Of a stretch of 48,095 nucleotides of DNA, positions 1-48,095 are shown piece after piece. A program made the translations under genes and the position numbers. The stretch is from a virus. The notes beneath the pieces are model-generated. The model was not told the origin of the DNA. It made no database searches and saw only the letters and a list, made by a program, of their open reading frames with translations. Position 1 is the stretch's first letter, and the number at the start of each line of letters is the position of its first letter. Location of the stretch: positions 1-48,095 of IMG/VR virus record IMGVR_UViG_3300015371_000063. The stretch is one strand, 5' to 3'.

Positions 1-123
1 AATCGGCCGCCTCGGGCAACACTTGAACCGGGCCAAACGTGACGTAAGGCTTGGCCGTTTCGTCCGGCACGAAATCGTAAACGCGATTACCGACGATCGC
101 GCTCACCCCGGCGTCGGTGGTGA
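1..123. repeat. Left copy of 123-bp exact terminal direct repeat
   Basis: Bases 1-123 are identical to 47973-48095. Joining the ends restores one uninterrupted tail-terminator reading frame across the junction. A true fixed genome end would cut that gene, so I read the repeat as an assembly overlap of a circular or circularly permuted molecule. The unique length is then 47,972 bp. Confidence 0.95.
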
Positions 124-169
124 TCCGCTGCCGAATCGCCGTTTGCAATGCGACCGACGAGTCAATCAT
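1..169 (-). CDS. Tail terminator/completion protein (DUF3168-like), 5' part
   Basis: This is the N-terminal part (about 56 codons) of the gene whose remainder lies at 47731-48095. On the closed circle the gene encodes 136 residues, beginning MIDSSVALQTAIRQ. The ATG at 167-169 overlaps the stop of the upstream gp10-like gene (162-164), so translation is probably coupled. Proteins of this family cap the tail tube and join it to the head. The position between the gp10-like gene and the major tail protein is the standard one. It looks broken only because the contig was cut here. Confidence 0.8.
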   Translation of the reverse strand, partial: MIDSSVALQTAIRQRITTDAGVSAIVGNRVYDFVPDETAKPYVTFGPVQVLPEAAD

Positions 170-623
170 GCCAGTTCTTTTTGATTTCGGCTTTGGCGGT
201 GGCCTTCAAGGCGCGGCGAATGTCGTCCTTGCGGGCGCGGTAGCTCGACCAAAAGAACGGATGCGCGTGCATTTTTTGCGTGCCGAATTCCTGCGCCAAT
301 GCGTAGTCGTATGAGCCGCCGCCGAACACGGCGCGCCGCACCCGCGCAACAACCCCGCCGCCGCTTGCCCCGCCGCCGATTGTGGTTGTTGGCCCGCCGG
401 CCCGCACGAGCACGCGCATTTCGCCGCGACCTTTTTCGACCCGGATCGAATCGCGAAGCCTTCCGCGATGCTTGTCGTCGGGGCCGCCGATCGGCACCTT
501 TATGATCATCGAGCCGCGCAACAATTCGGCCTGACGAATTGTCTGCGCCAGGATCGGCGCCTTAAGCTCGGCCGGCAGCAAGGCTAAGATCGCCTGCAAT
601 CTTGTGACCGATTGATTGGCCAT
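162..623 (-). CDS. HK97 gp10-like head-tail/tail completion protein
   Basis: A 153-residue protein in the slot held by HK97 gp10-like proteins, which act in head-tail joining or tail completion. An N-terminal helical region (LQAILALLPAELKAPIL) is followed by a basic, glycine-rich middle and a segment ending GTQKMHAHPFF, the aromatic 'hPFF' ending common in gp10-like proteins before a C-terminal helix with many Lys/Ala. I chose the ATG at 623 because it overlaps the stop of the preceding gene (TAATG). A longer form starting at 644 would run into that gene. Family assignment rests on position, size and the HPFF motif. Confidence 0.75.
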   Translation of the reverse strand: MANQSVTRLQAILALLPAELKAPILAQTIRQAELLRGSMIIKVPIGGPDDKHRGRLRDSIRVEKGRGEMRVLVRAGGPTTTIGGGASGGGVVARVRRAVFGGGSYDYALAQEFGTQKMHAHPFFWSSYRARKDDIRRALKATAKAEIKKNWHD

Positions 624-838
624 TATCGCGGTCGCCGTTGCCACACATGGCCGGCATCGACCGAGCCGACCGCGTTGATGTCCTCGCCCGCAAGAATGTG
701 GCCGGCGCCGGCCCGCTCGATTGCCGATGCGGCGGCGTCGATGACGCGCCGATAGATCACGCCGGCAAGAAACCGCACCATGATCCGCCGGTCGCGCGGC
801 GTGTAATCATAATTGCTTGTCATCTGCACGGTTTTCAT
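623..838 (-). CDS. Small hypothetical protein between head-tail adaptor and gp10-like protein
   Basis: A 71-residue protein, MKTVQMTSNYDYTPR..., with a central helix rich in Ala/Arg (VIYRRVIDAAASAIERAG) and no recognised domain. It starts 6 bp after the adaptor stop, and its stop overlaps the next ATG, so it is embedded in the head-tail connector operon. A role in connector assembly is likely from context only. An extra small ORF here is not part of the minimal HK97-type order. Confidence 0.6.
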   Translation of the reverse strand: MKTVQMTSNYDYTPRDRRIMVRFLAGVIYRRVIDAAASAIERAGAGHILAGEDINAVGSVDAGHVWQRRPR

Positions 839-844
839 CGCGCC

Positions 845-1213
845 TCATGTTGCGACGCCGCGCTCGGCGAGCATTTCGAGCCATTGGCCATGCTCGGGCG
901 CGCCCTCGTTGGGATCGATCACCGAACGGATGTTGTAGAGCGTGCCCGACCGTTCATCCTTGGCGCGCCAACCGGCATCGACCCGGCGCGTGCGCGAGGA
1001 TTGCCGAACCGTGATGTTGACCACGTTGGTGCCGCCGAGCCGATCGGCCAACACTTGCTCGCCGCCGAGTCTCGGCCGAACGTTGGCGGCACAAACGAAT
1101 TCCGGCGTCGCCGGAAAGGCCGGCCCCTGCGGCACGCCGTATTCCGCGCCGCTCGACGGCGGCGTCGGCCGTTTATAAAACCCGAATTTCGATCGCAGGT
1201 CGCCGGCTTGCAT
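845..1213 (-). CDS. Head-tail adaptor protein (phage head-tail joining family)
   Basis: A 122-residue protein starting MQAGDLRSKFGFYKR, the typical opening of SPP1 gp16/HK97 gp9-like adaptors ('aG.Lr.ri.iqr'). It ends with a segment like 'YNIRSVIDPNEG...WLEMLAERG', matching the family's conserved 'y.I.gi.dp......l.l.a.rg' end. It should sit below the connector ring and bind the tail terminator. The ATG overlaps the stop of the repeat-protein gene (TGATG). In most relatives this gene directly follows the gp6-like connector. Here about 9.2 kb separate the two. Confidence 0.85.
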   Translation of the reverse strand: MQAGDLRSKFGFYKRPTPPSSGAEYGVPQGPAFPATPEFVCAANVRPRLGGEQVLADRLGGTNVVNITVRQSSRTRRVDAGWRAKDERSGTLYNIRSVIDPNEGAPEHGQWLEMLAERGVAT

Positions 1214-4200
1214 CACAACAGCACCGGTGAGCCGGCCGCCAGATTTCCGGCGCCGAGCGTGACCATCGAGGCGGGGTTGGCCTTGTTGATGTCAATGCGG
1301 AACGCGCCTTGCATCGCGGCGGTCACCGTGTCAGCGGAACGAATGTGCCAATCGAGTTGGCCCTCGTCGGCGGCGGCCGATTCCCATGACGCCCGCCACG
1401 ATCCGCCGGCGATCGGCGCCATCGCGATTTGCTCCTCGACCGGTTTGCGGAAGCGGCGATAGGCCAGATAGAGCATCGCCGAAACCGGCTGCGTCGGGTC
1501 GCCGTTCACGTCGACAAAGGTCACCGTCCAGACCACGGTCGAGCCGCGCACCACAATGTCGGCGTTTGCCATCACGGGCCTCGTTATTCCGTCCTCGGCG
1601 ATTTCCTCGACCGTCACGCTGCCGTCCGCCGTGCCGATGCTCACCGAACCGCCGGCCGGCCAAACGCTGACGACGCCGCCGACGATGATCTTGATCGTGA
1701 AGTTCGGCACGCCGAGCACCGGCGCGCCCGAGGAAAGCGACGCGGCGGTCAACACGTAAAATTGCCCGAGCGATGGCCTTCCGAGGATCGGCTTGCCGGC
1801 CGCCAAGGCCCGCGCCACAAGCTTGTTCTGTTGGACGAGCGTCGCGCTATCGAGGATCGGCGCGCCGGCTCGGAGTGCTACCGCGATGAGCTTGTGCTTT
1901 TCCTTGAGCGAGGGCGTGCCGAGGATCGGCGCGCCGGCCGACACCGGGATTGCGGTGAGCGCCGCGATCTGCCGCAACGTCGCGGCGCTGAATTTCGGCA
2001 AACCGGTTTTGAGCGAAACCGCCGCCGGGATGATGTGATTTTGCGTCAGCGACACCGCGCCGAACGCCGGCCGGCCGGCGGCGAGTGAGGCGGCAACGAT
2101 CCTATGGCGTTGCGTGATCGTCGGCGTGCCGAGGATCGGCGAACCGGGCTTGAACGACACCGCCGCCATCGTTCCGTTGATGAACAATTGCGGCGACGGC
2201 AGGATCGGCGCGCCGGTCTTGAGGTTGGCCGCACCGATGAAATGATATTGCTTGAGCGTTGCGGCGCTGAATGCCGGATGGCCGGCCGTCAGCGATGATG
2301 CCGCAAAGGCATTGAGTTGCGTGAGCGCCGGCGTGCCGAGCGATGGCGAACCGGGTTTGAACGATACCGCCGCCAACACTTGCCGCTGCACGAGCGTCGC
2401 CGCGCCAAATGTCGGCGAGGCGGTGGTGAGGTTGGCGGCGGCGAGGCCGTGCCTTTGGGTAAGCGTTGCCGCGCCGAACGACGGCGAACCGGTCTTGAAG
2501 CTGACCGCCGCCAATTGCCCGGCCTGGAACAATTGCGGCGTGCCGAGCGATGGCGCGCCGGTGGTGAGCGATGCGGCCGAAAGCGTAATGAGGCCCGACG
2601 AAATCGTAACCGTTGGTGACGAGCCGAACGGGCCGCTGTTGGTTAGCTCGGCCCCGACCAGCGCGCCCGAGAATACGGTCAGCGCCGGCGCAACATCGAC
2701 GACCGGCGACGGTGCGGTGAGGTTCGCCGGAACGATGGCACCGGCCGGCACCAAGGCCGGCACGCCGAGCGTCGGCGCACCAACCGAAAACGAAACCGCG
2801 AACAGGCCGCCGAATGCGACAAGCGCGGGCGGGGCGTCGACGACTGGCGACGGTGCGGTGAACGATGCGGCGGTGAGCGGAACAGGTTGAGCGAGCGACA
2901 CCGCGCCAAATGTCGGCGAGGTCGTGGTGAGATTGGCGGCGGCCAACACATGCCGTTGGGCGAGCGTGACCGCGCCGAGCGTCGGCGAGGCGGCGGCGAG
3001 GCTGGCGGCGGCAAGCGCGTGCCGCTGCGTCAATGTCGGTGCGCCAAGCGTCGGCGAGCCGATGGTGAGGTTGATCGCGGCCAATTGGCCGGCTTGCAGC
3101 AATTGCGGCGTTGCCAGGATCGGCGAACCGGCCGCCAGGTTTGCCGCCGCCAGCACATGCCGTTGGCCGAGCGTGACCGCGCCAAATGTCGGCGCGCTTA
3201 CGGTAAACGAGGCGGCGGCTAGAACATTGCTTTGGCCGAGGATGACCGCGCCGAACGTCGGCGCGGCGGTCGTGAGGTTCGTCGCCGCAAGATTATGCCG
3301 CTGCGATAGCGAGGCCGCCGAAAACGATGGCGAACCGGTGGCGAGGGCGGTCGCCGAAAACGTGTGACTTTGAACGACCGTCGCGGTGCCGAACGTCGGC
3401 GCGGCGGTCGTGAGGTTGGCGGCATCGAGCGCGTAAAACACCGTAACCGCCGGTGCCGCGTCGGTGACCGCCGCCGTCGAGGTCAACGCGGCGGCGGCGA
3501 GCGGTGTCTCGCCACCCGGAAGGCTAACCGCGCCGAACGTCGGCGCGCCGGTCGTGAGGTTGGCCGCCGTCAAGCTGCCGTCGGATGCGGTCAGCGCCGG
3601 CGCGGCGTCGATTGTCGCGGCGGGAGCGCTGAAACCGCTCGCCGCAACAACGTTTTGTTGAACGATCGTCGCGGCGCCGAACGATGGCGAGCCGGTGGTT
3701 TTCCCGGCGGCGGCGAGGCCGATGATCTCCTTAAACGCGACGTAACAACTCGCATAGATCGCCGACACATAGGTCGGGTCCGACGCGGCGGCGGTGCCGG
3801 TGACGATCCGGTGCTCGGCGCGACAGCATATCTCGCCGACCGTGCCGGTGGTCGCGCTGTTGCCGTTGCCCCATGCCGTCCACGAGGCCGTTGGCGTCAG
3901 GTTGGTATTGTTGCCGACTTGGCTCGCGATCGCGCGAACCCGCAAGCATTCGACGTTGGCCGTCGTAACGTCGAGCGAGGCTGGATCGGCACCGGTGTTG
4001 TTGACCAGCGTGCCGGGCGTGCCTTCGATCGCGACCGTCGCTCCGGCCGTAATCGAAAATTTCCGGGTCACCAAAGCGGAAGCGTCGACCAGCGTGCCGC
4101 TGCCGAACGTCGCGCGGATAATTCCGCCGGAAGCGAGCCCGCTGGTGGCGACGCCGTACCATATTGAGCTTGACGCACCGGCCTGCGCGGTGAGCGCGTT

Positions 4201-4419
4201 GGCGATCTGGATTGCCTTGGTAAGCGCTTGGCCGCCGACGCCAAGCGTCACGCCACTGCAAGCGTTATCGTCGCCGCCGTTGGCGATGTTGTCGGCCGCA
4301 ACGCAGACGACGACAAATTCGCCGGCCGTAATAACGCCCGAGGTCGTGAGATCAAGCGTCGTCTGATTGTTGTTGGTTGAGCCGGTCTGGCCCGGTGAAC
4401 CGAGATCGCCAAATGCCAT
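1213..4419 (-). CDS. Large tandem-repeat virion protein (about 29 x 23-residue repeats)
   Basis: A 1068-residue protein with three parts. Residues 1-233 are a Gly/Thr/Ala-rich beta-type head domain. Residues about 234-908 hold some 29 repeats of 23 residues, consensus close to LAAANLTTGAPTFGAVTLxQ. The C-terminal part (about 910-1050) has beta strands resembling small phage baseplate/fibre Ig-like domains. The protein closes with a half repeat, LGAGNLAAGSPVLL. The regular hydrophobic spacing suggests a beta-solenoid or fibre shaft. It lies in the virion operon between a 164-residue paralog-family protein and the head-tail adaptor, so it is probably a virion fibre. Whether it sits on the head or tail cannot be read from the sequence. 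Confidence 0.8.
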   Translation of the reverse strand: MAFGDLGSPGQTGSTNNNQTTLDLTTSGVITAGEFVVVCVAADNIANGGDDNACSGVTLGVGGQALTKAIQIANALTAQAGASSSIWYGVATSGLASGGIIRATFGSGTLVDASALVTRKFSITAGATVAIEGTPGTLVNNTGADPASLDVTTANVECLRVRAIASQVGNNTNLTPTASWTAWGNGNSATTGTVGEICCRAEHRIVTGTAAASDPTYVSAIYASCYVAFKEIIGLAAAGKTTGSPSFGAATIVQQNVVAASGFSAPAATIDAAPALTASDGSLTAANLTTGAPTFGAVSLPGGETPLAAAALTSTAAVTDAAPAVTVFYALDAANLTTAAPTFGTATVVQSHTFSATALATGSPSFSAASLSQRHNLAATNLTTAAPTFGAVILGQSNVLAAASFTVSAPTFGAVTLGQRHVLAAANLAAGSPILATPQLLQAGQLAAINLTIGSPTLGAPTLTQRHALAAASLAAASPTLGAVTLAQRHVLAAANLTTTSPTFGAVSLAQPVPLTAASFTAPSPVVDAPPALVAFGGLFAVSFSVGAPTLGVPALVPAGAIVPANLTAPSPVVDVAPALTVFSGALVGAELTNSGPFGSSPTVTISSGLITLSAASLTTGAPSLGTPQLFQAGQLAAVSFKTGSPSFGAATLTQRHGLAAANLTTASPTFGAATLVQRQVLAAVSFKPGSPSLGTPALTQLNAFAASSLTAGHPAFSAATLKQYHFIGAANLKTGAPILPSPQLFINGTMAAVSFKPGSPILGTPTITQRHRIVAASLAAGRPAFGAVSLTQNHIIPAAVSLKTGLPKFSAATLRQIAALTAIPVSAGAPILGTPSLKEKHKLIAVALRAGAPILDSATLVQQNKLVARALAAGKPILGRPSLGQFYVLTAASLSSGAPVLGVPNFTIKIIVGGVVSVWPAGGSVSIGTADGSVTVEEIAEDGITRPVMANADIVVRGSTVVWTVTFVDVNGDPTQPVSAMLYLAYRRFRKPVEEQIAMAPIAGGSWRASWESAAADEGQLDWHIRSADTVTAAMQGAFRIDINKANPASMVTLGAGNLAAGSPVLL
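1696..3720 (-). repeat. Tandem 69-bp coding repeats (about 29 units)
   Basis: The repeat array inside the 1068-residue protein. Units average 23 codons and keep the positions L-A-A-x-x-(L/F)-x-x-x-x-P, then G, then a hydrophobic and Gln/His-rich turn (often QRH). Units alternate between a T-x-G-x-P-x-x-G type and a diverged 'P-V-V-D-x-x-P' type. Units are diverged enough in DNA that recent slippage is not obvious. Boundaries are approximate. Confidence 0.85.
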
Positions 4420-4433
4420 TTGGGTCGCCCCTA

Positions 4434-4928
4434 TCAGCTATTTGGCAACCCCACCGTGATCGCCGGCAATGCGAACGTTTGACCGGCGAGAACCGCGACC
4501 GCGCCGGCGAGCGTTCCGGCCGCCAGCAATTGCGATCCGGCGCTGTCGACGGCGGCCCAATGCGTCGCGGTGCCGCTCGTGCTGATCGATCCGCCGCTGA
4601 ATGGCACGGAAACCACGGCCCGGCCCGGCGTCGGATCGGCAGCGGGCGCACCGAACACGTTGCCGGTGCCGAGGTCCTTGAAGCCGAGCGCGAAGGTGCT
4701 GGTGGCGTCGGTGTAGCTGGTCGGTAGATCGGTGCAGAGATAAATGCGATTGGCCTCGCTATCGAGCTTGATCAGGCCGGCATCGAGCACGCGATCGCCG
4801 AGCAAAATCGTCGTGATGTCGGTCGGCGTATCGCCAAGCCAATTGCCGTCGTCGTCAATGAACGAGGTTATGCCATCATCGTCGGTAACGTCGGTTACGC
4901 CGTTGTCGTCGACGAGTTGCTGGCCCAT
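4434..4928 (-). CDS. Structural protein with LDxGL...ICS domain (paralog C)
   Basis: A 164-residue protein. An Asp-rich N-terminal leader (about 40 residues, DDNGVTDVTDDDGI) precedes a domain of about 120 residues. That domain has GDRVLDAGLIKLDSEANRIY, then TSYTDATSTFALG, NVFGAPAADP, and GTATHWAAVDSAGSQLLAAG. The same ordered motifs occur in the genes at 7028-8002 and 10003-10401, so the three are paralogs. Domain function is unknown. Position and small beta-rich composition suggest a virion adaptor or decoration protein to which fibres attach (inference). Confidence 0.7.
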   Translation of the reverse strand: MGQQLVDDNGVTDVTDDDGITSFIDDDGNWLGDTPTDITTILLGDRVLDAGLIKLDSEANRIYLCTDLPTSYTDATSTFALGFKDLGTGNVFGAPAADPTPGRAVVSVPFSGGSISTSGTATHWAAVDSAGSQLLAAGTLAGAVAVLAGQTFALPAITVGLPNS

Positions 4929-4935
4929 AGCATCA

Positions 4936-5979
4936 CTAAATCTCGTTCACTACGGTTCCGGTGTAGGTCGAATGATAGCCGGCATTAACGGCATTACCCC
5001 GGAGGTAAAGTGATCCACCGTTGCCGATTATCAACGAATTGCCGGTGTTGAAAAAATTGAAGTTGCTGGCGTCAATAATCACCTTGCCCCCAGTGATGTT
5101 GGCAAAGTTTCCCTCAACCGTATGGTCACCGGCCCGCACCGATAACTGGCCGCCAGAGACTTTTAAGAAATTTGCCTGTTCGGTTCTAACCCCGTTCAGG
5201 GACACTACACCGCCAGACATACTTAGCATGTAATCGGTATCGGCTTCGGCCGAAATCCCGTTGATCGAAAGCGAGCCGGCAGAAATCTTATAATTATTCG
5301 CGCCGCTTCCGGCGGCGATGCCGCCGCCGCCGATAACGACATTTCCGGTCGCTGCCGAGCCACGAATATCCAGCCCGGCATTCGTGCTGTTGTTGGTGTA
5401 AAAGTAGCAATTAACAAACGTGTTTCCGTGGCCGCCGTTCCCTGACCTAGCGACAACCACACTGTAAACAAAGTCCATAGCCTGAAAGGTATTGCCCTCC
5501 AAGCCCGCGCTTACGCTGCCGTCCCAATTCAGATCGAGCGCGCAAGTATTGGTTCCATTGATATTGAGACGCATGCTCGACATGGAACAGTTGGCCAGTC
5601 CATTGCTGCGAATGAGCGCAGTTAATGTTCCGCCACCCGGCACACTGCCGGTGTAAGTCAGTTGAGTAGCCCTGGTGCCGGACCCGAAGATCATACCGCC
5701 GGCTACGTTGGTCAAATTAAGCGTGCTGCCGACCCGGTAAACTCCGTTCGGGAAGAACACCGGACGATTAAGATGCGCGTTCGTCGTGCCGTGTGGTGAT
5801 CCAGACGAACCAAACGCAGCATCGAATGCGGCCTGGATGGCCGTCGCGTCATTCGTAGAATCGTCGCCCAGCGCGCCGTAATCCTTGACGTTCACAACGT
5901 CGGATAGCCTATCGCCCAATAGACGGGCAGCCGTTCCATCTGACGACTTGAACGACGATTGCCTTAGATTGAGTGTCAT
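4936..5979 (-). CDS. Beta-helix (pectate-lyase-like) spike/fibre protein 2
   Basis: A 347-residue protein with the start DRLSDVVNVKDYGALGDDST, the conserved entry of pectate-lyase-superfamily tailspikes, followed by AIQAAFDAAFG and a long series of short Asn/Gly/Ser-rich beta strands typical of a right-handed beta helix. It ends YTGTVVNEI. The first 75 residues closely match the neighbour at 5976-7022, while the remainder diverges. Its start overlaps the stop of that neighbour (ATGA). Likely a receptor-binding or glycan-degrading spike. No catalytic residues can be assigned by eye. Confidence 0.8.
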   Translation of the reverse strand: MTLNLRQSSFKSSDGTAARLLGDRLSDVVNVKDYGALGDDSTNDATAIQAAFDAAFGSSGSPHGTTNAHLNRPVFFPNGVYRVGSTLNLTNVAGGMIFGSGTRATQLTYTGSVPGGGTLTALIRSNGLANCSMSSMRLNINGTNTCALDLNWDGSVSAGLEGNTFQAMDFVYSVVVARSGNGGHGNTFVNCYFYTNNSTNAGLDIRGSAATGNVVIGGGGIAAGSGANNYKISAGSLSINGISAEADTDYMLSMSGGVVSLNGVRTEQANFLKVSGGQLSVRAGDHTVEGNFANITGGKVIIDASNFNFFNTGNSLIIGNGGSLYLRGNAVNAGYHSTYTGTVVNEI

Positions 5980-7022
5980 ATGTTCTGCCCAACCGTACCG
6001 GAATAGCCGGTTAGGTAACTCGCATTGTCGAAGGTTGAACCCCTCAGATACAACACGCTGCCGTTCTGAAACTTGCCGTTCGTTGAGTGGCAGCCATCGG
6101 CAATGAGCTTGCCGAATCCCTCTGAACCGGCGTAGTAGCCGTTTGCCGCGTCGTGCAAACAGCCCTCAGTGTAAAGCGGGCCGCCCCATGCAAGGAATTG
6201 AGCATCCTTGCTCACGCATCCAAGGATGGCACATGGATCGCCGCCGGTGTTAATCATGCTTGCGCCGTTGTTTTCAAAGTGACAGGCGAACATACAGATC
6301 GCGGAACCGGTCAGCACCGATAGTCCGTGGGTACTACAATTAGTGAACCGACAACCAAAGCATGTGTGATCAAGCGCATTGCCGCTGTCTACAACGCGCA
6401 GCCCCCACGTATGATCATCGAAGTGACAATTTACGAACACACCCTCGGAGCACAGGCTGGCGGTGCCATAGCCAAGCAGGCATCCGGTAACGGCGTGTTT
6501 AAATCTGACGTTCAAAAACAAATTGCCGCTGCCGGCGTTGCTGTTCGCAAAGGTAGGTGACTTGAAATGATGAAAACATACCGGGCTCGCCGGTGAGCCA
6601 GAAAATTCCAGCGTTAAGTCCTCAATTGACGTAAAGGTCATGAAGTTGGCGGTGAGGATGGTTGTTAGACCGTTGTAACCATTGCCATTGCCGCCGGTGT
6701 AAAGGATTTTGGTCGCATTCATCCCGGCGCCAACAATGCGGCCGCCGTAGACGTTGGTGATGTTCAACGGTATCGTTGTGCGATAGATGCCAGCCGGCAG
6801 CACTACCATTCGATTCTGCTTTGCGCCGTCCTCATTATGGGGCCCCCCCGACGATCCGAAGGCGGCATCAAGCGCCGCCTGAAGCGCCGCCCCGTCATCA
6901 GTGGAATTATCGCCCTTGGCGCCAAAATCCTTGACGTTCACAACGTCGGCCAGCCGGGCGCCCCACGTTCGTTGCGCCGTGCCGTCACGCGACTTGAACG
7001 CAAGGGCTTTTGGATTGACCAT
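5976..7022 (-). CDS. Beta-helix (pectate-lyase-like) spike/fibre protein 1
   Basis: A 348-residue protein starting MVNPKALAFKSRDGTA, with ARLADVVNVKDFGAKGDNST and AALQAALDAAFGSSGGP aligning to the neighbouring spike. The C-terminal three quarters differ and are rich in Cys, His and Asn (CHFDDHTWGLRVVDSGN), as in parallel beta-helix rungs. The ATG at 7022 was preferred because it aligns with the paralog's start. A GTG at 7031 overlaps the upstream stop (GTGA) and is an alternative. Both proteins end YxGTV(G/V)xxI, so the last rungs are also conserved. Confidence 0.8.
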   Translation of the reverse strand: MVNPKALAFKSRDGTAQRTWGARLADVVNVKDFGAKGDNSTDDGAALQAALDAAFGSSGGPHNEDGAKQNRMVVLPAGIYRTTIPLNITNVYGGRIVGAGMNATKILYTGGNGNGYNGLTTILTANFMTFTSIEDLTLEFSGSPASPVCFHHFKSPTFANSNAGSGNLFLNVRFKHAVTGCLLGYGTASLCSEGVFVNCHFDDHTWGLRVVDSGNALDHTCFGCRFTNCSTHGLSVLTGSAICMFACHFENNGASMINTGGDPCAILGCVSKDAQFLAWGGPLYTEGCLHDAANGYYAGSEGFGKLIADGCHSTNGKFQNGSVLYLRGSTFDNASYLTGYSGTVGQNI

Positions 7023-7027
7023 GTCGA

Positions 7028-8002
7028 TCACGCCGCCAATTTCGGCCGCCAAAGATAGATCAGCGACGAACCATCGCCGGTGTACTGTGGCGCGTCGAAT
7101 TGCAGCGGTGCTCCATAGGTGGCAACATTCGACATAAAGAATTGCAAATATATTCCCGTGGTCGTCGTGTCGATTTTGTAAGTGAGACTGCATTTGTAGA
7201 AACCATTGACGGCTGCCGCGATCGCCGTCGACACTATGGCCGTCCCCGTCCCGGCGTGGACGATGTCGCTATCGGTGACGGCGCCGGCTTGAAGATCAAA
7301 GATCGCCGTCAAAAACTCGGCCGAGCCGGTCGCCAAGTCGGCCACATTCAGCACCAGATATCGCCTGCCGTTCATCTTGGCATAAACAGAAAACGTTAGA
7401 TTGGTGTCTGCCGGCATGCCGGTTTCGGAGCGGCTTAAAATATGCCGAGTATTGTTGGCGCTTTCGATCAACGACGACGCCGCGCTGCCGCCGCTCGGGT
7501 CTGTCGTCGTGGCGTTGGTAAAGGTTGCCTCGACCGGACCCCATCCGGCGGTCATGCCGGTGCCGCCCGAGGTGATCAGATTGGTGCCGTCAGATTCGGA
7601 ACCGTCCAGCAAACCGCCGGCCGCCGCCCCGAGCATATGCACGGCAAAGGAAGCGAGCGTGAATTGCTGGCCGCTGGTCACGGCAAGCGAGGCCGCCACC
7701 ACGTCGGTCGCGAGCAAGCGCGAGGCTGCGCTATCGACCGCCGCCCAATGCGTCGCGGTGCCGGTGCCGGTCACGCTGCCGTTGGTGATCGCAACCGAGT
7801 TGACGATCCGGCCGTCGGGCGAGCCCGCCGCCGGCGCGGTGAACGCGGCGCCGGCGCCCCAATTTTTGTTGCCCAACGCAAACGTCGCGGTCGCCTCGGT
7901 GTAGGTCGTCGGCTTGGCCGAGCAAATAAAGATTTTATCGCAATCGTTGTCGAGCGCGGCCAAGCCGGCATCGAGCACTTGATCGCCAAGAGTGAGCGCC
8001 AT
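7028..8002 (-). CDS. Structural protein: LDxGL...ICS domain plus jelly-roll-like C-terminus (paralog B)
   Basis: A 324-residue protein. Residues 1-130 are the shared paralog domain (GDQVLDAGLAALDNDCDKIF, TTYTEATATFALG, GTATHWAAVDSAASRLLATD). The rest looks like a carbohydrate-binding beta sandwich: ATTTDPSGGS, FSVYAKMNGRRYLVL, and FYKCSLTYKIDTTTTGIYLQ, ending PQYTGDGSSLIYLWRPKLAA. That last stretch is typical of 'concanavalin-like' repeats in phage fibre proteins. A virion adaptor domain fused to a sugar-binding module is a reasonable reading. It overlaps the next gene's alternative GTG start. Confidence 0.7.
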   Translation of the reverse strand: MALTLGDQVLDAGLAALDNDCDKIFICSAKPTTYTEATATFALGNKNWGAGAAFTAPAAGSPDGRIVNSVAITNGSVTGTGTATHWAAVDSAASRLLATDVVAASLAVTSGQQFTLASFAVHMLGAAAGGLLDGSESDGTNLITSGGTGMTAGWGPVEATFTNATTTDPSGGSAASSLIESANNTRHILSRSETGMPADTNLTFSVYAKMNGRRYLVLNVADLATGSAEFLTAIFDLQAGAVTDSDIVHAGTGTAIVSTAIAAAVNGFYKCSLTYKIDTTTTGIYLQFFMSNVATYGAPLQFDAPQYTGDGSSLIYLWRPKLAA

Positions 8003-8005
8003 CGA

Positions 8006-8164
8006 TCAGAGCCCCGACGTGATCGGCTTGCCGCCGACCAGATTGCTTGCCGACAGCGTGACGTGCCCGCCGTCATCCGGCTTTTCCGGCTTGTCGGGCT
8101 TGTTCGGATTGTCGGGCTTATCCTCGGGCTTGCCTTTGGGTTTCGGCTCGATCTTATCGGTCAT
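8006..8164 (-). CDS. Small Lys/Pro-rich protein ending in one fibre-type half repeat
   Basis: A 52-residue protein. Its first 30 residues are low complexity (KPKGKPEDKPDNPNKPDKP), giving a stiff, charged linker. Its last 18 residues, TLSASNLVGGKPITSGL, resemble the half repeat at the end of the 1068-residue protein (TLGAGNLAAGSPVLL). The start at 8164 leaves a 12-bp gap from the glycosyltransferase gene. A longer form would overlap that gene. Function unknown. The shared ending suggests the two proteins bind the same partner or fold alike. Confidence 0.6.
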   Translation of the reverse strand: MTDKIEPKPKGKPEDKPDNPNKPDKPEKPDDGGHVTLSASNLVGGKPITSGL

Positions 8165-8175
8165 GGTGTTGCCTC

Positions 8176-9993
8176 CTATGCCGCCTTTTCCTGAAACCGT
8201 TGCGCCAACGCATCGTCGACCCGCTCGACCACGCTCGGCCAATCCAGCACCGTCGGTTGGCGGAAAATTCGCACGCTGTCATACCAGGGCGTTCGCTCGC
8301 CCTTGAGGCCCCATCGCCAATCGCAATCGAACGATATGAGCAACCACGTTTCCTTGCCGAGCGCGCCGGCCAGATGCCCGACCGAGGTGTCGACCGTGAT
8401 CACCAGGTCGAGCGAGGCGATGCAGGCCGCCGTGTCGGCGTAGCCGTCGAATTGGTTGACATGCGCGAGAGAAAAGAACCCGCCGTGCCGCGCCGTCAGC
8501 GGGCGAAACAGTTCGTGGTTGAGGTCGCGCGTGTAGGCCCGTTCCGAAAGGGGCGAGCCCTGCCAGCAAAACCCGATCTTGGGCAGATCGCGATCGCGCC
8601 AATTGTCGACCATCTTTTGATCGGCGCGCATGTACGGCTTGCAACGAATGTCGTCGTCGGTTGCGACGCCGAGCGCCCACGGCAACGACGGCAACGAGCA
8701 ATGCTTGGTGTAACGCGGCAGCGTGCGGCCGATGCGACACAGCCGGCCCGGCGGCACCAAGCCGGAAAGCTCGAAAAGCTCGTATTGATTCGCCGGCACC
8801 TCGACGAACGCGTTCGGCGCGCGGGCAAACGCTTGCGGTATGAAGCGGCCGAACATGATCGAGTCGCCAAAGCCTTGCTCGGCCCATAGCAACAGCGGCT
8901 CGTCGGTTTGCTCACCGGCCCATTTCACGCCGTCGTGCGGCCGATCGCCGAACGGCCGCGTGTTGGGTTGCAGATAGCGCGTCTCGTAGGCCGCCCATCC
9001 GGTGCGCCAATTGCCTTGCTGCAATTCGTAGAGCCCGCGAATCATGATCGACGGCAGATGCCCGCTATCCTTCGCAATGTTTTCGTCGAGCAACGCGCGG
9101 GCGCGCTCGGTGTCCTGCATCAGGTTGCAGAGGTGGGCGAGCAACGACCGCGACCATAGGTCGTCAGGCTCGCGCTCGACGATCTTTTCGTAGCGGACAA
9201 TCTCGCGCTGATAAATCTGCGGATCGAACCTCAGATCGGCGACCGGCTCCATGCCGGAAACGGCGATGCCGCTTTCGTTGTGCGCGCCGAGCATGTTGAG
9301 CGACACCACCTCGCCGAACACGTTCTTTTTGTGCCCGGCGAAATTTTGCGGATTCCAAAGCATCGGCCGGTGCCAATACAGCCGGTAGCCGAGGTCGGTG
9401 ATGGCGGCGATCAGCGCCCGGCTTTTGTCCTCGCGGTCGTTTTCGACATAGAGGATCGGCTGAAACCGCTCGATGGTTTGCCGCGCGCCCTCGATCACCT
9501 CAAGCTCGTGGCCCTCGGCGTCGATCTTGAGCATGGTGAGCCGATCGAGCTTGAGCCCGTCGATAGGCTGACAGGTCACGTCGAGCGAGCCACCACCGAC
9601 CTCGACCGCGCCGAAATTGCGATGGCCAAGCTCATCCAGCTTCGGAATTTTCATCAAGCTGTAATGATTGCTCGCCGCCGCCTCGATCACCTCGACCACG
9701 CCAGCAAGATCGTTGGCCGCGACGTTGGCACGCAACAACGCGGCGTTGAGCGGTTGCGGCTCGAACGCGATCAACTTGCCGCCCGGCGCGATCATCTGCG
9801 CCATCGGGATCGTCAGGCTGCCGATGTTGGCCCCGACCTCGACGACGACATTGCCGGGACACAGCATCTTGCGCATGGCGAGCAATTCGCACTCGCCATA
9901 TTCGCCATAGAGCAACAGCGAGCGCCCGACATAGGCGTCATCGGGAAAGAACGAAAACCGGCCGTGTCGGCAGGGCTTGGTGACCGATTGCAT
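8176..9993 (-). CDS. FkbM methyltransferase - TPR - glycosyltransferase fusion
   Basis: A 605-residue three-part enzyme. Residues 1-230 are an FkbM-type SAM methyltransferase: VEVGANIG at 51-58 binds SAM, followed by AFEPQPLN and the family motif KIDAEGHE at 156-163. Residues about 270-345 look like tetratricopeptide repeats (LARLCNLMQD/AKDSGHLPSIMIRGLYELQQ type helices). The C-terminal part (about 360-605) carries VDTSVGHLAGALGKETWLL at 534, the nucleotide-sugar-binding signature of TPR-linked GT9-like glycosyltransferases. It should add and O-methylate a sugar. The target is probably a virion protein encoded next to it (inference). Such a fusion between structural genes is unusual. Confidence 0.85.
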   Translation of the reverse strand: MQSVTKPCRHGRFSFFPDDAYVGRSLLLYGEYGECELLAMRKMLCPGNVVVEVGANIGSLTIPMAQMIAPGGKLIAFEPQPLNAALLRANVAANDLAGVVEVIEAAASNHYSLMKIPKLDELGHRNFGAVEVGGGSLDVTCQPIDGLKLDRLTMLKIDAEGHELEVIEGARQTIERFQPILYVENDREDKSRALIAAITDLGYRLYWHRPMLWNPQNFAGHKKNVFGEVVSLNMLGAHNESGIAVSGMEPVADLRFDPQIYQREIVRYEKIVEREPDDLWSRSLLAHLCNLMQDTERARALLDENIAKDSGHLPSIMIRGLYELQQGNWRTGWAAYETRYLQPNTRPFGDRPHDGVKWAGEQTDEPLLLWAEQGFGDSIMFGRFIPQAFARAPNAFVEVPANQYELFELSGLVPPGRLCRIGRTLPRYTKHCSLPSLPWALGVATDDDIRCKPYMRADQKMVDNWRDRDLPKIGFCWQGSPLSERAYTRDLNHELFRPLTARHGGFFSLAHVNQFDGYADTAACIASLDLVITVDTSVGHLAGALGKETWLLISFDCDWRWGLKGERTPWYDSVRIFRQPTVLDWPSVVERVDDALAQRFQEKAA

Positions 9994-10002
9994 TGCGCCG
10001 CC

Positions 10003-10401
10003 TTAAGCATTCGGAATCGTGATGTCGAACACGTTCAGGCTAAAACTGTTGCCCGAGGTGACGACTTGCGACGACGACAGCGAATTGTGCGCATAGAACG
10101 TCGAGGTGCCGGCGATGATCGCCCACCAATTCGCCGTCCCCGAGGTCAAAAACGTGCCGTCGGTCACCGTCACCGACGACACCTTGCGACCGGTGGCGCC
10201 GGCCGCGCCCGGTGCGCCGAACACGCTGCCCGCCGCGAGGCTTTTCCAGCCAAGCACCGAGGTTCCGCCGGCGGTGTTGCCGGCGACCGAGGCGTGCGTG
10301 ATGGTGGTCGGCTCGCCCGAGCAAATCACGATATGCGTCGGCGCGGTGTCGAGAATGGTTAGCCCGTTGTCCAATACAACGTCCTCAAGTCTGCCAGCCA
10401 T
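10003..10401 (-). CDS. Structural protein with LDxGL...ICS domain (paralog A, shortest)
   Basis: A 132-residue protein consisting only of the domain shared with the genes at 7028-8002 and 4434-4928: DVVLDNGLTILDTAPTHIVI, CSGEPTTITHA, GSVFGAPGAAGATGRKVSS, then a W/A-rich segment and a final hydrophobic strand (VFDITIPNA). It directly follows the gp6-like connector. As the minimal version, it may be the founding copy, with the other two having gained extensions. It could be a head or neck decoration protein. No enzymatic motif seen. Confidence 0.7.
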   Translation of the reverse strand: MAGRLEDVVLDNGLTILDTAPTHIVICSGEPTTITHASVAGNTAGGTSVLGWKSLAAGSVFGAPGAAGATGRKVSSVTVTDGTFLTSGTANWWAIIAGTSTFYAHNSLSSSQVVTSGNSFSLNVFDITIPNA

Positions 10402-10431
10402 AGCGATGTCCTCCGGGGTTAAGTTTGAGAT

Positions 10432-11013
10432 TCAGGCCATTGCGGTCCAGATGCGATGCGGGCGTAGCAATTGCTCCCAACCCCACGGCAACGCCGTCAC
10501 GGTCTGGTCGATGACGACGTTTTGCCGGTTGTCGTAAAGCGTCGTGAGATTGATCAGGATCGCCGACTCGATGTCCTTGGGAAGCTCGCCAACCGGCGGG
10601 TCGGGTTGGTTGTCGATGTAGCCGGCGCGAAAGCGGACGCGCACGCCGCCGCTCACGCCGACAGGCCAACCGCCCGCCGCAACGAGCCAAGCCGGCTCGC
10701 GCGAGCCGTCGACCGCATAGCCGGCCGGGTCCATCGTCTGTTCGCTCGTGGCGTATCCGTATTTGACCGAGAGCACCTCGATCAACGGCGGATTTGGGAT
10801 GACGATTTCATCGGCCGGGAACGAATCGAGCACGAGGTCGAACGTCTGGTCGACAAACACCCGGCCGGTGAACGTCTCGGCGTGGCGTTCGGCTGCGGCG
10901 AGGTATCGTTGGATGAGATCGTCGTCGTCGTCGTGATCGACGCGCAAATGCCATTTCGCGATCGATAGCTCGACCGCCGTGTAAAGTTGCGGCGTGATCT
11001 GTTTGAGCGCCAT
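10432..11013 (-). CDS. gp6-like head-tail connector protein
   Basis: A 193-residue protein with an N-terminal run typical of the phage gp6-like connector family: VELSIAKWHLRVDHDDDDDL then IQRYLAAAERHAETFTGRVF, followed by a beta section with IEVLSVKYGY and a C-terminal helical segment (DIESAILINLTTLYDNRQN). Connectors of this type form the ring below the portal. The order portal, connector, adaptor is expected, although here an inserted cassette follows. The ATG at 11013 directly abuts the upstream stop. Confidence 0.85.
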   Translation of the reverse strand: MALKQITPQLYTAVELSIAKWHLRVDHDDDDDLIQRYLAAAERHAETFTGRVFVDQTFDLVLDSFPADEIVIPNPPLIEVLSVKYGYATSEQTMDPAGYAVDGSREPAWLVAAGGWPVGVSGGVRVRFRAGYIDNQPDPPVGELPKDIESAILINLTTLYDNRQNVVIDQTVTALPWGWEQLLRPHRIWTAMA

Positions 11014-11814
11014 TTAAGCCCGATACCCCGGCGCGCCGGTTTCGCCGCGATCGCCGCGCTGCCCCTGCGGGCCGCGCTCGCCGGGCTTGCCGTCCTTGCC
11101 GTCACGACCGCGCTTGATTGCGAGCCGCCAATCGCCGTCGATCGCTTCCGGCTTCTTGGCGGTGTCGGCCTGCGCAATGAAAACCGATCCGCCGTGCGAA
11201 ACGCTGTCGCCCTTTCGATATTCGCCGTCGCGCCACACCCCGCGATCGAGCGGGATCGCCGTTTTAATTTCGCGAATGACACCGCCGATTTCGATCACGA
11301 TGGTGCGGCCGTCGTCGGGCGTCGTGCATTTCATCGCCTTGAACTTTTCGTCGATGTAGCCGCGCACCTCGGCCGCGATCAGCGCCTCGATGACGCCGAG
11401 GTCCGACGCATCGCGGCCGTCGCGGCCCGGCTCGCCGCGCTCGCCCGGTGGGCCTTGTGGCCCGCGCTCGCCATCCTTGCCCGGCGGAATTCGCGCCACC
11501 GCCTCGGCGAGCTTGTCGTTGGCCGCGTCGATCTTGACCGCGACCTCGGCGATGATCTTTTCGGTGTCGGCGTCTTTGCCATCGAGGCCCGGCGCGCCGT
11601 CCTTTCCATCGAGGCCCGGCGCGCCGTCCTTGCCGTCGCGACCCGGTGCGCCGTCTTTGCCGGGCGGGCCGGGATCACCGGTCGCGCCCTTGATTGGCTC
11701 GCGCCCTTCAACGGCATCGAGCCGTTGCGCGAGCGGGGAAAACAATTTGTTGATGCGATCGGAGATCGCCGGGCCGATGCCCTCAATGATCGCTTGAATC
11801 TCTTTTGGGGTCAT
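11014..11814 (-). CDS. Collagen-like virion protein
   Basis: A 266-residue protein with an N-terminal helix (about 1-35), three Gly-X-Y tracts (about 43-80, 112-135 and 236-263; e.g. GKDGAPGLDGKDGAPGLDG), a helical spacer between the first two, and a small beta domain at 165-232 (RKGDSVSHGGSVFIAQADTA) resembling chitin-binding type 5/12-like modules. Phage collagen-like proteins trimerise as fibres or head decorations. Its position between portal and connector points to a head- or neck-associated fibre. The DNA of the collagen tracts contains short direct repeats. Confidence 0.75.
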   Translation of the reverse strand: MTPKEIQAIIEGIGPAISDRINKLFSPLAQRLDAVEGREPIKGATGDPGPPGKDGAPGRDGKDGAPGLDGKDGAPGLDGKDADTEKIIAEVAVKIDAANDKLAEAVARIPPGKDGERGPQGPPGERGEPGRDGRDASDLGVIEALIAAEVRGYIDEKFKAMKCTTPDDGRTIVIEIGGVIREIKTAIPLDRGVWRDGEYRKGDSVSHGGSVFIAQADTAKKPEAIDGDWRLAIKRGRDGKDGKPGERGPQGQRGDRGETGAPGYRA

Positions 11815-11823
11815 GGGTGGCCC

Positions 11824-11997
11824 TCAAGCGCCGCCATCGGTCTTTGCCGCGTCGCCGGTCAGGTAAACAATGCCGCCTTGGGCATCGGTAAAAATGACCT
11901 TGATCAACGTCGCCTTGTCTTTCGCAACAGGTTGATGCTCGTCGTTGATGTAAACGACCTCGGCCGGCCTTCCTTGCACGGTCGCGGTGTCGATCAT
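11824..11997 (-). CDS. Small hypothetical protein after portal
   Basis: A 57-residue protein, MIDTATVQGRPAEVVYI..., apparently all beta, with an Asp/Lys-rich middle. It starts by ATGA overlap with the portal-fusion stop (11994-11996) and ends 9 bp before the collagen-like gene. Similar short beta proteins often follow portal genes in alphaproteobacterial phages, but I do not recognise a family. A TTG-initiated form from 12009 is possible. Confidence 0.55.
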   Translation of the reverse strand: MIDTATVQGRPAEVVYINDEHQPVAKDKATLIKVIFTDAQGGIVYLTGDAAKTDGGA

Positions 11998-14636
11998 TTC
12001 ATTTTCCAAACCTTATCGACCGCGCCGTAAAGATTGCGCCATAGCTTTGCGTTCTTTTCGATTTGCGCTTTCGATGGCTTTGGCGGCGTCTCGCTTCCGC
12101 TCAATCGCTCGCGATAGCTGATCACCCGCTCGCCCATGTGATCGGGGAATTCTTTGGTCGTGTATTTGACGCGGGCCATTTCGGCGAGCGTTTCGTGCAT
12201 CGCGCTTTTAGCGTCGACGCCATGCTTGCCGCGATCGATCCAGCGATTCCACCATTCATAGCTGTAGTCCGATACGCCATCCGATGTTGCAAACGCCATG
12301 GTGCCGTGCGAATGCAGCGCCTCGTGCATGACCGTATAAGCCGGATATTTGTCGGCGTAAGCCGGTTTCAAACTGCCGTCGGCTCGCATTACGTCATCGG
12401 TCTTGCCGGGTTCGGCCATGATCGCGTTGAAATCCGTGCGATAGCGGTTAAGCGCGGTTTCGTATTTTATATGTTCGATTTCATGGGCGATCACGCCGTC
12501 GACGTTGCCGAAATTGACGTTGTTGGCAAAGATCGTAATGACCTTTTCGTCCTTGCCAATTTTGTCGGTCCTTGCCAGCCCGGCCGCTGAGCGCATGAGG
12601 CCGTTAAGCTCAAACGTTTGCTTGCCGTCGACGATTTCGATCATCGTCGGATCGAAATCCAAATCCTTAGCCACCTCGTTGACAACCTTTTGCACGTTTT
12701 CGTGCGACATGCCTTGCGGATCGCCCGACGGCTCGCTGATCGTGCCGCCGCCGGTGTCGGTCCAACGACCATCGTCGTCGCGCGGCTGATTAGGGTCGAA
12801 TTTCCGCCCCTTTGCCGCGTCGCCGAATTTTTGATGGTCGATCACCACCAACGCCGGGAAAGTTTTCTTTTTCAAGATTTGCAACGCATCAAAACGGTGC
12901 GCGCCTTCGAGAATATACGGGCCGGCGGCGCGGTTGTGTTCCTCGATGACTACGATGAGCGGTTTGATATGGCCGCTTTGTTCAATGGCCTCGGCAAGCG
13001 CGTTAGTGCGGCGATCGCGGGTCGGATTTCCTGCGGCTGAAAATGCCGAAAATGGGATTTCGCGAATTCCCTCTTGCACGGTGTAGTCGTCAAGGCTTGC
13101 GCCGATCGAGGCGGAGTTTGGAACGTCGTCATCGACGATCAGGCCGGACACTTTTTCGCCGGCAATGGGGAAATCGGCACCGGTATCCGTCCATCTGCCG
13201 TCATCGTCGCGAGGTTGGTTTGGGTCGTATCGCAAAAAAGGGCGGGCAAAGGACTCCGATCCATCACGCTCGAAAAACGCCTTCATCGCCCAACCCGCGA
13301 GCGTTTGGGTGGCCGCCAGGTTGTCCGGCGAATTGTCGTTGGCGGTTTGATCCTGCGGCTGCGGCGCGGGCTTTGGCGCGGTGCCGAACGGATCGGCCTG
13401 CGCGTCGCGCCTTGCAAGAGCCTCAAGCGAAAAGTTTTGTTGTTGAGAGAGCACCGCCTTGCCGCCCGGCGTCGGCGGATAATTCAATTTCTTGCGCGCC
13501 TCGTCGGCCGACAGAATCCCCTTGACCGCGTCGCCGAGCGATTTGATCTGCGTCGCCGAATCCATCCGCAACAGGTCGTCGAGGTTGAACCGCGTGCCGT
13601 AAACCTTGCCCGGCACGGCGAGCAATCCGAGGCCGACGTTGAGGCATTGCTCGATCGACTCGATGTGGATTTGCAGGCATTGCGAATAGTATTGCTGATT
13701 GAGCGCCTCGACGTTGTTGTAAGCTGGCGCGGTGCCGGCGTTGATCATGTAGGCCGGCACGCCGTAAACGCCGGCGATGATGCTGTCGGTCCATTTCAAT
13801 TGATTGATCACGTCGGACTCGACCGCGTTGGTGCTGATCGGCTGGAACGTGAGCCCGTCGCCCAACACGGCGACTTGGCCCGGCCCTCGGGTTTTCCATC
13901 GCTCCCGCAATTGCTCGGCCTTGGCGTCGTCGATGATGTGCGGCGAGGTCAAAACGCCGGTCGGCTGCGCGCCGTTTAGGAATAGCTGCGCGGTGCTTCT
14001 TTGAATGCCGGCGGCGAGCAACGAATTGATGCCGGCGGCGTACAACGGCGGCAGGCCGCAAAGCGGATGGTAGAGCGTATTCCATCGATCGTGGATGATT
14101 TCGGACGCCGGCACCGCCGGCATGTCCTCGGGGATGCCGGATAGGTCGTCGCGATAAAGCTGATAGTAAACCGAGCCGTCCGGCGCCACGAGCGGCCGCG
14201 TGCGCGTGGGATCGAGCACATAAAGCTCGGTCACGACGTTGCGCTGATCGCGCGCCTTGAGCACGTAGGTGTTGCCGCGCGCAAGCTTGCTTTCCATCCA
14301 ACTCTGAATGAACTGGATTCTGTTTTGGTAGCCGTTCGGCGCCTCAAGCACCGGCGAAAATGCCGGCGAATAGGTCGGCGTCCAAATGTCGTTTTCGTCT
14401 TGCTCGACGAGGTTCAACCGCATTTTTGCGATGTCACCGGAAATGAGCGAGATGCAACGAAACTGCGCCCAATAGGACAACGAATCTTCGAGCGTCACCT
14501 CGATGTTGCGCTGCCACGCGCCGGTGAACGGCTCGCGCACCACCGGCCACCAACCGCCGCGCGATGACGGCGGCGACAGCGTCGGCGTCGGCCGCAGCGC
14601 CTTGGCGCGCGTGATTTCGAGGCCGAACAAGCGCAC
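11994..14636 (-). CDS. Portal protein fused to ParB-like and metallopeptidase-like domains
   Basis: An 880-residue protein, about twice the size of an HK97-type portal. Residues about 30-400 are the portal (SLSYWAQFRCISLISGDIA, WKTRGPGQVAVLGDGLTFQP, YGVPAYMIN, LLRMDSATQ). A linker DPNQPRDDDGRWTDTG at 471-486 leads to a ParB/sulfiredoxin-like domain (about 522-600) with EGAHRFDAL. A second identical linker at 614-629 leads to a domain with HEIEH at 718-722, a zincin-type metal site, and further His/Glu motifs (MHEALHSH, MHETLAEM). Such linkers are known at joints between phage head proteins and enzymatic cargo. I infer the domains are carried in the virion. The start at 14636 follows a 6-bp gap. 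Confidence 0.85.
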   Translation of the reverse strand: MRLFGLEITRAKALRPTPTLSPPSSRGGWWPVVREPFTGAWQRNIEVTLEDSLSYWAQFRCISLISGDIAKMRLNLVEQDENDIWTPTYSPAFSPVLEAPNGYQNRIQFIQSWMESKLARGNTYVLKARDQRNVVTELYVLDPTRTRPLVAPDGSVYYQLYRDDLSGIPEDMPAVPASEIIHDRWNTLYHPLCGLPPLYAAGINSLLAAGIQRSTAQLFLNGAQPTGVLTSPHIIDDAKAEQLRERWKTRGPGQVAVLGDGLTFQPISTNAVESDVINQLKWTDSIIAGVYGVPAYMINAGTAPAYNNVEALNQQYYSQCLQIHIESIEQCLNVGLGLLAVPGKVYGTRFNLDDLLRMDSATQIKSLGDAVKGILSADEARKKLNYPPTPGGKAVLSQQQNFSLEALARRDAQADPFGTAPKPAPQPQDQTANDNSPDNLAATQTLAGWAMKAFFERDGSESFARPFLRYDPNQPRDDDGRWTDTGADFPIAGEKVSGLIVDDDVPNSASIGASLDDYTVQEGIREIPFSAFSAAGNPTRDRRTNALAEAIEQSGHIKPLIVVIEEHNRAAGPYILEGAHRFDALQILKKKTFPALVVIDHQKFGDAAKGRKFDPNQPRDDDGRWTDTGGGTISEPSGDPQGMSHENVQKVVNEVAKDLDFDPTMIEIVDGKQTFELNGLMRSAAGLARTDKIGKDEKVITIFANNVNFGNVDGVIAHEIEHIKYETALNRYRTDFNAIMAEPGKTDDVMRADGSLKPAYADKYPAYTVMHEALHSHGTMAFATSDGVSDYSYEWWNRWIDRGKHGVDAKSAMHETLAEMARVKYTTKEFPDHMGERVISYRERLSGSETPPKPSKAQIEKNAKLWRNLYGAVDKVWKMK
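12750..12797 (-). repeat. Second DPNQPRDDDGRWTDTG linker copy
   Basis: Encodes residues 614-629 of the portal fusion, identical in protein to the first copy at 13179-13226. The DNA copies differ at several third codon positions, so the amino acids are kept by selection or the duplication is old. It separates the ParB-like from the metallopeptidase-like domain. Confidence 0.85.
13179..13226 (-). repeat. First DPNQPRDDDGRWTDTG linker copy
   Basis: Encodes residues 471-486 of the portal fusion and marks the joint between the portal body and the ParB-like domain. Together with the second copy it frames that domain as an exchangeable module. Confidence 0.85.
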
Positions 14637-14642
14637 GGTGCG

Positions 14643-14855
14643 CTAATCCTCGGCCCGCATGTCGCGGCGTTTGTGCCGGCCCTTTTGCGGCTCGTCCGAT
14701 TTTTCCGGTTGCTGCGGCGGCGCGGTTTCGGCGCGCATCACCTTGCGAATGGCGCCAAGCGTCAGGGCCTGTCTTTCCGTGGCGTCGAATTCATCGCCTT
14801 GCTTGTATTCCCGCCCGGCGCAATAGACGCGCTGCAACGCTTTGACCTTGACCAT
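14643..14855 (-). CDS. Small hypothetical protein between capsid and portal
   Basis: A 70-residue protein. Residues 1-42 look like a small beta fold (VKVKALQRVYCAGREYKQGDE then ATERQALTLG). The tail is highly charged and Pro/Gln/Lys-rich. The first part resembles short 'head fibre' or DUF-type proteins found beside portals, in which 'f......yk.Gd.f.....a..L...G.v' recurs. Function unknown. The 74-bp gap to the capsid gene contains a GC-rich inverted repeat (CCGCCGGCCC...GGGCCGGCGG, 14884-14911) that could be a stem-loop. Confidence 0.6.
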   Translation of the reverse strand: MVKVKALQRVYCAGREYKQGDEFDATERQALTLGAIRKVMRAETAPPQQPEKSDEPQKGRHKRRDMRAED

Positions 14856-14883
14856 TGCCCGGCCTCCCTTGAATGACGAAAAC

Positions 14884-14911
14884 CCGCCGGCCCAAATTGC
14901 GGGCCGGCGGG
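14884..14911. other. GC-rich hairpin between capsid and 70-aa gene
   Basis: CCGCCGGCCC at 14884-14893 pairs with GGGCCGGCGG at 14902-14911 around an 8-base loop. It lies just after the capsid stop in transcription direction. It lacks a U-run, so it may attenuate or stabilise the abundant capsid mRNA and is probably not a full terminator. Confidence 0.5.
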
Positions 14912-14929
14912 CGTTTGCTGCCGCGCGGA

Positions 14930-17002
14930 TTATCGAGGTTGCGGCTGCCGAGTGGCGGCTTCAAGCTGCGCCCGCTGCGCCTCTTGCTGCACCCGTCGCG
15001 TGGTTTCTTCTTCGTCCTTCAGCCGTTGCGTTATTGCCGCCTCGTCGAGCGTCGGCGCGATGGTGACACCGGAAAGATATTGCACCGAGCCGGTGCGCGC
15101 CTTGACCCACGTGATGAAACGCTCGGCCCTGATGCCGACCATGTTCGCCTGCCACAGCGAAACCATGATGGTTGTCGCGGTGGCCGGCGAGTCCGGTGCG
15201 CTGTCCATCTGCAACGACGCCTCGGTCGAAACCGAGAAGTCGACGCCGCCGTCATCGGCCAGCAAGATTTCCGGCGCGTTGATCGCGATGACGAGCCCGG
15301 TGGGCACGCTTTGCGAGGCGACCACCGGAATGCCTTCCAGCGTGCCGCCCTCCTTGCTCATGCCGGGGAAATCCTGCATGCCGAATGCGTTGCGGCTCAT
15401 GCCGATGCCAAGCGCAAGCGACGAACGCATGACCAGCACCAAGCCGTCGGTCGATTGGTTCGCCGTCGCATAGGTGGCGAGCAACGTGTAGAGGTCGGTG
15501 CGCAACGCTTCCGGCGTCGTGCCGGTCGATGGAATCGCCGACACCCCGTTGGTCACCGATGCCGGCGACACGCCGGTCACCGCCGCGATCGCCGGGTCGA
15601 GGAACGTGGTGTCGACCAGCTTGGTGATGGCCGCAACCAGCGAGTTGCGGATCAGCGTTTCCGCCGACGGCGATGAGAATTTCATCAATTCGACCGTGAT
15701 CGGAACGATGCCCGCGAGCTTGTGGAAGGCGAGCGACACGCTGTCGAACGCCATCGGACTGACCGGCTTGGGCTTGCCCTCGCCGACCCACGCCGCCACC
15801 GCGCCGAGTGTTTCGCGCGGCACCTTGATATTGAACGGCACCCGAGTGAGTCCAGGGATGCGGTTGACCACCGATGCCGCATAAAGCAATTCGATGAATT
15901 CGTTGGTGAGGTTTTGCGCCACCACCAACGGCCCGGCCCACGTCGCGTCGGTCGTGGTGCCGGCCGCCACCGCAGCGCGTTCGATAACGTCCATCGGAAT
16001 CTTGAGCACCGACTCGATGTCGTCGCCCCATCCCTTCGAGCGCGCGATTTCGGCCGGATGAACGTGGTGCTCCTTGGCGAGATAGCGAGCGCCAAACAGC
16101 CGGATATAGCCGACGCCCTTCGGCAGCGCTGGCCGCACGGCGATGACCGGCGAGCCCCGCGATTCCGATGCGGCGCGTTGCGTTGTGCCTTGCACGCCGC
16201 GCGCCTGTTCCATGTTGCGCTTTTCCGAGGCGCGCAACCGCACCAGATGCTCGTCGATTTCCTTCACCTCGATGTCGAGGCCGTCGTAGGTTTCCTTCTG
16301 GGCGCTGTCGAGCGTGATGCCCTTGTCGGAAACCTCGTTCATCAGCGCGTCCATTTCCGCCACCTTGGCGGCGCGCGTGTTCTCAAATGCCGAAATCTGT
16401 TCGGCGAAAGTTTGCTTTGCCATAGCTCGGCGGCCCTCCAGGGCCTTGATCACTGTCGTGGTTGATCGTTTTGCCGAGTCGCCGGCGGGGTTTTGCTCGA
16501 CGCTGCGTTGCGTTTTGCCGGTCGCGGCCAGCAATGCAGCGTCGATCGATTTCAATTGCGTGATGACGGCCTCCGGCTGCGCCGGGATCGACACCAAGGA
16601 AAGCTCGAGCCATTCCCATTTTTTGAAACGGAAACCGTTTTCGATGACCTCGATGCCGTCCTCGATGGCGCGAAAGCCGATCGAGACGAACTGCCGAAGC
16701 CCATGCTTGACGAAATGCCAAGCCTTGTCGGTCAACCGCTTGGCGTCGCCGTCCTCGTCGATGCGCGTGATCTTGGCGCGGAACGGAATCCCGCTCTTGT
16801 TCGGCTTGGCAAATTCGACGTGGCCGACTTGGTCGCGGCTCGAATGATCGAGTAGGAGCGGCATCGGCAATTTGAATTGCGCGCCCAACGGCTCGACCAC
16901 GTCGCCAACGCGATCCGGCGTCGGCGTCGAGGCGATGCCTTCGAACGTGCGCGTGTGCTCGGTGATTTCCTTGATTTCCAAAATGGCAAAGGCGCGGTTC
17001 AT
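14930..17002 (-). CDS. Prohead protease - major capsid protein fusion (HK97 type)
   Basis: A 690-residue polyprotein. Residues 1-170 form an HK97-family U35-like prohead protease: RTFEGIASTPTPDRVGDVV, LLLDHSSRDQVG with the catalytic-type His, and LELSLVSIPAQPEA with the conserved Ser. Residues about 195-290 are coiled coil, equivalent to the delta/scaffold region. Residues about 300-670 are an HK97-fold capsid (VVAQNLTNEFIELL, FNIKVPRETLGAVAAWVGEG, VPITVELMKFSS, FPGMSKEGGTLEGIPVV). Protease, scaffold and capsid are usually separate or pairwise fused. The ATG at 17002 was chosen because it begins the protease domain (MNRAFAILEIKEI). The gene comes before the portal, the reverse of the usual order. 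Confidence 0.9.
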   Translation of the reverse strand: MNRAFAILEIKEITEHTRTFEGIASTPTPDRVGDVVEPLGAQFKLPMPLLLDHSSRDQVGHVEFAKPNKSGIPFRAKITRIDEDGDAKRLTDKAWHFVKHGLRQFVSIGFRAIEDGIEVIENGFRFKKWEWLELSLVSIPAQPEAVITQLKSIDAALLAATGKTQRSVEQNPAGDSAKRSTTTVIKALEGRRAMAKQTFAEQISAFENTRAAKVAEMDALMNEVSDKGITLDSAQKETYDGLDIEVKEIDEHLVRLRASEKRNMEQARGVQGTTQRAASESRGSPVIAVRPALPKGVGYIRLFGARYLAKEHHVHPAEIARSKGWGDDIESVLKIPMDVIERAAVAAGTTTDATWAGPLVVAQNLTNEFIELLYAASVVNRIPGLTRVPFNIKVPRETLGAVAAWVGEGKPKPVSPMAFDSVSLAFHKLAGIVPITVELMKFSSPSAETLIRNSLVAAITKLVDTTFLDPAIAAVTGVSPASVTNGVSAIPSTGTTPEALRTDLYTLLATYATANQSTDGLVLVMRSSLALGIGMSRNAFGMQDFPGMSKEGGTLEGIPVVASQSVPTGLVIAINAPEILLADDGGVDFSVSTEASLQMDSAPDSPATATTIMVSLWQANMVGIRAERFITWVKARTGSVQYLSGVTIAPTLDEAAITQRLKDEEETTRRVQQEAQRAQLEAATRQPQPR

Positions 17003-17043
17003 GGCGACCGCCTTTCGAATTGATGTTGTTGAGGCGAGAGAGG

Positions 17044-18747
17044 CTAGATCACGAAAATGTTGTGCTGGCGCCGCGCCGTCACCGGATTCCACGACATGAG
17101 GATCGCGGCGCAGAACGTGGCGATCAGCGGATCGATCTTTGCTCTACCGGCGGCTTGCTTGGTGATGATGTTGCCGTTGCCGCGCACCTCGACCTTGGCG
17201 TTGCCGACGACCCACCGCATCAGCGCGAGCCCGCCGTGGCTCAACGTGTCGTCGCTTAGCTTGCGCTCGATGCCCCAGATCGCCGGCGATAGCGCGGTGC
17301 CCTGCATCAGCCGCCGCAACATCGGGTCGGTGATCCGCCGCGCCACCAATTCCTCGATGATGGTGCCGACGTTGTTCGGATCAAAGCCGATGGCGTTCTT
17401 TTCGGGCAGCAAGCCGGCGTCGCGGATTTGCGCCACCACCTCGCCGAGCGCCTTGATGTCGTCGGGCACTTGGCAGAACGTCAACGATCCTTCCGCCTCA
17501 AACTCGAGCAAGGTTTGCGAAAGCTCTTTGTAACGATCGAGAATTTTGGGGTGCGCGTAAGCGTGATTCCAGATCAGCCAACGCCGGGTTTGTTTTTCGC
17601 GGCCGATCACGGCAAGCCCGAGCATGTCGTCGAGGCCGCCGCCGTCAATGCCGATGGTCGCAACCTCTGAGCGCTCGATGAGGTTTTCCAGCGTCAGCGC
17701 GTAGTCCGATCGGTCGGCCCAATAATCGGCGGCGCGCCATGCGTCGTCGGGCAACGCCGAGCCAACCTCGACGTTGAAATGCTGGCTGGCGATCAATTGC
17801 AGTTGCGTCGTGTCGTCGGTGCGCTCGGCCTTGGCCAATTCGTCGCGGAGGTAAGCCTCGTCGACCGAGCGGTGTAGGTTTGGATTGACGAGCGGCCAGG
17901 TTTTCGGATCGCGCCAACCGCCATCCTTGGCAACATCGAACGGCAATTCGTACAGCACCGGCAGGATCGGCAGGCTGATGACGCCGTCGCGCACCGCACG
18001 CGCGGTGTTTAGCTCGGCCTTGAACAACCCGACGGGCGGGTCTTTGCTTTGCGTGGTGATCTGGATCATGAACCCGTCGGGCCGCGACGCGAGCCCGCCA
18101 CGGATTTCGATGAACACCGCCTTGGCGTCGGCCTTCTGCGCGAACTCGTGCGTCTCGTCGACCAGAATGTAGCTTGCTTTTGAGCCGGTGATCACGTCGG
18201 CGTCGGCGGCCTTGATCTGCATCACCGCTTCGGTCATGCGGTGCTTGATCGTGCTGGTATGCGCCGACAGGTTGAAAAGCTTGTTGAGTTCGGCGTCGAG
18301 CCGGATGATGCCGGCGGCCTGGTTGAACGCGATCGAGGCGATCTTTTTGGTCGGCGCGATCAACAGCAATTCGGCGGCCGGCCTTCGATTGACGATCGCG
18401 GCGGTGACCATGATCGCGGCGGCAAGGCTCGACTTGCCGTTTTTCTTTGGGATCAGCACGAAAAATTCGCGGATCATGCGGCGCCGCGTTGCCGGATCGT
18501 AGGCGCCGAAAATCGCCGCCACCAATTCGAACACCCACGGCGCGCAAACCTCGCCGTTGGTCGGCGTGCCGATCACGTCGGGAATGCGCAACCGCTTGAA
18601 CACCCGCAACGCGCGCTCGACCTCGCGCTCGTTGAGCGGCAATTTCGGGATCAGCGAGCGTTGCTGCATGATCCGCGCTTGCCAATCGGGGCAGGCGGTC
18701 GACCACGGCGTTGTTAATTGGTCGGTGGTTTGAGGTCGTCGCCCCAT
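17044..18747 (-). CDS. terL: Terminase large subunit (TerL)
   Basis: A 567-residue packaging motor and nuclease. The ATPase has Walker A PKKNGKSS at about 100-107 and Walker B ILVDE at 194-198, followed by the coupling motif region (GFMIQITTQS). The nuclease half carries GIDGGGLDD near residue 370 and FDPNNVGTIIEELV further on, giving the acidic residues that bind metal. It resembles the Terminase_1 group common with HK97-type heads. Its start overlaps the end of the terS gene by 34 bp. The 41-bp gap to the capsid gene carries a good ribosome site only for the latter. Confidence 0.95.
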   Translation of the reverse strand: MGRRPQTTDQLTTPWSTACPDWQARIMQQRSLIPKLPLNEREVERALRVFKRLRIPDVIGTPTNGEVCAPWVFELVAAIFGAYDPATRRRMIREFFVLIPKKNGKSSLAAAIMVTAAIVNRRPAAELLLIAPTKKIASIAFNQAAGIIRLDAELNKLFNLSAHTSTIKHRMTEAVMQIKAADADVITGSKASYILVDETHEFAQKADAKAVFIEIRGGLASRPDGFMIQITTQSKDPPVGLFKAELNTARAVRDGVISLPILPVLYELPFDVAKDGGWRDPKTWPLVNPNLHRSVDEAYLRDELAKAERTDDTTQLQLIASQHFNVEVGSALPDDAWRAADYWADRSDYALTLENLIERSEVATIGIDGGGLDDMLGLAVIGREKQTRRWLIWNHAYAHPKILDRYKELSQTLLEFEAEGSLTFCQVPDDIKALGEVVAQIRDAGLLPEKNAIGFDPNNVGTIIEELVARRITDPMLRRLMQGTALSPAIWGIERKLSDDTLSHGGLALMRWVVGNAKVEVRGNGNIITKQAAGRAKIDPLIATFCAAILMSWNPVTARRQHNIFVI

Positions 18748-19118
18748 TCGGAACCCTCGCCGGCGGTGCGCGCAACGATCGCCGCGATCTGTTTCTTGCC
18801 GACCGGTTTCAACCGTGGCGTATCCACAAGATCACCGTTCGCCCATATCCGTTGAAGCTCGCGCAACGCGGCAATGTTGCCGTCCTCAACCAGCATCCAC
18901 AACCGTGTGACCATGCGGGCATTGAGCCGATCGCGCGCCGCGTCGACCGAGCGCAATTCGCCGCGATATTTGGTGCGCAATTCCTTCAACGTGCAGCCGA
19001 GCACGTTGGCAATTCTTTTTTCGTTCCAGCCGAGCGAAAGCAGCAAATCAAGCTCGACGCCGGTTTTGTCGGCCGGCGGCAATGGAAATTTTTTGTTACG
19101 GTTTAATTTTTCTCTCAT
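18714..19118 (-). CDS. terS: Terminase small subunit (TerS)
   Basis: A 134-residue protein with an N-terminal helix-turn-helix (ELDLLLSLGWNEKRIANVLG, then TLKELRTKYRGELR), a middle helical part with RLNARMVTRLWMLVEDGNIA, and a charged tail, as expected of a small terminase that recognises the packaging site and oligomerises. It sits directly before terL and after an HNH gene, the standard packaging arrangement. The motif GTTACGGTTT (19095-19104, opposite strand) lies inside codons 5-8, which is odd for a coding region and may mark a regulatory site. Confidence 0.8.
   Translation of the reverse strand: MREKLNRNKKFPLPPADKTGVELDLLLSLGWNEKRIANVLGCTLKELRTKYRGELRSVDAARDRLNARMVTRLWMLVEDGNIAALRELQRIWANGDLVDTPRLKPVGKKQIAAIVARTAGEGSEWGDDLKPPTN
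19095..19104. promoter_or_regulatory. GTTACGGTTT motif at start of terS
   Basis: The 10-mer is shared with 26304-26313 and 34939-34948, with a 9-base version (opposite orientation) at 26427-26435. It overlaps the first codons of terS and is flanked by A/T-rich sequence in an otherwise GC-rich genome. A candidate binding site for a phage regulator, here possibly controlling late genes. Confidence 0.45.
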
Positions 19119-19179
19119 CGAGGCCCGCGCCGGTCAGCGGGGATCGGCCCTTGAAAAATTTAACACGTCCCCCCCGGCC

Positions 19180-19461
19180 TCAATACCAAACGCCGCGCTC
19201 GTTGATCGATCGTTGCTCGAGCTTTTGCTTTTTCGAATCGTGACATGATCGGCAAAGCGTTTGCAGATTACCGATATTCCAAAACAACGCTTCGTCGCCG
19301 CGATGCTCGATCGTGTGATCGGCGACAAGCTCCGAGGTGTCGGCCTTGAGCAACCCACACTCACGGCACGTGAAGCGATCACGAATGAGCACCGTCTTGC
19401 GCAAGCGCACCCATCGCTTGAGCGTGTACCAACGCCGATAGCTGTGCCCACGATCAGCCAT
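19180..19461 (-). CDS. HNH endonuclease
   Basis: A 93-residue HNH nuclease: CRECG, then ADHTIEHRGDEALFWNIGNL, and CRSCHDSKK, giving the paired zinc-binding cysteines and the His-Asn-His core. Small HNH proteins beside terminase genes assist cos-site cleavage and packaging in HK97-like phages. It is the first gene after the hairpin terminator at 19473-19498. Its own ATG lies 12 bp past that hairpin, so it can be expressed only by read-through or from a promoter overlapping the terminator. Confidence 0.9.
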   Translation of the reverse strand: MADRGHSYRRWYTLKRWVRLRKTVLIRDRFTCRECGLLKADTSELVADHTIEHRGDEALFWNIGNLQTLCRSCHDSKKQKLEQRSINERGVWY

Positions 19462-19472
19462 TTGTAAAACAG

Positions 19473-19498
19473 CAAAAGCCCAACCTTTCGGTTGAGCC
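19473..19498 (-). terminator. Hairpin terminator between NusG-like gene and late block
   Basis: Read on the minus strand, GCTCAACC (19497-19490) pairs with GGTTGGGC (19485-19478) around a GAAA tetraloop, followed by TTTT. One G-T wobble is present. It would stop transcripts arriving from the replication genes. All late genes lie beyond it, which fits control by antitermination. Confidence 0.7.
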
Positions 19499-19607
19499 CA
19501 ATGGATGCGACTAGCGAATGTCTCGCTTTGTGTAGCGGGGATGATCCGCCGCCGAGCAACTTGGTCAGGGGTAACGACGGTTTAGGACTACCGCCGAAAG
19601 CCTTCAC
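19499..19607. other. Gap between NusG-like gene and terminator
   Basis: About 110 bases with no credible gene. It lies 3' of the NusG-like gene and before the terminator, the place where an antitermination loading site would be expected. I see no consensus boxA or clear promoter. Confidence 0.4.
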
Positions 19608-20168
19608 CTATATTGCCTCGATCTGAGTCGGATGAACGTGGATAGGCACGACCCGACCCAACAGGCCGACGCTTACCACGATGCGGCCGTCATCGTCTAG
19701 CCGCTCGATGGAACCAGCGGGCCAACGTCCGAACAGGTCGCCGCAGAACGAAACTTTGTCGGCAACCCGGAAGCGGTGCGCCGTTTTTGGGTTTTCCGGC
19801 AAATTCTCGTCGCCCTCGATGCGTCGGATGATTTCGATGTCCTCATCGGTGAGGTGCGCGGGTTCGCGGTTGCCGTTGCGGACAAATCCGTAAACGCCGG
19901 GCGTCTCGTGCACCACGTCCCAAGGATTGCCGCCGGCCATGAACAGGTAGCCCGGTATGATGCTGGCCAATTGCGAGCGGCGACCGCCGCGACCGCTTGC
20001 CCGAGCGATCAGATAGTTCGGCCAGTAAATCCAGACGCTCGCCGATCGCGCCTTGACCCATTCGGCCGCCGATCGTTCCCGGTTGGCGAACGTCAGCAAC
20101 GCGAACCATTTGTGCGACCGCAGGATCATCGCCAATGGCCTCGCATTCTGCGGCAGGCTTTCACCCAT
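19608..20168 (-). CDS. NusG-like transcription elongation/antitermination protein
   Basis: A 186-residue protein. The N-terminal part (about 19-115) matches the NusG domain layout: KWFALLTFANRERSAAEWVK, then YWPNYLIARA, IIPGYLFMA and TPGVYGFVRNG, the counterparts of NusG's 'Wyvv.v.p..E..v.e.L', 'P......r.......fpGYvfv' and 'tpgv..fvg'. The C-terminal part (about 130-180) is KOW-like (RVADKVSFCGDLFGRWPAG, then GRVVPIHV). NusG paralogs such as RfaH act as operon-specific antiterminators. With a terminator 110 bp downstream and the late genes beyond, I infer late-gene control. An ATG at 20129 is an alternative start. Confidence 0.8.
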   Translation of the reverse strand: MGESLPQNARPLAMILRSHKWFALLTFANRERSAAEWVKARSASVWIYWPNYLIARASGRGGRRSQLASIIPGYLFMAGGNPWDVVHETPGVYGFVRNGNREPAHLTDEDIEIIRRIEGDENLPENPKTAHRFRVADKVSFCGDLFGRWPAGSIERLDDDGRIVVSVGLLGRVVPIHVHPTQIEAI

Positions 20169-20528
20169 GCGTTATTTTGCCGTGCGCGGCCAACGACGGC
20201 GTTCCATGTGAAACGCCGCCGCCGCATCGAGTTTGCTTGGCCGTCGGGGTGCGGGGTTGCCGCGTGTTTGCCGGCGCGGCGTGCTCGACGGCGAAAACAT
20301 AACCGAGCTTCCAGCGTCGCGCAATTTTCGGCCGATCAGGGTCGGCACCGGCGAAGCGTTGTCGCTCGTGTGCCGCGCCGTCCTATAGACGGCGTGCGGC
20401 TCTTCACATGAGCGCACGCTTGGGGGGTATGGGGGACAGTGGTCGCCCCCCTGTGCGGACCAGTGTGCGGAAAAAACGTCGATGTGCGGACCATGTGCGG
20501 CCCCATGTGAAACTGGACGGAACCCGGA
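20169..20528. other. Intergenic region with direct repeats; possible replication site
   Basis: About 360 bases without a convincing gene. A weak minus-strand frame (20172-20417, GTG start, no ribosome site) reads as unstructured Pro/Arg-rich sequence, and I do not accept it. The right part contains a cluster of TGTGCGG direct repeats and a G/C-run stem-like section (20421-20450). It lies just downstream of the RepA-like helicase gene. Confidence 0.5.
20452..20500. repeat. Cluster of four TGTGCGG direct repeats (iteron-like)
   Basis: TGTGCGG occurs at 20452, 20464, 20483 and 20494, three of them followed by A and the first and third by AC. Start-to-start spacings are 12, 19 and 11 bases, so pairs fall about one helical turn apart. 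Short phased repeats beside a replication helicase gene are typical of origins, but they could equally be operators. A single further TGTGCGGCCCC lies at 26466. Confidence 0.45.
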
Positions 20529-22007
20529 TCAAAAAAGCTTCGGTTCCGGGTCGGCGTCGGGGTGTAGCCGGGCGACATAAATGCAGGCGTTCCGCTTTGA
20601 CGGTTTTTGCGCGATCGGGCCTTGCCCGGTTTTGACCTCGCCCGACTTGAGCATGGCGTGCATGGCGTCGCGGAACATTCGCATTCGGACGCGGTAGCTC
20701 GAATGCAGCGGTGTTGCTTCGGGAAGCTTGGCGAACACGCTCGGGGCAAAGTTCCGCGCGGTGGTGGCCGGCGAAACCGGAATGTCGTTGTTGTTGTGGA
20801 ATTCGAGCAATTGCTTGAAAACGCCGTTGGTCGCGCGGTCGGCGGTGGCGCGATCGTAGCTTGTGGCCGGCATGATCTGGCCGGGCGCGAGCGCCAAGAG
20901 GCCGTCTTTCCACGACAATTGCAATTTGTCGCCGTGCGCCGAGTAATTCGCTTTCATGGTTTCCAGCACGCGCACGTCGGCCTCGGCCTCGCCTTCCTCG
21001 GGCCGGTAGAGGTAGAGCCGCGAGCGCACCGAATTATTCCAAGCCGTCGAGCCGCTTTGGCCGTCGCCCTCGCGCATTCCGGCGCGGCTCGGATGGGAAA
21101 GCAAGAGCGCCGCGCAATCGACGCGGACGGCGAGCCCGCGCAACAGGTTGACGCATTGCCGGGCCTGACTTCGATCGCGTTCCTCGACCACGAACATATC
21201 GGCGGCGGTATCGAAACCGATCCACACCGGCTTGATCCGCTCGGCCTCGCGCGCCACCGCCTCGAACAGCGCGGTCGGCTTGATCAATCCGCTTGGCGTG
21301 GTGATCGCCAGCGCCGACTCCTCGCCGACCAGCGTCACGATATGCAGATCGGCAAGCTCGTCGAAGCCTGCGCCGTAATGCGAGGCGATCCGGTCGAGCC
21401 GGAAATGGATTTCGGCGGCGTCGTCCTCGGCCGAGACGAGCATCACCGGGCCGGGCGTCGGCATCATGCCGAGCCAATCGCGGCCGAGCACGGTGGCGAC
21501 CGCCAATTGCTGCGCGAGCAAGGTTTTGCCGACGCCACCGTCGCCCGACAACAACGTGACATTGGCCATCGGCACGAGGTTTTGCACGACCCATCGCCGG
21601 GCCGGTGCCGGCCGAACGAGGTGCACGATGTCGAGGTAGCGCAATTGCCGCGCTGGCGGCGCGTCGGTCGGCGGCGCGTCGGTCGGCGGCGCGTCGGGCG
21701 GGGCGAGCGGGAAATCGTCGACCGACCCGTTGGTGCGCGGCGCATCCAAGGCGTCGATGATGGTGCGCTCGACCACCTCGAGCCCACCGAGCGAATTGAC
21801 GAGGTCGTGCCGCTCGGCCCGCTCGATGAGTTCGTCAATGATCAGCGTTCGATCGGCCCCGTTCCTGACGAAATCCGCGCCCTCGGTGATGCAATTGCGG
21901 AACACTTGCGGGCGCATATCCGGCGCGGCGAGCGCAATCATGCGTGACCATAAGCTGACGCCGTCGGCGAACCGGCCAAGCTCGGCCATGCCTTCAAGAT
22001 CGGCCAT
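20529..22007 (-). CDS. RepA-like AAA ATPase / replicative helicase
   Basis: A 492-residue protein. Residues about 120-400 are an AAA_25/RepA-type RecA fold: Walker A GDGGVGKT at 155-162, then PGPVMLVSAEDDAAEIHFRL, and later ERIKPVWIGFDTAADMFVVE, CAALLLSHPSRAGMREGDGQ and GSTAWNNSVRSRLYL. These match hexameric helicases of the RSF1010 RepA family used by many phages. The N-terminal 100 residues resemble the DnaB N-terminal helical domain. Before the ATPase is a short PPTDAPPTDAPP repeat. The C-terminal part may bind a partner. It is probably the phage's replication helicase/initiator. Confidence 0.85.
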   Translation of the reverse strand: MADLEGMAELGRFADGVSLWSRMIALAAPDMRPQVFRNCITEGADFVRNGADRTLIIDELIERAERHDLVNSLGGLEVVERTIIDALDAPRTNGSVDDFPLAPPDAPPTDAPPTDAPPARQLRYLDIVHLVRPAPARRWVVQNLVPMANVTLLSGDGGVGKTLLAQQLAVATVLGRDWLGMMPTPGPVMLVSAEDDAAEIHFRLDRIASHYGAGFDELADLHIVTLVGEESALAITTPSGLIKPTALFEAVAREAERIKPVWIGFDTAADMFVVEERDRSQARQCVNLLRGLAVRVDCAALLLSHPSRAGMREGDGQSGSTAWNNSVRSRLYLYRPEEGEAEADVRVLETMKANYSAHGDKLQLSWKDGLLALAPGQIMPATSYDRATADRATNGVFKQLLEFHNNNDIPVSPATTARNFAPSVFAKLPEATPLHSSYRVRMRMFRDAMHAMLKSGEVKTGQGPIAQKPSKRNACIYVARLHPDADPEPKLF

Positions 22008-22980
22008 TTAATTCCCTAAGCTTTGTCGAAGCACGCGATGAACTCGGCCGCGACTTGAGGCACGATCGCGTTGCCGTAGGCGCGCAGCTTAGATGCTCTG
22101 CGCTGTATCCCATGAGCCAGCGGGAATGTGCCGGGCTCAACTGGCCGGGCTTTTCCATCGACGCAGGCGAGCCATTCCGCACCAGTCCACCCATCAGCAA
22201 TTCGCCCTTGCGTTTGCCGCTCCTGCTCGTCTGCCCGCCCTCCATCGCATTGGGCGTCGGCCACGCCGCGGCTGCTGCGATTGCTGGCAAGTCCGACCCC
22301 GGACCCTTCCGGTTCAATTCCTTCATCGCGCCCCGGTGTGAGCGCGCGCCCTTCTCGCCATCCGTTCCCTTGGCCGTGGGCCAAGCCGCCCACTGGATCT
22401 CGCCGCGCGGCGTCTGCCAACTCGCCAGATAAACTTGATTGGTCAGCGCGTTCGGATCGCAATCTTGTTGCGCCCGGCTGAAACTCGCGTGTCGCGAGTC
22501 TTGAGCCGTTGGCGTTCCCCACGAACCAGCATCGTTGTCGGACATGGGGCGCGCCGACGCTGCAAGCTGGCAGTACGGCCGCCCCGCAGGCGTACCCTTC
22601 GTCCTCCAGATCAGCGAAAACAGCGTCGAGCCAACCCCATCCAATCGCCGCTTCAACTTGCTCTCCAAAGACGATTGCAGGGCGGCGCTCGGCGATGAGA
22701 GAAAACCACGCAGGCCACAAGTGGCGTTCGTCATCGGCCGCCTTGCCCGCACCGGCGGCGCTAAAGGGCTGGCAGGGACAAGAGCCTGTCCAAACAGGTC
22801 GGTCGTCGGGCCATCCGGCGAGACGGAGGGCAACGGACCATCCGCCGATGCCAGCGAAGAAATGGGCTTGGACGTAGCCTCGGAGGTCGTCGGGCCGCAC
22901 GTCAACGATGTTTCGTTCGTCAACGTCGCCAGCGGCGATGTGTCCGGCGGCGATGAGGTTGCGGAGCCATTGCGCGGCAT
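21994..22980 (-). CDS. Long ORF overlapping the Dcm-type methyltransferase gene
   Basis: A 328-residue frame lying almost wholly inside the methyltransferase gene (22016-23011) on the same strand, shifted by one base. It shows protein-like repeats: four W-x-T-P/W-P-T segments (GSWGTPTAQDS, ASWQTPRGE, AAWPTAKGT, AAWPTPNAMEG), SAALQSSLESKLKRRLDGVG, and HSRWLMGYS near the end. I recall similar sequences recurring in phage and bacterial databases beside cytosine methyltransferases, but cannot check that here. If expressed, this is a 965-bp dual-coding region. If not, it is a by-product of the strong motif structure of the other frame. Confidence 0.45.
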   Translation of the reverse strand: MPRNGSATSSPPDTSPLATLTNETSLTCGPTTSEATSKPISSLASADGPLPSVSPDGPTTDLFGQALVPASPLAPPVRARRPMTNATCGLRGFLSSPSAALQSSLESKLKRRLDGVGSTLFSLIWRTKGTPAGRPYCQLAASARPMSDNDAGSWGTPTAQDSRHASFSRAQQDCDPNALTNQVYLASWQTPRGEIQWAAWPTAKGTDGEKGARSHRGAMKELNRKGPGSDLPAIAAAAAWPTPNAMEGGQTSRSGKRKGELLMGGLVRNGSPASMEKPGQLSPAHSRWLMGYSAEHLSCAPTATRSCLKSRPSSSRASTKLRELNGRS

Positions 22981-23011
22981 AGGGGTCGACCTCGTTGTAA
23001 TAAGCGGTCAT
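22016..23011 (-). CDS. DNA (cytosine-5) methyltransferase, Dcm type
   Basis: A 331-residue C5 cytosine methyltransferase with motif I-like HFFAGIGGWSVALRLAG, the catalytic Pro-Cys in GSCPCQPFS, motif VI-like EQVEAAIGW, motif VIII-like APHVRQRCWFVG, and a C-terminal LRAYGNAIVPQVAAEFI (motifs IX-X). Between VIII and IX is a target-recognition region with repeated ADA/NAN segments. It is an orphan: no cognate cytosine-specific endonuclease is next to it. Likely role is protection from host restriction. See the overlapping reading frame. Confidence 0.9.
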   Translation of the reverse strand: MTAYYNEVDPYAAQWLRNLIAAGHIAAGDVDERNIVDVRPDDLRGYVQAHFFAGIGGWSVALRLAGWPDDRPVWTGSCPCQPFSAAGAGKAADDERHLWPAWFSLIAERRPAIVFGEQVEAAIGWGWLDAVFADLEDEGYACGAAVLPACSVGAPHVRQRCWFVGNANGSRLATREFQPGATRLRSERADQSSLSGELADAARRDPVGGLAHGQGNGWREGRALTPGRDEGIEPEGSGVGLASNRSSRGVADAQCDGGRADEQERQTQGRIADGWTGAEWLACVDGKARPVEPGTFPLAHGIQRRASKLRAYGNAIVPQVAAEFIACFDKA

Positions 23012-23031
23012 GTAACCGGCCGCATCTGACG

Positions 23032-23568
23032 CTAAGCCTTACGAAACAACGGCAGCAATTTAACGCCCTCGCTCGGCGCGACGATCGACACCATGAAGCA
23101 CCACAAGGCGAGCGCATCAGCCGAATCGTCATTGCACGGCGCAAAGCCAAGCTCGACGCATCGCCGGAACGTCGCGAGCTTGGCGTCGGCGCTCTTGATC
23201 GCATTGCTGCCGAGGAAAAACCGCCGCACGCTCGCGACCGACGCCTCGCGCACGTCGATGCCGCGATTGTACAGCGTGCCCTCGACCATCGCCGCCAAGC
23301 CCATCAGCGCGCGCACCGTGGTGGTGTTGGTGCGGCCTTCCATGACACTCGGCGCGAGCGGCGCCTCAAACACCACGAGGCGCGGGTTGTGCTGCGCGTG
23401 AAACCGATCGAGCCATTCGCGGCACCCGGCGAAATGCGCGGCCAAGCTGAAACCCCGCCGGGCGAACACGACCGAGCCGTTCTGCGGCACCTCGCCCGGC
23501 GCGCCAATCGCCCATCCGGTGCGCGTCACCGAAAGATCGAGCGCAAGGATCGGGCCGTGCAGTTTCAT
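23032..23568 (-). CDS. RuvC-like Holliday-junction resolvase
   Basis: A 178-residue RNase H-fold nuclease of the phage RuvC-like type: ILALDLSVTRTGWA gives the first catalytic Asp (D11), VVFEAP the second acidic residue (E68), and NDDSADALALW the last Asp pair near 147-151. It should resolve recombination or replication branches before packaging. The ATG at 23568 overlaps the stop of the zinc-finger gene (ATGA). A form extended upstream to 23781 would run over two neighbours and is unlikely. Confidence 0.85.
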   Translation of the reverse strand: MKLHGPILALDLSVTRTGWAIGAPGEVPQNGSVVFARRGFSLAAHFAGCREWLDRFHAQHNPRLVVFEAPLAPSVMEGRTNTTTVRALMGLAAMVEGTLYNRGIDVREASVASVRRFFLGSNAIKSADAKLATFRRCVELGFAPCNDDSADALALWCFMVSIVAPSEGVKLLPLFRKA

Positions 23569-23753
23569 GGCAGCTTCCTTCGTTGCTCGGCCTTTTTGAT
23601 CCGCCAATAATCCGTGTGCTCGCGATGCCAACGGCTGATCTGTTGCTTTTGCCGCGTGGCGCGACATGGCTCGCTGCAAAGCTTGTTGCGATGGCCGACG
23701 CCCGCGAACGGCGCGCCGCAAACCACGCATTTTCGGGTCGTGCGCGCTTTCAT
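23565..23753 (-). CDS. Small zinc-finger protein
   Basis: A 62-residue basic protein with Cys9-x2-Cys12 and Cys26-x3-Cys30, a treble-clef-like zinc knuckle, followed by a basic helix (RQKQQISRWHREHTDYWRIK). Both ends overlap neighbours by ATGA, so it is part of a tight operon. Possible roles are DNA binding or partner to the resolvase. No catalytic HNH residues are evident. Confidence 0.65.
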   Translation of the reverse strand: MKARTTRKCVVCGAPFAGVGHRNKLCSEPCRATRQKQQISRWHREHTDYWRIKKAEQRRKLP

Positions 23754-24073
23754 CCGCCAAGCTCCTTGCGGGTCGCGGCAAGCTCGGCCACCACCGCGCC
23801 GACCAGCGAGCCGGGCGTGCCGTCGGTGTTTTTGGTGAGGGCGCCGGCGACCACGTCGAGCGGCACGCCGTACTGCAACGCCAAGCTCAACAAGATCGCG
23901 CTATCTCTTGCCGCCGCCTCGAAATCGGCACCGATCTTGCCGCCGGAAAGGAACACCTCGCCGGGCGAGCCGTCGGCATAGAACCCGATCGTGACCCGGC
24001 AATCGACCGAGCGGAAATGCAGGCCGAACGTCTCGCAGGCGCGGCGTTGTGGCAGGGCGCGGCGGTCGGTCAT
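23750..24073 (-). CDS. TSCPD-domain protein
   Basis: A 107-residue protein resembling the TSCPD domain found at the C-terminus of class II ribonucleotide reductases: FRSVDCRVTIGFYADGSPGE, VFLSGGKIGADFEAAARDSA, then LALQYGVPLDVVAGAL. The namesake TSCPD loop is replaced by NTDGTPGS. Stand-alone versions are frequent in alphaproteobacterial phages and their role is unclear; no reductase is encoded here. Coupled by overlap with the MT-A70 gene upstream. Confidence 0.75.
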   Translation of the reverse strand: MTDRRALPQRRACETFGLHFRSVDCRVTIGFYADGSPGEVFLSGGKIGADFEAAARDSAILLSLALQYGVPLDVVAGALTKNTDGTPGSLVGAVVAELAATRKELGG

Positions 24074-24930
24074 TCGGCGGCCTCGCTCACCTCATTGCCC
24101 CAAGCATCCCATCCCGGCCGAGGCGGCCCGCGCCGGTTGAGTTCGATTTTTGGCAGGGTCGGGAAATATTGCTCGATCAGTTCAAGGAATTGCTCGGGCT
24201 TTGCCGAATGTTCCTTGCGGGCGATCGTCATCACCGACGCGAATTGGTCGCCCATTGCCGGCGCGGGAATGTCGCCCTTGGTGCCGACAAGCAAAAGCTC
24301 GTGGCGATTTCGAAACCAATAGCCGGTCCCGATATGAACCTTGTCCCAAACCGCATGTGACCGATAGGCAAAGCCCCAAGCCTTGAGCACCTCGATCGCA
24401 ACGTCGAGCAACGGCACGGTGGCCCACAAGAACAACACGCAATCGTCGGCGGTGATGCTCGGCACGTCGCGGGCGGCGATGACCTCGGCCGGGCTTGTCG
24501 GGTAGTGATTATCGGCCGCGCGATCCATTCCGGTTTCCCGGCTGTACGGCTCGAACCGCCACTCGGGATCGGCAACAACAACGCCATATCGCTTTGTCGG
24601 CAAGTCGGCTTGCTTGCTCGCAAGCTCGCGCTCGCGCTCGGCCCGCCGCTCGGCTTTGGTGGTGGGGCTTTTTGCCCCGCTTTCCGGGGCACTTTTCCCC
24701 ACGTCCCGACGAATTGTTTTGTGGTCAACGCCCAACACTTTCGCTGCCTGCCGCTGGCTCATGCCGCTTTCAATGAGCTTGGCCGCCGTCTCGCGCCGCG
24801 CGGCCACCGTCAACCGCAATCGTTCGTGTGTGGTGTGCCCGCCCTCGACGCCCCAATCGACAAGATCGCGGACGTTCGTCAGCAAGCTTCCGGCAATTTT
24901 GGTAAACGCTGCGTCGTGGTCTTTTTTCAT
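24070..24930 (-). CDS. MT-A70 family adenine methyltransferase with HTH
   Basis: A 286-residue protein. The N-terminal part contains a helix-turn-helix (SQRQAAKVLGVDHKTIRRDV, about 58-77). The catalytic domain starts near 113 with GVVVADPEWRF: the usual DPPW motif reads DPEW here (121-124). It continues with NHYPTSPAEV, FLWATVPLLDVAIEVLKAWG, RNRHELLLVGTKGD, and KPEQFLELIEQYFP. The family makes N6-methyladenine in DNA or RNA. The gene overlaps the PD-(D/E)XK gene upstream (ATGA). A restriction-modification-like pair is one reading; a maintenance-type methyltransferase is the other. Confidence 0.88.
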   Translation of the reverse strand: MKKDHDAAFTKIAGSLLTNVRDLVDWGVEGGHTTHERLRLTVAARRETAAKLIESGMSQRQAAKVLGVDHKTIRRDVGKSAPESGAKSPTTKAERRAERERELASKQADLPTKRYGVVVADPEWRFEPYSRETGMDRAADNHYPTSPAEVIAARDVPSITADDCVLFLWATVPLLDVAIEVLKAWGFAYRSHAVWDKVHIGTGYWFRNRHELLLVGTKGDIPAPAMGDQFASVMTIARKEHSAKPEQFLELIEQYFPTLPKIELNRRGPPRPGWDAWGNEVSEAAE

Positions 24931-25634
24931 ATCGACTCCACAAGCTTCGCCAATTCCTCGCGGAAATAATTGTCAACCGCCTGCATTCGTGAAAGCACCG
25001 CCATCCCAAAATGATCGTCCAACTCGTCGGCGCATAACGTCATTGGCCCCTTAACCGAGCGGCGGCCGTAGTAAAAAATGATCCGCGCTTGCGCTGATGT
25101 TGGATGAAAGCCACGCTGTTCCGCGTAGCTCTTGAGCAGCAATTGCACGCAATGCAAATCGCGCTTGATCTGTCGGGTTTTGCCGGCGTCGTGTAGGCCA
25201 AACCCGCGTTTAATTTCATAAGCCGAAATCGTTTGCTCGACGTGGTCAAACACAACGATAAGGTCGATTTGAATCGTTCGCTTGCATTGCCCATAAGGCA
25301 ACGTCGTCAACAGTGAATCGGTATAGCTTTGACCGTTGGCGATACTTTCGGCTTCCGGCGAAATGGCAAACTTGGATTCGCGCCAAACCTGAAATCGATT
25401 GCTGCCCGCGAGGCTCGCGCGTAAGGCTTCCTCGATGATGCGTCCGTGCCGCTTTTTTGCCGATTCAAAAATACTTGTCCGAACCGAATCCTTTTCGCCG
25501 AGCAATGGATCGGTCCTGAAATTTGCAACGCGCAATCTCAGCACTTGTTGATCGACAAACGGCCGCATTGCGCCCATGAAATTCATCAGGTCCGCGCCGT
25601 TGAGAACGGCCTGCAATGCGGAAATGTCCGTCAT
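24927..25634 (-). CDS. PD-(D/E)XK nuclease-like protein
   Basis: A 235-residue protein with a recognisable PD-(D/E)XK core: GRIIEEAL (Glu near 68), IQIDLIVVF with Asp124, and AYEIKRG with Glu140-x-Lys142, then a helix with basic residues. No named family is evident. It starts 3 bp from the GapR-like stop and overlaps the adenine methyltransferase start by 4 bp, so the two are probably made together. It could be a restriction enzyme paired with that methyltransferase, a host-DNA degrading nuclease, or a recombination nuclease. Confidence 0.65.
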   Translation of the reverse strand: MTDISALQAVLNGADLMNFMGAMRPFVDQQVLRLRVANFRTDPLLGEKDSVRTSIFESAKKRHGRIIEEALRASLAGSNRFQVWRESKFAISPEAESIANGQSYTDSLLTTLPYGQCKRTIQIDLIVVFDHVEQTISAYEIKRGFGLHDAGKTRQIKRDLHCVQLLLKSYAEQRGFHPTSAQARIIFYYGRRSVKGPMTLCADELDDHFGMAVLSRMQAVDNYFREELAKLVESI

Positions 25635-25637
25635 CGC

Positions 25638-26027
25638 TCATGCTTCCGGCTGCGGTTGTTGCTCGCCGTTGTCGCGGACGCGGGCCATGCGATGTTCGAA
25701 CAGCGGCAGATCGGCGGCGTCGCCGAATGCTTCCGCAAGCATTTGCACCGTCTCGCGCTGGTCTTGCTCAAGATCGGCCAGCACCTTGCGCGCCGCCTCA
25801 AGCTTCACCCGCGCGGTGACGAACTTGCGCAATTCCTTTTTCGGAACGCCGCGCCCGTCGGCCTCGTCGTACACCGCGCCGATGCGGTCGCGAATGTCGC
25901 GGCAGCGTTTCATGTAAACGCCGCGCTCGTGATCGAGGTCGGAAAAGTAACCCTCGATCTTGTAAACCAGGTTTTGCACGACTTCGGTGTTAAAGCCGTT
26001 CGGAATGTCGCTTGCGTCTCGGGCCAT
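25638..26027 (-). CDS. GapR-like (DUF2312) nucleoid-binding protein
   Basis: A 129-residue mostly helical protein. The stretch KIEGYFSDLDHERGVYMKRC through DRIGAVYDEADGRGVPKKEL and KFVTARV follows the DUF2312/GapR layout ('riE.le.ek..i..di.ev..eak..G.d.k.lR.ivrlr'). GapR binds overtwisted AT-rich DNA in alphaproteobacteria. The phage form is longer at both ends, with a C-terminal acidic helix. It might replace or interfere with host GapR. The ATG overlaps the stop of the Cro-like gene (TGATG). Confidence 0.7.
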   Translation of the reverse strand: MARDASDIPNGFNTEVVQNLVYKIEGYFSDLDHERGVYMKRCRDIRDRIGAVYDEADGRGVPKKELRKFVTARVKLEAARKVLADLEQDQRETVQMLAEAFGDAADLPLFEHRMARVRDNGEQQPQPEA

Positions 26028-26266
26028 CAGGCGCGCTCCCGGTTGCGTGGATAAAGATCGGGCCGGATTCGGTGGCGCGGGATTTTGAGCAACGTTTCAA
26101 GCGGCATGACGTATTCCGCCGGCACGCGCTTCCATCGCCACACCGCCGGCCGCGAAATGCCAAGCTCGCGGGCGAGCCGCGCCGCCGTGCCGCGCTCGCG
26201 CCGAACCAATTTCAACACCGGATCGAAATCCCGCACGTCCGGCGGGCGGCGACCGTCTCGCGCCAT
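26027..26266 (-). CDS. Cro/YdaS-like DNA-binding regulator
   Basis: A 79-residue basic protein with a helix-turn-helix of the YdaS/Cro type: TAARLARELGISRPAVWRWK followed by VPAEYVMPLETLLKIPRHRI, the signature ending of this family. It is the first gene leftward from the control region, a place typical of an early regulator. It should bind operators in 26267-26605, including the GTTACGGTT sites, and repress one or both divergent promoters. Confidence 0.8.
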   Translation of the reverse strand: MARDGRRPPDVRDFDPVLKLVRRERGTAARLARELGISRPAVWRWKRVPAEYVMPLETLLKIPRHRIRPDLYPRNRERA

Positions 26267-26303
26267 AGCTGCCTCGCGTAATTTTTTGTGACGTGCCGAC
26301 GTT

Positions 26304-26328
26304 GTTACGGTTTCACAATACCGTCAAC
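26304..26328. promoter_or_regulatory. Operator-like dyad with GTTACGG half-sites
   Basis: GTTACGGT (26304-26311) faces ACCGTCAAC (26320-26328), whose reverse complement is GTTGACGGT, around 8 A/T-rich bases. The imperfect dyad, about 25 bp, suits a dimeric helix-turn-helix protein. It lies 38 bp upstream of the Cro-like start codon. Confidence 0.55.
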
Positions 26329-26426
26329 GGTGGCGAGACAACCGGGAACAAGCTGGAACAACAAAGTCTGTAAAAAACAAATGCAGACAAAAAAATTTCG
26401 CGATGCGAAGCGTATGGTGTAGCGCG

Positions 26427-26435
26427 AACCGTAAC
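26427..26435. promoter_or_regulatory. Second GTTACGGTT site (reverse orientation)
   Basis: AACCGTAAC is the reverse complement of GTTACGGTT. It lies 115 bp from the first site in the same control region. Just after it comes TTGTGT...TAATTAT, which could be promoter elements for the rightward operon. Confidence 0.45.
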
Positions 26436-26468
26436 GTTGTGTTTCTAATTATGGGCGCCGCGCGGTGT

Positions 26469-26520
26469 GCGGCCCCGGTGCCGACCAATCACGCGAACGC
26501 TTTGGTCCAGCCGGGGCCGC
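26469..26520 (+). ncRNA. Strong stem-loop in leader of recombination operon
   Basis: GCGGCCCCGG (26469-26478) pairs perfectly with CCGGGGCCGC (26511-26520). Inside it GACCAA (26483-26488) pairs with TTGGTC (26502-26507), leaving a small internal loop and a 13-base apical loop. There is no U-run after it, so it is not a simple terminator. Two nested perfect stems in the 5' leader suggest an RNA control element or protein-binding site. Confidence 0.5.
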
Positions 26521-26605
26521 CTCCCACGCCCGCCACCAACAATCCCACCGGGGAATTCCCCCATCGACGTTCGTTGTGCGCGCGTTCTGCGCGAACGGGT
26601 AAGCC

Positions 26606-27547
26606 ATGTCGACGGTCGAGCGTATCAATCTCTCCCAATTGACCCGCGAGCAACAAAACGAATTGGCGCGCGGCTATGTGACCGGCACCGGCATTTCGGC
26701 AACGCCGCTGGTGAACTGCAACCGCTTCAAAACGCCCTTACGATTTTACCACGAGTTCATCGGCGACCTCGATTTGCCGCCGCAAAAAGAAACCGGCGCG
26801 ATGATCCGGGGCCGCTTTTTCGAGCCGGCGGTCGGCGTCGCGCTGGTCGAGGCGCGGCCCGACTTACGGATTGAAAAGGCTAACGTTTTCCTCTGCGACA
26901 AGGCACGCCGGTTCGGCGGTCGGCCGGATTATTTCCTGCACGGCGACAAGCGCGGCATCGGCATCGGCGAGTTCAAGACCGCAAAGCCGTCGGTCTGGCA
27001 GCGGCTTTATGGCGAGCCCGGCGTGGCGCCGCTCGACGTGGTGGCGCAGACGCTTTGGTATGCAATGCTGGCCGAGGCGGCTTATGGCCTGATCGCCGCG
27101 CTCAATTGCGATCCTGATGCCCCCGCGCTCGCGATTGTCGAGGTGCCGCGCCATCCGGCGGCCGAGGCGAGGCTGATTAGGGCCGCCGAGGATTTCCTTG
27201 AGCACGTCGACAAGCGGCGCGAGCCGTCGGCCACCTATGGCCCCGACCGCGAATTGCTTAACGCGATTTATCCACGCGAGCAAAAGGGCGCGTCGATCGA
27301 CCTTGGCCACGACAACGAATTGATAGCGGCGCTGCACGAGCGCGCCGAATTGAAAGACCGGATCAAGCGGGCCGAGACGCGCTGCGACGAAATCGAAACG
27401 CTCGTCAAAGACAAGATGCGCGAGGCTTCGCGCATCGACGGCCTCGATGAGTTCAAGGTCACTTGGAAACTCGAGCATCGCAACGAATACACCGTCGCGG
27501 CTCGCGACACGCGCGTTCTGCGGATTCTCGATCGTCGCGACGCATAA
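26606..27547 (+). CDS. YqaJ-type (lambda-exo-like) recombination exonuclease
   Basis: A 313-residue PD-(D/E)XK exonuclease. GAMIRGRFFEPAV gives the early Glu, GGRPDYFLHG the catalytic Asp, and GIGEFKTAK the E-x-K pair. The stretch VVAQTLWYAMLAEAAYGLIA is the Q/Y-containing helix that follows. The C-terminal part is a coiled coil (RAELKDRIKRAETRCDEIET). It digests DNA ends to give single strands for the RecT-like protein encoded next, forming a two-component recombination system. Early plus-strand operon, first gene. Confidence 0.88.
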   Translation: MSTVERINLSQLTREQQNELARGYVTGTGISATPLVNCNRFKTPLRFYHEFIGDLDLPPQKETGAMIRGRFFEPAVGVALVEARPDLRIEKANVFLCDKARRFGGRPDYFLHGDKRGIGIGEFKTAKPSVWQRLYGEPGVAPLDVVAQTLWYAMLAEAAYGLIAALNCDPDAPALAIVEVPRHPAAEARLIRAAEDFLEHVDKRREPSATYGPDRELLNAIYPREQKGASIDLGHDNELIAALHERAELKDRIKRAETRCDEIETLVKDKMREASRIDGLDEFKVTWKLEHRNEYTVAARDTRVLRILDRRDA

Positions 27548-27563
27548 AGGGAAAGGGATCAAA

Positions 27564-28592
27564 ATGAACGACGCGCCGAACCCGCATCCGCTCACCGTCA
27601 TTTCGAAACAACTCGATGACCGCACCGTGACCTATGCCAAGTCGTTGCCGGCGCATTATCCGGTCGAGCGTTTCAAGCGCGACATTATTTCGGCGCTCGC
27701 CAGCAATCCCGACTTGGTCACTTGTGACCGGGCAAGCCTTTTCAATTCGGTGAACCGCATGGCCGGCATTGGCTTGCGGGTCGACGGCCGCCAAGCCGCG
27801 CTCGTGCCGTTCCGTGATCGCGATCGCGGCATGATCGCGGTGCCGATGATCATGGTGGCGGGCTGGCTCACTTTGTTCCGCAACAGCGGGCAATTCAAGC
27901 AAGTCGCGGTCGAGGTCGTGCGCATCGGCGACGAATTCGATTATTTCATCGACAACGACGGGCCGCACGTCGTTCACCGCCCCGCCGGCAGCGACAAGCC
28001 ATTGAGCAAGGCTTATGCGCTCGCCATTACCAAGGACGGCGGCGTTTTCATTGAGGTGATGACGGCGGCGCAAATCGAGAAGCGCCGCAACGTGAGCCGC
28101 GCCAAGGATGGACCGATGTGGCGCGGTTGGTATGACGAGGCGGCCAAAAAGACCGTGTTGCGTTCATTGCTCAAGCTCGTGCCGTTGTCGTCCGACGATC
28201 TCGATCGGCTCGACCGCGTCGACGACGACGAGACGACATTCGAATCCGCGCCTTTGCCGCCCGAGCCGACCGAGCCGCGCAAAAAGTTAAGCGTTGCGTC
28301 GGCATTGGACAAGCTCGGCGGCGAAGCTCCGGGCGACGTGGTCGACGTTGAGGCGTCACCTACACCCCCGACGGAAACGTCGGCCGCGTCCCCGGAGTCC
28401 GATTCCAAGGAACCAGCACCGGATTTGCTCTCCGATCACGTTCGCCGGCGCGCGACTATGCTCGCCGCGGCGCAAGAGCGCGGCAAACAGGCTCGGGTCG
28501 AGGGTTTGCACAAGCGCGCGCTGCCGCCGGAATACCGCGAGGCCGGGCGCGAGGCCGAGGCCGAGGCGTGGCGCAAGGGATGGGACTCGTAA
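27564..28592 (+). CDS. recT: RecT-family single-strand annealing protein
   Basis: A 342-residue protein of the RecT/Bet type: ALASNPDLVTCDRASLFNSV, AGIGLRVDGRQAALVPFRDR, PMIMVAGWLTLFRNSGQFK and KKTVLRSLLKLVPLS match the conserved central fold. The C-terminal third is acidic and Pro/Ser-rich, then helical and Arg/Ala/Glu-rich, probably for oligomer or SSB contacts. The ATG at 27564 has AAAGGGATCAAA before it and lies 16 bp after the exonuclease stop. An upstream extension would overlap that gene. Confidence 0.9.
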   Translation: MNDAPNPHPLTVISKQLDDRTVTYAKSLPAHYPVERFKRDIISALASNPDLVTCDRASLFNSVNRMAGIGLRVDGRQAALVPFRDRDRGMIAVPMIMVAGWLTLFRNSGQFKQVAVEVVRIGDEFDYFIDNDGPHVVHRPAGSDKPLSKAYALAITKDGGVFIEVMTAAQIEKRRNVSRAKDGPMWRGWYDEAAKKTVLRSLLKLVPLSSDDLDRLDRVDDDETTFESAPLPPEPTEPRKKLSVASALDKLGGEAPGDVVDVEASPTPPTETSAASPESDSKEPAPDLLSDHVRRRATMLAAAQERGKQARVEGLHKRALPPEYREAGREAEAEAWRKGWDS

Positions 28593-28807
28593 TGGCGCGA
28601 CGGCTTGCCAGCGTAACCGACGCGCTCGCTTACGGCCGCAAGCTGTGCGGCGGCAAGTTCAGCCGCGTCACGCTTTACCGGTTGCTGCGACAAAAGCGGA
28701 TCGTCGGTTATGCGCACCTCAACCGCACCACCTTGATCGACCTCGACAGCATCGATCGCTATGTCAAATCGCTGCCGCTGGTCGATCTTACGGAGGAACG
28801 CAAATGA
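28592..28807 (+). CDS. Small helix-turn-helix (excisionase-like) protein
   Basis: A 71-residue basic protein, ASVTDALAYGRKLCGGKFSR then VTLYRLLRQKRIVGYAHLNR and LIDLDSIDRYVKSL. The pattern of a helix, turn and recognition helix followed by 'r..yidl.sid.y' resembles MerR/excisionase-type winged helices in phage. It overlaps the RecT stop by 1 bp. It could be a directionality factor for the integrase or an early regulator; it does not sit beside the integrase. Confidence 0.6.
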   Translation: MARRLASVTDALAYGRKLCGGKFSRVTLYRLLRQKRIVGYAHLNRTTLIDLDSIDRYVKSLPLVDLTEERK

Positions 28808-29163
28808 GTGACGACATAAACCACGCAATCGCATTGCCCGAGTCGCGCAAGGCGGCGGTGACCCAGGCGGCCGCGTATTATCAAGAGGTGCATCAGAAAA
28901 ACGAGGAACTCGACGCCGAGGTGGCGCGACTCAAGGTCGAGCTTGCCGGCTACAAGGTCACCGTCGAGGTGTTGCAAGCGCAATTGAACGATGCCGAGTC
29001 CAAGGTCGCGACCGCAATGGCGACGGTCGACCAGCACAAGGCGGCACGGCTCGAATTCGAAGCGCTGTTCGTGTCGTGCCAAGCGCTGTTTCGCACGTTC
29101 AAGATTCCGAATGCGCCGACGGTGCGCGAGCTTCAAGAGCAAGCCGACGGGGTCGACCGATGA
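28804..29163 (+). CDS. Coiled-coil hypothetical protein
   Basis: A 119-residue protein with a heptad-rich helix spanning about residues 30-95 (NEELDAEVARLKVELAGYKV then LQAQLNDAESKVATAMATVD). No recognised family. ATG at 28804 overlaps the previous stop (ATGA) and follows GGAGG, a strong ribosome site. Embedded in the early operon, so an accessory to recombination or replication is plausible. Confidence 0.7.
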   Translation: MSDDINHAIALPESRKAAVTQAAAYYQEVHQKNEELDAEVARLKVELAGYKVTVEVLQAQLNDAESKVATAMATVDQHKAARLEFEALFVSCQALFRTFKIPNAPTVRELQEQADGVDR

Positions 29164-29348
29164 AAGCGACCATCGAGGTCAAAGACCGCCGCGAGGCCGA
29201 GGATATTCGGAACGGCCTTGCCGACCCGACCACGCGCGCCTTTGTTGTCGTCATGGGCGCGCTTTCGACCTTGTCGAGCGACCGCGCCAAAAAGCGCGTG
29301 TTGCAATTCGTCACCGACTATTTCGACGAGGAACAGGAAAAAACCTGA
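29160..29348 (+). CDS. Small hypothetical protein
   Basis: A 62-residue acidic protein, MKATIEVKDRREAEDIRNGL then TRAFVVVMGALSTLSSDRAK, ending in an acidic helix. It overlaps the previous gene by ATGA and touches the next by 1 bp. The layout of a beta strand and two helices is common in phage early proteins whose function is unknown. Confidence 0.65.
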   Translation: MKATIEVKDRREAEDIRNGLADPTTRAFVVVMGALSTLSSDRAKKRVLQFVTDYFDEEQEKT

Positions 29349-29872
29349 TGCGGTGGCTCGCGCTCGCGGCGTTGCTGCTTTCGGCGACGTTCGCGCAAGC
29401 CGCCGAACCGAAATGCCGAACGCTGCGGGAGGCCCGCGCCATGTGGCCCGGTGTTTATTTGAGTTGGTACCGCGACAAAGAACGGCGGCGGTGCTGGTCC
29501 AATTCGCGCGGCCGGAACACCGCGCGAGTCGTTCGCATTCGGGAGGGCGTGCGCGCGATGGGAACCGAACCGGCACCGCCGCCACCGTCGATGATGCCGC
29601 TTTCGGCGGCGGCGATAGACTTGCTCGCCGAGCTTATGCGCAAGCCGCCCGAGCCGCCGCCATTTCCCGACGTGTCGGCTTGGGACGCCTGGATTGCCAA
29701 GATCGAGGCGGCCGAGCCGGCCCCGATCTATTCGACGTTCGCCGGCGAGCCGCCCGACGAATGGCCGCTCGACGAGCGCCCGCCAGGTTTGGCGCGAATT
29801 TGGTTGCTCGCGGCCACCTTGGCGGCGGCGGTCGCGGTGTTCGTCGGCTTGTGGCAGCGGAGGGCTTGGTAA
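29348..29872 (+). CDS. Exported or membrane-anchored protein with signal peptide and C-terminal TM helix
   Basis: A 174-residue protein. Residues 1-20 are a signal peptide (WLALAALLLSATFAQAA), followed by a short Cys/Arg/Trp-rich section (YLSWYRDKERRRCWSNSRGR), a Pro-rich acidic middle and a C-terminal membrane helix (IWLLAATLAAAVAVFVGLW) with a basic end. The body would lie in the periplasm. Early expression and this layout suit an envelope role such as superinfection exclusion, but nothing in the sequence proves it. Confidence 0.65.
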   Translation: MRWLALAALLLSATFAQAAEPKCRTLREARAMWPGVYLSWYRDKERRRCWSNSRGRNTARVVRIREGVRAMGTEPAPPPPSMMPLSAAAIDLLAELMRKPPEPPPFPDVSAWDAWIAKIEAAEPAPIYSTFAGEPPDEWPLDERPPGLARIWLLAATLAAAVAVFVGLWQRRAW

Positions 29873-30093
29873 TGACGCGACTCGAAGAAATCAAATTCCG
29901 TGCTCTTTTGGTCGTGCTCGACGCAATCGACACCGTGTTGCGCGAGGAATTGCAAATCAATCGGAAAACATGGGTGCTGGACAAACACTTGCCGGATTTC
30001 CTGCCGGCGCTCGACCGAACAATCGAGGCCGCAATGCGCGAAGTTTACGACCTAATGCCCGAGGCAATCGCCCAACAGATAGAAACCGCATGA
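29872..30093 (+). CDS. Small hypothetical protein
   Basis: A 73-residue helical protein (RLEEIKFRALLVVLDAIDTV then LDRTIEAAMREVYDLMPEAI). It overlaps the membrane-protein stop by 1 bp. No family recognised; the amphipathic helices suggest a small oligomer. Confidence 0.6.
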   Translation: MTRLEEIKFRALLVVLDAIDTVLREELQINRKTWVLDKHLPDFLPALDRTIEAAMREVYDLMPEAIAQQIETA

Positions 30094-30112
30094 GCAAACA
30101 GGGAGTCACGCC

Positions 30113-30322
30113 ATGACCATCGACGCGCTCAGTATGGAACGTTCCCGCGATTTGCAGACCGAACTTGGCGCGATGCTCGATCGGTTTCACGTCGCCGGCC
30201 TGTCGCCGCAATCGATCCTCGAGGTGTTGGCGTGCGAGTCCGAACTCTGGAATATGCGTTTCGCGCGCGACGGCCAGAAATCGGCGCAAATCAAAATAGC
30301 GCACGAGCGCGAGCAAGCATGA
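30113..30322 (+). CDS. Small hypothetical protein
   Basis: A 69-residue helical protein, MTIDALSMERSRDLQTELGA. GGGAG lies 8 bases before the ATG. Between it and the previous gene is an 8-codon frame (30090-30116, MSKQGVTP) overlapping both neighbours, which might serve as a coupling peptide but is too short to defend. Function unknown. Confidence 0.6.
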   Translation: MTIDALSMERSRDLQTELGAMLDRFHVAGLSPQSILEVLACESELWNMRFARDGQKSAQIKIAHEREQA

Positions 30323-30600
30323 AATTCGAACGGTTGCCGCCGCTTGGCCCGTTGCAAACATGGCGGGCGGCGTCCGACGGCTTTTCGTTCGTGATCTGCC
30401 ACGAACCGCTGTCCCTCGGGCCGCAACATCAGGGCTATACCGCGACGTGGAAAAGCCGCGCGCACGACATTCGGCCGGCGTTGCCCGGCCTCGGCGGCAC
30501 TCAGCCGGCCAACAGAATCGACGGCGGCCCGTGGCGCACGTTCGCCGAGGCGGAAGCGGCGTGCGAAGCGACGTTGCGGCACTTGCGGAAGCGGCAATGA
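30319..30600 (+). CDS. Small hypothetical protein
   Basis: A 93-residue protein, MKFERLPPLGPLQTWRAASD with FSFVICHEPLS and a GGPWRTFAEAEAACEATLRH ending. The last part resembles short phage domains where a strand is followed by 'f.s.e.A..ac......'. It starts by ATGA overlap. Not assigned to a family. Confidence 0.65.
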   Translation: MKFERLPPLGPLQTWRAASDGFSFVICHEPLSLGPQHQGYTATWKSRAHDIRPALPGLGGTQPANRIDGGPWRTFAEAEAACEATLRHLRKRQ

Positions 30601-30785
30601 AAACGTTCACCGCGCAACAAAAGCTTGAGGCCGTGCAACGCGAACTCAATTATCGCCAGCGGGTTTATGCGCGCCGGATCGCCGAGGGTACGATGACGCT
30701 CAAAAAGGCCGATTACGAATGCGACGTGATGCGCGCCATCGCCGCCGACTACGCCAAGCTCGCCGACAAGGAACGGCTGTTGTGA
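30597..30785 (+). CDS. Small helical hypothetical protein
   Basis: A 62-residue protein, TAQQKLEAVQRELNYRQRVY followed by ARRIAEGTMTLKKADYECDV. Two long charged helices separated by a short turn, a pattern frequent in small phage early proteins ('a..k...v.rel..R..vY.r.v..Gkm....a..e...m.ai...y'). It starts and stops in overlap with neighbours. Confidence 0.7.
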   Translation: MKTFTAQQKLEAVQRELNYRQRVYARRIAEGTMTLKKADYECDVMRAIAADYAKLADKERLL

Positions 30786-30847
30786 TTAACCTCATGGGCT
30801 TCCTACTCGGCATTGCGCTTGCGCTCTATCTTTGCGGCGCGGCGTGA
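30782..30847 (+). CDS. Tiny membrane peptide
   Basis: A 21-residue frame starting GTG (GTGA overlap with the previous stop), MINLMGFLLGIALALYLCGAA. It is a single hydrophobic helix. The exact overlap and composition support translation, but length makes it uncertain. Confidence 0.4.
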   Translation: MINLMGFLLGIALALYLCGAA

Positions 30848-30868
30848 ACGGCCAGAAGAGGTGTTCAC

Positions 30869-31186
30869 ATGAGCGACGATCTGATCGCGCGGCTTGAAAT
30901 CGCCACGACGCCGGATCGCGTGCTCGACGCAATGATCGACGAGCGCTCGCTCGGCGGGATCAAGCGCGCGCTGCCGTATGTGCCGTACTACACCGCGCTG
31001 ATGGATCACGCGGTCCAGGCCGTGCCGCAAGGTCGCGAATGGGAGATCGGCTCAGCCCAGCTCATCGGCATCTATTGGGCCGCCGTCATCAATCCGCACT
31101 TTGAGCACAAGGGGCAAGGCAAAACGCCCGCGATCGCGCTCTGCATCGCTGCGATGAAGGCCCGCAACGAGAGGAGCAAGCAGTGA
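30869..31186 (+). CDS. Hypothetical protein, ABA-sandwich-like
   Basis: A 105-residue protein with a good ribosome site (AGAGGTG, 6 bases before ATG). Its C-terminal half, SAQLIGIYWAAVINPHFEHK then GKTPAIALCIAAMKARNE, resembles the small phage domains that end in 'tpalAlc.AalkA' (phage ABA sandwich type). The family has no known function. Its stop overlaps the GTG of the next gene. Confidence 0.65.
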   Translation: MSDDLIARLEIATTPDRVLDAMIDERSLGGIKRALPYVPYYTALMDHAVQAVPQGREWEIGSAQLIGIYWAAVINPHFEHKGQGKTPAIALCIAAMKARNERSKQ

Positions 31187-31413
31187 CTCTCCGACTGCCA
31201 ACGCGACGCGGATTCCTGGCGGGGCTCGGCCTGCTGATCGGCGCGCCAGGCCGACCGGAACACAGGCCGAATACCCGGAGAGATCGACTGGGGCGAGAAG
31301 GAGCACAACAAATGATCACGCATCGGTACTACCGGTCCATTGATGGAGTGATGTTTTACAATCGGCCAACGGATTTTCCGATCCGAACCTGTATCGGTTG
31401 GTCTGAAACATAA
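31183..31413 (+). CDS. Tat-signal-like small protein, possibly frameshifted
   Basis: A 76-residue frame from GTG (GTGA overlap). The N-terminus PTRRGFLAGLGLLIGAP has the twin-arginine export pattern. After that the sequence becomes basic and unlike a mature exported domain. In the next frame, 'GRIPGEIDWGEKEHNK' ends at AAATGA (31313-31315), overlapping an ATG at 31312 that would start a separate 33-residue protein (MITHRYYRSIDGVMF). This suggests a one-base shift near 31250, by mutation or sequencing error, or two tiny overlapping genes. Confidence 0.45.
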   Translation: MTLRLPTRRGFLAGLGLLIGAPGRPEHRPNTRRDRLGREGAQQMITHRYYRSIDGVMFYNRPTDFPIRTCIGWSET

Positions 31414-31563
31414 ACCGCCGGAAAATGAAATTCCACTCCGCGCAAATCTAGTTCAAAAAATAAATCGGTTGATGTTTGCGCGCCGACGAAAAATTTGCGC
31501 TAGGGTCAATCAAACCGCCGACGAAACGTTGGGCGGCAAACTTTCCAGAATGGAGGCACTCAA
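31414..31563 (+). promoter_or_regulatory. Leader/promoter region of the first PEP-CTERM-like gene
   Basis: About 150 bases, A/T-rich for this genome (31420-31500). A possible promoter is TTGATG at 31469-31474 with a weak -10 around 31492-31505. GGAG stands 8 bases before the GTG start at 31564. Its own promoter and the terminator downstream make the gene an independent 'moron' unit. Confidence 0.4.
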
Positions 31564-32313
31564 GTGAGGCGTATCATCCTATTTGCCGTTGCGGTGGCCG
31601 CGATCGTCGGCGCACCGGCGGCGCGGGCCGACGTGGTCCTCGGCGGTCTGAATTGGACCTTTAGCGGTGCCGATAATCTGAGCTTGCAGGCGGTCGTGCC
31701 GTCTGGAAACCAACCGCAAAACATTCAATGCGTCATCTGCGGCGATAATCAGCCGCAGCAAAGCCCGACGTTCGGCTATACGAACTTTCAAAACCAGGGC
31801 AATGCCAACACGTTGACCTATTTTTCGACCAACGTGTCAGGCGGCGGCAACCCTGGTTTCGACACGCTCGGCATCCCCTATGACGGCTCGTTCCTGCGCA
31901 GTTTCTTGATTGCCTCGGGTGATCCGTCGCTGACGTTTTCGATCGGCATCGACGTGAACGACAACAACACCGCGCAAACGCTTAACAGTTTCTTTCTGTT
32001 GAACGTCACGACGCATACCGTGTTGTCGGCATTCACGACGCCGACGGCGTTGCCGAACGTCAACAACGGCACCGGGTTTCCTGATTTCACCCTGACGGGG
32101 TTCAACATCAATGTCGGGTCGGACATTCATGCTGGCGATCAATTGGCGTTCTTTGCGCGGATCACCAACGCAAGCGACGGCCCCGATAGCTTCTTTCTGA
32201 TTCCCGCAGCGGTGCCCGGCCCGATCGTCGGCGCCGGCCTGCCCGGTCTGATCGTGGCGTGCTTTGCCATGATCGGCCTTGCATGGCGGCGGCGGCGCGC
32301 GGCCACCGTCTAG
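31564..32313 (+). CDS. Secreted protein with PEP-CTERM-like C-terminal sorting signal (1)
   Basis: A 249-residue protein, GTG start. Residues 1-22 are a signal peptide (ILFAVAVAAIVGAPAARA). The body is Asn/Thr/Phe-rich beta sequence (LNWTFSGADNLSLQAVVPSG, NTAQTLNSFFLLNVTTHT). The end is AAVPGPIVGAGLPGL, a hydrophobic helix and RRRR: the motif-TM-basic layout of exosortase/PEP-CTERM substrates in the variant seen in Hyphomicrobiales. Such proteins go to the cell surface or matrix. In a phage this suggests altering the lysogen's surface. The matching gene at 32382-33077 lies opposite. Confidence 0.75.
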   Translation: MRRIILFAVAVAAIVGAPAARADVVLGGLNWTFSGADNLSLQAVVPSGNQPQNIQCVICGDNQPQQSPTFGYTNFQNQGNANTLTYFSTNVSGGGNPGFDTLGIPYDGSFLRSFLIASGDPSLTFSIGIDVNDNNTAQTLNSFFLLNVTTHTVLSAFTTPTALPNVNNGTGFPDFTLTGFNINVGSDIHAGDQLAFFARITNASDGPDSFFLIPAAVPGPIVGAGLPGLIVACFAMIGLAWRRRRAATV

Positions 32314-32326
32314 ATGCCTAAAACAA

Positions 32327-32357
32327 AACGGGCGGCCCTTGTTCGGGGCCGCCCGTT
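32327..32357. terminator. Bidirectional terminator between convergent PEP-CTERM-like genes
   Basis: AACGGGCGGCCC (32327-32338) pairs perfectly with GGGCCGCCCGTT (32346-32357) around 7 bases. An A-rich run precedes and a T-rich run (TTTCCTTTT) follows, so it can stop transcription from both sides. The flanking genes converge on it. Confidence 0.9.
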
Positions 32358-32381
32358 TCCTTTTGTGCTGTCGGCGGGGTG

Positions 32382-33077
32382 CTAGCGCCGTGCCGGCTGC
32401 ATACCGCGCCGCCGGGCAAGCCACCATCCGGCCAGCAACGCGACAAGCCCCGGCAGGCCCGCGCCGATGACCGGGCCGGGCACCGAAAGGTTCGGCCCGG
32501 TGATGCCATCGACGATGATCTCGAACGTCGTCGGATAGAAAAAGCCGTTGAGGCCGTGAAACAAGAATCCGCCGCCGAGGCCGAACGGCGCCGACAGGTT
32601 GTCGGTGATCGGGTCAACCGTGTAGCTGAACGAGGTCAGCCCCGGAAACGTGATGTGCGTCGGCGTGGTGGTCACGTAGGTGTTCATCGACAGACCATCG
32701 GCGAGGCCGCCGAGGTTCACCGTAACGCCCGCATAAATCTGATGGGGATCGACAAAGATCAGGTCGCTCAGCCCGTGGCCATAGCTGATGCTGGCGCCGT
32801 TGATCGTCAGCGTGCCGGCTTGCAACACCGCGTTGTTGAACGTCCAACTGACGTGAAAGGCGTCGCCGCTCAACGTGTGCCCGGCCTGACCGAACACGCC
32901 GGTGGTGTCGACCAGCGGCACCGCCTGCCAGCCGAACGTCTCGACGAACGTATAGCCGGCGATCGTGCCGTCGACGTTGACGACGGTGTCGGCTCGAGCC
33001 GCCGAGGTCGTCGCCAGCAAGGCCGCCGCAAATATCAAAGCTCGCTTCATGGTTGATGCTCCCGTTGTTGTTTTCAT
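32382..33077 (-). CDS. Secreted protein with PEP-CTERM-like C-terminal sorting signal (2)
   Basis: A 231-residue protein. The signal peptide runs to ...TTSAARA, with the body TVVNVDGTIAGYTFVETFGW and further Gly/Thr-rich beta strands. The C-terminus has SVPGPVIGAGLPGLVALLAG then ARRR, the same motif-TM-basic layout as the protein at 31564-32313. The two bodies are not obviously alike. The ATG at 33077 overlaps the upstream stop (ATGA). An internal ATG at 33050 has a fine ribosome site (GGGAG) and a cleaner signal peptide. It is the last gene of the integrase operon. Confidence 0.75.
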   Translation of the reverse strand: MKTTTGASTMKRALIFAAALLATTSAARADTVVNVDGTIAGYTFVETFGWQAVPLVDTTGVFGQAGHTLSGDAFHVSWTFNNAVLQAGTLTINGASISYGHGLSDLIFVDPHQIYAGVTVNLGGLADGLSMNTYVTTTPTHITFPGLTSFSYTVDPITDNLSAPFGLGGGFLFHGLNGFFYPTTFEIIVDGITGPNLSVPGPVIGAGLPGLVALLAGWWLARRRGMQPARR

Positions 33078-33274
33078 TGTCGTCCTTCCAATTCTTTATG
33101 GATAGCCCGCCAAGCCGCCACGCCCTCGGCGCATTCCTTGGCGGTGTTGTATTTCAACCGCACGCATTCGTCGGGCGACACGCCCACTTGTTGCAAAACG
33201 CTCGGCGACTCGCGGCGCACCACAACGAACAACAGCACGACGGCGAGGCCGACGATTAACAGGAACGCTTTCAT
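33074..33274 (-). CDS. Small membrane-anchored protein
   Basis: A 66-residue protein with an N-terminal membrane helix (KAFLLIVGLAVVLLFVVV) and a short soluble tail with two Cys (DECVRLKYNTAKECAEG). Both ends overlap neighbours by ATGA, linking the integrase and the second PEP-CTERM-like gene in one operon. Function unknown. Confidence 0.7.
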   Translation of the reverse strand: MKAFLLIVGLAVVLLFVVVRRESPSVLQQVGVSPDECVRLKYNTAKECAEGVAAWRAIHKELEGRQ

Positions 33275-34623
33275 CGCGCCACCGCCTTCATCGGAACCAC
33301 CTTGCCGGTGCGCTTGCGCATCGGCCCGGCGTCGAGCGTCGCGGCGCGCATTTTGCGCCGCGTTTCGCCAAGGATTTGCTTGGCGTAATGGTCGTTGATG
33401 ATCTTTGCCGAGGTGTCATAGGTCTTGGCGATCGACAGAAGGTCGACGTTGTTGGCGGCGACTTGCGCGGTGATAGCGGTGTGTCGCAGGGAATACATGG
33501 TCGGGCCGTAGCGGCCGACCTCGCGGCCCTTGGTGCGGCCCTCGACGCGCTTGGCGAAACCGAGCGCGACCATGATCTTGCGAAACCCGTTGATGTGATC
33601 GTCGTCGCCGGCCGACCAGCGATGGCCCTTCGGGTTGAGCAACAGCGGCTCGTTGCGCGCCCGGCCGGCGATCGACGCGCGCAGGCGGCGGGCAAAGTCG
33701 AGCGGCAGCGAAACCGGCGTGCGCACCCGTTCCTTTTTCTTGCCCTTGCGCGACGCCATGACGTTGAGGAACGGGTCGGTCGGATCGTCGTCCTCGAAAT
33801 GCTCGACGTTAAGCTCGGCAAGCTGCGACGGCCGCACGCCGAGCGCGTTGGCCTCGACCCAAAGCCCGAACCGCTCGCCCTGATCATAGGCCGCCTGGAT
33901 GATGGCGACCGCCTCGCGTTGCTTGAACGGCTTGCGGTTGACGCTCGCGGTGTGCGGCAAATCGGTGAGGCCGTAGCGCCACGCGTTGCCATTGGTGATG
34001 CGCTTGTGATCCTTGCGGGCCGCGAGGTTGAGCGCGGCCTTTAATCCGCGCATGACGCGGTTGACCGCAGCACCGGTGACGCCGCGATGGGAGCGCACCC
34101 AATCGCGCCACCGCCGCCAATCGTCCTCGGTGGTGTCCTGCACCGGCTTGGACAACAGATTGATGCGGGTCGCGTCGCGATAGGCGGCGAGGTGGTTGGC
34201 CGGTTGCGTGGCGTTCCAGATCGCGCCGCCCCGGCTCAACAGGTCGCCCTTGTATTGGTAGAGCGCCTCGACCACCGTGATCGGTTCGAAGCCTGCGAGC
34301 TTGGTCGCGTCGCCGCCGTGTTTGGCGTAATCGCGGGCGCGGGCGAACGCCTGCGAATAGCTCAACACCGTTTCGCCGTTGGCCTGCGCGTAATCGTCGG
34401 CGATGGCGAGCCGCTTGCGCGTATTGGTGCCGTCGCCGTTTGACCAGCGGACATGCCACATGCCGGCTTTGTTTTTCTTGCGCGATGGTTGGTAGCCGAC
34501 GGCGAGGCCGACCGAGACGTTGACGAAATGCGGCTTGCCGAGCTTGCGCATGTCGACTCGCGCCCTGCGCGATGCGAGGTCGACCGATTTCCCGAACTCA
34601 AGCTTGAGCGGTGTGTCGGACAT
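33271..34623 (-). CDS. int: Tyrosine-family integrase
   Basis: A 450-residue tyrosine recombinase, somewhat longer than lambda Int. Core-binding region about 110-205 (ALYQYKGDLLSRGG, RGLKAALNLAARKDHKRIT). Catalytic domain: Arg264 in LGVRPSQLAELNVEHF, the LRHTAIT box with Arg380/His381 preceded by RYGPTMYS, and the nucleophile Tyr413 in INDHYAK. The family integrates phage DNA at an attachment site, so this phage is temperate. The N-terminal part (about 30-70) includes an Arm-type DUF4102-like start. I could not locate attP; it is probably within about 500 bp. Confidence 0.92.
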   Translation of the reverse strand: MSDTPLKLEFGKSVDLASRRARVDMRKLGKPHFVNVSVGLAVGYQPSRKKNKAGMWHVRWSNGDGTNTRKRLAIADDYAQANGETVLSYSQAFARARDYAKHGGDATKLAGFEPITVVEALYQYKGDLLSRGGAIWNATQPANHLAAYRDATRINLLSKPVQDTTEDDWRRWRDWVRSHRGVTGAAVNRVMRGLKAALNLAARKDHKRITNGNAWRYGLTDLPHTASVNRKPFKQREAVAIIQAAYDQGERFGLWVEANALGVRPSQLAELNVEHFEDDDPTDPFLNVMASRKGKKKERVRTPVSLPLDFARRLRASIAGRARNEPLLLNPKGHRWSAGDDDHINGFRKIMVALGFAKRVEGRTKGREVGRYGPTMYSLRHTAITAQVAANNVDLLSIAKTYDTSAKIINDHYAKQILGETRRKMRAATLDAGPMRKRTGKVVPMKAVAR

Positions 34624-34643
34624 TGTCGATGCTTCCTGTTTTG

Positions 34644-34862
34644 TTATCGGAACATTCCGTTGAGGTGATGCAATTCGAATTCTGGCGTCGACTTGCCCGC
34701 GCGATATTGGCCGATCAATCCATCGGGCGCGCGCATTTCAATCAAATGGCCGGGCATCCTTTCCGACAAGGCAATCGCAAAAACTCGCGCGTGCCACTGT
34801 TCGGAAAATCGCGCGACGTGGTCGTCGGGGCAGCTAACGAGGAATTTGGTGCGTCTGGTCAT
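34644..34862 (-). CDS. Small hypothetical protein upstream of integrase
   Basis: A 72-residue frame, MTRRTKFLVSCPDDHVARFS with a hydrophobic-charged pattern consistent with a folded alpha/beta protein, ending 20 bp before the integrase ATG in the same orientation. No excisionase helix-turn-helix is visible. The ribosome site is weak. Probably real from spacing, but could be chance. Confidence 0.5.
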   Translation of the reverse strand: MTRRTKFLVSCPDDHVARFSEQWHARVFAIALSERMPGHLIEMRAPDGLIGQYRAGKSTPEFELHHLNGMFR

Positions 34863-35226
34863 TTGAAAAAGAGTCCCGTTTTAGTCACGCCTCGCCCGAT
34901 TGGATGCGGCGCGTGTGATTTCAATAACGTAGCTACGGGTTACGGTTTCGCCAAGAAAAATCGGCGTTTCAGGTTGTTCGTGTTTGTTTTTTCTGGTTCA
35001 CGATTGTCGAATTGTCGCTCATGTTGGGCAACGCGTGCCTTTGAAATCATTGCGTTTTTGGCAAAAGTGTCACGGAAAAGGCACGCATGGCCCGGTTTCC
35101 GCCGCCGACGCCCGGCCGTTCACTACATTTTGATGACACGTTGGCCCCAGGGCTAACTTGCGGGGAGCCAGACCGCCCCGGTAGCGTAACCTACCGACAC
35201 GCATTGAATCCGGTGGCGGTGGTTCG
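34863..35226. promoter_or_regulatory. Lysogeny control region, candidate attP region
   Basis: 364 bases between the leftward integrase operon and the rightward XRE gene. Contents: a perfect palindrome CGTAGCTACG (34928-34937), then GTTACGGTTTCG (34939-34950), an A/T-rich stretch (34950-35060) likely to hold promoters, and a GC-rich part (35140-35225) with a small stem CGGGG...CCCCG. A plus-strand frame from 35087 has no protein-like features. attP may lie here, but no tRNA-end sequence is recognisable. Confidence 0.6.
34939..34948. promoter_or_regulatory. GTTACGGTTT motif in the integrase/XRE region
   Basis: The same 10-mer as at 26304 and 19095, adjoining the palindrome CGTAGCTACG. It lies 77 bp upstream of the small leftward gene before the integrase, so the regulator that binds at the early control region may also act here. 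Confidence 0.5.
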
Positions 35227-35493
35227 ATGTCCAACAAGCGCACGCCCAAGCAAGTTAGCTTCGACAAGATCGAGGGCGCTTGGCTCGCGCATTGGCGGAA
35301 GCTCGCCGGCAAGTCGCAAGAGGCGTTGGCCGGCCGGGTCGGCGTTTCGCTTCGCACGTTGCAGCAATGGGAAAACGGCCGCGTCCACATGCGCAACGAT
35401 CGCGTGATCGCGCTCAAGAACGCGCTCGGTGTAGAGTTCACCGACATTCGCCGCATCAACGGCGGCCGAACCATGCCGCCACCGACAGCGTGA
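35227..35493 (+). CDS. XRE-family helix-turn-helix regulator
   Basis: An 88-residue protein. Residues 17-75 form a clear HTH_3 domain: WLAHWRKLAGKSQEALAGRV followed by GVSLRTLQQWENGRVHMR, with ALKNALGVEF after it. It lacks the C-terminal cleavage domain of lambda-type repressors. It faces away from the integrase across the control region, so it is the best candidate for a lysogeny regulator. Confidence 0.85.
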   Translation: MSNKRTPKQVSFDKIEGAWLAHWRKLAGKSQEALAGRVGVSLRTLQQWENGRVHMRNDRVIALKNALGVEFTDIRRINGGRTMPPPTA

Positions 35494-35496
35494 CAA

Positions 35497-35901
35497 ATGA
35501 ATATCGATCCGTCGAAGCCGAACCAACAGTTGACGATCAGACCGGGGCTTGGTGGCGGCACGTCGCTGTCGATGCAGCGTCGGATGTTTGATGCCCGTTT
35601 CGCCACTCGCTACTTCGTCGGCAATGGCTTGGATATCGGTGGCGGTGCTGACTCGCTCGGGCTTTTTGTCGAATTGTTTCCTTTAATCAAGAACGTCGTG
35701 AACTACGACAAGGGGCAGGGCAACGCGCAATTTCTCGACAACGTCGCTGACGGGTCGTTTGATTTCGTGTTTTCGAGTCACTGTCTTGAACACATGCGCG
35801 ACCCCGCCGAGGCGCTGTCCAACTGGATCAGGGTAGTGAAGCCGGGCGGTCATCTGGTGATCGCGGTGCCAGATGAAGGCATAAAAAAGCCCCGCCGGTG
35901 A
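35497..35901 (+). CDS. Truncated class I SAM methyltransferase
   Basis: A 134-residue protein. GNGLDIGGGADSLGLFVELF is motif I, FDFVFSSHCLEHMRDPAEAL is the motif IV-post region and VVKPGGHLVIAVPDEG the motif VI region of methyltransferase-11-type enzymes. The family normally continues for about 80-100 residues. Here the frame ends within the stem-loop of a terminator (TGA in its loop). Likely a remnant whose 3' end was replaced by the terminator. It may be inactive, or work as a minimal domain. It starts 3 bp after the XRE stop. Confidence 0.75.
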   Translation: MNIDPSKPNQQLTIRPGLGGGTSLSMQRRMFDARFATRYFVGNGLDIGGGADSLGLFVELFPLIKNVVNYDKGQGNAQFLDNVADGSFDFVFSSHCLEHMRDPAEALSNWIRVVKPGGHLVIAVPDEGIKKPRR

Positions 35902-35910
35902 AGGCGGGGC
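35883..35910 (-). terminator. Terminator of the late minus-strand block
   Basis: On the minus strand GCCCCGCC (35910-35903) and GGCGGGGC (35896-35889) form an 8-bp stem with a 6-base loop, followed by TTTTTT (35888-35883). It lies after the last late gene (36239) in the transcription direction and overlaps the 3' end of the methyltransferase remnant on the other strand. Confidence 0.85.
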
Positions 35911-35972
35911 CAAGGAAGCATCAACGGTCTGAGCTTAGATCACGGCGGCCAGATCAGCAATGAGGTGGCGTG

Positions 35973-36248
35973 ATGGACGAAATAGATCGGCCCGAATACT
36001 CGGTGGCGCAATTCTTTCCGAACGATGAGCACGAATATCTATGCCGCTTTGTCCCGTTTGCCGAGGCTTGGCGCACGTTCGATCGCATGACGAAAACGCT
36101 CGGCGCGCGGCTTGGCACGACGACGCGGGTCATCATCACCGACGGCGGCGATTGCACTTGCGTCGAGTGGAAATTCGGCGAGGGCCTCGCTTACCCGACG
36201 CGGGAAATGCTAGAGGCTTGGAATCGGAAGTCTAGCGTTCACGAATGA
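35973..36248 (+). CDS. Hypothetical protein
   Basis: A 91-residue protein, MDEIDRPEYSVAQFFPNDEH with VPFAEAWRTFDRMTKTLGAR, TRVIITDGGDCTCVEW and KFGEGLAYPT. The composition and alternation look like a genuine small alpha/beta fold. AGGTG precedes the ATG by 5 bases; a GTG one codon earlier is possible. It faces the late block and overlaps the end of the holin-like gene by 10 bp. Similar proteins occur in many Hyphomicrobiales phages as far as I recall, without function. Confidence 0.7.
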   Translation: MDEIDRPEYSVAQFFPNDEHEYLCRFVPFAEAWRTFDRMTKTLGARLGTTTRVIITDGGDCTCVEWKFGEGLAYPTREMLEAWNRKSSVHE

Positions 36249-36532
36249 TGGGCGGCGGTGCCGGTGGATACGGCGGCAACGGCGGCACCTGAGACTCCCG
36301 CTGCCCCGTCGTGAAACCCGATGACCCGAACGGTCGGAATGCCGAGCAACAGCGCGACCAGCATGTAAAGCGCGATCAGCGCGACCACGACCATGAACGC
36401 CTTTTGCACATTGGCGGGAACCGCTAGGCCCATCCAGCCACAAAACCAAAGAATGACGGCCCCGACCAGCAACAGAACGGCGACGACGATCGCGACGTTG
36501 ATGATGCCGAGCAAGATTGCGCCGAGATTCAT
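36239..36532 (-). CDS. Two-helix membrane protein, holin candidate
   Basis: A 97-residue protein with hydrophobic segments at about 4-30 (ILLGIINVAIVVAVLLLVGA) and 46-68 (MVVVALIALYMLVALLLG) and a Gly/Ala-rich tail. Size and two helices suit a class II holin. It lies after the endolysin gene. GGGAGG precedes the ATG. Very few charged residues. Last gene of the late block. Confidence 0.6.
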   Translation of the reverse strand: MNLGAILLGIINVAIVVAVLLLVGAVILWFCGWMGLAVPANVQKAFMVVVALIALYMLVALLLGIPTVRVIGFHDGAAGVSGAAVAAVSTGTAAHHS

Positions 36533-36601
36533 GTGCGACCTCCCATTGTCTCACCGGACGGCGCGCCAACCCCATGTCGACGCGCCGCCCGATGCCTCCG
36601 A

Positions 36602-36694
36602 TTAAGCCGGAATGTAGTATGCGACTACGAACATCAGCGCGAGCAAGAGAAGCCCGAGCGCGAGCAGCAAAAACCGCACCTCGCCGTTGGTCAC
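36602..36694 (-). CDS. Single-TM small protein in lysis cassette
   Basis: A 30-residue frame starting GTG, overlapping the endolysin stop (GTGA). It has one membrane helix (VRFLLLALGLLLLALMFVVA) and a short end YYIPA. It may be a holin regulator or antiholin. Overlap and hydrophobicity support it. Confidence 0.55.
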   Translation of the reverse strand: MTNGEVRFLLLALGLLLLALMFVVAYYIPA

Positions 36695-38292
36695 ATTAAG
36701 TCGCCGGTCAACAGCGCGTCGACGATGGTTTCGATTTGCTGGAATAACAAATCAGCGTTCGGCCGCAATTCCGCTTCCCGACGATTGATCGGCCCCCAAT
36801 GCTGACGCAAATTGCGCAAGCCGATCGCGGCGCATTCCACCGCGAAGGTTGGGATATGTTTTTGCATTTCCTGAAAAACGTAGCCGTTGCCGCTCCCGTA
36901 GTTTTTCCATTCGCTAGATGTGCACGATACGCCCTCCGACCACACGTCGAGGTAGCCTTGCGGGGCCTCTATGATCGGATCGGCATAGCTTTTTTCCAGA
37001 TTGTACTGATCAAACAGGTTGATGAAATCGGTGCAGCAATTGTGCGCATTCCATGACGTTTGAAATAGCCCGGCCTCGCAAGTATTGGAATCCGTGTTGT
37101 TGGCCGACTGATCGCGGCCGCAGCAATGCTCGCCCGACGACTCGCGCATCCCGAGTCCCGTGATCAGCACATAAAGATGGCGCAGCGTGTCGGCCCCGTT
37201 TTTGTCGTTGCTCATGCCGAGCGAGCGGAACGCTTGGCTGTACCAAGCCAGCGCATCGACGCCATCATCGTGAGTGTCGGCCTTCGCCATTTCCCAGGCG
37301 ATCGGATCGCCGAGCTTGAGTCGTGCATAGGCTTGGCCGTAGGCCAACGCCATGCCCTTGATATATCCCGGCGGCGCGCGCCCTCGGTCGTTCCAACTAT
37401 ATTGGGCAACCGGGCTGGCCTCGGCACAATCGCAAATTTCACTGATGGTCGCCGGCAGAAACGGCGGCGGGATCGGCGGCGGATAGGGTGTGAGGTCGTA
37501 TTCCATGTCCAGCGCCGCCCAAGTCTGCGGGCCGACCTCGCCATCGATCGTCAGGCCGCTGTCGCGCTGAAAATCCTCGACGGCCTTCTTTGTCATGTTT
37601 CCGAAATCGCCGTCGACGGTGACGTTCAACACCTCTTGGACCTCGCGGACGTTGTGACCGTAGGCCCCTGTCGCGAGGGAAGGCCGGCGATCGGCGTCAG
37701 ATACGAATTCAGGATCGGGCGGCGGTTTGGGCTTTTCGACAACCTCGGGCGGGCGGATTGCGCCGAGCGCTTGGCCGGAAATGGTGCTCGCGATTGTCTG
37801 GCACAATTGCTCGAAATTTGCCCGATACAAATCCGCATCCGTCTGCGAATCGACGAAACAGGTTTCGATCAGGATTGCCGGCTCCGACGTGTGATTGAGA
37901 AAATAAAGGTCGGTCCTTTTTTTGGGGCCTCGGTTGATGACCCCGCCGGCCTTGGCCATCGCCGCGGCAACGTCGCCGGCAAGCTCGTTCTGCGTCAGAT
38001 AAAGGCATTCGACGCCCATCGGTTTTTGCGTGGTTTGATAGGCATTGAAATGCACCGACACGTCGAGCGCCCGCACTTGATGGTTGTGATAATTAACGAT
38101 CCGCTCAAGGTTTTCGTTTTGGCTGTGGCTGGTGTCGTCGTGATAAGCCTTAACTTCAACCTCAGCGCCGTCGAGAATTTGCGCCACCCTATCGACCACC
38201 TTGCGAGCCTCGTTGACCTCGTCCAAAACACCGGCCGCGCCTCTGACATATTTGCCATGGCCGGACGAAATCACGATGCTGTTATAACCCAT
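36691..38292 (-). CDS. Three-domain endolysin: amidase, PG-binding, lysozyme-like
   Basis: A 533-residue protein. Residues 1-175 are an N-acetylmuramoyl-L-alanine amidase (Amidase_3): SSGHGK with His12, Glu28, SVHFNA with His81 for zinc and catalytic Glu143 in IETCFVDS. Residues about 205-262 are a PG_binding_1 domain (GAYGHNVREVQEVLN, DGDFGNMTKKAVEDFQRDSG, VGPQTWAAL). Residues about 300-533 are Cys-rich and include GMRESSGEHCCGRDQ with Glu384, as in a lysozyme or transglycosylase-like second enzyme. It has no signal peptide, so it needs a holin. Confidence 0.88.
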   Translation of the reverse strand: MGYNSIVISSGHGKYVRGAAGVLDEVNEARKVVDRVAQILDGAEVEVKAYHDDTSHSQNENLERIVNYHNHQVRALDVSVHFNAYQTTQKPMGVECLYLTQNELAGDVAAAMAKAGGVINRGPKKRTDLYFLNHTSEPAILIETCFVDSQTDADLYRANFEQLCQTIASTISGQALGAIRPPEVVEKPKPPPDPEFVSDADRRPSLATGAYGHNVREVQEVLNVTVDGDFGNMTKKAVEDFQRDSGLTIDGEVGPQTWAALDMEYDLTPYPPPIPPPFLPATISEICDCAEASPVAQYSWNDRGRAPPGYIKGMALAYGQAYARLKLGDPIAWEMAKADTHDDGVDALAWYSQAFRSLGMSNDKNGADTLRHLYVLITGLGMRESSGEHCCGRDQSANNTDSNTCEAGLFQTSWNAHNCCTDFINLFDQYNLEKSYADPIIEAPQGYLDVWSEGVSCTSSEWKNYGSGNGYVFQEMQKHIPTFAVECAAIGLRNLRQHWGPINRREAELRPNADLLFQQIETIVDALLTGDLM

Positions 38293-38313
38293 CGGGCCAA
38301 GCTCCTAGTTTGG

Positions 38314-38613
38314 TCAGCATGGCGGCGGATTCCATTTTTGGGCATCGTCTTTGGCGCGCAGATAGGCGGCGATGCCGAGCCGCATTCCGTTTTGCGCCCG
38401 CGCCGGTTGGCCCTTGTGATCCTTCATCCAATTGCCGAACAGGTTTTGAACGTGGCCCTTGAACGCGGCATCGACCGCCTCGATCGACATGGCGCGGATA
38501 TTCTCGCGCGCCACCTCGTCCATGCAGATGCTCGGGAACACCTCGGTCGGCTGCGCCTGTGGCTCGGTGCAGCCGGCGAGCAACGGCGCGGCAAGCAAGG
38601 CCGCGAATTTCAT
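38314..38613 (-). CDS. Lipoprotein
   Basis: A 99-residue protein with a signal and lipobox (FAALLAAPLLAGC, Cys at 15), then a helical, soluble domain: ICMDEVARENIRAMSIEAVD and QNLFGNWMKDHKGQPARAQN. It lies just before the endolysin gene, where outer-membrane spanin subunits are sometimes found, but it lacks the Pro-rich short form of Rz1. Start at 38613 overlaps the upstream stop (TAATG). I regard it as a virion- or lysis-associated lipoprotein of unknown role. Confidence 0.7.
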   Translation of the reverse strand: MKFAALLAAPLLAGCTEPQAQPTEVFPSICMDEVARENIRAMSIEAVDAAFKGHVQNLFGNWMKDHKGQPARAQNGMRLGIAAYLRAKDDAQKWNPPPC

Positions 38614-39965
38614 TAGTCCAGCCCGCCGGCCGAGCCGCGCGTCACGGCGGCGAGGTTCGGCCCGCCCATCTTGGCGCCGCCGGATTGCAAATTGTAATTG
38701 TTGGTTGCGACCGTCGAGAACCCGGCCCCGGTGTCGCAGTAAACGCCGATCAACACGCCGTTGAACGTGTTGGCACTGATCAGGTTGCCGGTGCCGCCAA
38801 ATGTGACTCCAATGTGCCCGGTGCCGGCGACGCAATCGATGCTATTGCCGACAATCGTGCTCGAGGTTGCCGGCCCGAGGTGAATCGCCTCTTGATTGCT
38901 CAACGCGCCGAGCGGGCCACCGTCGCCCAATATGAACAGGTTGCCGGTAAGCAAAATTTCCACGCCCTTCAAGTTGAAAATCGCCGGTGAAATCTTGCAA
39001 TCGAAGCAACAGCCGGAGACGTTCAATTGGTTTTGGCCGCTGCCGGTGTTCGGGCAATAGATGCCGCAACCGGTCTGGAAATTGGTTTGGAAAACGGTGA
39101 CGCCTTGCCCGGCGCTGTACCATTCAATGCCGTTGCCGAGCGAATTGAAATGACAGCCGGTCAGATCGTTATAGATCGACGCCAGAAAGCTCCCGACGTT
39201 GTCGCCCGAGACTCGCAAGCCGGTGCCGTTGTTGAAATCGCCCGGCTTGCCCGACCAATTGCAGCCCCACCATGAGTTAGCGCAAACGTTGTTGACGATT
39301 TGCCCAAATTGAAAATACGGGCCTTCGGCACCCTCGTTTTTGCCGACAAATGTCAAGCGCTGGTAGGTGTTGCGCTGAAAGTCGGCGGCGGTGGCGGTGG
39401 TGGTGACGTTGAGCCCGCAATAGGTGTTCACCACCATCGCCATGAACGTGATGCCCTCGCAATGAAACGAGTGCCGGTTGTTTGCCATGTTGACGTTCAA
39501 TGCCGCGAGCGTGGTCGAGGCGCTGCGGAATTGCGTGGCGCCGGGGCCGTCGCCAACCACGCGGATCGCGTACTCGGTGCTGGCGGCGGCGCCGGTCGGA
39601 TAGTTCAATGCCGCGCCCTCGCACTTGTAGATGCCTTTTGGAAAATACAGCACGCCGCCGCGCGTGCCGGCGAGCGCCGCCATCATGCTCGGGATCACCG
39701 ACGTGGCGATATTGACGCTGCCGTCGGCGACGGCGCCGTGATCCATCGCGTTGATCCAGCCGCCAAGCGCGCCAGACGGGCCGGGCACGCCTTGCGGCCC
39801 CTGCGTTTCGATCCACGGACCCCATGAGCCGTCGGGCAATTGAAAACGAATCTGCGTCCCGAGCACGTCATGCAGCGGCACCGGACCCATTGGCCCGGCA
39901 GGACCCCGCGGCGGCAGCGGCGGGAACGGAAACGACCGTTGTGGCGAAAGCGGCGTGATGGTCAT
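38613..39965 (-). CDS. Beta-helix tailspike/fibre protein
   Basis: A 450-residue protein. The N-terminal 75 residues are Pro/Gly-rich with short collagen-like parts (GPAGPMGP, GPQGVPGPSG) and a GSWGPWIETQ segment, followed by INAMDHGAVADGSVNIATSV and VLYFPKGIYKCEG, the usual start of a right-handed beta helix with Gly/Asn-rich rungs to the end. It overlaps the S74 fibre gene upstream (ATGA). A third spike type in this genome, placed with the tail tip genes, so probably the main receptor-binding spike. Confidence 0.8.
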   Translation of the reverse strand: MTITPLSPQRSFPFPPLPPRGPAGPMGPVPLHDVLGTQIRFQLPDGSWGPWIETQGPQGVPGPSGALGGWINAMDHGAVADGSVNIATSVIPSMMAALAGTRGGVLYFPKGIYKCEGAALNYPTGAAASTEYAIRVVGDGPGATQFRSASTTLAALNVNMANNRHSFHCEGITFMAMVVNTYCGLNVTTTATAADFQRNTYQRLTFVGKNEGAEGPYFQFGQIVNNVCANSWWGCNWSGKPGDFNNGTGLRVSGDNVGSFLASIYNDLTGCHFNSLGNGIEWYSAGQGVTVFQTNFQTGCGIYCPNTGSGQNQLNVSGCCFDCKISPAIFNLKGVEILLTGNLFILGDGGPLGALSNQEAIHLGPATSSTIVGNSIDCVAGTGHIGVTFGGTGNLISANTFNGVLIGVYCDTGAGFSTVATNNYNLQSGGAKMGGPNLAAVTRGSAGGLD

Positions 39966-41104
39966 GCGGGACGGCTTTCAAGCTGCGCCTTGAGCGCGTC
40001 GATTTCGCGCCACATGGCTTGCATCGCGGCAATCAATTGCGGCACCGCCGACGGGTAGGCAATCATCCAGGGCGGATCGGGCGCGTCGGTGGCGAGCGCC
40101 TTCGGCCGCGTCGCCGGCGGCGGCGTCACTATCTCGGGCATGTGCTTGACGGCCTGTTGCGCGACAAGGCCGACTTGCTTTTGGTTTGGGTCACCGCCGC
40201 GCGCGCTGTATTGCACGACCTGTAAACCCATGATCCGCGATTTGATGTCGAACCCGAGAAGCTCGACCACCGGCGTGATGTTTTCCTTGCTGCGCTCGTC
40301 GCTCGTGGTGTTGTATGTGATGCCTGAGCCGCTGCCGACGATGCTGCCGAGCGTGGCACCGTCGTCGCGCAAAAAGATCGAATAGATGCCGGTGCCGCCC
40401 GAGGTGTTGTCGTGCACCGAAAGCCCGGCCACGCTGCCCGCGCTATACCATCGCGTGGTGTTGGCGCCGCCCCAACCCGGCGCGCCGCCGGCCTGAATGT
40501 AAACCTGCCCGGTGTTGGCGTTGCTTTCGTTGGCGAACACCTGTTGCACGCCGCGAACCGCGTTGCTGACGACCAGATTGTGATTCAAGAAAAACGCGCT
40601 GGCGTCGAAATAGAGCGCCGCGCCGGCGTTGCCGAGGATCAGCGCGCCGGTGGTCGGTCCAGACGAGCGCGAAATCGTGATGTCGCCGGTTGCGGTGTCG
40701 CCGGCCTTGTTGAGCTTGGCGGTGATTTGGCCAGAGAGCGAGCTTTGCAGCGCGGCGTCGGCGGCGTCGACGTAGTCCTTGCGCACCGCGTTGGCCGCGC
40801 CGGGGCCGGTCGGCAATTGCAGATGGCCGATCATTGCGTCGCCTTCCCGCGACACGAAATTGAGCCGCGTGCGAAACGCCAATTGCTCGGTCGAATTGTC
40901 GGCGTTGAGGTGGGTCGGGTCGACGCTACTCGGGCCGACGCCCGGCACGGCGGCAATCGCCGCGTTCATTTCCACGGTTGTCGAATACGGATCGAGCGCC
41001 AGCGCAATCGCGGTATCCATTTGCGACGTGCTCACGTCGCCGGGATCGCCCTTCGGTCCCTTGGTCACGCCGCCCGCTGCGGTTTCGCTTTTAAGGTAGG
41101 TCAT
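39962..41104 (-). CDS. Tail fibre with S74 intramolecular chaperone
   Basis: A 380-residue protein. A short collagen-like start (TKGPKGDPGD) is followed by helical and beta shaft sequence (AQIGHLQLPTGPGAANAVRK type repeats, SGQITAKLNKAGDTATGDIT). The C-terminal 110 residues are a peptidase S74 chaperone: TTSDERSKENITPVVELLGF, GLQVVQYSARGG and VGLVAQQAVKHMPE. The Ser-Lys/Asp-Glu core of the self-cleaving motif (SDERSK) is intact. Start at 41104 overlaps the preceding gene by 14 bp; an in-frame ATG at 41137 is less likely. Confidence 0.9.
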   Translation of the reverse strand: MTYLKSETAAGGVTKGPKGDPGDVSTSQMDTAIALALDPYSTTVEMNAAIAAVPGVGPSSVDPTHLNADNSTEQLAFRTRLNFVSREGDAMIGHLQLPTGPGAANAVRKDYVDAADAALQSSLSGQITAKLNKAGDTATGDITISRSSGPTTGALILGNAGAALYFDASAFFLNHNLVVSNAVRGVQQVFANESNANTGQVYIQAGGAPGWGGANTTRWYSAGSVAGLSVHDNTSGGTGIYSIFLRDDGATLGSIVGSGSGITYNTTSDERSKENITPVVELLGFDIKSRIMGLQVVQYSARGGDPNQKQVGLVAQQAVKHMPEIVTPPPATRPKALATDAPDPPWMIAYPSAVPQLIAAMQAMWREIDALKAQLESRPA

Positions 41105-41420
41105 AGGTCTTGCCCTGTAGAAACTCGATGCTGCCAACCATGATGACGACCCGCTCGCCGCTCACCGTGGTTCGGGCGTCGAACACATAGACGCCGCGCA
41201 AATCCGTCACGTCGGCCTCGGGCGCGTGGATCGCGACCGTGCCGGTTGTTGCGTCCGCAATGGTGATCGACGGCTCGAGCGCGACCTCGGGATGGTCGTC
41301 GTCGGTGCGAACTTGCATTTGCGGATCGCTGTGGCCGGTCAGGTCGACGTTCAATTGCAAGGTGATTTCGAACACCTCGTTGTTGCCGCTCACGATCTCG
41401 AAGCTTGCCGGTCGCATCAA
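41091..41420 (-). CDS. Tail-associated structural protein (BppU-like)
   Basis: A 109-residue beta protein, SGNNEVFEITLQLNVDLTGH then ALEPSITIADATTGTVAIHA and DLRGVYVFDARTTVSGERVV, ending in a 'G.i.f..G.t'-type strand. The arrangement matches small baseplate upper-protein domains that polymerise at fibre bases. It starts by ATGA overlap. Confidence 0.6.
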   Translation of the reverse strand: MMRPASFEIVSGNNEVFEITLQLNVDLTGHSDPQMQVRTDDDHPEVALEPSITIADATTGTVAIHAPEADVTDLRGVYVFDARTTVSGERVVIMVGSIEFLQGKTYDLP

Positions 41421-41794
41421 AGCACCGTTCCGGCGTTGATGTTGAACGGGCCGCGCCAGATTTCCTCACGGCCGGACCCGTCAAGCAAGTCGAACACATG
41501 CACCCAATTGCCGATCGGCAACGTGATGATGGTGATTTTCGGCAAGTGAAACGAGAACCCGCCGACCAGCGGCGCGTCGATCGTAATGCCGCCGGGGCCG
41601 CCGCCGACCGACGACAGCACATGGATCGGCGTGGCGTAATTGTAAACCGGCAGAATCGTCAATTCGAGATTCCGCCCGGTGAGGTCGCGCGGGCGCGTGC
41701 CATCGAGCGGCAGAAACAAGGCGTCGCTCCAATCGGCGTCGTGGAATATGTCGACGCGCACCAGCATCGGCATATTGAGGCTCGGAATCTTCAT
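41417..41794 (-). CDS. Tail-associated structural protein, hypothetical
   Basis: A 125-residue beta protein, PMLVRVDIFHDADWSDALFL then LTGRNLELTILPVYNYATPI and a final GNWVHVFDLLDGSGREEIW. Similar in layout to its downstream neighbour, so both may be Ig-like fibre connectors. No named family. Confidence 0.6.
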   Translation of the reverse strand: MKIPSLNMPMLVRVDIFHDADWSDALFLPLDGTRPRDLTGRNLELTILPVYNYATPIHVLSSVGGGPGGITIDAPLVGGFSFHLPKITIITLPIGNWVHVFDLLDGSGREEIWRGPFNINAGTVL

Positions 41795-42489
41795 GCGACC
41801 GCAACCTCGTCAAAGTTCAGCGACACTTGCCCCGAACGGCCGAGCGCCATCGCCTTCATTGCGTCTTGGCCCTCGGCGTCGTCGGCCAAGCGCATTTCGC
41901 AGCGCGGCGAGGTGAAGTTGACCGGCGCATTGACCGCGACCACCTCGCGCGCCCACGGCCAGAACGTGACGCCGTAAACCCCGCCGCCGATGACGGTCAC
42001 GTCGTCGATCGAATAGAGCCGATTGGCGAGCGAGAACCGCTGGCCGGCAACCGGCGCGCCGCCCTTGGTGACGTGGATTTGCGCGGCGGTGGCGTTGAGC
42101 GCGACATTCGATGCAAGCTCGGCGATGATCAGCGCGTCGACCAAGCCCGGCGCGTCGGCGAACACCGTGTTGTCGAGCTTGCGCTTGCGGGCGCGCGCCA
42201 GGTTGTTCGGCAGGCCGGTGACCGGGTCGATCTCCCACGGCTTTGACGAGGTGTCGAACGCCGGCAACGCGACGCTGTTGGCGCGCCCGCGCAATTGCGA
42301 CAGGAACGCCCGCATCGTGGTGACGCTCGCGGGGTTGCGCATGTAGAACGCAAAGCTTGCCGCCCATCGGTCGTGCAATTGCGGTTGCACCTGTTCGAAC
42401 CCCGACAGCGATTGGCCGCCCGAGAGCGAGCGCACCGACGGCGCGAACCCGCCGTTGAACGGTTTAAGCGACGGCGGCCAAGCGATCAT
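41791..42489 (-). CDS. Tail structural protein, hypothetical
   Basis: A 232-residue protein, MIAWPPSLKPFNGGFAPSVR, then SGGQSLSGFEQVQPQLHDRW and RWAASFAFYMRNPASVTTMR. These are features I associate with tail proteins that follow the hub in GTA-like and Rhizobium phages. The rest is beta-rich (VTKGGAPVAGQRFSLANRL, RCEMRLADDAEGQDAMKAM). It overlaps the hub gene end by 26 bp. Exact role unknown. Confidence 0.65.
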   Translation of the reverse strand: MIAWPPSLKPFNGGFAPSVRSLSGGQSLSGFEQVQPQLHDRWAASFAFYMRNPASVTTMRAFLSQLRGRANSVALPAFDTSSKPWEIDPVTGLPNNLARARKRKLDNTVFADAPGLVDALIIAELASNVALNATAAQIHVTKGGAPVAGQRFSLANRLYSIDDVTVIGGGVYGVTFWPWAREVVAVNAPVNFTSPRCEMRLADDAEGQDAMKAMALGRSGQVSLNFDEVAVA

Positions 42490-44101
42490 TGTCAAATGCC
42501 AAGCTCGCCAATTCGACCGGGATGGGCGGCGGCGCACCGGCCTCGCCCGCCGTCCAATCGAACGCGGTTTGATCGAGCGATGAAATGCCGATGGTGCAGC
42601 GGATGCCCGATTCGCCGACGATGGCCTGAAACGAATCCGGCACGATTTCAAAGGTTTCGTTCACGAGGTTGAGCCCGCCCTCGCTGATGGTGACATGCAC
42701 GAACCGCTCATTGATGCACGCGAGCCCCGCCATGTCGGTTGCAATGGTGCCCTGCCATCGCGGATTGAATCGCGCGTGCGCCAGTTTCATCAGCCGGCGC
42801 GCTTGGCTGTGGCTCTGCACCCACGGCAACGCGATCGCTTTGGTCAACACCGTGCCGCGCTCGGTGATGTCGCCCTCGTCGCGCCACGGTTGCGCGTCGA
42901 TGGTTTGGTAGTCGTGGTCGGGCGAGGTGAATTTCGCGGTGACCTCGTTGCACGCCAAAAATATGTTGTCGCCTTTCTTCAACTCGGAATATCCGAGAAT
43001 GTGCTTGTCATCCAGCACCACGGTCGGCGCGACGGTCTTGCCGACCCGGATGCCGATGCCGCCGTCGCCGCGGTGATAGGTTTGGCCGTCGCAGGTCGCG
43101 AGAATCGTGGCGAGCACGTCGGCCGGCGCGTCGTCGGCGATGGCATATCCGCCGCCGCACCGATAGCGTTCCTCGCCGAACACGTCCTCGTCGCAAATGT
43201 TGGCGGCCGGAATCCAATCCTCGGCAATCGCTGAGGCGGTGAACAGCGTTAAGTCGAATGGCGCGAGGTTGAGGCCGTCGGGATGGCGGTGGAAATCGAG
43301 CGCGTGCAGCACCGGATTGTCGGACCATTGCCACGTCGACGGGTCGTCCTTGTCTTGCGCGTTGTCGCGCGGGTCCCAAACCTTGCAGGCCCGCATGACG
43401 CATCGCGGGTTGGGCGCGGTCGCGCCGGGGTAAACGTTGGTGAAATTGTTTTGGTCAACCGGTTGGCTCGCCGCCAGCATGACCGACGCCACGCCGTCGC
43501 CGCGATGGTTCGCGCCCCAAACCGGGTCGCCGAAATTGGTCACCAAGGTGCCATAAGCGGTTTCGGTCGGAAGGCCGCGCCGCGAATCCATCGCGAGGTG
43601 CGGCGTCGGGCCGAGCGTGTAATGGTCGCAAAGCCCCGACGTGCCGCCCGTCAGCAACACGTGATTGTCGTCAAGCCAGAATTCCTCGAATGCGTCGATT
43701 TCGCCCTGGTTCAACGTGACGACCCGGAACACGGTCAATTGGCCGCTGCCTGTGATCGGCTTGACCTCCGAAAACACCGTCGAGCCACTGACCTTGACCC
43801 GGCCATAAGCGCGCCGCCGCGACGGCGTCGGTTGCCGGGTCGTCAATTGGCCGGTCGACGCCTGCGCCTCGGGCGGTTTCGCCAACAGGTAATTCGCGCC
43901 GACCGCGAGCGCCAAGCTCGCTGCGGTTAACGCAACATTGCCGACCACCGCCGACAGCGACAGCGTGGCCGAGCCTACGGTGAGGAGCGTAACATCCGAC
44001 GCGCCGACGGCACTCAACACGATCAGGCCGATGGTGCCCGGATCGGCCGCCGCCTCCGAGGTGCAGGCGAGCAACAGGATAAGCGCGGCAAGAATTGTCA
44101 T
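42464..44101 (-). CDS. Tail tip/hub protein (phage tail protein J-like core)
   Basis: A 545-residue protein. The N-terminus has a hydrophobic helix and small-residue stretch (about 1-65) typical of the 'I/J' hub proteins' membrane-active start, then RRAYGRVKVSGSTVFSEVKP, VVTLNQGEIDAFEEFWLDD and AGATDVALTI-like strands. Repeated patterns include DNPVLHALDFHRH, FGEERYRCGGG and SQARRLMKLAHARFNPRWQG, the last a hallmark of hub proteins. The ATG at 44101 overlaps the upstream stop by ATGA. It likely forms the tail tip to which fibres attach. Confidence 0.75.
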   Translation of the reverse strand: MTILAALILLLACTSEAAADPGTIGLIVLSAVGASDVTLLTVGSATLSLSAVVGNVALTAASLALAVGANYLLAKPPEAQASTGQLTTRQPTPSRRRAYGRVKVSGSTVFSEVKPITGSGQLTVFRVVTLNQGEIDAFEEFWLDDNHVLLTGGTSGLCDHYTLGPTPHLAMDSRRGLPTETAYGTLVTNFGDPVWGANHRGDGVASVMLAASQPVDQNNFTNVYPGATAPNPRCVMRACKVWDPRDNAQDKDDPSTWQWSDNPVLHALDFHRHPDGLNLAPFDLTLFTASAIAEDWIPAANICDEDVFGEERYRCGGGYAIADDAPADVLATILATCDGQTYHRGDGGIGIRVGKTVAPTVVLDDKHILGYSELKKGDNIFLACNEVTAKFTSPDHDYQTIDAQPWRDEGDITERGTVLTKAIALPWVQSHSQARRLMKLAHARFNPRWQGTIATDMAGLACINERFVHVTISEGGLNLVNETFEIVPDSFQAIVGESGIRCTIGISSLDQTAFDWTAGEAGAPPPIPVELASLAFDNDRLAAVA

Positions 44102-44478
44102 GCAAACGACCATGCCGCCAGCAACCGCACGTCGAACCTAATGCCGGCAAGCCCGCTTTCGGCGACCGTGACAAAGCCGGTGCCGGTGTAGATCGCGCCG
44201 CGCGGCTTGCCGTCGGGCAGCACGATCAACGCCACGTCGCCAAGCTCGGGCGCGATGGTGCGGACCATGCCGGCGCCTCGCGCGAGCCGGTCGAACAAGC
44301 GGAGCATGGCGAGCGGGCGGGCGAGGTGCGCCGTGCCGGCGCGGTCGTAGCCGTAGCGATATTCCTTTGCCGGGTCGCGGCCGGTGACGCGCTCGACCCA
44401 ATCGGCCAGGATCAGCGCGCAATCGTGCCGGCCAAAACAGAATTGCCGGCCGGCTTGCTCGCATAGGAAATCGCGCAA
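44098..44478 (-). CDS. DUF6950/NlpC-P60-like tail-tip protein
   Basis: A protein of about 126 residues, CFGRHDCALILADWVERVTG at the start, then AKEYRYGYDRAGTAHLARPL and GDVALIVLPDGKPRGAIYTG. The Cys in HDCA and GDVALI are the conserved positions of the DUF6950 group, related in layout to NlpC/P60 peptidases at tail tips. No ATG is available. TTG at 44478 is my choice and ATT at 44508 is another possibility, so the start is uncertain. Confidence 0.7.
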   Translation of the reverse strand: MRDFLCEQAGRQFCFGRHDCALILADWVERVTGRDPAKEYRYGYDRAGTAHLARPLAMLRLFDRLARGAGMVRTIAPELGDVALIVLPDGKPRGAIYTGTGFVTVAESGLAGIRFDVRLLAAWSFA

Positions 44479-44494
44479 TAGCGCCGCGAGGTTG

Positions 44495-45055
44495 CTAGGT
44501 GTAATGCGGCCACTGGTCTTTTTTGAACAACAGAAAAGGAATCCGCTCGCAAAACTTGTCGCCGGGATGCCGCTTGATCTGGTCGGCGTTCGAATACCAA
44601 GCGGCGGGCGGCCGACGCCGTCCGCTATAGGGCCCCTCGCAGCTAACGGCAATTGTTCGTGTCGAGGCATCGCGCGTAAGCTCCAGGCTTTTCATAAACC
44701 GCAACGCAATCGGCACCGGGTTGCCGTGCAGCGCCCGGCCCTGGAACGGTTGCAGATAGATCGTCAGCGGCCGGTCGCGGTATTCGTTGGCGTTCACCGC
44801 CGACGCCAGCACCTCGGCCGAGACGCCGGAAATGCCGATGCGGGTTGTCGGGGCCGATGACGAGAACGACGGCGACAGACCGTCGATATGCGTCAACTCG
44901 CCGACGCCCTGCCATTGCCGGCCGTCGAGCGTTTGCAGCGTGCCGAACCCGTTCCAGACCCGCGAGGTTTCCGAGACAAAGTTAAGCTCGACCAGAATCG
45001 CGGCGACCGCCTCGCGCGCGCCGATCACGTCGCTGGCGTTGGCCGGGAGCGTCAT
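44495..45055 (-). CDS. Tail tip assembly protein, hypothetical
   Basis: A 186-residue protein, AAILVELNFVSETSRVWNGF, GTLQTLDGRQWQGVGELTHI, AEVLASAVNANEYRDRPLTI, and EGPYSGRRRPPAAWYSNADQ followed by RHPGDKFCERIP. The last stretch with 'R..p....ys..dQ...pgD..fe' is typical of tail proteins next to NlpC-like genes. It starts by ATGA overlap with the tape measure. Proposed as distal tail or hub-adjacent protein. Confidence 0.7.
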   Translation of the reverse strand: MTLPANASDVIGAREAVAAILVELNFVSETSRVWNGFGTLQTLDGRQWQGVGELTHIDGLSPSFSSSAPTTRIGISGVSAEVLASAVNANEYRDRPLTIYLQPFQGRALHGNPVPIALRFMKSLELTRDASTRTIAVSCEGPYSGRRRPPAAWYSNADQIKRHPGDKFCERIPFLLFKKDQWPHYT

Positions 45056-46695
45056 TGATAGCGCTGCGCGTGTTGCGCGACCGCGCGCACCGCCCGCGCC
45101 TCGATCGTGGCATTGGTGGCGCGCAACGCCGTCTCGAGCCGGGCGATCGCCGCCGCGTCGGCGCCGGATGCGTCGATGTTGTAAACCGGCGACACGCTGA
45201 CACCGCCGCCGGCGCCGCGCGTCAACATGCCGGTATTGGGAACGATCAGCCCCGAGCGGTTGGGCATGAACAATTCGGGGCCGTGCTCGCCGACCATGTA
45301 GGGCCGGCCGGCCAGCACCGGGCCGCCGCCGGCCTTGCCGGGAACAAAACCCTTGACGAGCGCGCCAAAAATCGAGGTGCTGGCGCCGGCCTGCGGCGCA
45401 AAGAACAGGTCGAACAATTTATCGATGGCTTTCGAGGCGAGCCGGTTGGTGAGGTTGCGAACGACCTCGTCCAGTTTCTTGCCCTGCAACACGAGTTCCT
45501 GAAACGCGGTCGACAGCGTCGAGCCGAACTCTTTCGAGGCGGCGTTAAGTTCCTGCAATTGTGCTTGCCGCTGCACATACAGAAGCTTGAGCCGGCCCGC
45601 TTGCTCGGCTTGCTGTCTGAGTTCCTCGGTGATCGCCTTGTCGGGAATGAGCCCTTGCGCCTTGGCGGCGGCGGTCAATAGTGCGATTTGTCGGCCTTCC
45701 TCTTGCGCGGCGACGCCTTCCTCGACCGTCTTGAGGTGTTCCTTTTCAAGCTCGATCGTTTTGGTGAGTTGTTCTTTCGCGCGCTCGAATGGCTGGCGAC
45801 CCGCGCCGCCCGTGGCCGAGCTTGGAATGTTGGTTATCGGCCGGTTCGGGTCGCGGGTCGAGGTGCCGGGCGGTTTGTTCTTTGCGGCGTCTTTCCACAA
45901 GTCGGCAAAGCCTGCCTCGTCAAACGGCGACGCGCCCTGCGGCGCGGTCATGGTGAGAACATGCAATGCGACCTTGGTAAGCGCGGCAAAAAAGCCGCCG
46001 ACTTTCCGGGTTGTTTCCTCCCAAATCCGTTCGTATTCTTTCGCGTCCCGCGATACCGCGTCCAGATCAACGGTTGCCTTCGACGCCGCGTCGGCTGACA
46101 ATTTTATAGCCGCCGCGCCCTGTTGCAGCGACTTGACGACCTCGGGCGGCAATCCGAACGCCTTGGCAATTTCAATTTTTTCGGATTCGGTCCTGGCGTT
46201 TTGAATAAGGTTCGCAACCACGCCCAACATTTCGATTGCGGTTGCGGTTTCGCGGGTAAGCCCCTTCATTGCCGCCGGGTTGGCATCCAGCATCCGGGTT
46301 AGTGCATTTTCCTCGCCGCGCTGCATTTGATCGGTGAGAGTCGTCAGCGTCTTGAGCGCCCGGTTTGTCACCTCGATCGGCGTTCCGAGCCTTGCCATCG
46401 CTTGCTGAAAACCGAAAATCGTTTGGATCGACTCGCCGGTAAGCTTGCTTACGTCGCGCAATTCCTTGAACCGCTCGATCGTGGCCTCGACCGCATTGAT
46501 GAGCGCGTTAAATCCCTGTTTTGCGAGGCCGCCGAAAAACGTCCCGAGGAACGAGCCGCTGAGCGCGCCGCCCGAAACCTTGCGCTCAATGTTCGCCATT
46601 TCGCGCTCGGCGATGAGGCCAGCCTCCTTCAATTGCTTCTCGAACTTGTCGAGCCGCGCCTCAAGGACGACAAGCAATTTTGGATCATCAGCCAT
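45052..46695 (-). CDS. Tail tape-measure protein
   Basis: A 547-residue protein, strongly helical: VVLEARLDKFEKQLKEAGLI, ELRDVSKLTGESIQTIFGFQ, ALTTL-type helices and a hydrophobic middle with FFAALTKVALHVL, ending with GKAGGGPVLAGRPYMVGEHG then PELFMPNRSGLIVPN, the signature end of tape-measure proteins. At roughly 1.5 angstrom per residue it implies a tail near 80 nm. The start follows the chaperone frame by overlap. Confidence 0.9.
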   Translation of the reverse strand: MADDPKLLVVLEARLDKFEKQLKEAGLIAEREMANIERKVSGGALSGSFLGTFFGGLAKQGFNALINAVEATIERFKELRDVSKLTGESIQTIFGFQQAMARLGTPIEVTNRALKTLTTLTDQMQRGEENALTRMLDANPAAMKGLTRETATAIEMLGVVANLIQNARTESEKIEIAKAFGLPPEVVKSLQQGAAAIKLSADAASKATVDLDAVSRDAKEYERIWEETTRKVGGFFAALTKVALHVLTMTAPQGASPFDEAGFADLWKDAAKNKPPGTSTRDPNRPITNIPSSATGGAGRQPFERAKEQLTKTIELEKEHLKTVEEGVAAQEEGRQIALLTAAAKAQGLIPDKAITEELRQQAEQAGRLKLLYVQRQAQLQELNAASKEFGSTLSTAFQELVLQGKKLDEVVRNLTNRLASKAIDKLFDLFFAPQAGASTSIFGALVKGFVPGKAGGGPVLAGRPYMVGEHGPELFMPNRSGLIVPNTGMLTRGAGGGVSVSPVYNIDASGADAAAIARLETALRATNATIEARAVRAVAQHAQRYQ

Positions 46696-47250
46696 TGGGA
46701 AGATTCAACTGTGCTACCAATTCATCGAAGCGTTCGGGACTCATTGGCTCGAGCCGTTCGTCGTCCGAGCCGTGACATTTGACCCATCCGTCGACAGCGG
46801 CGGCGAACTCCCATAGTGAGCATTCATTGACGTTGGCGACCGTCCATCCCATTGCGGCACCGGCTCCGATGTAGGCCGAGAATCGGGTTCGCCCGTCGGT
46901 GCCGCCACCGCCTCGGCTAGTGCTTTTCCCACGGCGTCGTCCGGGTCGCCGAACAGTGCGTTCGATAAAACTTGCCGCGCCGCGATGACGTTGCCGAGGT
47001 AGTTCGTCGGCGAAACATATTTGGCGACCAAGCCGAACGCCAATTGTTCCGGCACCCCGCCGCCGATGAGTGCGAGCCGCAACGTTTCGGTGATGTCATC
47101 GACGCGCCATGAGCCGTCGGCGAGCCGATCGAGGATTTGCAGCGAACCGGAATTGCGGCTTGCCTCAAGCTTGCGAAGCTCACCAATCCGCAAGCGAAAC
47201 GTCCGCTCGGCCTCGCCCCACTGACGAGTGGTTGAACCGTCCGCGCTCAT
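46688..47250 (-). CDS. Tail assembly chaperone frameshift product (gpG-GT type)
   Basis: Programmed -1 frameshift product: zero frame 47250-46924, then -1 frame 46924-46688, total about 187 residues. The -1 part continues without stops: ...TRFSAYIGAGAAMGWTVANV, ECSLWEFAAAVDGW, ending LVAQLNLPNG. It resembles the second-frame part of tail chaperones. The stop overlaps the tape-measure ATG by 8 bp. An internal ATG at 46852 could also give a separate 54-residue protein. Fusion products of this type guide tape-measure and tube assembly. Confidence 0.75.
46741..47250 (-). CDS. Tail assembly chaperone gpG-like (GTA gp10 type)
   Basis: A 169-residue protein from the zero frame. It begins STTRQWGEAERTFRLRIGEL then RKLEASRNSGSLQILDRLAD and TETLRLALIGGGV, the pattern of GTA gp10/tail tube chaperone proteins. 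The C-terminal 60 residues are unlike the family and Pro/Ser-rich. The ATG overlaps the tail tube stop (ATGA). In lambda-like phages this position holds G and GT, two products from a frameshift. Confidence 0.75.
   Translation of the reverse strand: MSADGSTTRQWGEAERTFRLRIGELRKLEASRNSGSLQILDRLADGSWRVDDITETLRLALIGGGVPEQLAFGLVAKYVSPTNYLGNVIAARQVLSNALFGDPDDAVGKALAEAVAAPTGEPDSRPTSEPVPQWDGRSPTSMNAHYGSSPPLSTDGSNVTARTTNGSSQ
46924..46930 (-). promoter_or_regulatory. -1 slippery heptamer GGGAAAA in tail chaperone gene
   Basis: On the minus strand the sequence reads GTG GGA AAA GCA in the zero frame, so the heptamer G GGA AAA has exact X XXY YYZ phasing. Slipping back by one base continues as AGC ACT AGC CGA and stays open to 46688. 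Lambda uses GGGAAAG at the same place. Confidence 0.75.
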
Positions 47251-47690
47251 GGCGTCGGCACGAACGTCACAACGCCGTCCGATTGCATTTCGACAGCGAC
47301 GTTGACCTTTTCGCCGATCGCGGCGGTGACGTTGAAGCCGGTCAGGATGAACTTGCCATCCCATTGCCCGCCGTTCGGCGTGACGCCGACGAGCTTGACT
47401 TGGCAATTGCGCGAGCCGTTGAGTTCGTAGAACGACCACCAAGTCGGCAACGCCTCGGCGGCCAGGATGCCGTCGCCCGAAATCGACGCCGAGGTCGCGA
47501 CCACCGCGCGCTCGGTTGCGGCGGCCAAGTCGGGATCGTCGCAATCTGGAACGGTGGTGTCGTTCACGTCCTTGGTGAAGTTGATGCCCTTGGTGGTGAG
47601 GCCGCAGGGCGCGGTGAACACCTCGGGCGTTGCGCCATCACCGAGCAAGATGATGAAATCTTTATTGGCGAACGTGGTCGGTCGGGCCAT
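47247..47690 (-). CDS. Major tail tube protein
   Basis: A 147-residue beta protein, KDFIILLGDGATPEVFTAPC, GLTTKGINFTKDVNDTTVPD, SISGDGILAAEALPTWWSFY, GKFILTGFNVTAAIGEKVN and VAVEMQSDG. These are the typical features of the TP901-1/lambda-V-like tube family ('gdg.....f......t...i....dv.....'). It polymerises to make the tail tube. Position after the tail terminator and before the chaperone is canonical. Confidence 0.88.
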   Translation of the reverse strand: MARPTTFANKDFIILLGDGATPEVFTAPCGLTTKGINFTKDVNDTTVPDCDDPDLAAATERAVVATSASISGDGILAAEALPTWWSFYELNGSRNCQVKLVGVTPNGGQWDGKFILTGFNVTAAIGEKVNVAVEMQSDGVVTFVPTP

Positions 47691-47730
47691 AGCTCGACTC
47701 CTTTCGTGTCAGACGTTGCGGGCTTGGGAG

Positions 47731-48095
47731 TTAGTTGAGCGGTTCGGTCTGCGCGCGAACGGTGACGACCGCGTGCGCCGTAATGCCGTCGGGATCGCGC
47801 ATGTACTGCGTCGACTCGACGCTCATAATCACGAGCCGTTGCCCTTCATCGAGCGGCAATTCGGCCCATTGCAGCGACTTGGCGATCGCGGCGCCGAGCC
47901 GCTTGACGCCGAGGCTATCGGGGCCGTCGGCCCAAGCGTCGAGTTGCGCAAACACGCTGACGCCTTCCGAGCAATCGGCCGCCTCGGGCAACACTTGAAC
48001 CGGGCCAAACGTGACGTAAGGCTTGGCCGTTTCGTCCGGCACGAAATCGTAAACGCGATTACCGACGATCGCGCTCACCCCGGCGTCGGTGGTGA
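47731..48095 (-). CDS. Tail terminator/completion protein (DUF3168-like), 3' part
   Basis: Codes for the C-terminal 121 or so residues; the start is at 169 on the circular map. The sequence VGNRVYDFVPDETAKPYVTF, SVFAQLDAWADGPDSLGVKR and DPDGITAHAVVTVRAQTE follows the DUF3168 (tail completion) pattern 'v..riy...p......PYi.f....' and '...G...av..frarte'. An internal GTG at 48078 would give a shortened form that lacks the first helix. It overlaps the terminal repeat. Confidence 0.85.
   Translation of the reverse strand, partial: TTDAGVSAIVGNRVYDFVPDETAKPYVTFGPVQVLPEAADCSEGVSVFAQLDAWADGPDSLGVKRLGAAIAKSLQWAELPLDEGQRLVIMSVESTQYMRDPDGITAHAVVTVRAQTEPLN
47973..48095. repeat. Right copy of 123-bp exact terminal direct repeat
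   Basis: Identical to 1-123. It is the second copy of the overlap that closes the contig into a circle. Confidence 0.95.

Follow-up and report, generated by a model that had tools for sequence, protein, structure and literature searches.

The window analysed here is the whole of the 48,095-bp virus record IMGVR_UViG_3300015371_000063, which is probably a complete genome, circular or circularly permuted, since the record has a 123-bp direct terminal repeat at its ends. A second IMG/VR contig comes from the same phage (99.99% identity across 14,140 bp), and a plain protein scan for close relatives of the enzyme considered below recovered this second contig and nothing else. The enzyme is encoded by an open reading frame that starts with ATG, and its gene forms, with the gene just upstream, a two-gene cassette inside a structural operon whose gene names were taken from profile matches of the scanned window proteins. 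The features of the operon, of the enzyme and of the upstream protein, hereafter ED, are the following:

17044-18747, minus strand: terminase (profile match)
14930-17092, minus strand: head protein/protease (profile match)
11994-14636, minus strand: portal, 880 aa (profile match)
11014-11814, minus strand: collagen-like protein (profile match)
10432-11013, minus strand: head-tail adaptor, upstream of the cassette (phrog_442, E 5.1e-27)
10003-10401, minus strand: ED protein, 132 aa, predicted fibre/neck adaptor fold (alignment and predicted model)
10144-10146, minus strand: codon of T86 of the ED protein, candidate acceptor residue (hypothesis; alignment and model)
8176-9993, minus strand: FkbM > TPR-like > GT-B fusion enzyme, 605 aa (open reading frame, profiles, model)
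9274-9993, minus strand: FkbM methyltransferase domain of the enzyme, residues 1-240 (profiles, motifs, fold 2py6)
8971-9216, minus strand: TPR-like helical linker of the enzyme, residues 260-341, five helices (model; weak TPR_19)
8179-8961, minus strand: GT-B glycosyltransferase domain of the enzyme, residues 345-605 (fold, family matches, motifs)
7028-8002, minus strand: N-terminal ED domain and GTA-type head spike fibre domain (ED alignment; NCBIfam)
5976-7193, minus strand: pectate-lyase-fold spike-like protein (profile match)
4936-5979, minus strand: second pectate-lyase-fold spike-like protein, paralogue of 5976-7193 (profile match)
4434-4928, minus strand: third ED-domain protein, 164 aa (ED alignment)
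1213-4419, minus strand: 1068-aa repeat protein with LTTxxPTFG repeats (sequence repeats)
848-1216, minus strand: head completion protein (profile match)
162-644, minus strand: neck protein (profile match)

The operon runs on over the record ends, where genes for the tail tube, the tape measure and tail fibre/tip proteins follow. The profile matches of the neighbours on both sides bear out the statement of the preliminary description that the enzyme gene lies inside structural genes, and the gene order points to late expression. The portal has a long C-terminal extension with weak ParB_N-like and peptidase-like matches, in which the motif PNQPRDDDGRWTDTG occurs twice. Outside the operon, a tRNA-Val(cac) predicted by ARAGORN at 21247-21334 on the minus strand lies within a primase/helicase open reading frame (20529-22007) and is probably spurious.

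The sequence makes the FkbM assignment of the N-terminal domain unequivocal. Indeed, Pfam PF05050 covers residues 52-205 (E 9.6e-19, 68.6 bits versus a cut-off of 22.7), NCBIfam TIGR01444 is matched at E 7.3e-23 (81.6 bits versus a cut-off of 37.7), and the two motifs on which this identity had initially been based, VEVGANIG and KIDAEGHE, are both present. In the predicted model of the enzyme (mean pLDDT 87.5), the FkbM part has a SAM-binding Rossmann fold resembling 2py6 (Foldseek E 5.3e-8, Z 16.2); the VIA structure list obtained with the whole-enzyme model as query consists exclusively of methyltransferases. A 15-member alignment, made of the window protein and 14 others that are 44-55% identical to it, keeps GANIG, E78, K156-I157-D158 and E163 invariant in all members, as well as, at fixed positions, the transferase motifs EQGxGD (372-377), SER, RD and VDTxxxH (534-540); the catalytic roles of these residues are presumably those of the FkbM and glycosyltransferase (GT) families.

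The C-terminal domain is supported as GT9-like, or heptosyltransferase-like, by family matches and by fold. Glyco_transf_9 (PF01075) matches the window protein at E 0.0039 with 17.0 bits, under the cut-off of 22, and the domain is therefore named GT9-like and not GT9; the same profile is found at E<=0.01 in 13 of the 15 aligned members (best 3.5e-5). The predicted model has a GT-B fold that aligns with Escherichia coli heptosyltransferase II (1psw, Foldseek E 7.4e-6, TM by target 0.47). The sugar-transfer domain had been proposed from the stretch VDTSVGHLAGALG, and this reading holds, D535, T536 and H540 being invariant in 15 of 15 members. The TPR label is the weakest part of the domain reading: five helices are present at residues 260-341 of the model, but TPR_19 is matched only at E 0.002, below its cut-off, and in one of the 15 members. 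With 19-residue Kyte-Doolittle windows, the hydropathy maximum is 1.37 for the window enzyme and 1.73 among the 15 members, so that a strong membrane segment is absent and the enzyme would be soluble. None of the window proteins that were scanned points to a sugar-nucleotide (donor) gene.

The ED gene, which did not figure in the preliminary description, ends with a stop codon 9 nt before the ATG of the enzyme gene, and its product was named after its LEDxVLD start. The 132-aa protein has no match in Pfam, PHROG or NCBIfam, and a PDB sequence search gave no credible match, its sole hit being an antibody (E 0.35). An AlphaFold2 model (pLDDT 84.5, pTM 0.79) was compared with known structures: the best six PDB rows of Foldseek (E 1.2e-3 to 3.8e-2) all belong to phage necks or fibres, and VIA-align gives Z scores of 9.2 for 9c39_K, 8.8 for 9mt4_M, 7.5 for 9rkv_A and 7.4 for 8jou_a, versus at most 5.9 for unrelated rows. 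PRMT rows in the same fold list score under the phage rows and were set aside as a chance beta-barrel likeness. The predicted fold of ED is thus fibre/neck adaptor-like, a fold that alone says nothing of function.

Two further ED domains are encoded in the window, one at the N-terminus of the 7028-8002 product and one in the 4434-4928 protein. In the former, residues 136-322 score over the cut-off of NF048003, the NCBIfam profile for GTA head spike fibre domains, and this fusion of an ED domain to a GTA-type spike domain suggests that the phage bears spikes on its capsid. For RcGTA, the head spike fibre is reported as capsule-binding in the part of the source considered (PMC10218006). The ED gene lies beside neck or fibre genes in the window, in Roseobacter phage CRP-6, where a relative has the portal gene on one side and two tail-fibre genes on the other, and in other cassette loci. 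At ED loci unlinked to the enzyme, the next gene mostly follows within some tens of nt and often belongs to a fibre-containing cluster. Since unlinked ED genes often closely precede fibre-cluster genes, and given the CRP-6 order, the enzyme gene appears to have been inserted between adaptor and fibre genes.

Viral contigs were scanned with the ED alignment (best 80 of 129 confirmed loci) and with the enzyme alignment (best 80 of 431 confirmed loci); both scans were seeded by short conserved peptides and kept the best 80, so that distant members were missed. Among the best 80 of the 129 ED loci, 25 have the ED gene followed, in the same orientation and at a distance of at most about 2 kb, by an FkbM or FkbM-GT gene; these are also the 25 loci closest to the ED alignment, one of them being the same phage; the remaining 55 include no FkbM gene and a single GT gene (L153; L numbers denote loci). 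Conversely, among the pooled viral matches listed, ED accompanies the FkbM>GT fusion in 39 of 39 loci, corresponding to 24 distinct contigs by name, in all of which the ED gene is upstream on the same strand. Where the enzyme gene is truncated by a contig end, ED is likewise present (6/6 loci, 4 contigs). It was found in none of the 128 other loci (FkbM only, 95; FkbM and GT apart, 24; GT>FkbM fused, 9), some of which are one contig fetched twice, an absence that holds for the flank of at most 8-10 kb carried by the loci, many contigs being fragments.

Furthermore, ED distances correlate with enzyme distances (r = 0.70, with none of 5000 permutations as high; 21 non-redundant pairs, enzyme identities 42-85%), which suggests a shared history of the two genes. 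Because the linked ED proteins seem to form a single clade, the co-occurrence and the T86 signature presented below are not independent events.

The spacing between the ED and enzyme genes is 6-26 nt in 5 of the 24 pairs listed (9 nt in the window, 26 in L090, 19 in L107, 6 in L110 and 9 in L263); other pairs are further apart, the distance reaching about 2.1 kb. Four proteins encoded in the wider gaps were scanned: two are HNH/homing endonucleases (L093, L095), whose insertion did not split the pairing, and two gave no match (L092, L100). The genes upstream of the cassette vary. The window has a head-tail adaptor there and L091 a major head protein, whereas a tail protein of phrog_52 is encoded in L097 and L112 and tail-fibre-type proteins in L108, L110 and L090; in L091 and L090, these head or fibre-type genes are near the cassette, not always immediately adjacent. 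Three other upstream proteins scanned (two of L092, one of L113) and one of L090 had no match. Downstream of the enzyme, long proteins are encoded, with strong tail-fibre matches in L100, and most of the other downstream proteins scanned have no family match. The best reading of these neighbourhoods is that the two-gene cassette has spread among phages of differing architecture, at the start of fibre modules.

Relatives were also sought in annotated phages and in bacterial genomes. Five of 50,697 annotated phage records match part of the enzyme, none of them over 80% of it, and the ED protein of L108 matches one annotated phage record. ED was found in 0 of 17 genomes searched. Of 385 genomes in one class, a single one gave a match, which was weak and whose 3.4-kb locus has no long open reading frame for the enzyme, so that the search pointed to no prophage host. 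When genomes were scanned with the enzyme, the loci recovered were mostly FkbM-only, but a Rhodospirillales MAG (L169) has an FkbM>GT fusion without ED; outside viruses, the FkbM>GT order is thus not sufficient to identify the cassette.

Several other arrangements of these domains were observed. FkbM and TPR-GT genes are adjacent, with no ED, in viral contigs L046, L047, L050 and L059; a GT gene lies about 1.4-2.1 kb upstream of FkbM in L062-L064, L075 and L079; and reverse GT>FkbM viral fusions of 706-989 aa, with no ED, occur in L020, L022, L023, L290-L293 and L295. In podovirus ctDrO704 (L006, MW202512.1), an unrelated phage, a TPR-GT is encoded at 19284-20861 shortly behind the major capsid gene, with other sugar-type annotations near. 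Its protein P0005, annotated fkbm near this TPR-GT, has no FkbM profile match and was discarded as a candidate; another methyltransferase there was matched.

Taken together, we consider it probable that this soluble bifunctional enzyme glycosylates and O-methylates a protein of the fibre module of the virion, most likely the ED adaptor. The scheme that we infer for catalysis, donor, acceptor, site, timing and benefit would be as follows: (i) the newly made adaptor would be bound in the cytoplasm, the helical linker helping to dock it, by analogy with the TPR domain of FlmG and flagellin; (ii) the GT-B domain would add one or more sugars, probably O-linked to Ser/Thr, from a host sugar nucleotide, a donor that is assumed because the window proteins scanned include no sugar-donor gene; (iii) the FkbM domain would then O-methylate the attached sugar, forming a methyl cap. 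The benefit could be protective, receptor-related or structural.

The ED protein itself offers a candidate site. When 24 linked and 46 unlinked distinct ED sequences are compared, 12 columns discriminate between the two groups, one of them being a start-Met artefact. At the T86 column, threonine is present in 24/24 linked sequences versus 0/46 unlinked ones, which have Ala or Gly in 40 cases and Ser in 2. In the AlphaFold2 model, T86-S87 form the turn between strands 79-84 and 88-97. By eye, Thr is also present at this position in non-adjacent ED paralogues (L108, L111 and the 4434-4928 protein of the window), and absent from the ED domain of the 7028-8002 product. T86 as a proven site was dropped, as the linked ED proteins look like a single clade, and the alignment offers it as a suggestion for the modified residue. 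That the ED adaptor is itself the acceptor, with T86 as the leading candidate residue, is a serious possibility, falling somewhat short of probable; the fibre attached to the adaptor is an alternative acceptor. More tentatively, the two genes could constitute a glyco-adaptor cassette, moving among phages with head-, neck- or tail-borne fibres, in which a dedicated enzyme puts a methyl-capped glycan on the hairpin residue T86, the sugar being part of the virion-fibre joint or masking it.

Acceptors may also be host proteins or polysaccharides. If, during infection or in the lysogenic state, the enzyme altered a polysaccharide of the host surface (LPS core, O-antigen or capsule), it could block superinfection, and its gene could adjoin fibre genes since both concern the same receptor. 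The heptosyltransferase-like GT domain is in keeping with such a role, as are the genes rfb for LPS adjoining one of the closer FkbM relatives in Azospirillum, and a phrog_1 integrase in the window means that this phage could be capable of lysogenic conversion. An FkbM gene and an LPS-type GT are also described for a rhizobial prophage in the part of the source considered (PMC5537653). However, every viral FkbM>GT fusion among the matches listed is tied to an adaptor-like gene, and a strong membrane segment is lacking in the enzyme. Seroconverting genes are a feature of temperate phages, in which they lie close to the attachment site. In the window, the integrase gene is more than 20 kb from the enzyme gene, and with the window as positive control a tyrosine integrase matching phrog_1 was found in 0 of 11 other cassette records of 31-89 kb (up to 88.8 kb), which may be fragments. 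The phrog_1 profile was used here in place of PF00589, which matched 0 of 12 records, missing even the integrase of the window, and is uninformative. We consider an action on host surface polysaccharides unlikely. The initial view that a virion protein, and not host LPS, is the substrate is thereby strengthened, through the adaptor-gene pairing, the position in fibre modules, the lack of a strong membrane segment and the 11 records without phrog_1, and would probably apply.

The preliminary description had further proposed, as natural acceptor sites, the Ser/Thr-bearing LTTxxPT repeats of a neighbouring fibre. These repeats exist, with five copies between 2410 and 3558, but they belong to the 1068-aa protein at 1213-4419, which is separated from the enzyme gene by four genes and is not its immediate neighbour. 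With a loose motif, and counting loci with at least 6 kb downstream, repeats are more frequent with the enzyme, being present in 8 of 12 enzyme-linked loci (6 of 10 distinct ones, three near-identical linked loci being merged) versus 7 of 27 unlinked loci. Four of the 10 distinct cassette phages are thus devoid of them (L099, L100, L112 and L113), and some phages without the enzyme have them. LTTxxPTFG-type repeat proteins are observed in ED-gene phages both with and without the enzyme; judged from these sequences, the repeats would go with fibre modules and not strictly with the enzyme. The repeats are therefore an improbable acceptor, and the adaptor is favoured because ED is present every time while repeats are missing in 4 of 10 cassette phages. 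The preliminary description was thus right on the enzyme and probably right on the substrate class, with the evidence pointing to the adaptor and not to the repeat fibre.

Gene linkage is common in phage modules, and the link between ED and the enzyme may be mere genetic linkage in a shuffling fibre module, the enzyme acting on a small molecule or on another protein, or being inactive; this is very improbable, both motif sets being kept in the 15 homologues and the pairing having remained intact after endonuclease insertion. Modification of phage DNA or nucleotides was also considered, and the domains give it no support.

To our knowledge, few systems of phage virion glycosylation are known, and the virion target of orphan phage glycosyltransferases is usually not known. 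Comparative genomics here proposes an enzyme-acceptor pair of 605 aa and 132 aa. If true, phages would carry, and pass between them, a dedicated system for protein glycosylation whose single enzyme also methylates, and sugars would be expected at the fibre attachment point. Among the open-licence PMC papers listed by literature searches, no title or abstract opening describes an FkbM-TPR-GT phage enzyme or its pairing with ED.

Among bacteria, pairs of TPR-GT and FkbM provide the same two activities in Niveispirillum (L003), Arcobacter (L004), Herbaspirillum (L171) and Reyranella (L196), but as separate genes or in the reverse fusion order, and ED was not found in the loci or genomes searched (by profile run only for L003 and L004). 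On the Arcobacter plasmid CP146529.1 (1-18594), a SapC-family gene, FkbM and TPR-GT genes lie beside genes for type I secretion and a coding sequence of about 25.7 kb; the enzymes there may glycosylate a giant protein that is secreted, and this setting fits protein over lipid acceptors. Regarding structure, ED shares its predicted fold with 9c39 (Sf14 neck), 9mt4 (Bas63 connector), 9rkv (7-7-1 tail fibres) and 8jou (GP4 fibre-tail adaptor), although these four entries have no credible sequence match to ED and their titles are silent on glycosylation.

The analogy with flagellin-modifying enzymes, drawn at the outset, is apt. As far as described in the part of the source considered, FlmG of Caulobacter is a soluble flagellin O-glycosyltransferase of 596 aa made of TPR and GT-B parts, both of which are needed: the TPR part binds flagellin and the GT part alone fails (PMC7591256). 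By this description, the phage enzyme resembles FlmG in size, in its predicted solubility and in its C-terminal GT-B domain, its weakly matched TPR-like part being a possible further likeness, and FlmG acts on a structural filament protein. It differs in that FlmG has a long N-terminal TPR part, no methyltransferase being described in that part of the source, and is chromosomal and pseudaminic acid-dependent, whereas the phage enzyme begins with FkbM, has a short helical linker and is encoded in a phage genome (PMC7591256). In enterobacterial flagellin islands, a methyltransferase domain is reported in most GT41 enzymes as well, and FkbM genes occur often (PMC4875605, in part). These GT41 enzymes, whose proposed target is a filament protein of the surface, likewise combine methyltransferase and glycosyltransferase in one protein, but they belong to host islands and have AdoMet_MTase domains, while the phage enzyme is FkbM and GT9-like (PMC4875605). 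Finally, the glycosyltransferases of mycobacteriophages Che8 and Rita are proposed, in the part of the source considered, to decorate their own virion proteins (PMC11256854). There, the glycans are reported on capsid proteins and the genes of the related phage Maravista lie near the 3' genome end (PMC11256854), whereas the fusion enzyme described here is tied to an adaptor-like gene within fibre modules.

Follow-up and report, generated by a model that had tools for sequence, protein, structure and literature searches.

Why should a phage portal protein end in two enzyme-like domains, each behind a copy of the same short peptide? The question is raised by a single uninterrupted 880-aa open reading frame (ORF; 11994–14636, minus strand, GTG start) in an IMG/VR virus record, whose 48,095 bases are the window analyzed here. 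The ORF comprises a portal and a C-terminal extension (Table 1), and it is the extension only, 11994–13226, that the original prediction covered, proposing ParB-like and metallopeptidase-like effectors joined to the portal by identical, reusable linkers.

The portal gene and its extension

The N-terminal part of the ORF is, by sequence, a solidly assigned HK97-type portal. The match exceeds curated cut-offs for both PF04860 (E = 2.5e-70, 237.6 bits vs. a cut-off of 39.1) and TIGR01537 portal_HK97 (217.6 bits vs. 112.05), as predicted, and terminase, protease-capsid and connector genes adjoin it, the last being a gp6-like connector gene that also flanks the portal. We place the portal in the head module because the protease-capsid fusion adjoins it upstream. 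Past the portal ORF come just a 61-aa frame and, after it, a collagen-like gene, with no immunity-type gene seen directly downstream.

Two other genes of this region are of separate interest. The collagen-like gene directly after the portal in the head module (11014–11814, minus strand) encodes a 266-aa protein with Gly-X-Y repeats (PF01391). A 605-aa frame in the structural gene region (8176–9993, minus strand) has a start that, by eye, resembles an FkbM-type methyltransferase.

Two further contigs encode an identical 880-aa protein, one being identical over 7,347 bases and the other having 1 mismatch in 10,201 bases; these contigs may derive from related samples. An assembly chimera was rejected, as the fused frame is present on both. 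Nor is there any sign that the C-terminal half is an independently started protein: in a simple Shine-Dalgarno check of in-frame start codons within the extension, the sole internal start to pass was codon 879, two codons from the end.

Table 1. Parts of the portal ORF, its head-module neighbors, and N-terminal motifs of zincin-like homologues
Feature	Position in window	Strand	Detail
HK97-type portal part, aa 1–470	13227–14636	-	PF04860 at aa 59–385 (13482–14462)
First motif copy, aa 471–486	13179–13226	-	DPNQPRDDDGRWTDTG
ParB/sulfiredoxin-fold domain, aa 487–613	12798–13178	-	EGAHRFDAL at aa 577 (12882–12908)
Second motif copy, aa 614–629	12750–12797	-	DPNQPRDDDGRWTDTG; same peptide, 11/16 codons different
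Zincin-like domain, aa 630–880	11997–12749	-	HEIEH at aa 718 (12471–12485); HETLAEM at aa 814 (12177–12197)
Prohead serine protease (S78) fused to major capsid protein, upstream neighbor of portal	14930–17092	-	One 720-aa frame
Terminase large subunit, same module as portal	17044–18747	-	
N-terminal motif of zincin homologue L331			FDPSQPRDEHGRWTDGGG
N-terminal motif of zincin homologue L332			WDESLHPRDEEGKFTSGGG
N-terminal motif of zincin homologue L333			WEESKHPRGQPGNAGQFASRGG
N-terminal motif of zincin homologue L334			HLPAGSPDGTGGQF, degenerate

Sequence comparison shows that the extension is foreign to this portal lineage and was grafted recently. A search with the whole protein found 80 loci, of which 2 are identical and 78 match in the portal part only, with best segments 48–60% identical. 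Portals of these 78 relatives end soon after the portal part (mostly at 445–485 aa, the longest among the frames read being 526 aa), and no copy of the motif turned up in any ORF of their loci. Homologous portals do not all carry an inert extension, which was the second alternative to the original prediction. The extension also differs from the portal part in G+C content (0.55–0.56 vs. 0.62) and GC3 (0.64–0.69 vs. 0.80); capsid and terminase genes have a composition close to that of the portal part. It is because 78 close relatives have no extension, and because G+C is 55% versus 62%, that we interpret the extension as a graft. A quick search gave a tree of 105 HK97-type portals, with some long branches away from this phage. 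In it, parsimony requires 12 changes of the motif-fused state (9 on well-supported branches alone), and the fusion in this phage is nested among 69 plain portals, the nearest being L004 (64% over 374 columns).

Two domains and their relatives

The call of a ParB/sulfiredoxin-type domain held up well. The AlphaFold model of aa 487–613 (pLDDT 89.3) has Noc, sulfiredoxin (Srx) and ParB as its best PDB matches (E about 7e-4, probability 1.00, moderate TM of 0.43–0.48), a family profile finds ParB chain 7o0n (E = 1.9e-8), and EGAHRFDAL, the nucleotide-pocket motif around a conserved R, is invariant in 9/9 aligned sequences. The modeled structure places the domain in the ParB/sulfiredoxin superfamily. 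Pfam ParB_N is borderline: this phage's domain falls below the cut-off, which is passed by L205 and L206 only. It is also the sole ParB-type Pfam family found (E up to 10), with no DdrB-ParB subfamily match for this domain or its relatives.

Relatives of the ParB-like domain (42–60% identity) occur on nine other phage contigs. In L205 and L206 they lie inside very large polyvalent proteins that also contain ART-PolyVal and LPD domains (LPD38 and LPD22 among relatives); they form small stand-alone proteins in L207 and L208, and are also found in L209, L211, L210 (where a HELGEH segment comes next), L204 and L337. The motif is absent from all eight relatives examined over their full length. The two giant polyvalent proteins are 2299 aa (L205, 626–7522) and at least 2755 aa (L206, 89–8353), each with several ART-PolyVal copies besides the ParB-like domain, and a GNAT-like segment follows the ParB-like domain in L206.

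The metallopeptidase call stands as regards conserved residues, but no solved fold matched the domain. Through the motif-bearing ORF L187, which is the same protein as L331, we reached four divergent homologues (L331–L334; 57, 41, 36 and 27% identity), and HEIxHxK and HETLAE are invariant in 5/5 sequences, down to 25–27% identity. This conservation of HExxH plus a putative downstream ligand is that of a zincin. The domain model (pLDDT 84) has both HExxH and HETLAE on helices. The domain profile matches Ste24p at E = 7.7e-4, Pfam M13 similarity is weak, nothing curated lies above its cut-off, and Foldseek gave a best E of 0.4, with M32 carboxypeptidases among the top matches at low probability. 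We call aa 630–880 zincin-like, and regard proteolysis as a presumed activity, because no solved fold matches and similarity to Ste24p and M13 is weak.

Zincin-like relatives were found neither among isolated phages nor among genome contigs. None of L331–L334 is a portal: each is a stand-alone ORF that has the zincin at its C-terminal end and a copy or variant of the motif near the N-terminus (Table 1), such that the zincin is C-terminal in all five architectures. What lies between motif and zincin varies: ParB in this phage and other, uncharacterized sequence in L331 and L332. Where the C-terminal peptidase stays the same while the domains before it change, as in P1 DdrB and further polyvalent proteins, Iyer et al. 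2017 (PMC5512222) interpret the arrangement as one for autoprocessing. In L333 and L334 the zincin has no recognized partner domain, so an effector role fits equally well.

The motif and its partners

As predicted, an identical linker occurs twice within one frame, with a different domain behind each copy. The two copies share 16/16 residues and 5/16 codons, a repeat well past what chance would give; because 11/16 codons differ, it is the peptide and not the DNA that is conserved, and a recent tandem duplication of the linker was rejected on the same ground. The motif occurs nowhere else in the window, the protease-capsid protein included.

Beyond this phage the motif is widespread. A QPRDxxGRWT codon pattern matched at least 120 viral stretches in IMG/VR, versus 1 for the reversed codon order, and the pattern of a sister form, HPRDxxGKFT, likewise matched at least 120 (both counts are lower bounds from nonrandom samples). 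A short-peptide tblastn against isolated phages returned 0 matches for the motif and 0 for a reversed control alike. The logo of the 113 distinct copies listed reads K[FY][DSN]P[DN]QPRD[ED]xGRWT[SD]GGG, and its borders are sharp, conservation being gone beyond about 10 residues on either side.

Motif partners are diverse both upstream and downstream. Among 80 distinct upstream stretches listed, portals of four Pfam families make up 36 (PF04860 19, PF06381 10, Portal_Mu 5 and PF05136 2) and MuF 4, while PHROGs add head maturation proteases. Among 116 downstream parts listed are ART (8), MuF (7), Zeta (5), TopoIB (4) and Tox-REase-5 (3), as well as PBECR, CDI toxin, colicin E5 (ColE5), RNase A, GNATs, RelA/SpoT, ParB_N and others. 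The predicted joint for exchangeable effectors is supported well beyond this phage, by many upstream head proteins, other portals among them, and many downstream domains in other phages. The view that cargo on a portal is unusual is true within this clade (0/78 relatives), but not more widely, given those 36/80 portals and published fusions. "Linker" also proved too narrow a word: the motif is a joint but more than that, since stand-alone cargo is tagged near its N-terminus. Of the viral ORFs listed, 35 are fusions to a portal, 35 bear the motif in their first 70 aa and 38 bear it internally; among matches listed in genomes a further 40 stand-alone ORFs have it within 70 aa of the N-terminus.

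Copies of the motif within one phage resemble each other more than copies from different phages (12.3 vs. 9.6 of 18 residues; 0/2000 permutations). In L332, for example, the portal, zincin and Zeta-toxin genes each have a near-identical motif. Tagged genes stand side by side in some phages, as these three do in L332 and a further three in L088 (kinase-like, ART, kinase-like). The excess persists among pairs with at least 5 silent differences (13.3 within vs. 10.5 between), and the H form repeats it. A peptide recognized by a partner specific to each phage would give such matching, and old duplication or gene conversion is an alternative that could contribute in part.

The motif also occurs in bacterial genomes. 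Rhizobiales chromosomes hold motif ORFs of about 206–221 aa with small partner ORFs directly after them, resembling toxin-immunity pairs (L263:2759–3849, L254:1720–2848, L228:5388–6478, L223:5091–6100 and L269:4896–5926). The partner ORFs are homologous between loci (29–64% in one group, 79% in another), and the few neighbors scanned (AraC regulator, acyltransferase) are not phage genes. The motif is not strictly virion-bound, because these motif-toxins with immunity-like partners lie outside recognizable prophages. A conserved family of about 210–236 aa (L219, L224, L226, L227, L239, L253, L264, L271 and L289, mostly Pseudonocardiales) has QPRDxxGRWTK at its start followed by a hydrophobic stretch; L219, the single member scanned, matched nothing in Pfam or PHROGs. 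On a Bacillota MAG contig (L255:373–1743), three consecutive ORFs of 144–165 aa have nearly the same starting motif in different codons; by eye, one has a SHEGRNRTIAF segment like the ParB/Srx pocket and another is ART-like.

A probable cargo cassette on the portal

Several known systems share features with this portal. Like polyvalent proteins, it is encoded among virion genes and combines at least two enzymatic conflict domains in a single chain, here ParB/Srx and a zincin-like domain. The closest comparison is P1 DdrB, a protein processed and packaged that likewise combines ParB/Srx with a C-terminal zincin-like metallopeptidase (MPTase) and is encoded among virion genes (PMC5512222). The pair differs here in being fused to the portal itself via the motif; moreover, this ParB domain matches ParB_N and no DdrB-ParB model in Pfam, and this zincin has HExxH plus a HETLAE helix and is above no curated family cut-off. 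MuF polymorphic toxins, as presented in the parts available of three papers (Jamet et al. 2017, PMC5576092; Zhang et al. 2012, PMC3482391; Bxa, PMC11699363), share an N-terminal head protein with an exchangeable C-terminal effector, location in the head module and proposed delivery with the virion; those parts do not mention the motif. In contrast, the carrier here is a portal, two domains are stacked and no immunity-type gene was seen directly downstream; PF04233 (MuF) is absent from the 880-aa protein, which is therefore not a MuF toxin. Portal-effector fusions have been published for PBECR, 2H, Nudix and ART and are likewise predicted to be packaged and injected, but the available text of PMC5512222 and PMC9503650 describes neither ParB/Srx and zincin on a portal nor a shared peptide joint. 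Set against these sources as far as they were available, MuF toxins, polyvalent proteins and portal-effector fusions are known, and the ParB/zincin cargo on a portal and the motif appear new. Of the two, the motif is the more surprising.

Conserved markers stand where exchangeable effectors begin in other delivery systems, such as VENN of CdiA and DPxGL of Rhs. In type VI secretion (T6SS), RIX is a conserved element that travels with cargo (PMC10435454). The motif is likewise a short conserved element marking or accompanying effectors, but it differs in sequence and delivery machine and, at about 17 residues, is much shorter than a domain such as RIX. Text searches for motif pieces found no description of it in the literature covered, and a report may exist elsewhere.

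The explanation that we favor, by a little, is that the portal bears virion cargo attached through a cargo motif under selection, and that the zincin may release the ParB-like effector. A foreign two-effector cassette, [motif-ParB/Srx]-[motif-zincin], would have been grafted at the portal's native C-terminus. Portal C-termini form the crown within the head (PMC12810830), and so each of twelve subunits is expected to bring its cassette into the particle, with up to twelve copies riding in the head, and we consider it likely that the extension is carried as cargo. We also lean toward the motif having a function of its own in cargo and not being just inert spacing: [FY][DSN]PxQPRD[ED]xGRWT followed by glycines would be a peptide-level element under selection that marks the boundary of virion cargo, and its most likely reader would be a partner encoded by the phage, such as a maturation peptidase, scaffold or docking site. 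The C-terminal zincin would then cut the chain at or near the motifs and free a ParB-like nuclease/NTPase-type effector, although we give its being the releasing peptidase, and not an injected effector, slightly less than even odds. The motif is not specifically the zincin's substrate, because most motif-bearing proteins have no zincin. Head-packaged P1 Dar proteins are ejected with the DNA (PMC12810830); a freed ParB-like effector may leave in this way, as proposed for P1 DdrB, and have nucleic acid or nucleotides as its target at an early stage of infection. A broader reading, which we offer tentatively, is that [FY]xPxQPRDxxGRWT-Gly and [FW]xExxHPRDxxGKFT-Gly are two forms of a single undescribed tag that tailed phages put on proteins or domains for virion loading, processing or ejection, with a matched version and a phage-encoded reader in each phage.

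Alternatively, the motif could be a mere boundary for cassette swapping, kept by recombination and purifying selection with no docking or cleavage, and ParB and zincin two independent injected effectors. The many different domains on both sides of the motif, the cassette stacked twice in this portal, the foreign composition of the extension, the repeated gain in the portal tree and the chromosomal toxin-immunity cassettes all fit such swapping. We nonetheless judge it unlikely, as 318/676 codons at identical residues (about half) differ between copies within a phage, which points to a conserved peptide and not a DNA crossover target, and as the motif near the N-terminus of stand-alone cargo has nothing there to swap onto. 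Less probable again is that the motif is a recognition or cleavage site for the phage's own head maturation protease, which would free all cargo in the prohead and leave the zincin to attack a host protein. Head maturation proteases are among the upstream partners, the closer match of copies within a phage fits a peptide evolving together with a reader that the phage encodes, and in P1 the prohead protease cuts the internal protein DarA (PMC12810830); however, the motif is not simply a capsid maturation site, because this phage's own protease-capsid protein has no copy. That the extension is inert baggage from read-through or accidental fusion is very improbable: close relatives do without it and the zincin matches no solved fold, but 880 codons are open in three contigs, catalytic-type residues are kept in both domains against homologues at 27–60% identity, and both domain types recur in head regions of other phages and in polyvalent proteins.

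On this sequence evidence, the motif may mark toxin- or effector-like cargo on head proteins of many unrelated phages, as a general and apparently undescribed tag or joint. Phages inject proteins besides DNA, but in only a few systems is it known what marks cargo for the head. With one short peptide recurring on portals, on MuF and head-protease proteins and on stand-alone cargo, injected effectors could be found from sequence alone, and the way in which cargo is loaded or processed could be put to a direct test. Many of the downstream domains have no recognized annotation and are a source of new toxins and counter-defense proteins. If the tag reading is true, virion-delivered effectors would become predictable directly from sequence.

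Follow-up and report, generated by a model that had tools for sequence, protein, structure and literature searches.

In bacteriophage lambda, Q is the last early gene and lies beside the late block, with a terminator at the junction and a long late operon downstream. To our knowledge none of the known phage antiterminators (N, Q, and RNA signals of which put is an example) is related to NusG; some of them work together with host NusG. LoaP, a NusG paralog of Bacillus velezensis that serves the difficidin and macrolactin leaders, reads through leader terminators on the dfn leader and also passes terminators inside the operon (PMC12691694). RfaH is a paralog with NGN and KOW domains that acts in trans. 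Its recruitment takes place at ops (PMC5995543). GafZ antiterminates past terminators in the Caulobacter gene transfer agent, an alphaproteobacterial phage-like late cluster; it reportedly cooperates with host NusG and, together with GafY and IHF, is loaded close to the promoter (PMC11150451). Cis-encoded NusG paralogs also occur in surface-polysaccharide-type operons and on conjugative plasmids, with the paralog gene at the head of its operon. No open-access paper that we found describes a NusG paralog as a late regulator of a phage, or the conserved junction reported here.

We analyzed a 48,095-nt stretch of viral DNA (IMG/VR record IMGVR_UViG_3300015371_000063; hereafter the window) in which a NusG-family gene lies between the early and late genes (Table 1). 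It shares with lambda Q its position, the junction terminator and the long late operon downstream; in contrast, Q has no relationship to NusG and is loaded at the late promoter, whereas the loading site in the window, if any, would lie behind the gene. Like the LoaP systems, the window combines a NusG paralog with a candidate recruitment element and then an intrinsic terminator before a very long operon, and its late block has an internal terminator at which we propose similar readthrough; LoaP differs in binding an RNA hairpin and in serving polyketide operons rather than a phage. The window protein resembles RfaH in its NGN and KOW domains and in having a candidate ops core (GGCGGTAG in the window) in the leader, but by our own alignment the RfaH DNA-contact residues K10 and R73 are replaced by F and P. 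With GafZ it has in common the alphaproteobacterial phage-like late cluster; no NusG paralog is described for GafZ (PMC11150451). The cis-encoded paralogs of surface-polysaccharide-type operons and conjugative plasmids are not phage genes, but in the Hyphomicrobiales they too have an ops-like site behind the gene.

Table 1. Positions of the junction, early and late features in the window.
Feature	Positions	Strand	Evidence or remark
RepA/primase-helicase-like ATPase, upstream gene of early operon	20529-22007	-	Pfam AAA_25 4.8e-33; PHROG 906 2.6e-29
NusG-family protein (NGN + KOW), last gene of early minus-strand operon	19608-20168	-	186 aa; Pfam, PHROG, PDB, AlphaFold2
Candidate ops core GGCGGTAG (RfaH-type)	19588-19595	-	12-13 nt past NusG-like stop codon
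Intrinsic terminator between NusG-like gene and HNH	19476-19499	-	10-bp stem, GAAA loop, then TTTTGCTGTTTT; dG -13.8
HNH endonuclease, first gene past terminator	19180-19461	-	Pfam HNH 2.3e-8; PHROG 589 2.9e-25
Putative small terminase subunit	18714-19118	-	Position between HNH and TerL; PHROG 12540 1.1e-21 (family function not known)
Terminase large subunit	17044-18747	-	PHROG 9 8.4e-100
Prohead protease fused to major capsid protein, one 720-aa gene	14930-17092	-	Phage_capsid 1.5e-16; Peptidase_S78 7.5e-5; PHROG 617 6e-133
Strong intrinsic terminator inside late block	14882-14912	-	18 nt past capsid stop; dG -29.3
Portal protein, 880 aa	11994-14636	-	PHROG 2271 8e-111
Remaining late block (tape measure, tail fibres, amidase), joining base 1 via circular ends	36691-48095	-	PHROG matches
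Terminator at far end of late block	35888-35911	-	dG -20.0; TTTTTAT tail

The ends of the window have 123 identical bases in common, so the window is circular or circularly permuted. Because these ends link base 1 of the minus-strand block with its tail and amidase genes, which lie at 48-36.7 kb, the late block extends over about 31 kb, wholly on the minus strand and unbroken across the circular ends. Upstream, minus-strand genes of the early side extend from about 26 kb as far as the RepA/helicase-like ATPase and then the NusG-like gene. An earlier reading of these letters by a model that ran no database searches (the sequence-only reading) had placed the HNH gene and all virion genes of a 31-kb late block beyond a terminator, and the PHROG and Pfam matches together with the identical ends bear this out. 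A hairpin of other sequence with a T-rich tail was present at the post-capsid site in three loci with 49-67% capsid identity (L247, L249 and L250), and none was found there in L248 and L252. Scans with the Rep and capsid proteins revealed no closer locus retaining a NusG-like gene.

The product of the junction gene is a NusG-family protein, specifically a specialised paralog that belongs to no named subfamily. It matched Pfam NusG (PF02357) at 1.6e-12, with 48.2 bits against a cut-off of 22.2, and thus has an NGN domain by the Pfam threshold. PHROG 6386, annotated 'transcription antiterminator', matched residues 18-184 (1.5e-10), and Thermotoga maritima NusG in the PDB could be aligned with residues 19-186 (7.8e-12). 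The alignment to residue 186 and modelled strands at 138-178 revealed a C-terminal KOW-like barrel. The AlphaFold2 model, built from 24 sequences (pLDDT 83, pTM 0.73), comprised an NGN domain and a beta-barrel KOW, in contrast with the autoinhibited all-alpha KOW of RfaH, a comparison in which AlphaFold2 cannot settle fold switching. The sequence-only reading had described NusG-domain and KOW-like features in this gene and had named a model unlike NusG as evidence against itself; the domain matches and the model agree with the description, and a structural search of the PDB with the model returned NusG and RfaH as the top matches. It had also called for a profile comparison with NusG and RfaH, and this placed the protein in the NusG superfamily but below the cut-offs of both curated models, at 46.6 bits for the housekeeping NusG equivalog (TIGR00922, cut-off 135.7) and 26 bits for the RfaH equivalog (TIGR01955, cut-off 144.5). 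Scores for the LoaP model NF033641 (22 bits, cut-off 125) and the UpxY model NF033644 (30.8 bits, cut-off 100) were also below threshold, and it is these four results that set the protein apart from the named subfamilies. A profile combining chromosomal Hyphomicrobiales paralogs with the window protein gave RfaH as its best PDB match (5e-28). No match to the window protein was obtained at 1e-3 by tblastn against phage records, or in a scan of viral contigs.

The NusG-like gene and the HNH gene are separated by a gap of 146 nt (19462-19607), which contains the intrinsic terminator listed in Table 1. The terminator that the sequence-only reading had placed after the gene is thus real in form. 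The start of its interval (19473-20168) falls inside the terminator, and the relevant regulatory stretch is the gap itself. In a generic 10-kb scan terminator-type patterns were not in excess (16 versus 12.8 +/- 3.6 expected), so the junction terminator gains its weight from lying between genes and from having counterparts in relatives. A strong promoter after the terminator that alone drives the late genes, which the sequence-only reading had held would speak against a late switch, did not appear: a minus-strand scan from 20600 to 18701 gave no sigma-70-like promoter (0 sites versus 1.9 in shuffles), and a separate scan also gave 0. Other late promoters or activators may exist.

The candidate ops core was present as a single exact copy in the 48-kb window, counting both strands, compared with 0.78 copies expected in the whole window and about 0.001 in the gap. 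We also examined 25 chromosomal loci (L101-L125) from Hyphomicrobiales genomes, obtained with a paralog similar to the window protein as query. Within 250 nt of the paralog stop codon, GCGGTAGC was found on the sense strand in 19 of these, 51-245 nt past the stop, with no antisense copy and 0.55 expected. This motif has the appearance of an RfaH ops element serving cis-encoded operons. All 19 chromosomal copies have a C after GCGGTAG that is missing from the window core, as is the TG of ops positions 11-12, which is found in validated E. coli targets (PMC5995543) and retained by many of the chromosomal copies. The downstream reading frames of two paralogs inspected in more detail (L086 and L087), judged by eye, are apparent surface-sugar genes. 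The ops core was not common to the other phage gaps among the loci compared, and a match in L085 fell within an sRNA-like element. The recruitment of cis-encoded paralogs was called unknown in a study of RfaH evolution (PMC7593976); the ops-like sites behind the chromosomal Hyphomicrobiales paralogs bear on this question.

Analysis of phage records and genomes revealed about 30 alphaproteobacterial phage or prophage loci with a divergent NusG-like gene between replication and packaging genes. With few exceptions the order was replication gene, NusG-like gene, gap, HNH (often), TerS, TerL and portal, and the NusG-like gene held its position where the terminase was of another type (L012, L083 and L084). 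The 23 distinct gaps, many of which come from related Bradyrhizobium-type prophages and are hence not independent, contained 38 intrinsic terminators in the sense orientation and 9 in the antisense orientation, compared with 5.2 in shuffles (dG -13.5 or better). This threshold replaced a looser one of dG -10, at which 39 terminators were counted and the 16.7 found in shuffles were too many. Sense terminators occurred in the gaps at 5.7 per kb, compared with 0.70 and 0.35 per kb in the two flanking coding regions; 20 of the 23 gaps had at least one and 14 had tandem copies. The gaps of L004, L008 and L080 had no terminator by our criterion.

Three of the relatives are named phages, Mesorhizobium phage vB_MseS-P1, Sinorhizobium phage phi3LM21 and Rhizobium phage PPF1, whose PHROG 6386 proteins belong to the same family and occupy the same genome place as the window protein, at 17-21% identity to it. 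In a tree these three proteins grouped with host NusG, and the window protein did not clearly do so (unplaced, 68/21). The proteins of L004, L008, L012, L013 and L099 were placed next to host NusG (100/98), apart from the Bradyrhizobium-type proteins, a split which indicates that at least two lineages occupy the junction position. Genome searches with PHROG 6386 or the phi3LM21 protein returned mostly housekeeping NusG and were unusable for counting phage copies, and one presumed phage locus (L088) was dropped when its protein turned out to be host NusG. The antiterminator label of PHROG 6386 predates this work, and three phage records already name their copy NusG or antitermination protein.

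Two kinds of RNA element were identified in the gaps of relatives. A conserved GCGGTAGCG hairpin with weak covariation in the Bradyrhizobium-type gaps was considered as an ops- or LoaP-like loading site and rejected, since Rfam assigns it to the mmgR/suhB sRNA family and it is therefore not evidence for an ops site. In a Bradyrhizobium phage (L010, 6656-6736, 62.8 bits) and a Hyphomicrobiales prophage (L017, 5735-5815, 46.5 bits), a match to this family (RF00519) separates the NusG-like gene from HNH, and a 14-mer core of the element was present at the corresponding position in 14 further loci, some of them nearly identical. Judged from these matches, the junction of early and late genes in Bradyrhizobium-type prophages harbours an mmgR-like sRNA. 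The last terminator before HNH in these loci belongs to the sRNA, and another terminator lies upstream of it. The gaps of L012, L099, L013 and L008 have in common a structured element, recognized by eye, with an outer stem CCYTGA/TCARGG and an inner hairpin, followed by GTGCNNNAGCTATGA. It had no Rfam match and is a candidate RNA loading site for the paralogs of those loci.

We consider it reasonably probable that the window protein is a cis-encoded NusG-type processive antiterminator that sits in the position of lambda Q, acts in the manner of LoaP or RfaH and switches on the late block. The NusG paralog would be the final product of the early minus-strand operon, and early transcription would halt at the junction terminator until the paralog had been made. 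The paralog would then bind the elongating polymerase within the leader that follows its gene, with the pause/ops element as the probable site, and would remain on the polymerase in place of host NusG. Polymerase carrying the paralog would ignore the junction terminator and later ones, such as the post-capsid terminator, and the late block of about 31 kb would thereby be expressed. An intrinsic terminator does lie between the predicted loading region and the target operon, as a processive antiterminator requires. The suggestion of the sequence-only reading that a NusG paralog serves as the late switch gains support, as an inference, from the conserved position, the gap terminators, the post-capsid terminator and the ops core. 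Recruitment may instead depend on an RNA hairpin or structured leader rather than on an ops DNA core, in the way that the dfn hairpin serves LoaP, which binds its hairpin upstream of the terminator (PMC12691694). The structured element common to L012, L099, L013 and L008 fits this variant, but the window gap could not be aligned with that element and its predicted RNA fold was barely better than shuffles (z -1.6), and we regard RNA recruitment in the window as unlikely.

A terminator closing an early operon is ordinary, and operon-end terminators are common. The junction terminator could thus simply end the early operon, with the late genes served by their own promoter and a phage or host activator and the paralog acting elsewhere, for example against polarity caused by Rho and host NusG on long phage transcripts, with no dedicated terminator gate. 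In favour of this account, one terminator lies upstream of the sRNA-like element in the Bradyrhizobium-type loci, RfaH chiefly counters Rho and pausing, and the Rho-contact loop IFG of NusG aligned with LLG in the window protein (loop residues from PMC7593976). However, the tandem terminators of many gaps exceed the need of an operon end, the scans for sigma-70-like promoters across the junction were empty, and the NusG-like gene remains next to the late block in loci whose terminase is of another type. We judge this account somewhat improbable, though less so than RNA recruitment in the window. Phages also often encode takeover proteins that bind RNA polymerase, and by established NusG biology an NGN domain would compete for the site of host NusG; the window protein could then be a competitor or decoy by which host transcription is shut down or redirected, and the late block would not be a specific target. 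Such a role needs no fixed place in the genome, yet in about 30 loci and at least two lineages the gene keeps to the replication/packaging junction, and we hold host takeover to be very improbable.

If the window protein does act as a processive antiterminator, a phage NusG paralog would be a further way of building a late switch, and the rule that NusG paralogs serve long, often cis-linked operons would extend to virion genes. A broader generalization, which we put forward only tentatively, is that on two or more independent occasions temperate phages of Alphaproteobacteria have installed a cis-encoded NusG paralog where lambda has Q, as a late-gene antiterminator that would pass a terminator array; the paralog in the window would be loaded at an ops-like site similar to those found behind the chromosomal paralogs of surface-polysaccharide-type operons.

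Several minor features were also recorded. Within the late block, a ParB-like stretch occurs in the C-terminal region encoded by the portal gene, and a 1068-aa protein (1213-4419) had no Pfam or PHROG match. In the early region, two overlapping minus-strand frames (22016-23011 and 21994-22980) both matched DNA methyltransferase PHROGs, at 2.5e-81 and 2.7e-20, and the latter may be a shadow frame or reflect a spurious family. The Rep-like ATPase had few relatives in phage records, mainly Wolbachia phage WO, and an ARAGORN tRNA-Val call on the same strand within its gene (21247-21334) is probably spurious. Between this gene and the NusG-like gene, at 20452-20501, lie four TGTGCGG(A/C) repeats that are iteron-like and possibly mark a replication origin.

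Follow-up and report, generated by a model that had tools for sequence, protein, structure and literature searches.

A conserved second reading frame overlapping a phage C5-cytosine methyltransferase gene, and its possible role as the recognition half of the enzyme

Multispecific C5-cytosine DNA methyltransferases (C5-MTases) of Bacillus phages carry tandem recognition domains in one frame and one chain. In M.EcoHK31I, the open reading frame (ORF) of the smaller chain lies inside the larger gene in a different frame. Motifs I–VIII and X of M.EcoHK31I are present in one chain and motif IX in the other (PMC3404938). The domain that carries the variable region and motif IX makes the specific contacts, and the predicted target-recognition domain of M.EcoHK31I was assigned to the larger chain (PMC3404938). 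M.AquI (CYCGRG) is also a two-chain C5-MTase (PMC3404938). The ShiLan insertion places a hidden HNH endonuclease within a phage methylase gene, in an alternate frame (PMC11855218); beyond this paper, we found no literature on an overlapping methylase frame.

The window analyzed here is a stretch of 48,095 nucleotides of viral DNA (positions 1 to 48,095 of IMG/VR record IMGVR_UViG_3300015371_000063). A temperate tailed phage is suggested by its gene for an integrase-like protein (33271–34623, minus strand; phrog_1) and by the presence of terminase, capsid, and portal genes. The C5-MTase gene (22016–23011, minus strand; frame 0) encodes the larger polypeptide of 331 residues, and a second methyltransferase gene of the MT-A70 (adenine) type is located nearby (24070–24930, minus strand). 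The frame-0 protein matched Pfam PF00145 over residues 75–176 (E 1.7e-17) and phrog_363 (E 2.5e-81). Its membership of the C5-MTases is supported by motif I (FFAGIGG, residues 51–57; 22841–22861), motif IV with the catalytic Cys (PCQPFS, residues 79–84; 22760–22777), motif VI (residues 116–119; 22655–22666), which is GEQV with an invariant E and not ENV, the motif VIII region (APHVRQRCWF, residues 154–163; 22523–22552), and motif X (YGNAIVPQ, residues 312–319; 22055–22078), all on the minus strand and all kept in 72 homologs. Frame 0 thus has motifs I–VIII and X without motif IX, and its residues about 166–280 are a weakly constrained linker.

The initial annotation had pointed to a second long ORF, shifted by one base, inside the MTase gene, and both ORFs are indeed present on the minus strand. 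The second ORF (21994–22980; +1 frame) starts with ATG and would encode a second polypeptide of 328 residues, an assignment that rests on phrog_1008, tblastn, selection tests, and composition. It overlaps the MTase gene almost end to end in a phase one base downstream; counted without regard to the ATG, the +1 reading frame is open for 337 codons in the window. The +1 protein is basic (pI 10), whereas the frame-0 protein is acidic (pI 5.3). It matched phrog_1008 (E 2.7e-20) and also phrog_31772, both labelled 'DNA methyltransferase'; the catalytic motifs are absent from the +1 frame. No convincing match to the +1 protein was obtained in Pfam, NCBIfam, or PDB chains. As in ShiLan, a phage methylase gene would encode a second protein in an alternate frame, but ShiLan carries a mobile insert, whereas the +1 frame of the window spans the whole gene. 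An insert comparable to the hidden HNH gene (PMC11855218) was observed in the Komagataeibacter phage phiKX1 (L188, 2539–3057), where the MTase gene contains an inserted HNH endonuclease (Pfam HNH, E 6e-6) that is likewise in the +1 frame and leaves frame 0 open. In another locus (L020), the MTase reading is 652 residues long and includes roughly 170 inserted codons (about 1991–2560). In the +1 frame, this insert has a cysteine-rich, HNH-type look and is continuous with the +1 ORF without a stop; it had no match in Pfam, so that its HNH identity is unsupported.

A chance origin of the long +1 ORF through GC-rich codon usage is favored by a GC content of 64% here and by other long shadow ORFs in the window, such as a 446-residue ORF (20607–21947, plus strand) antisense to the AAA-ATPase gene (20529–22007). 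However, synonymous shuffles of the window MTase codons gave an expectation of 4.8 stops in the +1 frame, with 155 codons for the longest open run, and the observed single stop and run of 329 codons were matched by none of 200 shuffles. Twenty other genes of the window, analyzed as a control, were mostly like their own shuffles. In 78 homologous MTases from viral contigs, most of them 50–60% identical to the window MTase, the +1 frame was open over nearly the whole gene except for the first 60–130 nt. Over MTase residues 101–318 of 72 diverged homologs, the +1 frame contained no stop against about 175 expected from synonymous shuffling, and the +2 frame contained 501 against 422 expected. Long +1 frames were also present in relatives of low GC content (0.44–0.50), with runs of 283 codons in a Paenibacillus plasmid gene, 236 in the Paenibacillus phage Jacopo, and 329 in a Bacteroides phage; the +2 frame there reached only 57 or less. 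The shuffles, the controls, the sequence conservation, and the low-GC homologs contradict a chance ORF, and this explanation was dropped as practically excluded on the shuffle results and the stop counts in homologs.

Third-position diversity, relative to that expected for the same MTase residue, was 0.94 for residues 1–36 and 0.87 for residues 37–100, and it was 0.49 for residues 101–165, 0.45 for residues 240–318, and 0.21 for residues 286–300. The first ~90 residues of the window +1 ORF are only weakly constrained (0.87 of expected). At MTase residue 291, which is Val in 72%, the third base never varies and Leu is the +1 residue throughout; the third base is also invariant at residue 293, which is Pro in 86%. 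An OLGenie-style count in close pairs gave a +1 dNN/dNS of 1.52 upstream of the usual +1 start and of 0.51, 0.48, 0.53, and 0.30 in successive regions downstream of it. The frame-0 ratio in the repeat region was 0.95, which indicates that +1 is the constrained frame there. When the +1 codons were shuffled in a reverse test, the MTase frame had 1 stop through the modules against 453 expected, while the third frame had 766 against 755. Thus, frame 0 must be read through this region, although its residues there hardly matter, as in a linker. It should be mentioned that codon shuffles ignore kinship among the sequences, although most pairs are far apart at silent sites. The initial annotation had proposed that dual coding be judged by purifying selection in both frames and refuted by stops or frameshifts of the second frame in close homologs. 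The former was found in the stop depletion, third-position diversity, dNN/dNS, and reverse shuffle; none of the latter occurred in the conserved part of intact loci, with no stop in 72 homologs. That the second frame is genuine and subject to purifying selection of its own is close to certain; its translation in the window phage is inferred.

This inference of translation has only an indirect basis, namely a kept start codon and a Shine-Dalgarno-like site. In the window, the +1 ATG (22978–22980) is formed by TAT-G at MTase residue 11, with a Shine-Dalgarno-like GAGGT (22989–22993, minus strand) 8 nt upstream. The codon for Tyr11 is TAT in 30 of 57 sequences against a usage of 0.24. The usual +1 start, found in 47 of 72 homologs, is an ATG formed by GAT-G at MTase residues 37/38 (D37/V38); Asp37 is encoded by GAT in 48 of 66 against 0.33 overall (p 5e-11), and a Shine-Dalgarno-like site is present upstream of the +1 ATG in 30 of 47, with 7.7 expected. 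Most homologs lacking the D37/V38 ATG have another in-frame ATG. Three loci have no ATG nearby, which indicates that the +1 start is not universal.

The W-x-T-P modules, proposed as target-recognition modules on the basis of module evolution and mycobacteriophage homology, occupy +1 residues 154–262 (22195–22521, minus strand). W-x-T-P is found at +1 residues 154, 188, and 240, with an extra WPTA at 200, and the terminal HSRWLMGY corresponds to residues 285–292. Both had been described in the initial annotation as paired with ADA/NAN motifs of the MTase frame. This pairing is correct for W-P-T-P by codon arithmetic, as xTG GCC GAC GCC is read as L/V-A-D-A in frame 0 and as W-P-T-P one base later, but not for HSRWLMGY, which overlaps MTase PLAHGIQ. 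The coincidence of the repeats in both frames could also reflect a conserved DNA-level repeat merely readable in two frames, an option originally offered beside true dual coding. Since the alignment of the module region is uncertain, modules were cut from each W-x-T-P to the next and compared between loci without gaps. In 24 pairs of at least 90% identity, differences per codon at +1 positions 1, 2, and 3 were 0.039, 0.042, and 0.145, respectively, and the third +1 position stayed fastest down to 60% module identity. A constraint on DNA would be even across positions, whereas differences were about three times more common at +1 third positions. Because of this excess in shared modules, the DNA-level repeat was dropped as extremely improbable, and true dual coding was retained, in agreement with the third-position bias and the lack of stops. 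The modules undergo ordinary protein evolution in the +1 frame. Since the substitutions are mainly at +1 third positions, it is the W-x-T-P repeats that form protein modules, with the ADA motifs arising as a by-product. The repeats of the two frames are not independent, as constraint on the repeat acts on the +1 reading alone. In the module region of L068 (about 3110–3140), a run of AAC-type triplets is read as poly-Asn in frame 0 and poly-Thr in +1 and is a possible slippage site preserving both frames.

Downstream of the modules, the +1 frame contains a motif-IX-like block (GQLSPAHSRWLMGYSAEHLS, residues 279–298; 22087–22146, minus strand). A profile of this C-terminal block, GQLNPAHSRWLMGYPxEW, placed motif IX of M.HhaI (RKLHPRECARVMGYPDSYKV) in exact register, which was reached by none of 2000 shuffles. 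The best place of the profile was also motif IX in 3g7u (42 of 2000 shuffles reached the score) and in L208, a canonical phage MTase (88 of 500), each of which is weak alone, and the match is short. No match to the profile was detected in the C-terminal part of window frame 0, so that motif IX is confined to the +1 frame in the window. At the sequence level, the window system thus resembles M.EcoHK31I, with motifs I–VIII and X in the larger chain and motif IX only on the smaller chain, and frame 0 alone is, as far as its motifs tell, an incomplete canonical C5-MTase like the larger chain of M.EcoHK31I.

In mycobacteriophages such as Estave1 and Babsiella, L-P-T-P modules and an EWMMGWP segment follow the catalytic part of the MTase without a change of frame. 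The C-halves of the mycobacteriophage MTases matched 24–72 +1 proteins (E to 4e-13) and 0–1 frame-0 proteins, whereas the N-half matched 150 frame-0 proteins and no +1 protein. The modules of these fused MTases evolve in frame 0. In L219 and L274, which include a Megaera plasmid, motif IX is located in frame 0 directly before motif X and the modules are in +1. Because of the mycobacteriophage fusion, the register of motif IX, and the frame-0 motif IX of L219 and the Megaera plasmid, the +1 product is taken to be the missing part of the MTase: it has motif IX and a region positioned like the recognition domain, and frame 0 has motifs I–VIII and X. In the Paenibacillus polymyxa plasmid pAP1 (L273), a motif-IX-like GQLNPxWVECLMGFPLxWT was observed twice in +1 with stops between, as if the end of a module array had been duplicated. 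The single-frame versions of the mycobacteriophages are also compatible with programmed frameshifting, by which the catalytic half in frame 0 would be continued by the recognition half in +1 and then by motif X in frame 0 to give one polypeptide. This is very unlikely, since the +1 frame retains its own start codon and Shine-Dalgarno-like site and is constrained well upstream of the modules, and since frameshifting does not require the MTase frame to be held open through the modules, as it is.

The AlphaFold2 model of the window +1 protein was of low confidence (mean pLDDT 59), including the modules. One block (residues 97–143; 22552–22692, minus strand) overlapping MTase motifs VI–VIII was predicted at pLDDT 76–89 as a helix (97–115) and a beta-hairpin (121–129 and 135–143), and synonymous diversity over this domain was 0.41–0.56 of that expected. 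A Foldseek comparison of the +1 model with viral models gave only four matches with E < 0.001, at least two of which are annotated relatives of the locus. The model of the mycobacteriophage fused MTase (mean pLDDT 61) was superposed on M.HhaI with Z 22.2 and rmsd 2.9 over 213 aligned residues; its modules had pLDDT under 50, so that it is silent on the module fold.

By tblastn against phage records, the +1 frame was found in 156 with the window protein as a query and in 256 with a relative as a query. Its carriers include Proteobacteria, Paenibacillus, Bacteroides, actinobacterial and cyanobacterial phages, and Rickettsiales plasmids. The initial annotation had mentioned a recurrence in alphaproteobacterial phages, which is true but too narrow in view of the other phyla, the plasmids, and the actinobacterial and cyanobacterial phages. 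Searches of contigs and genomes revealed many further proteobacterial and other loci, and the +1 frame was present in 24 of 398 genomes of one phylum. The +1 ORF lay over an MTase in 80 of the best 80 contig loci and in all examined loci of the genome survey (best 30). No standalone +1 protein was found in the genome-contig scan (best 80 loci) or in about 400 genomes of one phylum (best 30 loci). The diverse alignment was too variable for the contig scan, and the searched collections may lack loci near the window. The sequence of M.EcoHK31I was not identified among the collections searched, including the five records of the plasmid search. Both frames are annotated in Kagunavirus ('C-specific methylase' and 'Mte8-like'), Paenibacillus phages, and Xanthomonas phages, only the +1 frame in FoX4 and phiKX1, and neither in phage Riah. 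In E. coli K1 phages, the nested +1 ORF carries the annotation 'Mte8-like', and 'Mte8' may be the UniProt mnemonic of M.EcoHK31I.

Six loci (L028, L068 with two near-identical loci, L081, L088, L140, and L144) have a nonsense codon in the MTase frame and an intact +1 frame. In L028, L068, and L081, these codons are all TAG at conserved Trp codons. An intact MTase with a broken +1 core was not found among the loci read. The six loci may be decaying copies, but they suggest that loss of the +1 protein does not precede that of the enzyme. These loci are also consistent with dual coding in which the +1 frame encodes a protein of separate function (DNA binding, anti-restriction, or regulation, for instance) that shares only the locus and an ancient module with MTases. 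In addition, the alpha-beta-beta domain is restricted to the +1 frame, even in mycobacteriophages with modules in the MTase. On the other hand, motif IX is absent from frame 0 and present in +1, the C-terminal part is found in frame as the C-half of MTases, and each examined copy of the genome survey overlaps an MTase. A separate protein is thus rather unlikely, though not negligible.

Taken together, we consider it likely that the locus encodes a two-subunit C5-MTase with its recognition half in the second frame; the assembly of the chains, recognition by the modules, and the need for both chains are inferred. Frame 0 would provide the catalytic chain, with motifs I–VIII, a disordered linker, and motif X. 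The +1 frame, with internal initiation at its own ATG and Shine-Dalgarno-like site, would provide a basic protein with the alpha-beta-beta domain, the variable W-x-T-P run as a target-recognition region, and motif IX. The two chains may assemble like the large and small domains of M.HhaI, and an exchange of modules between phages would alter the specificity. Against the two-subunit enzyme, there are no expression, binding, or methylation data, and the recognition fold is not seen in the low-confidence model. In mycobacteriophages, the MTase has modules of its own, yet the +1 frame still retains its domain and modules, and the simplest version of a two-subunit enzyme has no need of these. The shortness of the motif-IX match, the weak constraint on the first ~90 residues of the window +1 ORF, and the prediction of recognition in the larger chain of M.EcoHK31I (PMC3404938) also count against it.

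Such an enzyme would differ from M.EcoHK31I, in which recognition was predicted in the larger chain (PMC3404938), in that the selection data place recognition in the smaller chain, and in being an orphan phage or prophage enzyme with a variable W-x-T-P run in +1. It resembles M.AquI in having the recognition part and motif IX on the second polypeptide. In M.AquI, however, motif X is also in the second chain and the variable region only partly, whereas in the window motif X stays on the catalytic chain and the overlap of the genes is almost complete. As in the multispecific MTases of Bacillus phages, exchangeable modules lie between motifs VIII and IX and vary in number, but those enzymes have one frame and one chain and the window has the modules in an overlapping frame. 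The position of the modules and their exchange between phages fit the multispecific layout, judged by sequence only, with the role in specificity inferred.

Whether this extends to a large family of phage and prophage C5-MTases is evenly balanced. In such a family, specificity would reside in a second subunit encoded in +1, with exchangeable W-x-T-P modules and motif IX, where frame 0 is an open spacer, and a module exchange would rewrite the specificity in one frame and a linker in the other. What is new here is the breadth, the exchangeable modules, and the evidence from selection for recognition in a second frame. The locus is a same-strand overlap of more than 300 codons that is very widely conserved, and selection on each of the two frames can be measured at the same bases. 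It accounts for a family labelled 'DNA methyltransferase' without catalytic motifs and for the annotation of one frame, the other, or both. It may also explain why a recognition domain could appear to be missing from orphan phage C5-MTases of this type, and why expression of the annotated frame alone could fail to yield methylation.

Follow-up and report, generated by a model that had tools for sequence, protein, structure and literature searches.

Prophages of Gram-positive bacteria encode LPXTG surface proteins, phage gene products that are addressed to the host's sortase. The two phage proteins described here, P0001 and P0002, would share this principle, but differ from LPXTG proteins in both envelope type and enzyme; no homology is claimed. 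Both genes lie in a 48,095-base IMG/VR virus record of a soil phage, referred to below as the window.

The architecture of P0001 and P0002 has its counterpart in the PEP-CTERM/exosortase system (EpsH; TIGR02595, PF07589, PF09721). Haft 2006 (PMC1569441) describes PEP-CTERM proteins as having a motif, a helix, and a basic cluster in that order and a low content of basic residues. The shared traits are (i) a signal peptide, (ii) a single C-terminal motif-helix-basic cluster, (iii) few basic residues in the body, and (iv) unrelated bodies that bear one tail (PMC1569441). Unlike PEP-CTERM proteins, the window proteins are phage-encoded, carry the motif VPGPxxGAGxPG instead of Pro-Glu-Pro, and match no model above its cut-off. 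Because neither motif nor model agrees, P0001 is described as a protein that would work like a PEP-CTERM protein and is not called one. Close relatives of P0001 that share its body end in tails of the VPLPA-CTERM (TIGR03370) and PEPxxWA-CTERM (NF035944) types. The window tails form a different subtype, for which the libraries searched contain no matching model.

TIGR03118 proteins, which have exosortase-interaction domains, are reported from hot-spring viruses (PMC11003980), and viral carriage of such tails is therefore not wholly new. The TIGR03118 proteins belong to a family different from P0001, and the reporting passage is silent on tail exchange and on a late-operon location (PMC11003980).

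The convergent gene pair in the window

The window encodes portal, head, terminase, recE/recT, integrase, endolysin, and tail genes. P0001 (31564–32313, + strand) and P0002 (32382–33077, − strand) are convergent and placed between the recE/recT side and the integrase. P0001 is a 249-residue protein that starts at a GTG codon with GGAGG 7 nt upstream. It consists of a signal peptide, an all-beta body with a CxxC pair (Cys56/Cys59), and a C-terminal sorting-type tail (32212–32310, +) comprising the VPGPIVGAGLPG motif, a membrane helix, which spans residues 225–248 in the structure model, and an RRRR cluster. P0002 is 231 residues long from its first ATG and 222 from an internal ATG at 33050, the latter giving the cleaner signal peptide. 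Its tail (32385–32483, −) is of the same type, with the VPGPVIGAGLPG motif, a membrane helix, and arginines. The signal peptides of both proteins were judged by inspection.

The bodies of P0001 and P0002 are unrelated, while their tails are nearly alike (VPGPxxGAGLPG, membrane helix, arginines). BLASTP aligns the two proteins in the tail only (VPGPIVGAGLPGLIVACFAMIGLAWRRRR with VPGPVIGAGLPGLVALLAGWWLARRR, 18 of 28 positions identical), and a search of the window with a degenerate DNA pattern for VPGPxxGAGLPG finds exactly two sites, as against none in 100 shuffles. Basic residues are nearly absent from the bodies, with 2 in 195 residues for P0001 and 0 in 170 for P0002. The description of the pair in the first-pass annotation, as two exported-type proteins with a signal peptide, this tail motif, a helix, and arginines, is confirmed by these results. 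Against the PEP-CTERM-type models (TIGR02595, PF07589), neither protein scores above cut-off, P0001 does not match VPLPA-CTERM (TIGR03370), and P0002 reaches 13.3 bits against GVDTG_CTERM, whose cut-off is 29.

No relatives of the P0002 body were detected by tblastn in phages or plasmids. Scans with a peptide pattern (17 stretches of viral contigs) and with body motifs (35 stretches, compared by phmmer) each returned no related sequence, and a single-sequence fold of P0002 has a mean pLDDT of 36, with the tail helix as the only confident part. The case for P0002 as a putatively sorted protein is carried entirely by its tail sequence.

The two genes are separated by a terminator-like stem-loop (32326–32358) with a perfect 14-bp stem, a 5-nt loop, and a folding energy of −33.6 kcal/mol (z −3.07). 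The earlier description as a perfect bidirectional terminator fits the stem but not its T tracts, which are short, and a terminator scan calls the + strand only. On the far side of P0002 lies a tyrosine integrase (33271–34623, −; phrog_1, 4.7e-16). P0002 follows the integrase on the same strand, separated from it by a 66-residue ORF (33074–33274, −) that has an N-terminal hydrophobic stretch, returned no family match, and ends in a stop codon overlapping the first ATG of P0002, in keeping with the earlier placement of P0002 in the integrase operon. The promoter of its own that had been claimed for P0001 finds no support, as the 4.5 kb scanned hold one sigma-70-like site versus 1.0 expected, and this site is not at P0001. 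RecE-like and RecT-like genes (26606–28592, +) precede P0001 in the same orientation, a layout shared with locus L004, the sister of the window on the body tree (support 85). P0001 stands outside the head operon of the window.

Two further features of the window may be recorded. A 605-residue ORF among the tail genes (8176–9993, −) has a methyltransferase domain (phrog_8156, 2.7e-22) and a long remainder without assignment. A tRNA-Val (cac) is predicted at 21247–21334 (−) inside a primase/helicase-like ORF (20529–22007, −) and could be a chance call.

The P0001 family and its exchanged tails

P0001 belongs to a large and apparently undescribed phage family. In viral contigs, a scan with the single sequence gave 17 relatives among 22 candidate stretches, and a profile scan gave relatives in 253 of 276 stretches, the best 80 of which were retained. 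The first 13 relatives aligned are 57–68% (10 sequences) or 44–47% (three sequences) identical to P0001. At E ≤ 1e-30 the family set holds 109 ORFs, which came to 75 unique members after four without a start codon at the expected place were removed and identical copies were merged. Thinned to 68 and joined by the window protein, these make up a 69-row alignment in which P0001 is 39–68% identical to the other rows and 20 columns are invariant. The first 13 relatives show the blocks NQPQNIQCxICG, NNGTGFPD, and NDGPDSFF, and the P0001 body contains the conserved CxxCG, NNGTGFPD, and NDGPDSFF blocks that define the family. A search of phage and plasmid records with P0001 returned no matches, and bacterial genomes yielded just three weak relatives of the body among 39 candidate stretches, at 30–34% identity, with VPLPA-type tails and neighbours that look chromosomal by eye. 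No description of the family, its size, or its tail exchange was found in searches of open-licence PMC papers on exosortase/PEP-CTERM and phages.

The AlphaFold2 model of P0001 (pLDDT 87.5, pTM 0.79) has a mostly-beta body and a C-terminal helix, and the body is probably a beta-sandwich. The best Foldseek match of the body in the PDB is weak (E 0.042), the best VIA Z is 7.7 (rmsd 3.2, 118 residues aligned) to the C-terminal part of 8pxu, and lectins, CBMs, and jelly rolls score a Z of about 5. The fold searches gave no significant match in the PDB or BFVD and none to virion proteins, and the family profile gave none among PDB sequences. These weak similarities to beta-sandwich, lectin, and jelly-roll folds suggest a fold class, from which no function follows.

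Within the family, the body is held constant while the tail varies. The tail is of the GxGxP type in 64 of the 75 unique members, VPLPA-like in seven, PEP-like in three, and of another kind in one; the tree script classed its 69 rows as 59 (GxGxP), 6, and 4. With sorting-tail models from NCBIfam and Pfam (E ≤ 0.1), 7 of 69 members match VPLPA-CTERM (best 1.5e-6), 3 of 69 PEPxxWA-CTERM (best 5.9e-10), and 4 of 69 PF07589 PEP-CTERM (best 1.6e-7). On a tree of the 69 bodies, from which tail and signal peptide were excluded, the VPGP-GxGxP, VPLPA-CTERM, and PEP-CTERM classes require at least seven changes, a figure that is approximate because the tree was built quickly and leaves 26 of its 66 inner branches open. 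At least four changes of the GxGxP label are forced by strongly supported branches. The minimum possible is two, and shuffled labels give a mean of 9.8; tails are thus inherited for a while and swapped repeatedly. Such repeated change favours reading the tail as a genuine sorting signal that can be exchanged, and its assignment as a sorting-type signal is well supported.

Tails of the same type also occur outside the family. Tailed proteins are present in 95 viral stretches and are common in soil viral contigs. The 136 unique ORFs with such a tail fall into 19 body clusters, numbers that depend on the loci fetched, which were picked by the P0001 family and the tail motif. By a crude rule, 131 of the 136 look signal-peptided, and their bodies have a median of 3 K+R per 150 residues versus 14–19 in TerL, MCP, and portal. 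The earlier suggestion that such a pair is new to phages is weakened, since tailed proteins are widespread and recur in tandem; the convergent layout was not seen elsewhere.

Tandem pairs or triples of tailed proteins lie in other soil viral contigs (L041:9602–11130, L073:6064–8247, L074:8478–9849, and L061:906–3979), and some of these proteins carry a block ITDFEHYRIDV before the tail. In three further loci (L002:9941–10699, L016:459–1232, and L152:5668–6411), a nearly identical signal peptide, MKRLTLAALLLAGTALATLPA, is joined to clearly diverged bodies. Their tails are nearly identical too, reading VPAPAIGAGIPG or VPGPIAGAGIPG and then GVIAACLGLFGLHRRRRN, as if both ends recombined independently of the middle.

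Probable host dependence of the tail and proposed function

An exosortase gene is absent from the window record, as the first-pass annotation had stated, and a PF09721 search of 48 whole viral records that carry the gene or the tail found none. Processing of the tail would therefore need the host. On the bacterial side, such tails would be expected in Bradyrhizobium-like bacteria; the exact tail pattern was found in 0 of 398 genomes and a slightly wider pattern in 0 of 297; a looser pattern hit 2 of 398, both outside any tail context. The sampled bacterial genomes are inferred from DUF1489 to be Alphaproteobacteria. In one bacterial family the tail pattern occurs in 2 of 149 genomes, G781 and G844, and the match in G781 is not a tail. 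G844 encodes two full-length exported proteins with tails of the form VPGPIAGAGLPG..GWWRRR and two partial ones. The phage tailed proteins of L061, L077, and L107 are 38–53% identical to these VPGPIAGAGLPG proteins, so genes of this kind are shared between phages and a bacterium of this group.

The enzyme that would read the tail is less straightforward. The proposal that the phage relies on the exosortase of its host holds for a dependence on something in the host. As for the exosortase itself, a PF09721 exosortase is present in all three bacterial genomes whose distant P0001 relatives end in VPLPA-type tails, whereas G844, with its VPGPIAGAGLPG tails, has no PF09721 match in an assembly of many small contigs, and PF09721 may not cover every exosortase. 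PF09721 was found in 1 of 39 genomes of the G844 family, a genome other than G844. The lack of a match in G844 is the main evidence against a host exosortase simply doing the work. In 22 large genomes of the Alphaproteobacteria-like kind, neither an exosortase (0 of 22) nor the tail was found, which is consistent with the reading and goes no further. A consensus tail query against plasmids returned nothing, which is weak evidence as the query is short and of low complexity, and relatives of the window portal in phages are too distant for naming a host.

The reading we lean towards, somewhat more probable than otherwise, is that P0001 and P0002 are exported phage proteins with sorting of the PEP-CTERM kind, which decorate the envelope of the infected cell and change adsorption. 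The host Sec machinery would export them, and the C-terminal helix would hold them in the inner membrane. The variant VPGPxxGAGxPG signal would then address them to a host sorting enzyme, which would set them free or pass them on to the cell surface or exopolysaccharide. The P0001 family would keep its body and exchange its tail to fit the sorting system of the host. Decoration of the envelope could alter who adsorbs; re-adsorption of progeny or superinfection, for instance, might be limited in this way. Surface display with an effect on adsorption or superinfection is a best guess, prompted by a body that is putatively exported and possibly lectin-like, the frequent late location of the gene, and the near-restriction of the family to phages.

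An alternative that we consider unlikely, though it fares best among the rivals, is that the tail is a membrane anchor and nothing else. The proteins would remain on the periplasmic side of the inner membrane, with a role in, for example, lysis or the entry of a second phage's DNA, and no sorting enzyme would be involved. Phages that lack an exosortase and a bacterium with VPGP tails and no detected exosortase would both fit this arrangement, as would a small membrane protein that follows many of the genes. This protein (about 65–85 residues, two hydrophobic segments) is encoded on the same strand near 20 of the 75 P0001-family genes, downstream in all but L001 and L150, and has no family match above cut-off. 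Of 94 other tailed loci, 20 have it as well, but some of these loci represent the same contig a second time. Among P0001-family members it accompanies GxGxP tails only (20 of 64 versus 0 of 11; Fisher p 0.03, kinship ignored), and its model finds none in the window. However, a plain anchor would not need a Pro/Gly motif kept across 19 body clusters, nor would its repeated replacement by tails that match VPLPA- and PEP-CTERM models be expected.

A more doubtful version of the sorting hypothesis makes VPGPxxGAGxPG a separate, virus-enriched sorting class that canonical EpsH does not read. Another host enzyme and, in many phages, the two-helix neighbour would then form a display cassette re-coating the infected cell, and the tail would be swapped for VPLPA or PEP types when a lineage moves to exosortase hosts. 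As a separate observation, the two-helix protein family is found beside tailed surface proteins in 40 loci, including ones with unrelated tailed bodies (e.g., L008:10648–10905, L016:1466–1687, and L054:1208–1438).

Gene position in relatives and lysogeny

In 15 of the 75 P0001-family loci, a TerL gene lies directly upstream on the same strand, with gene centres 0.9–1.6 kb apart, and in 14 of 75 a major head protein gene lies 1.1–3.0 kb downstream, also on the same strand. These counts omit L144 and L151, where the terminase is on the other side, and the remaining loci are not negative, since many of the 75 are cut by contig ends and the gene models are few and partly built from the same loci. 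RecE/RecT genes precede the family gene in the same orientation at three of the 75 loci (L004, L151, and L172) and in the window. An integrase is recognised by phrog_1 in 6 of 29 carrier records, the window included; PF00589 also finds 6, but misses the window's own. It follows that the gene is not bound to lysogeny, and its position is often that of a late gene.

These positions bear on lysogenic conversion, in which both genes would be morons expressed from the prophage to the benefit of the lysogen, for example in biofilm formation or adhesion. The window itself suggests such a role, with P0002 behind the integrase on its strand and P0001 facing it, and the distant relatives of P0001 are bacterial chromosomal genes. 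Yet a place between terminase and head genes is frequent among the relatives, few of the carriers have an integrase, and P0001 has no promoter beyond chance, all of which makes this role rather improbable. The earlier expectation that both proteins are made in the lysogen is weakened accordingly by the operon context and integrase counts of the relatives. Least probable is that P0001 is a virion or assembly protein, as its place between TerL and head genes would allow, given its signal peptide and sorting tail, the few phages that carry the gene behind recE/recT instead (the window and L004), and the lack of any significant fold match to virion proteins.

Should envelope decoration by sorted proteins prove correct, phages would be exploiting a bacterial sorting system for proteins on which work has dealt almost exclusively with the bacteria's own biofilm and exopolysaccharide proteins. 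A conserved body with exchangeable host-type tails would then be a natural experiment in which tail type predicts the sorting enzyme of the host, and P0001-family proteins would be ready-made substrates with which to identify the enzyme that reads the VPGP variant. The family itself extends the proteins of soil phages by a large unnamed group, which may act in adsorption or superinfection.

A second small protein is also found near P0001-family genes. It is predicted to be secreted and carries a GKxIGTATxSxxxxYxR block (e.g., L004:10748–11122 and L119:10806–11141). In 10 loci it is encoded some 585 bases downstream of the family gene.
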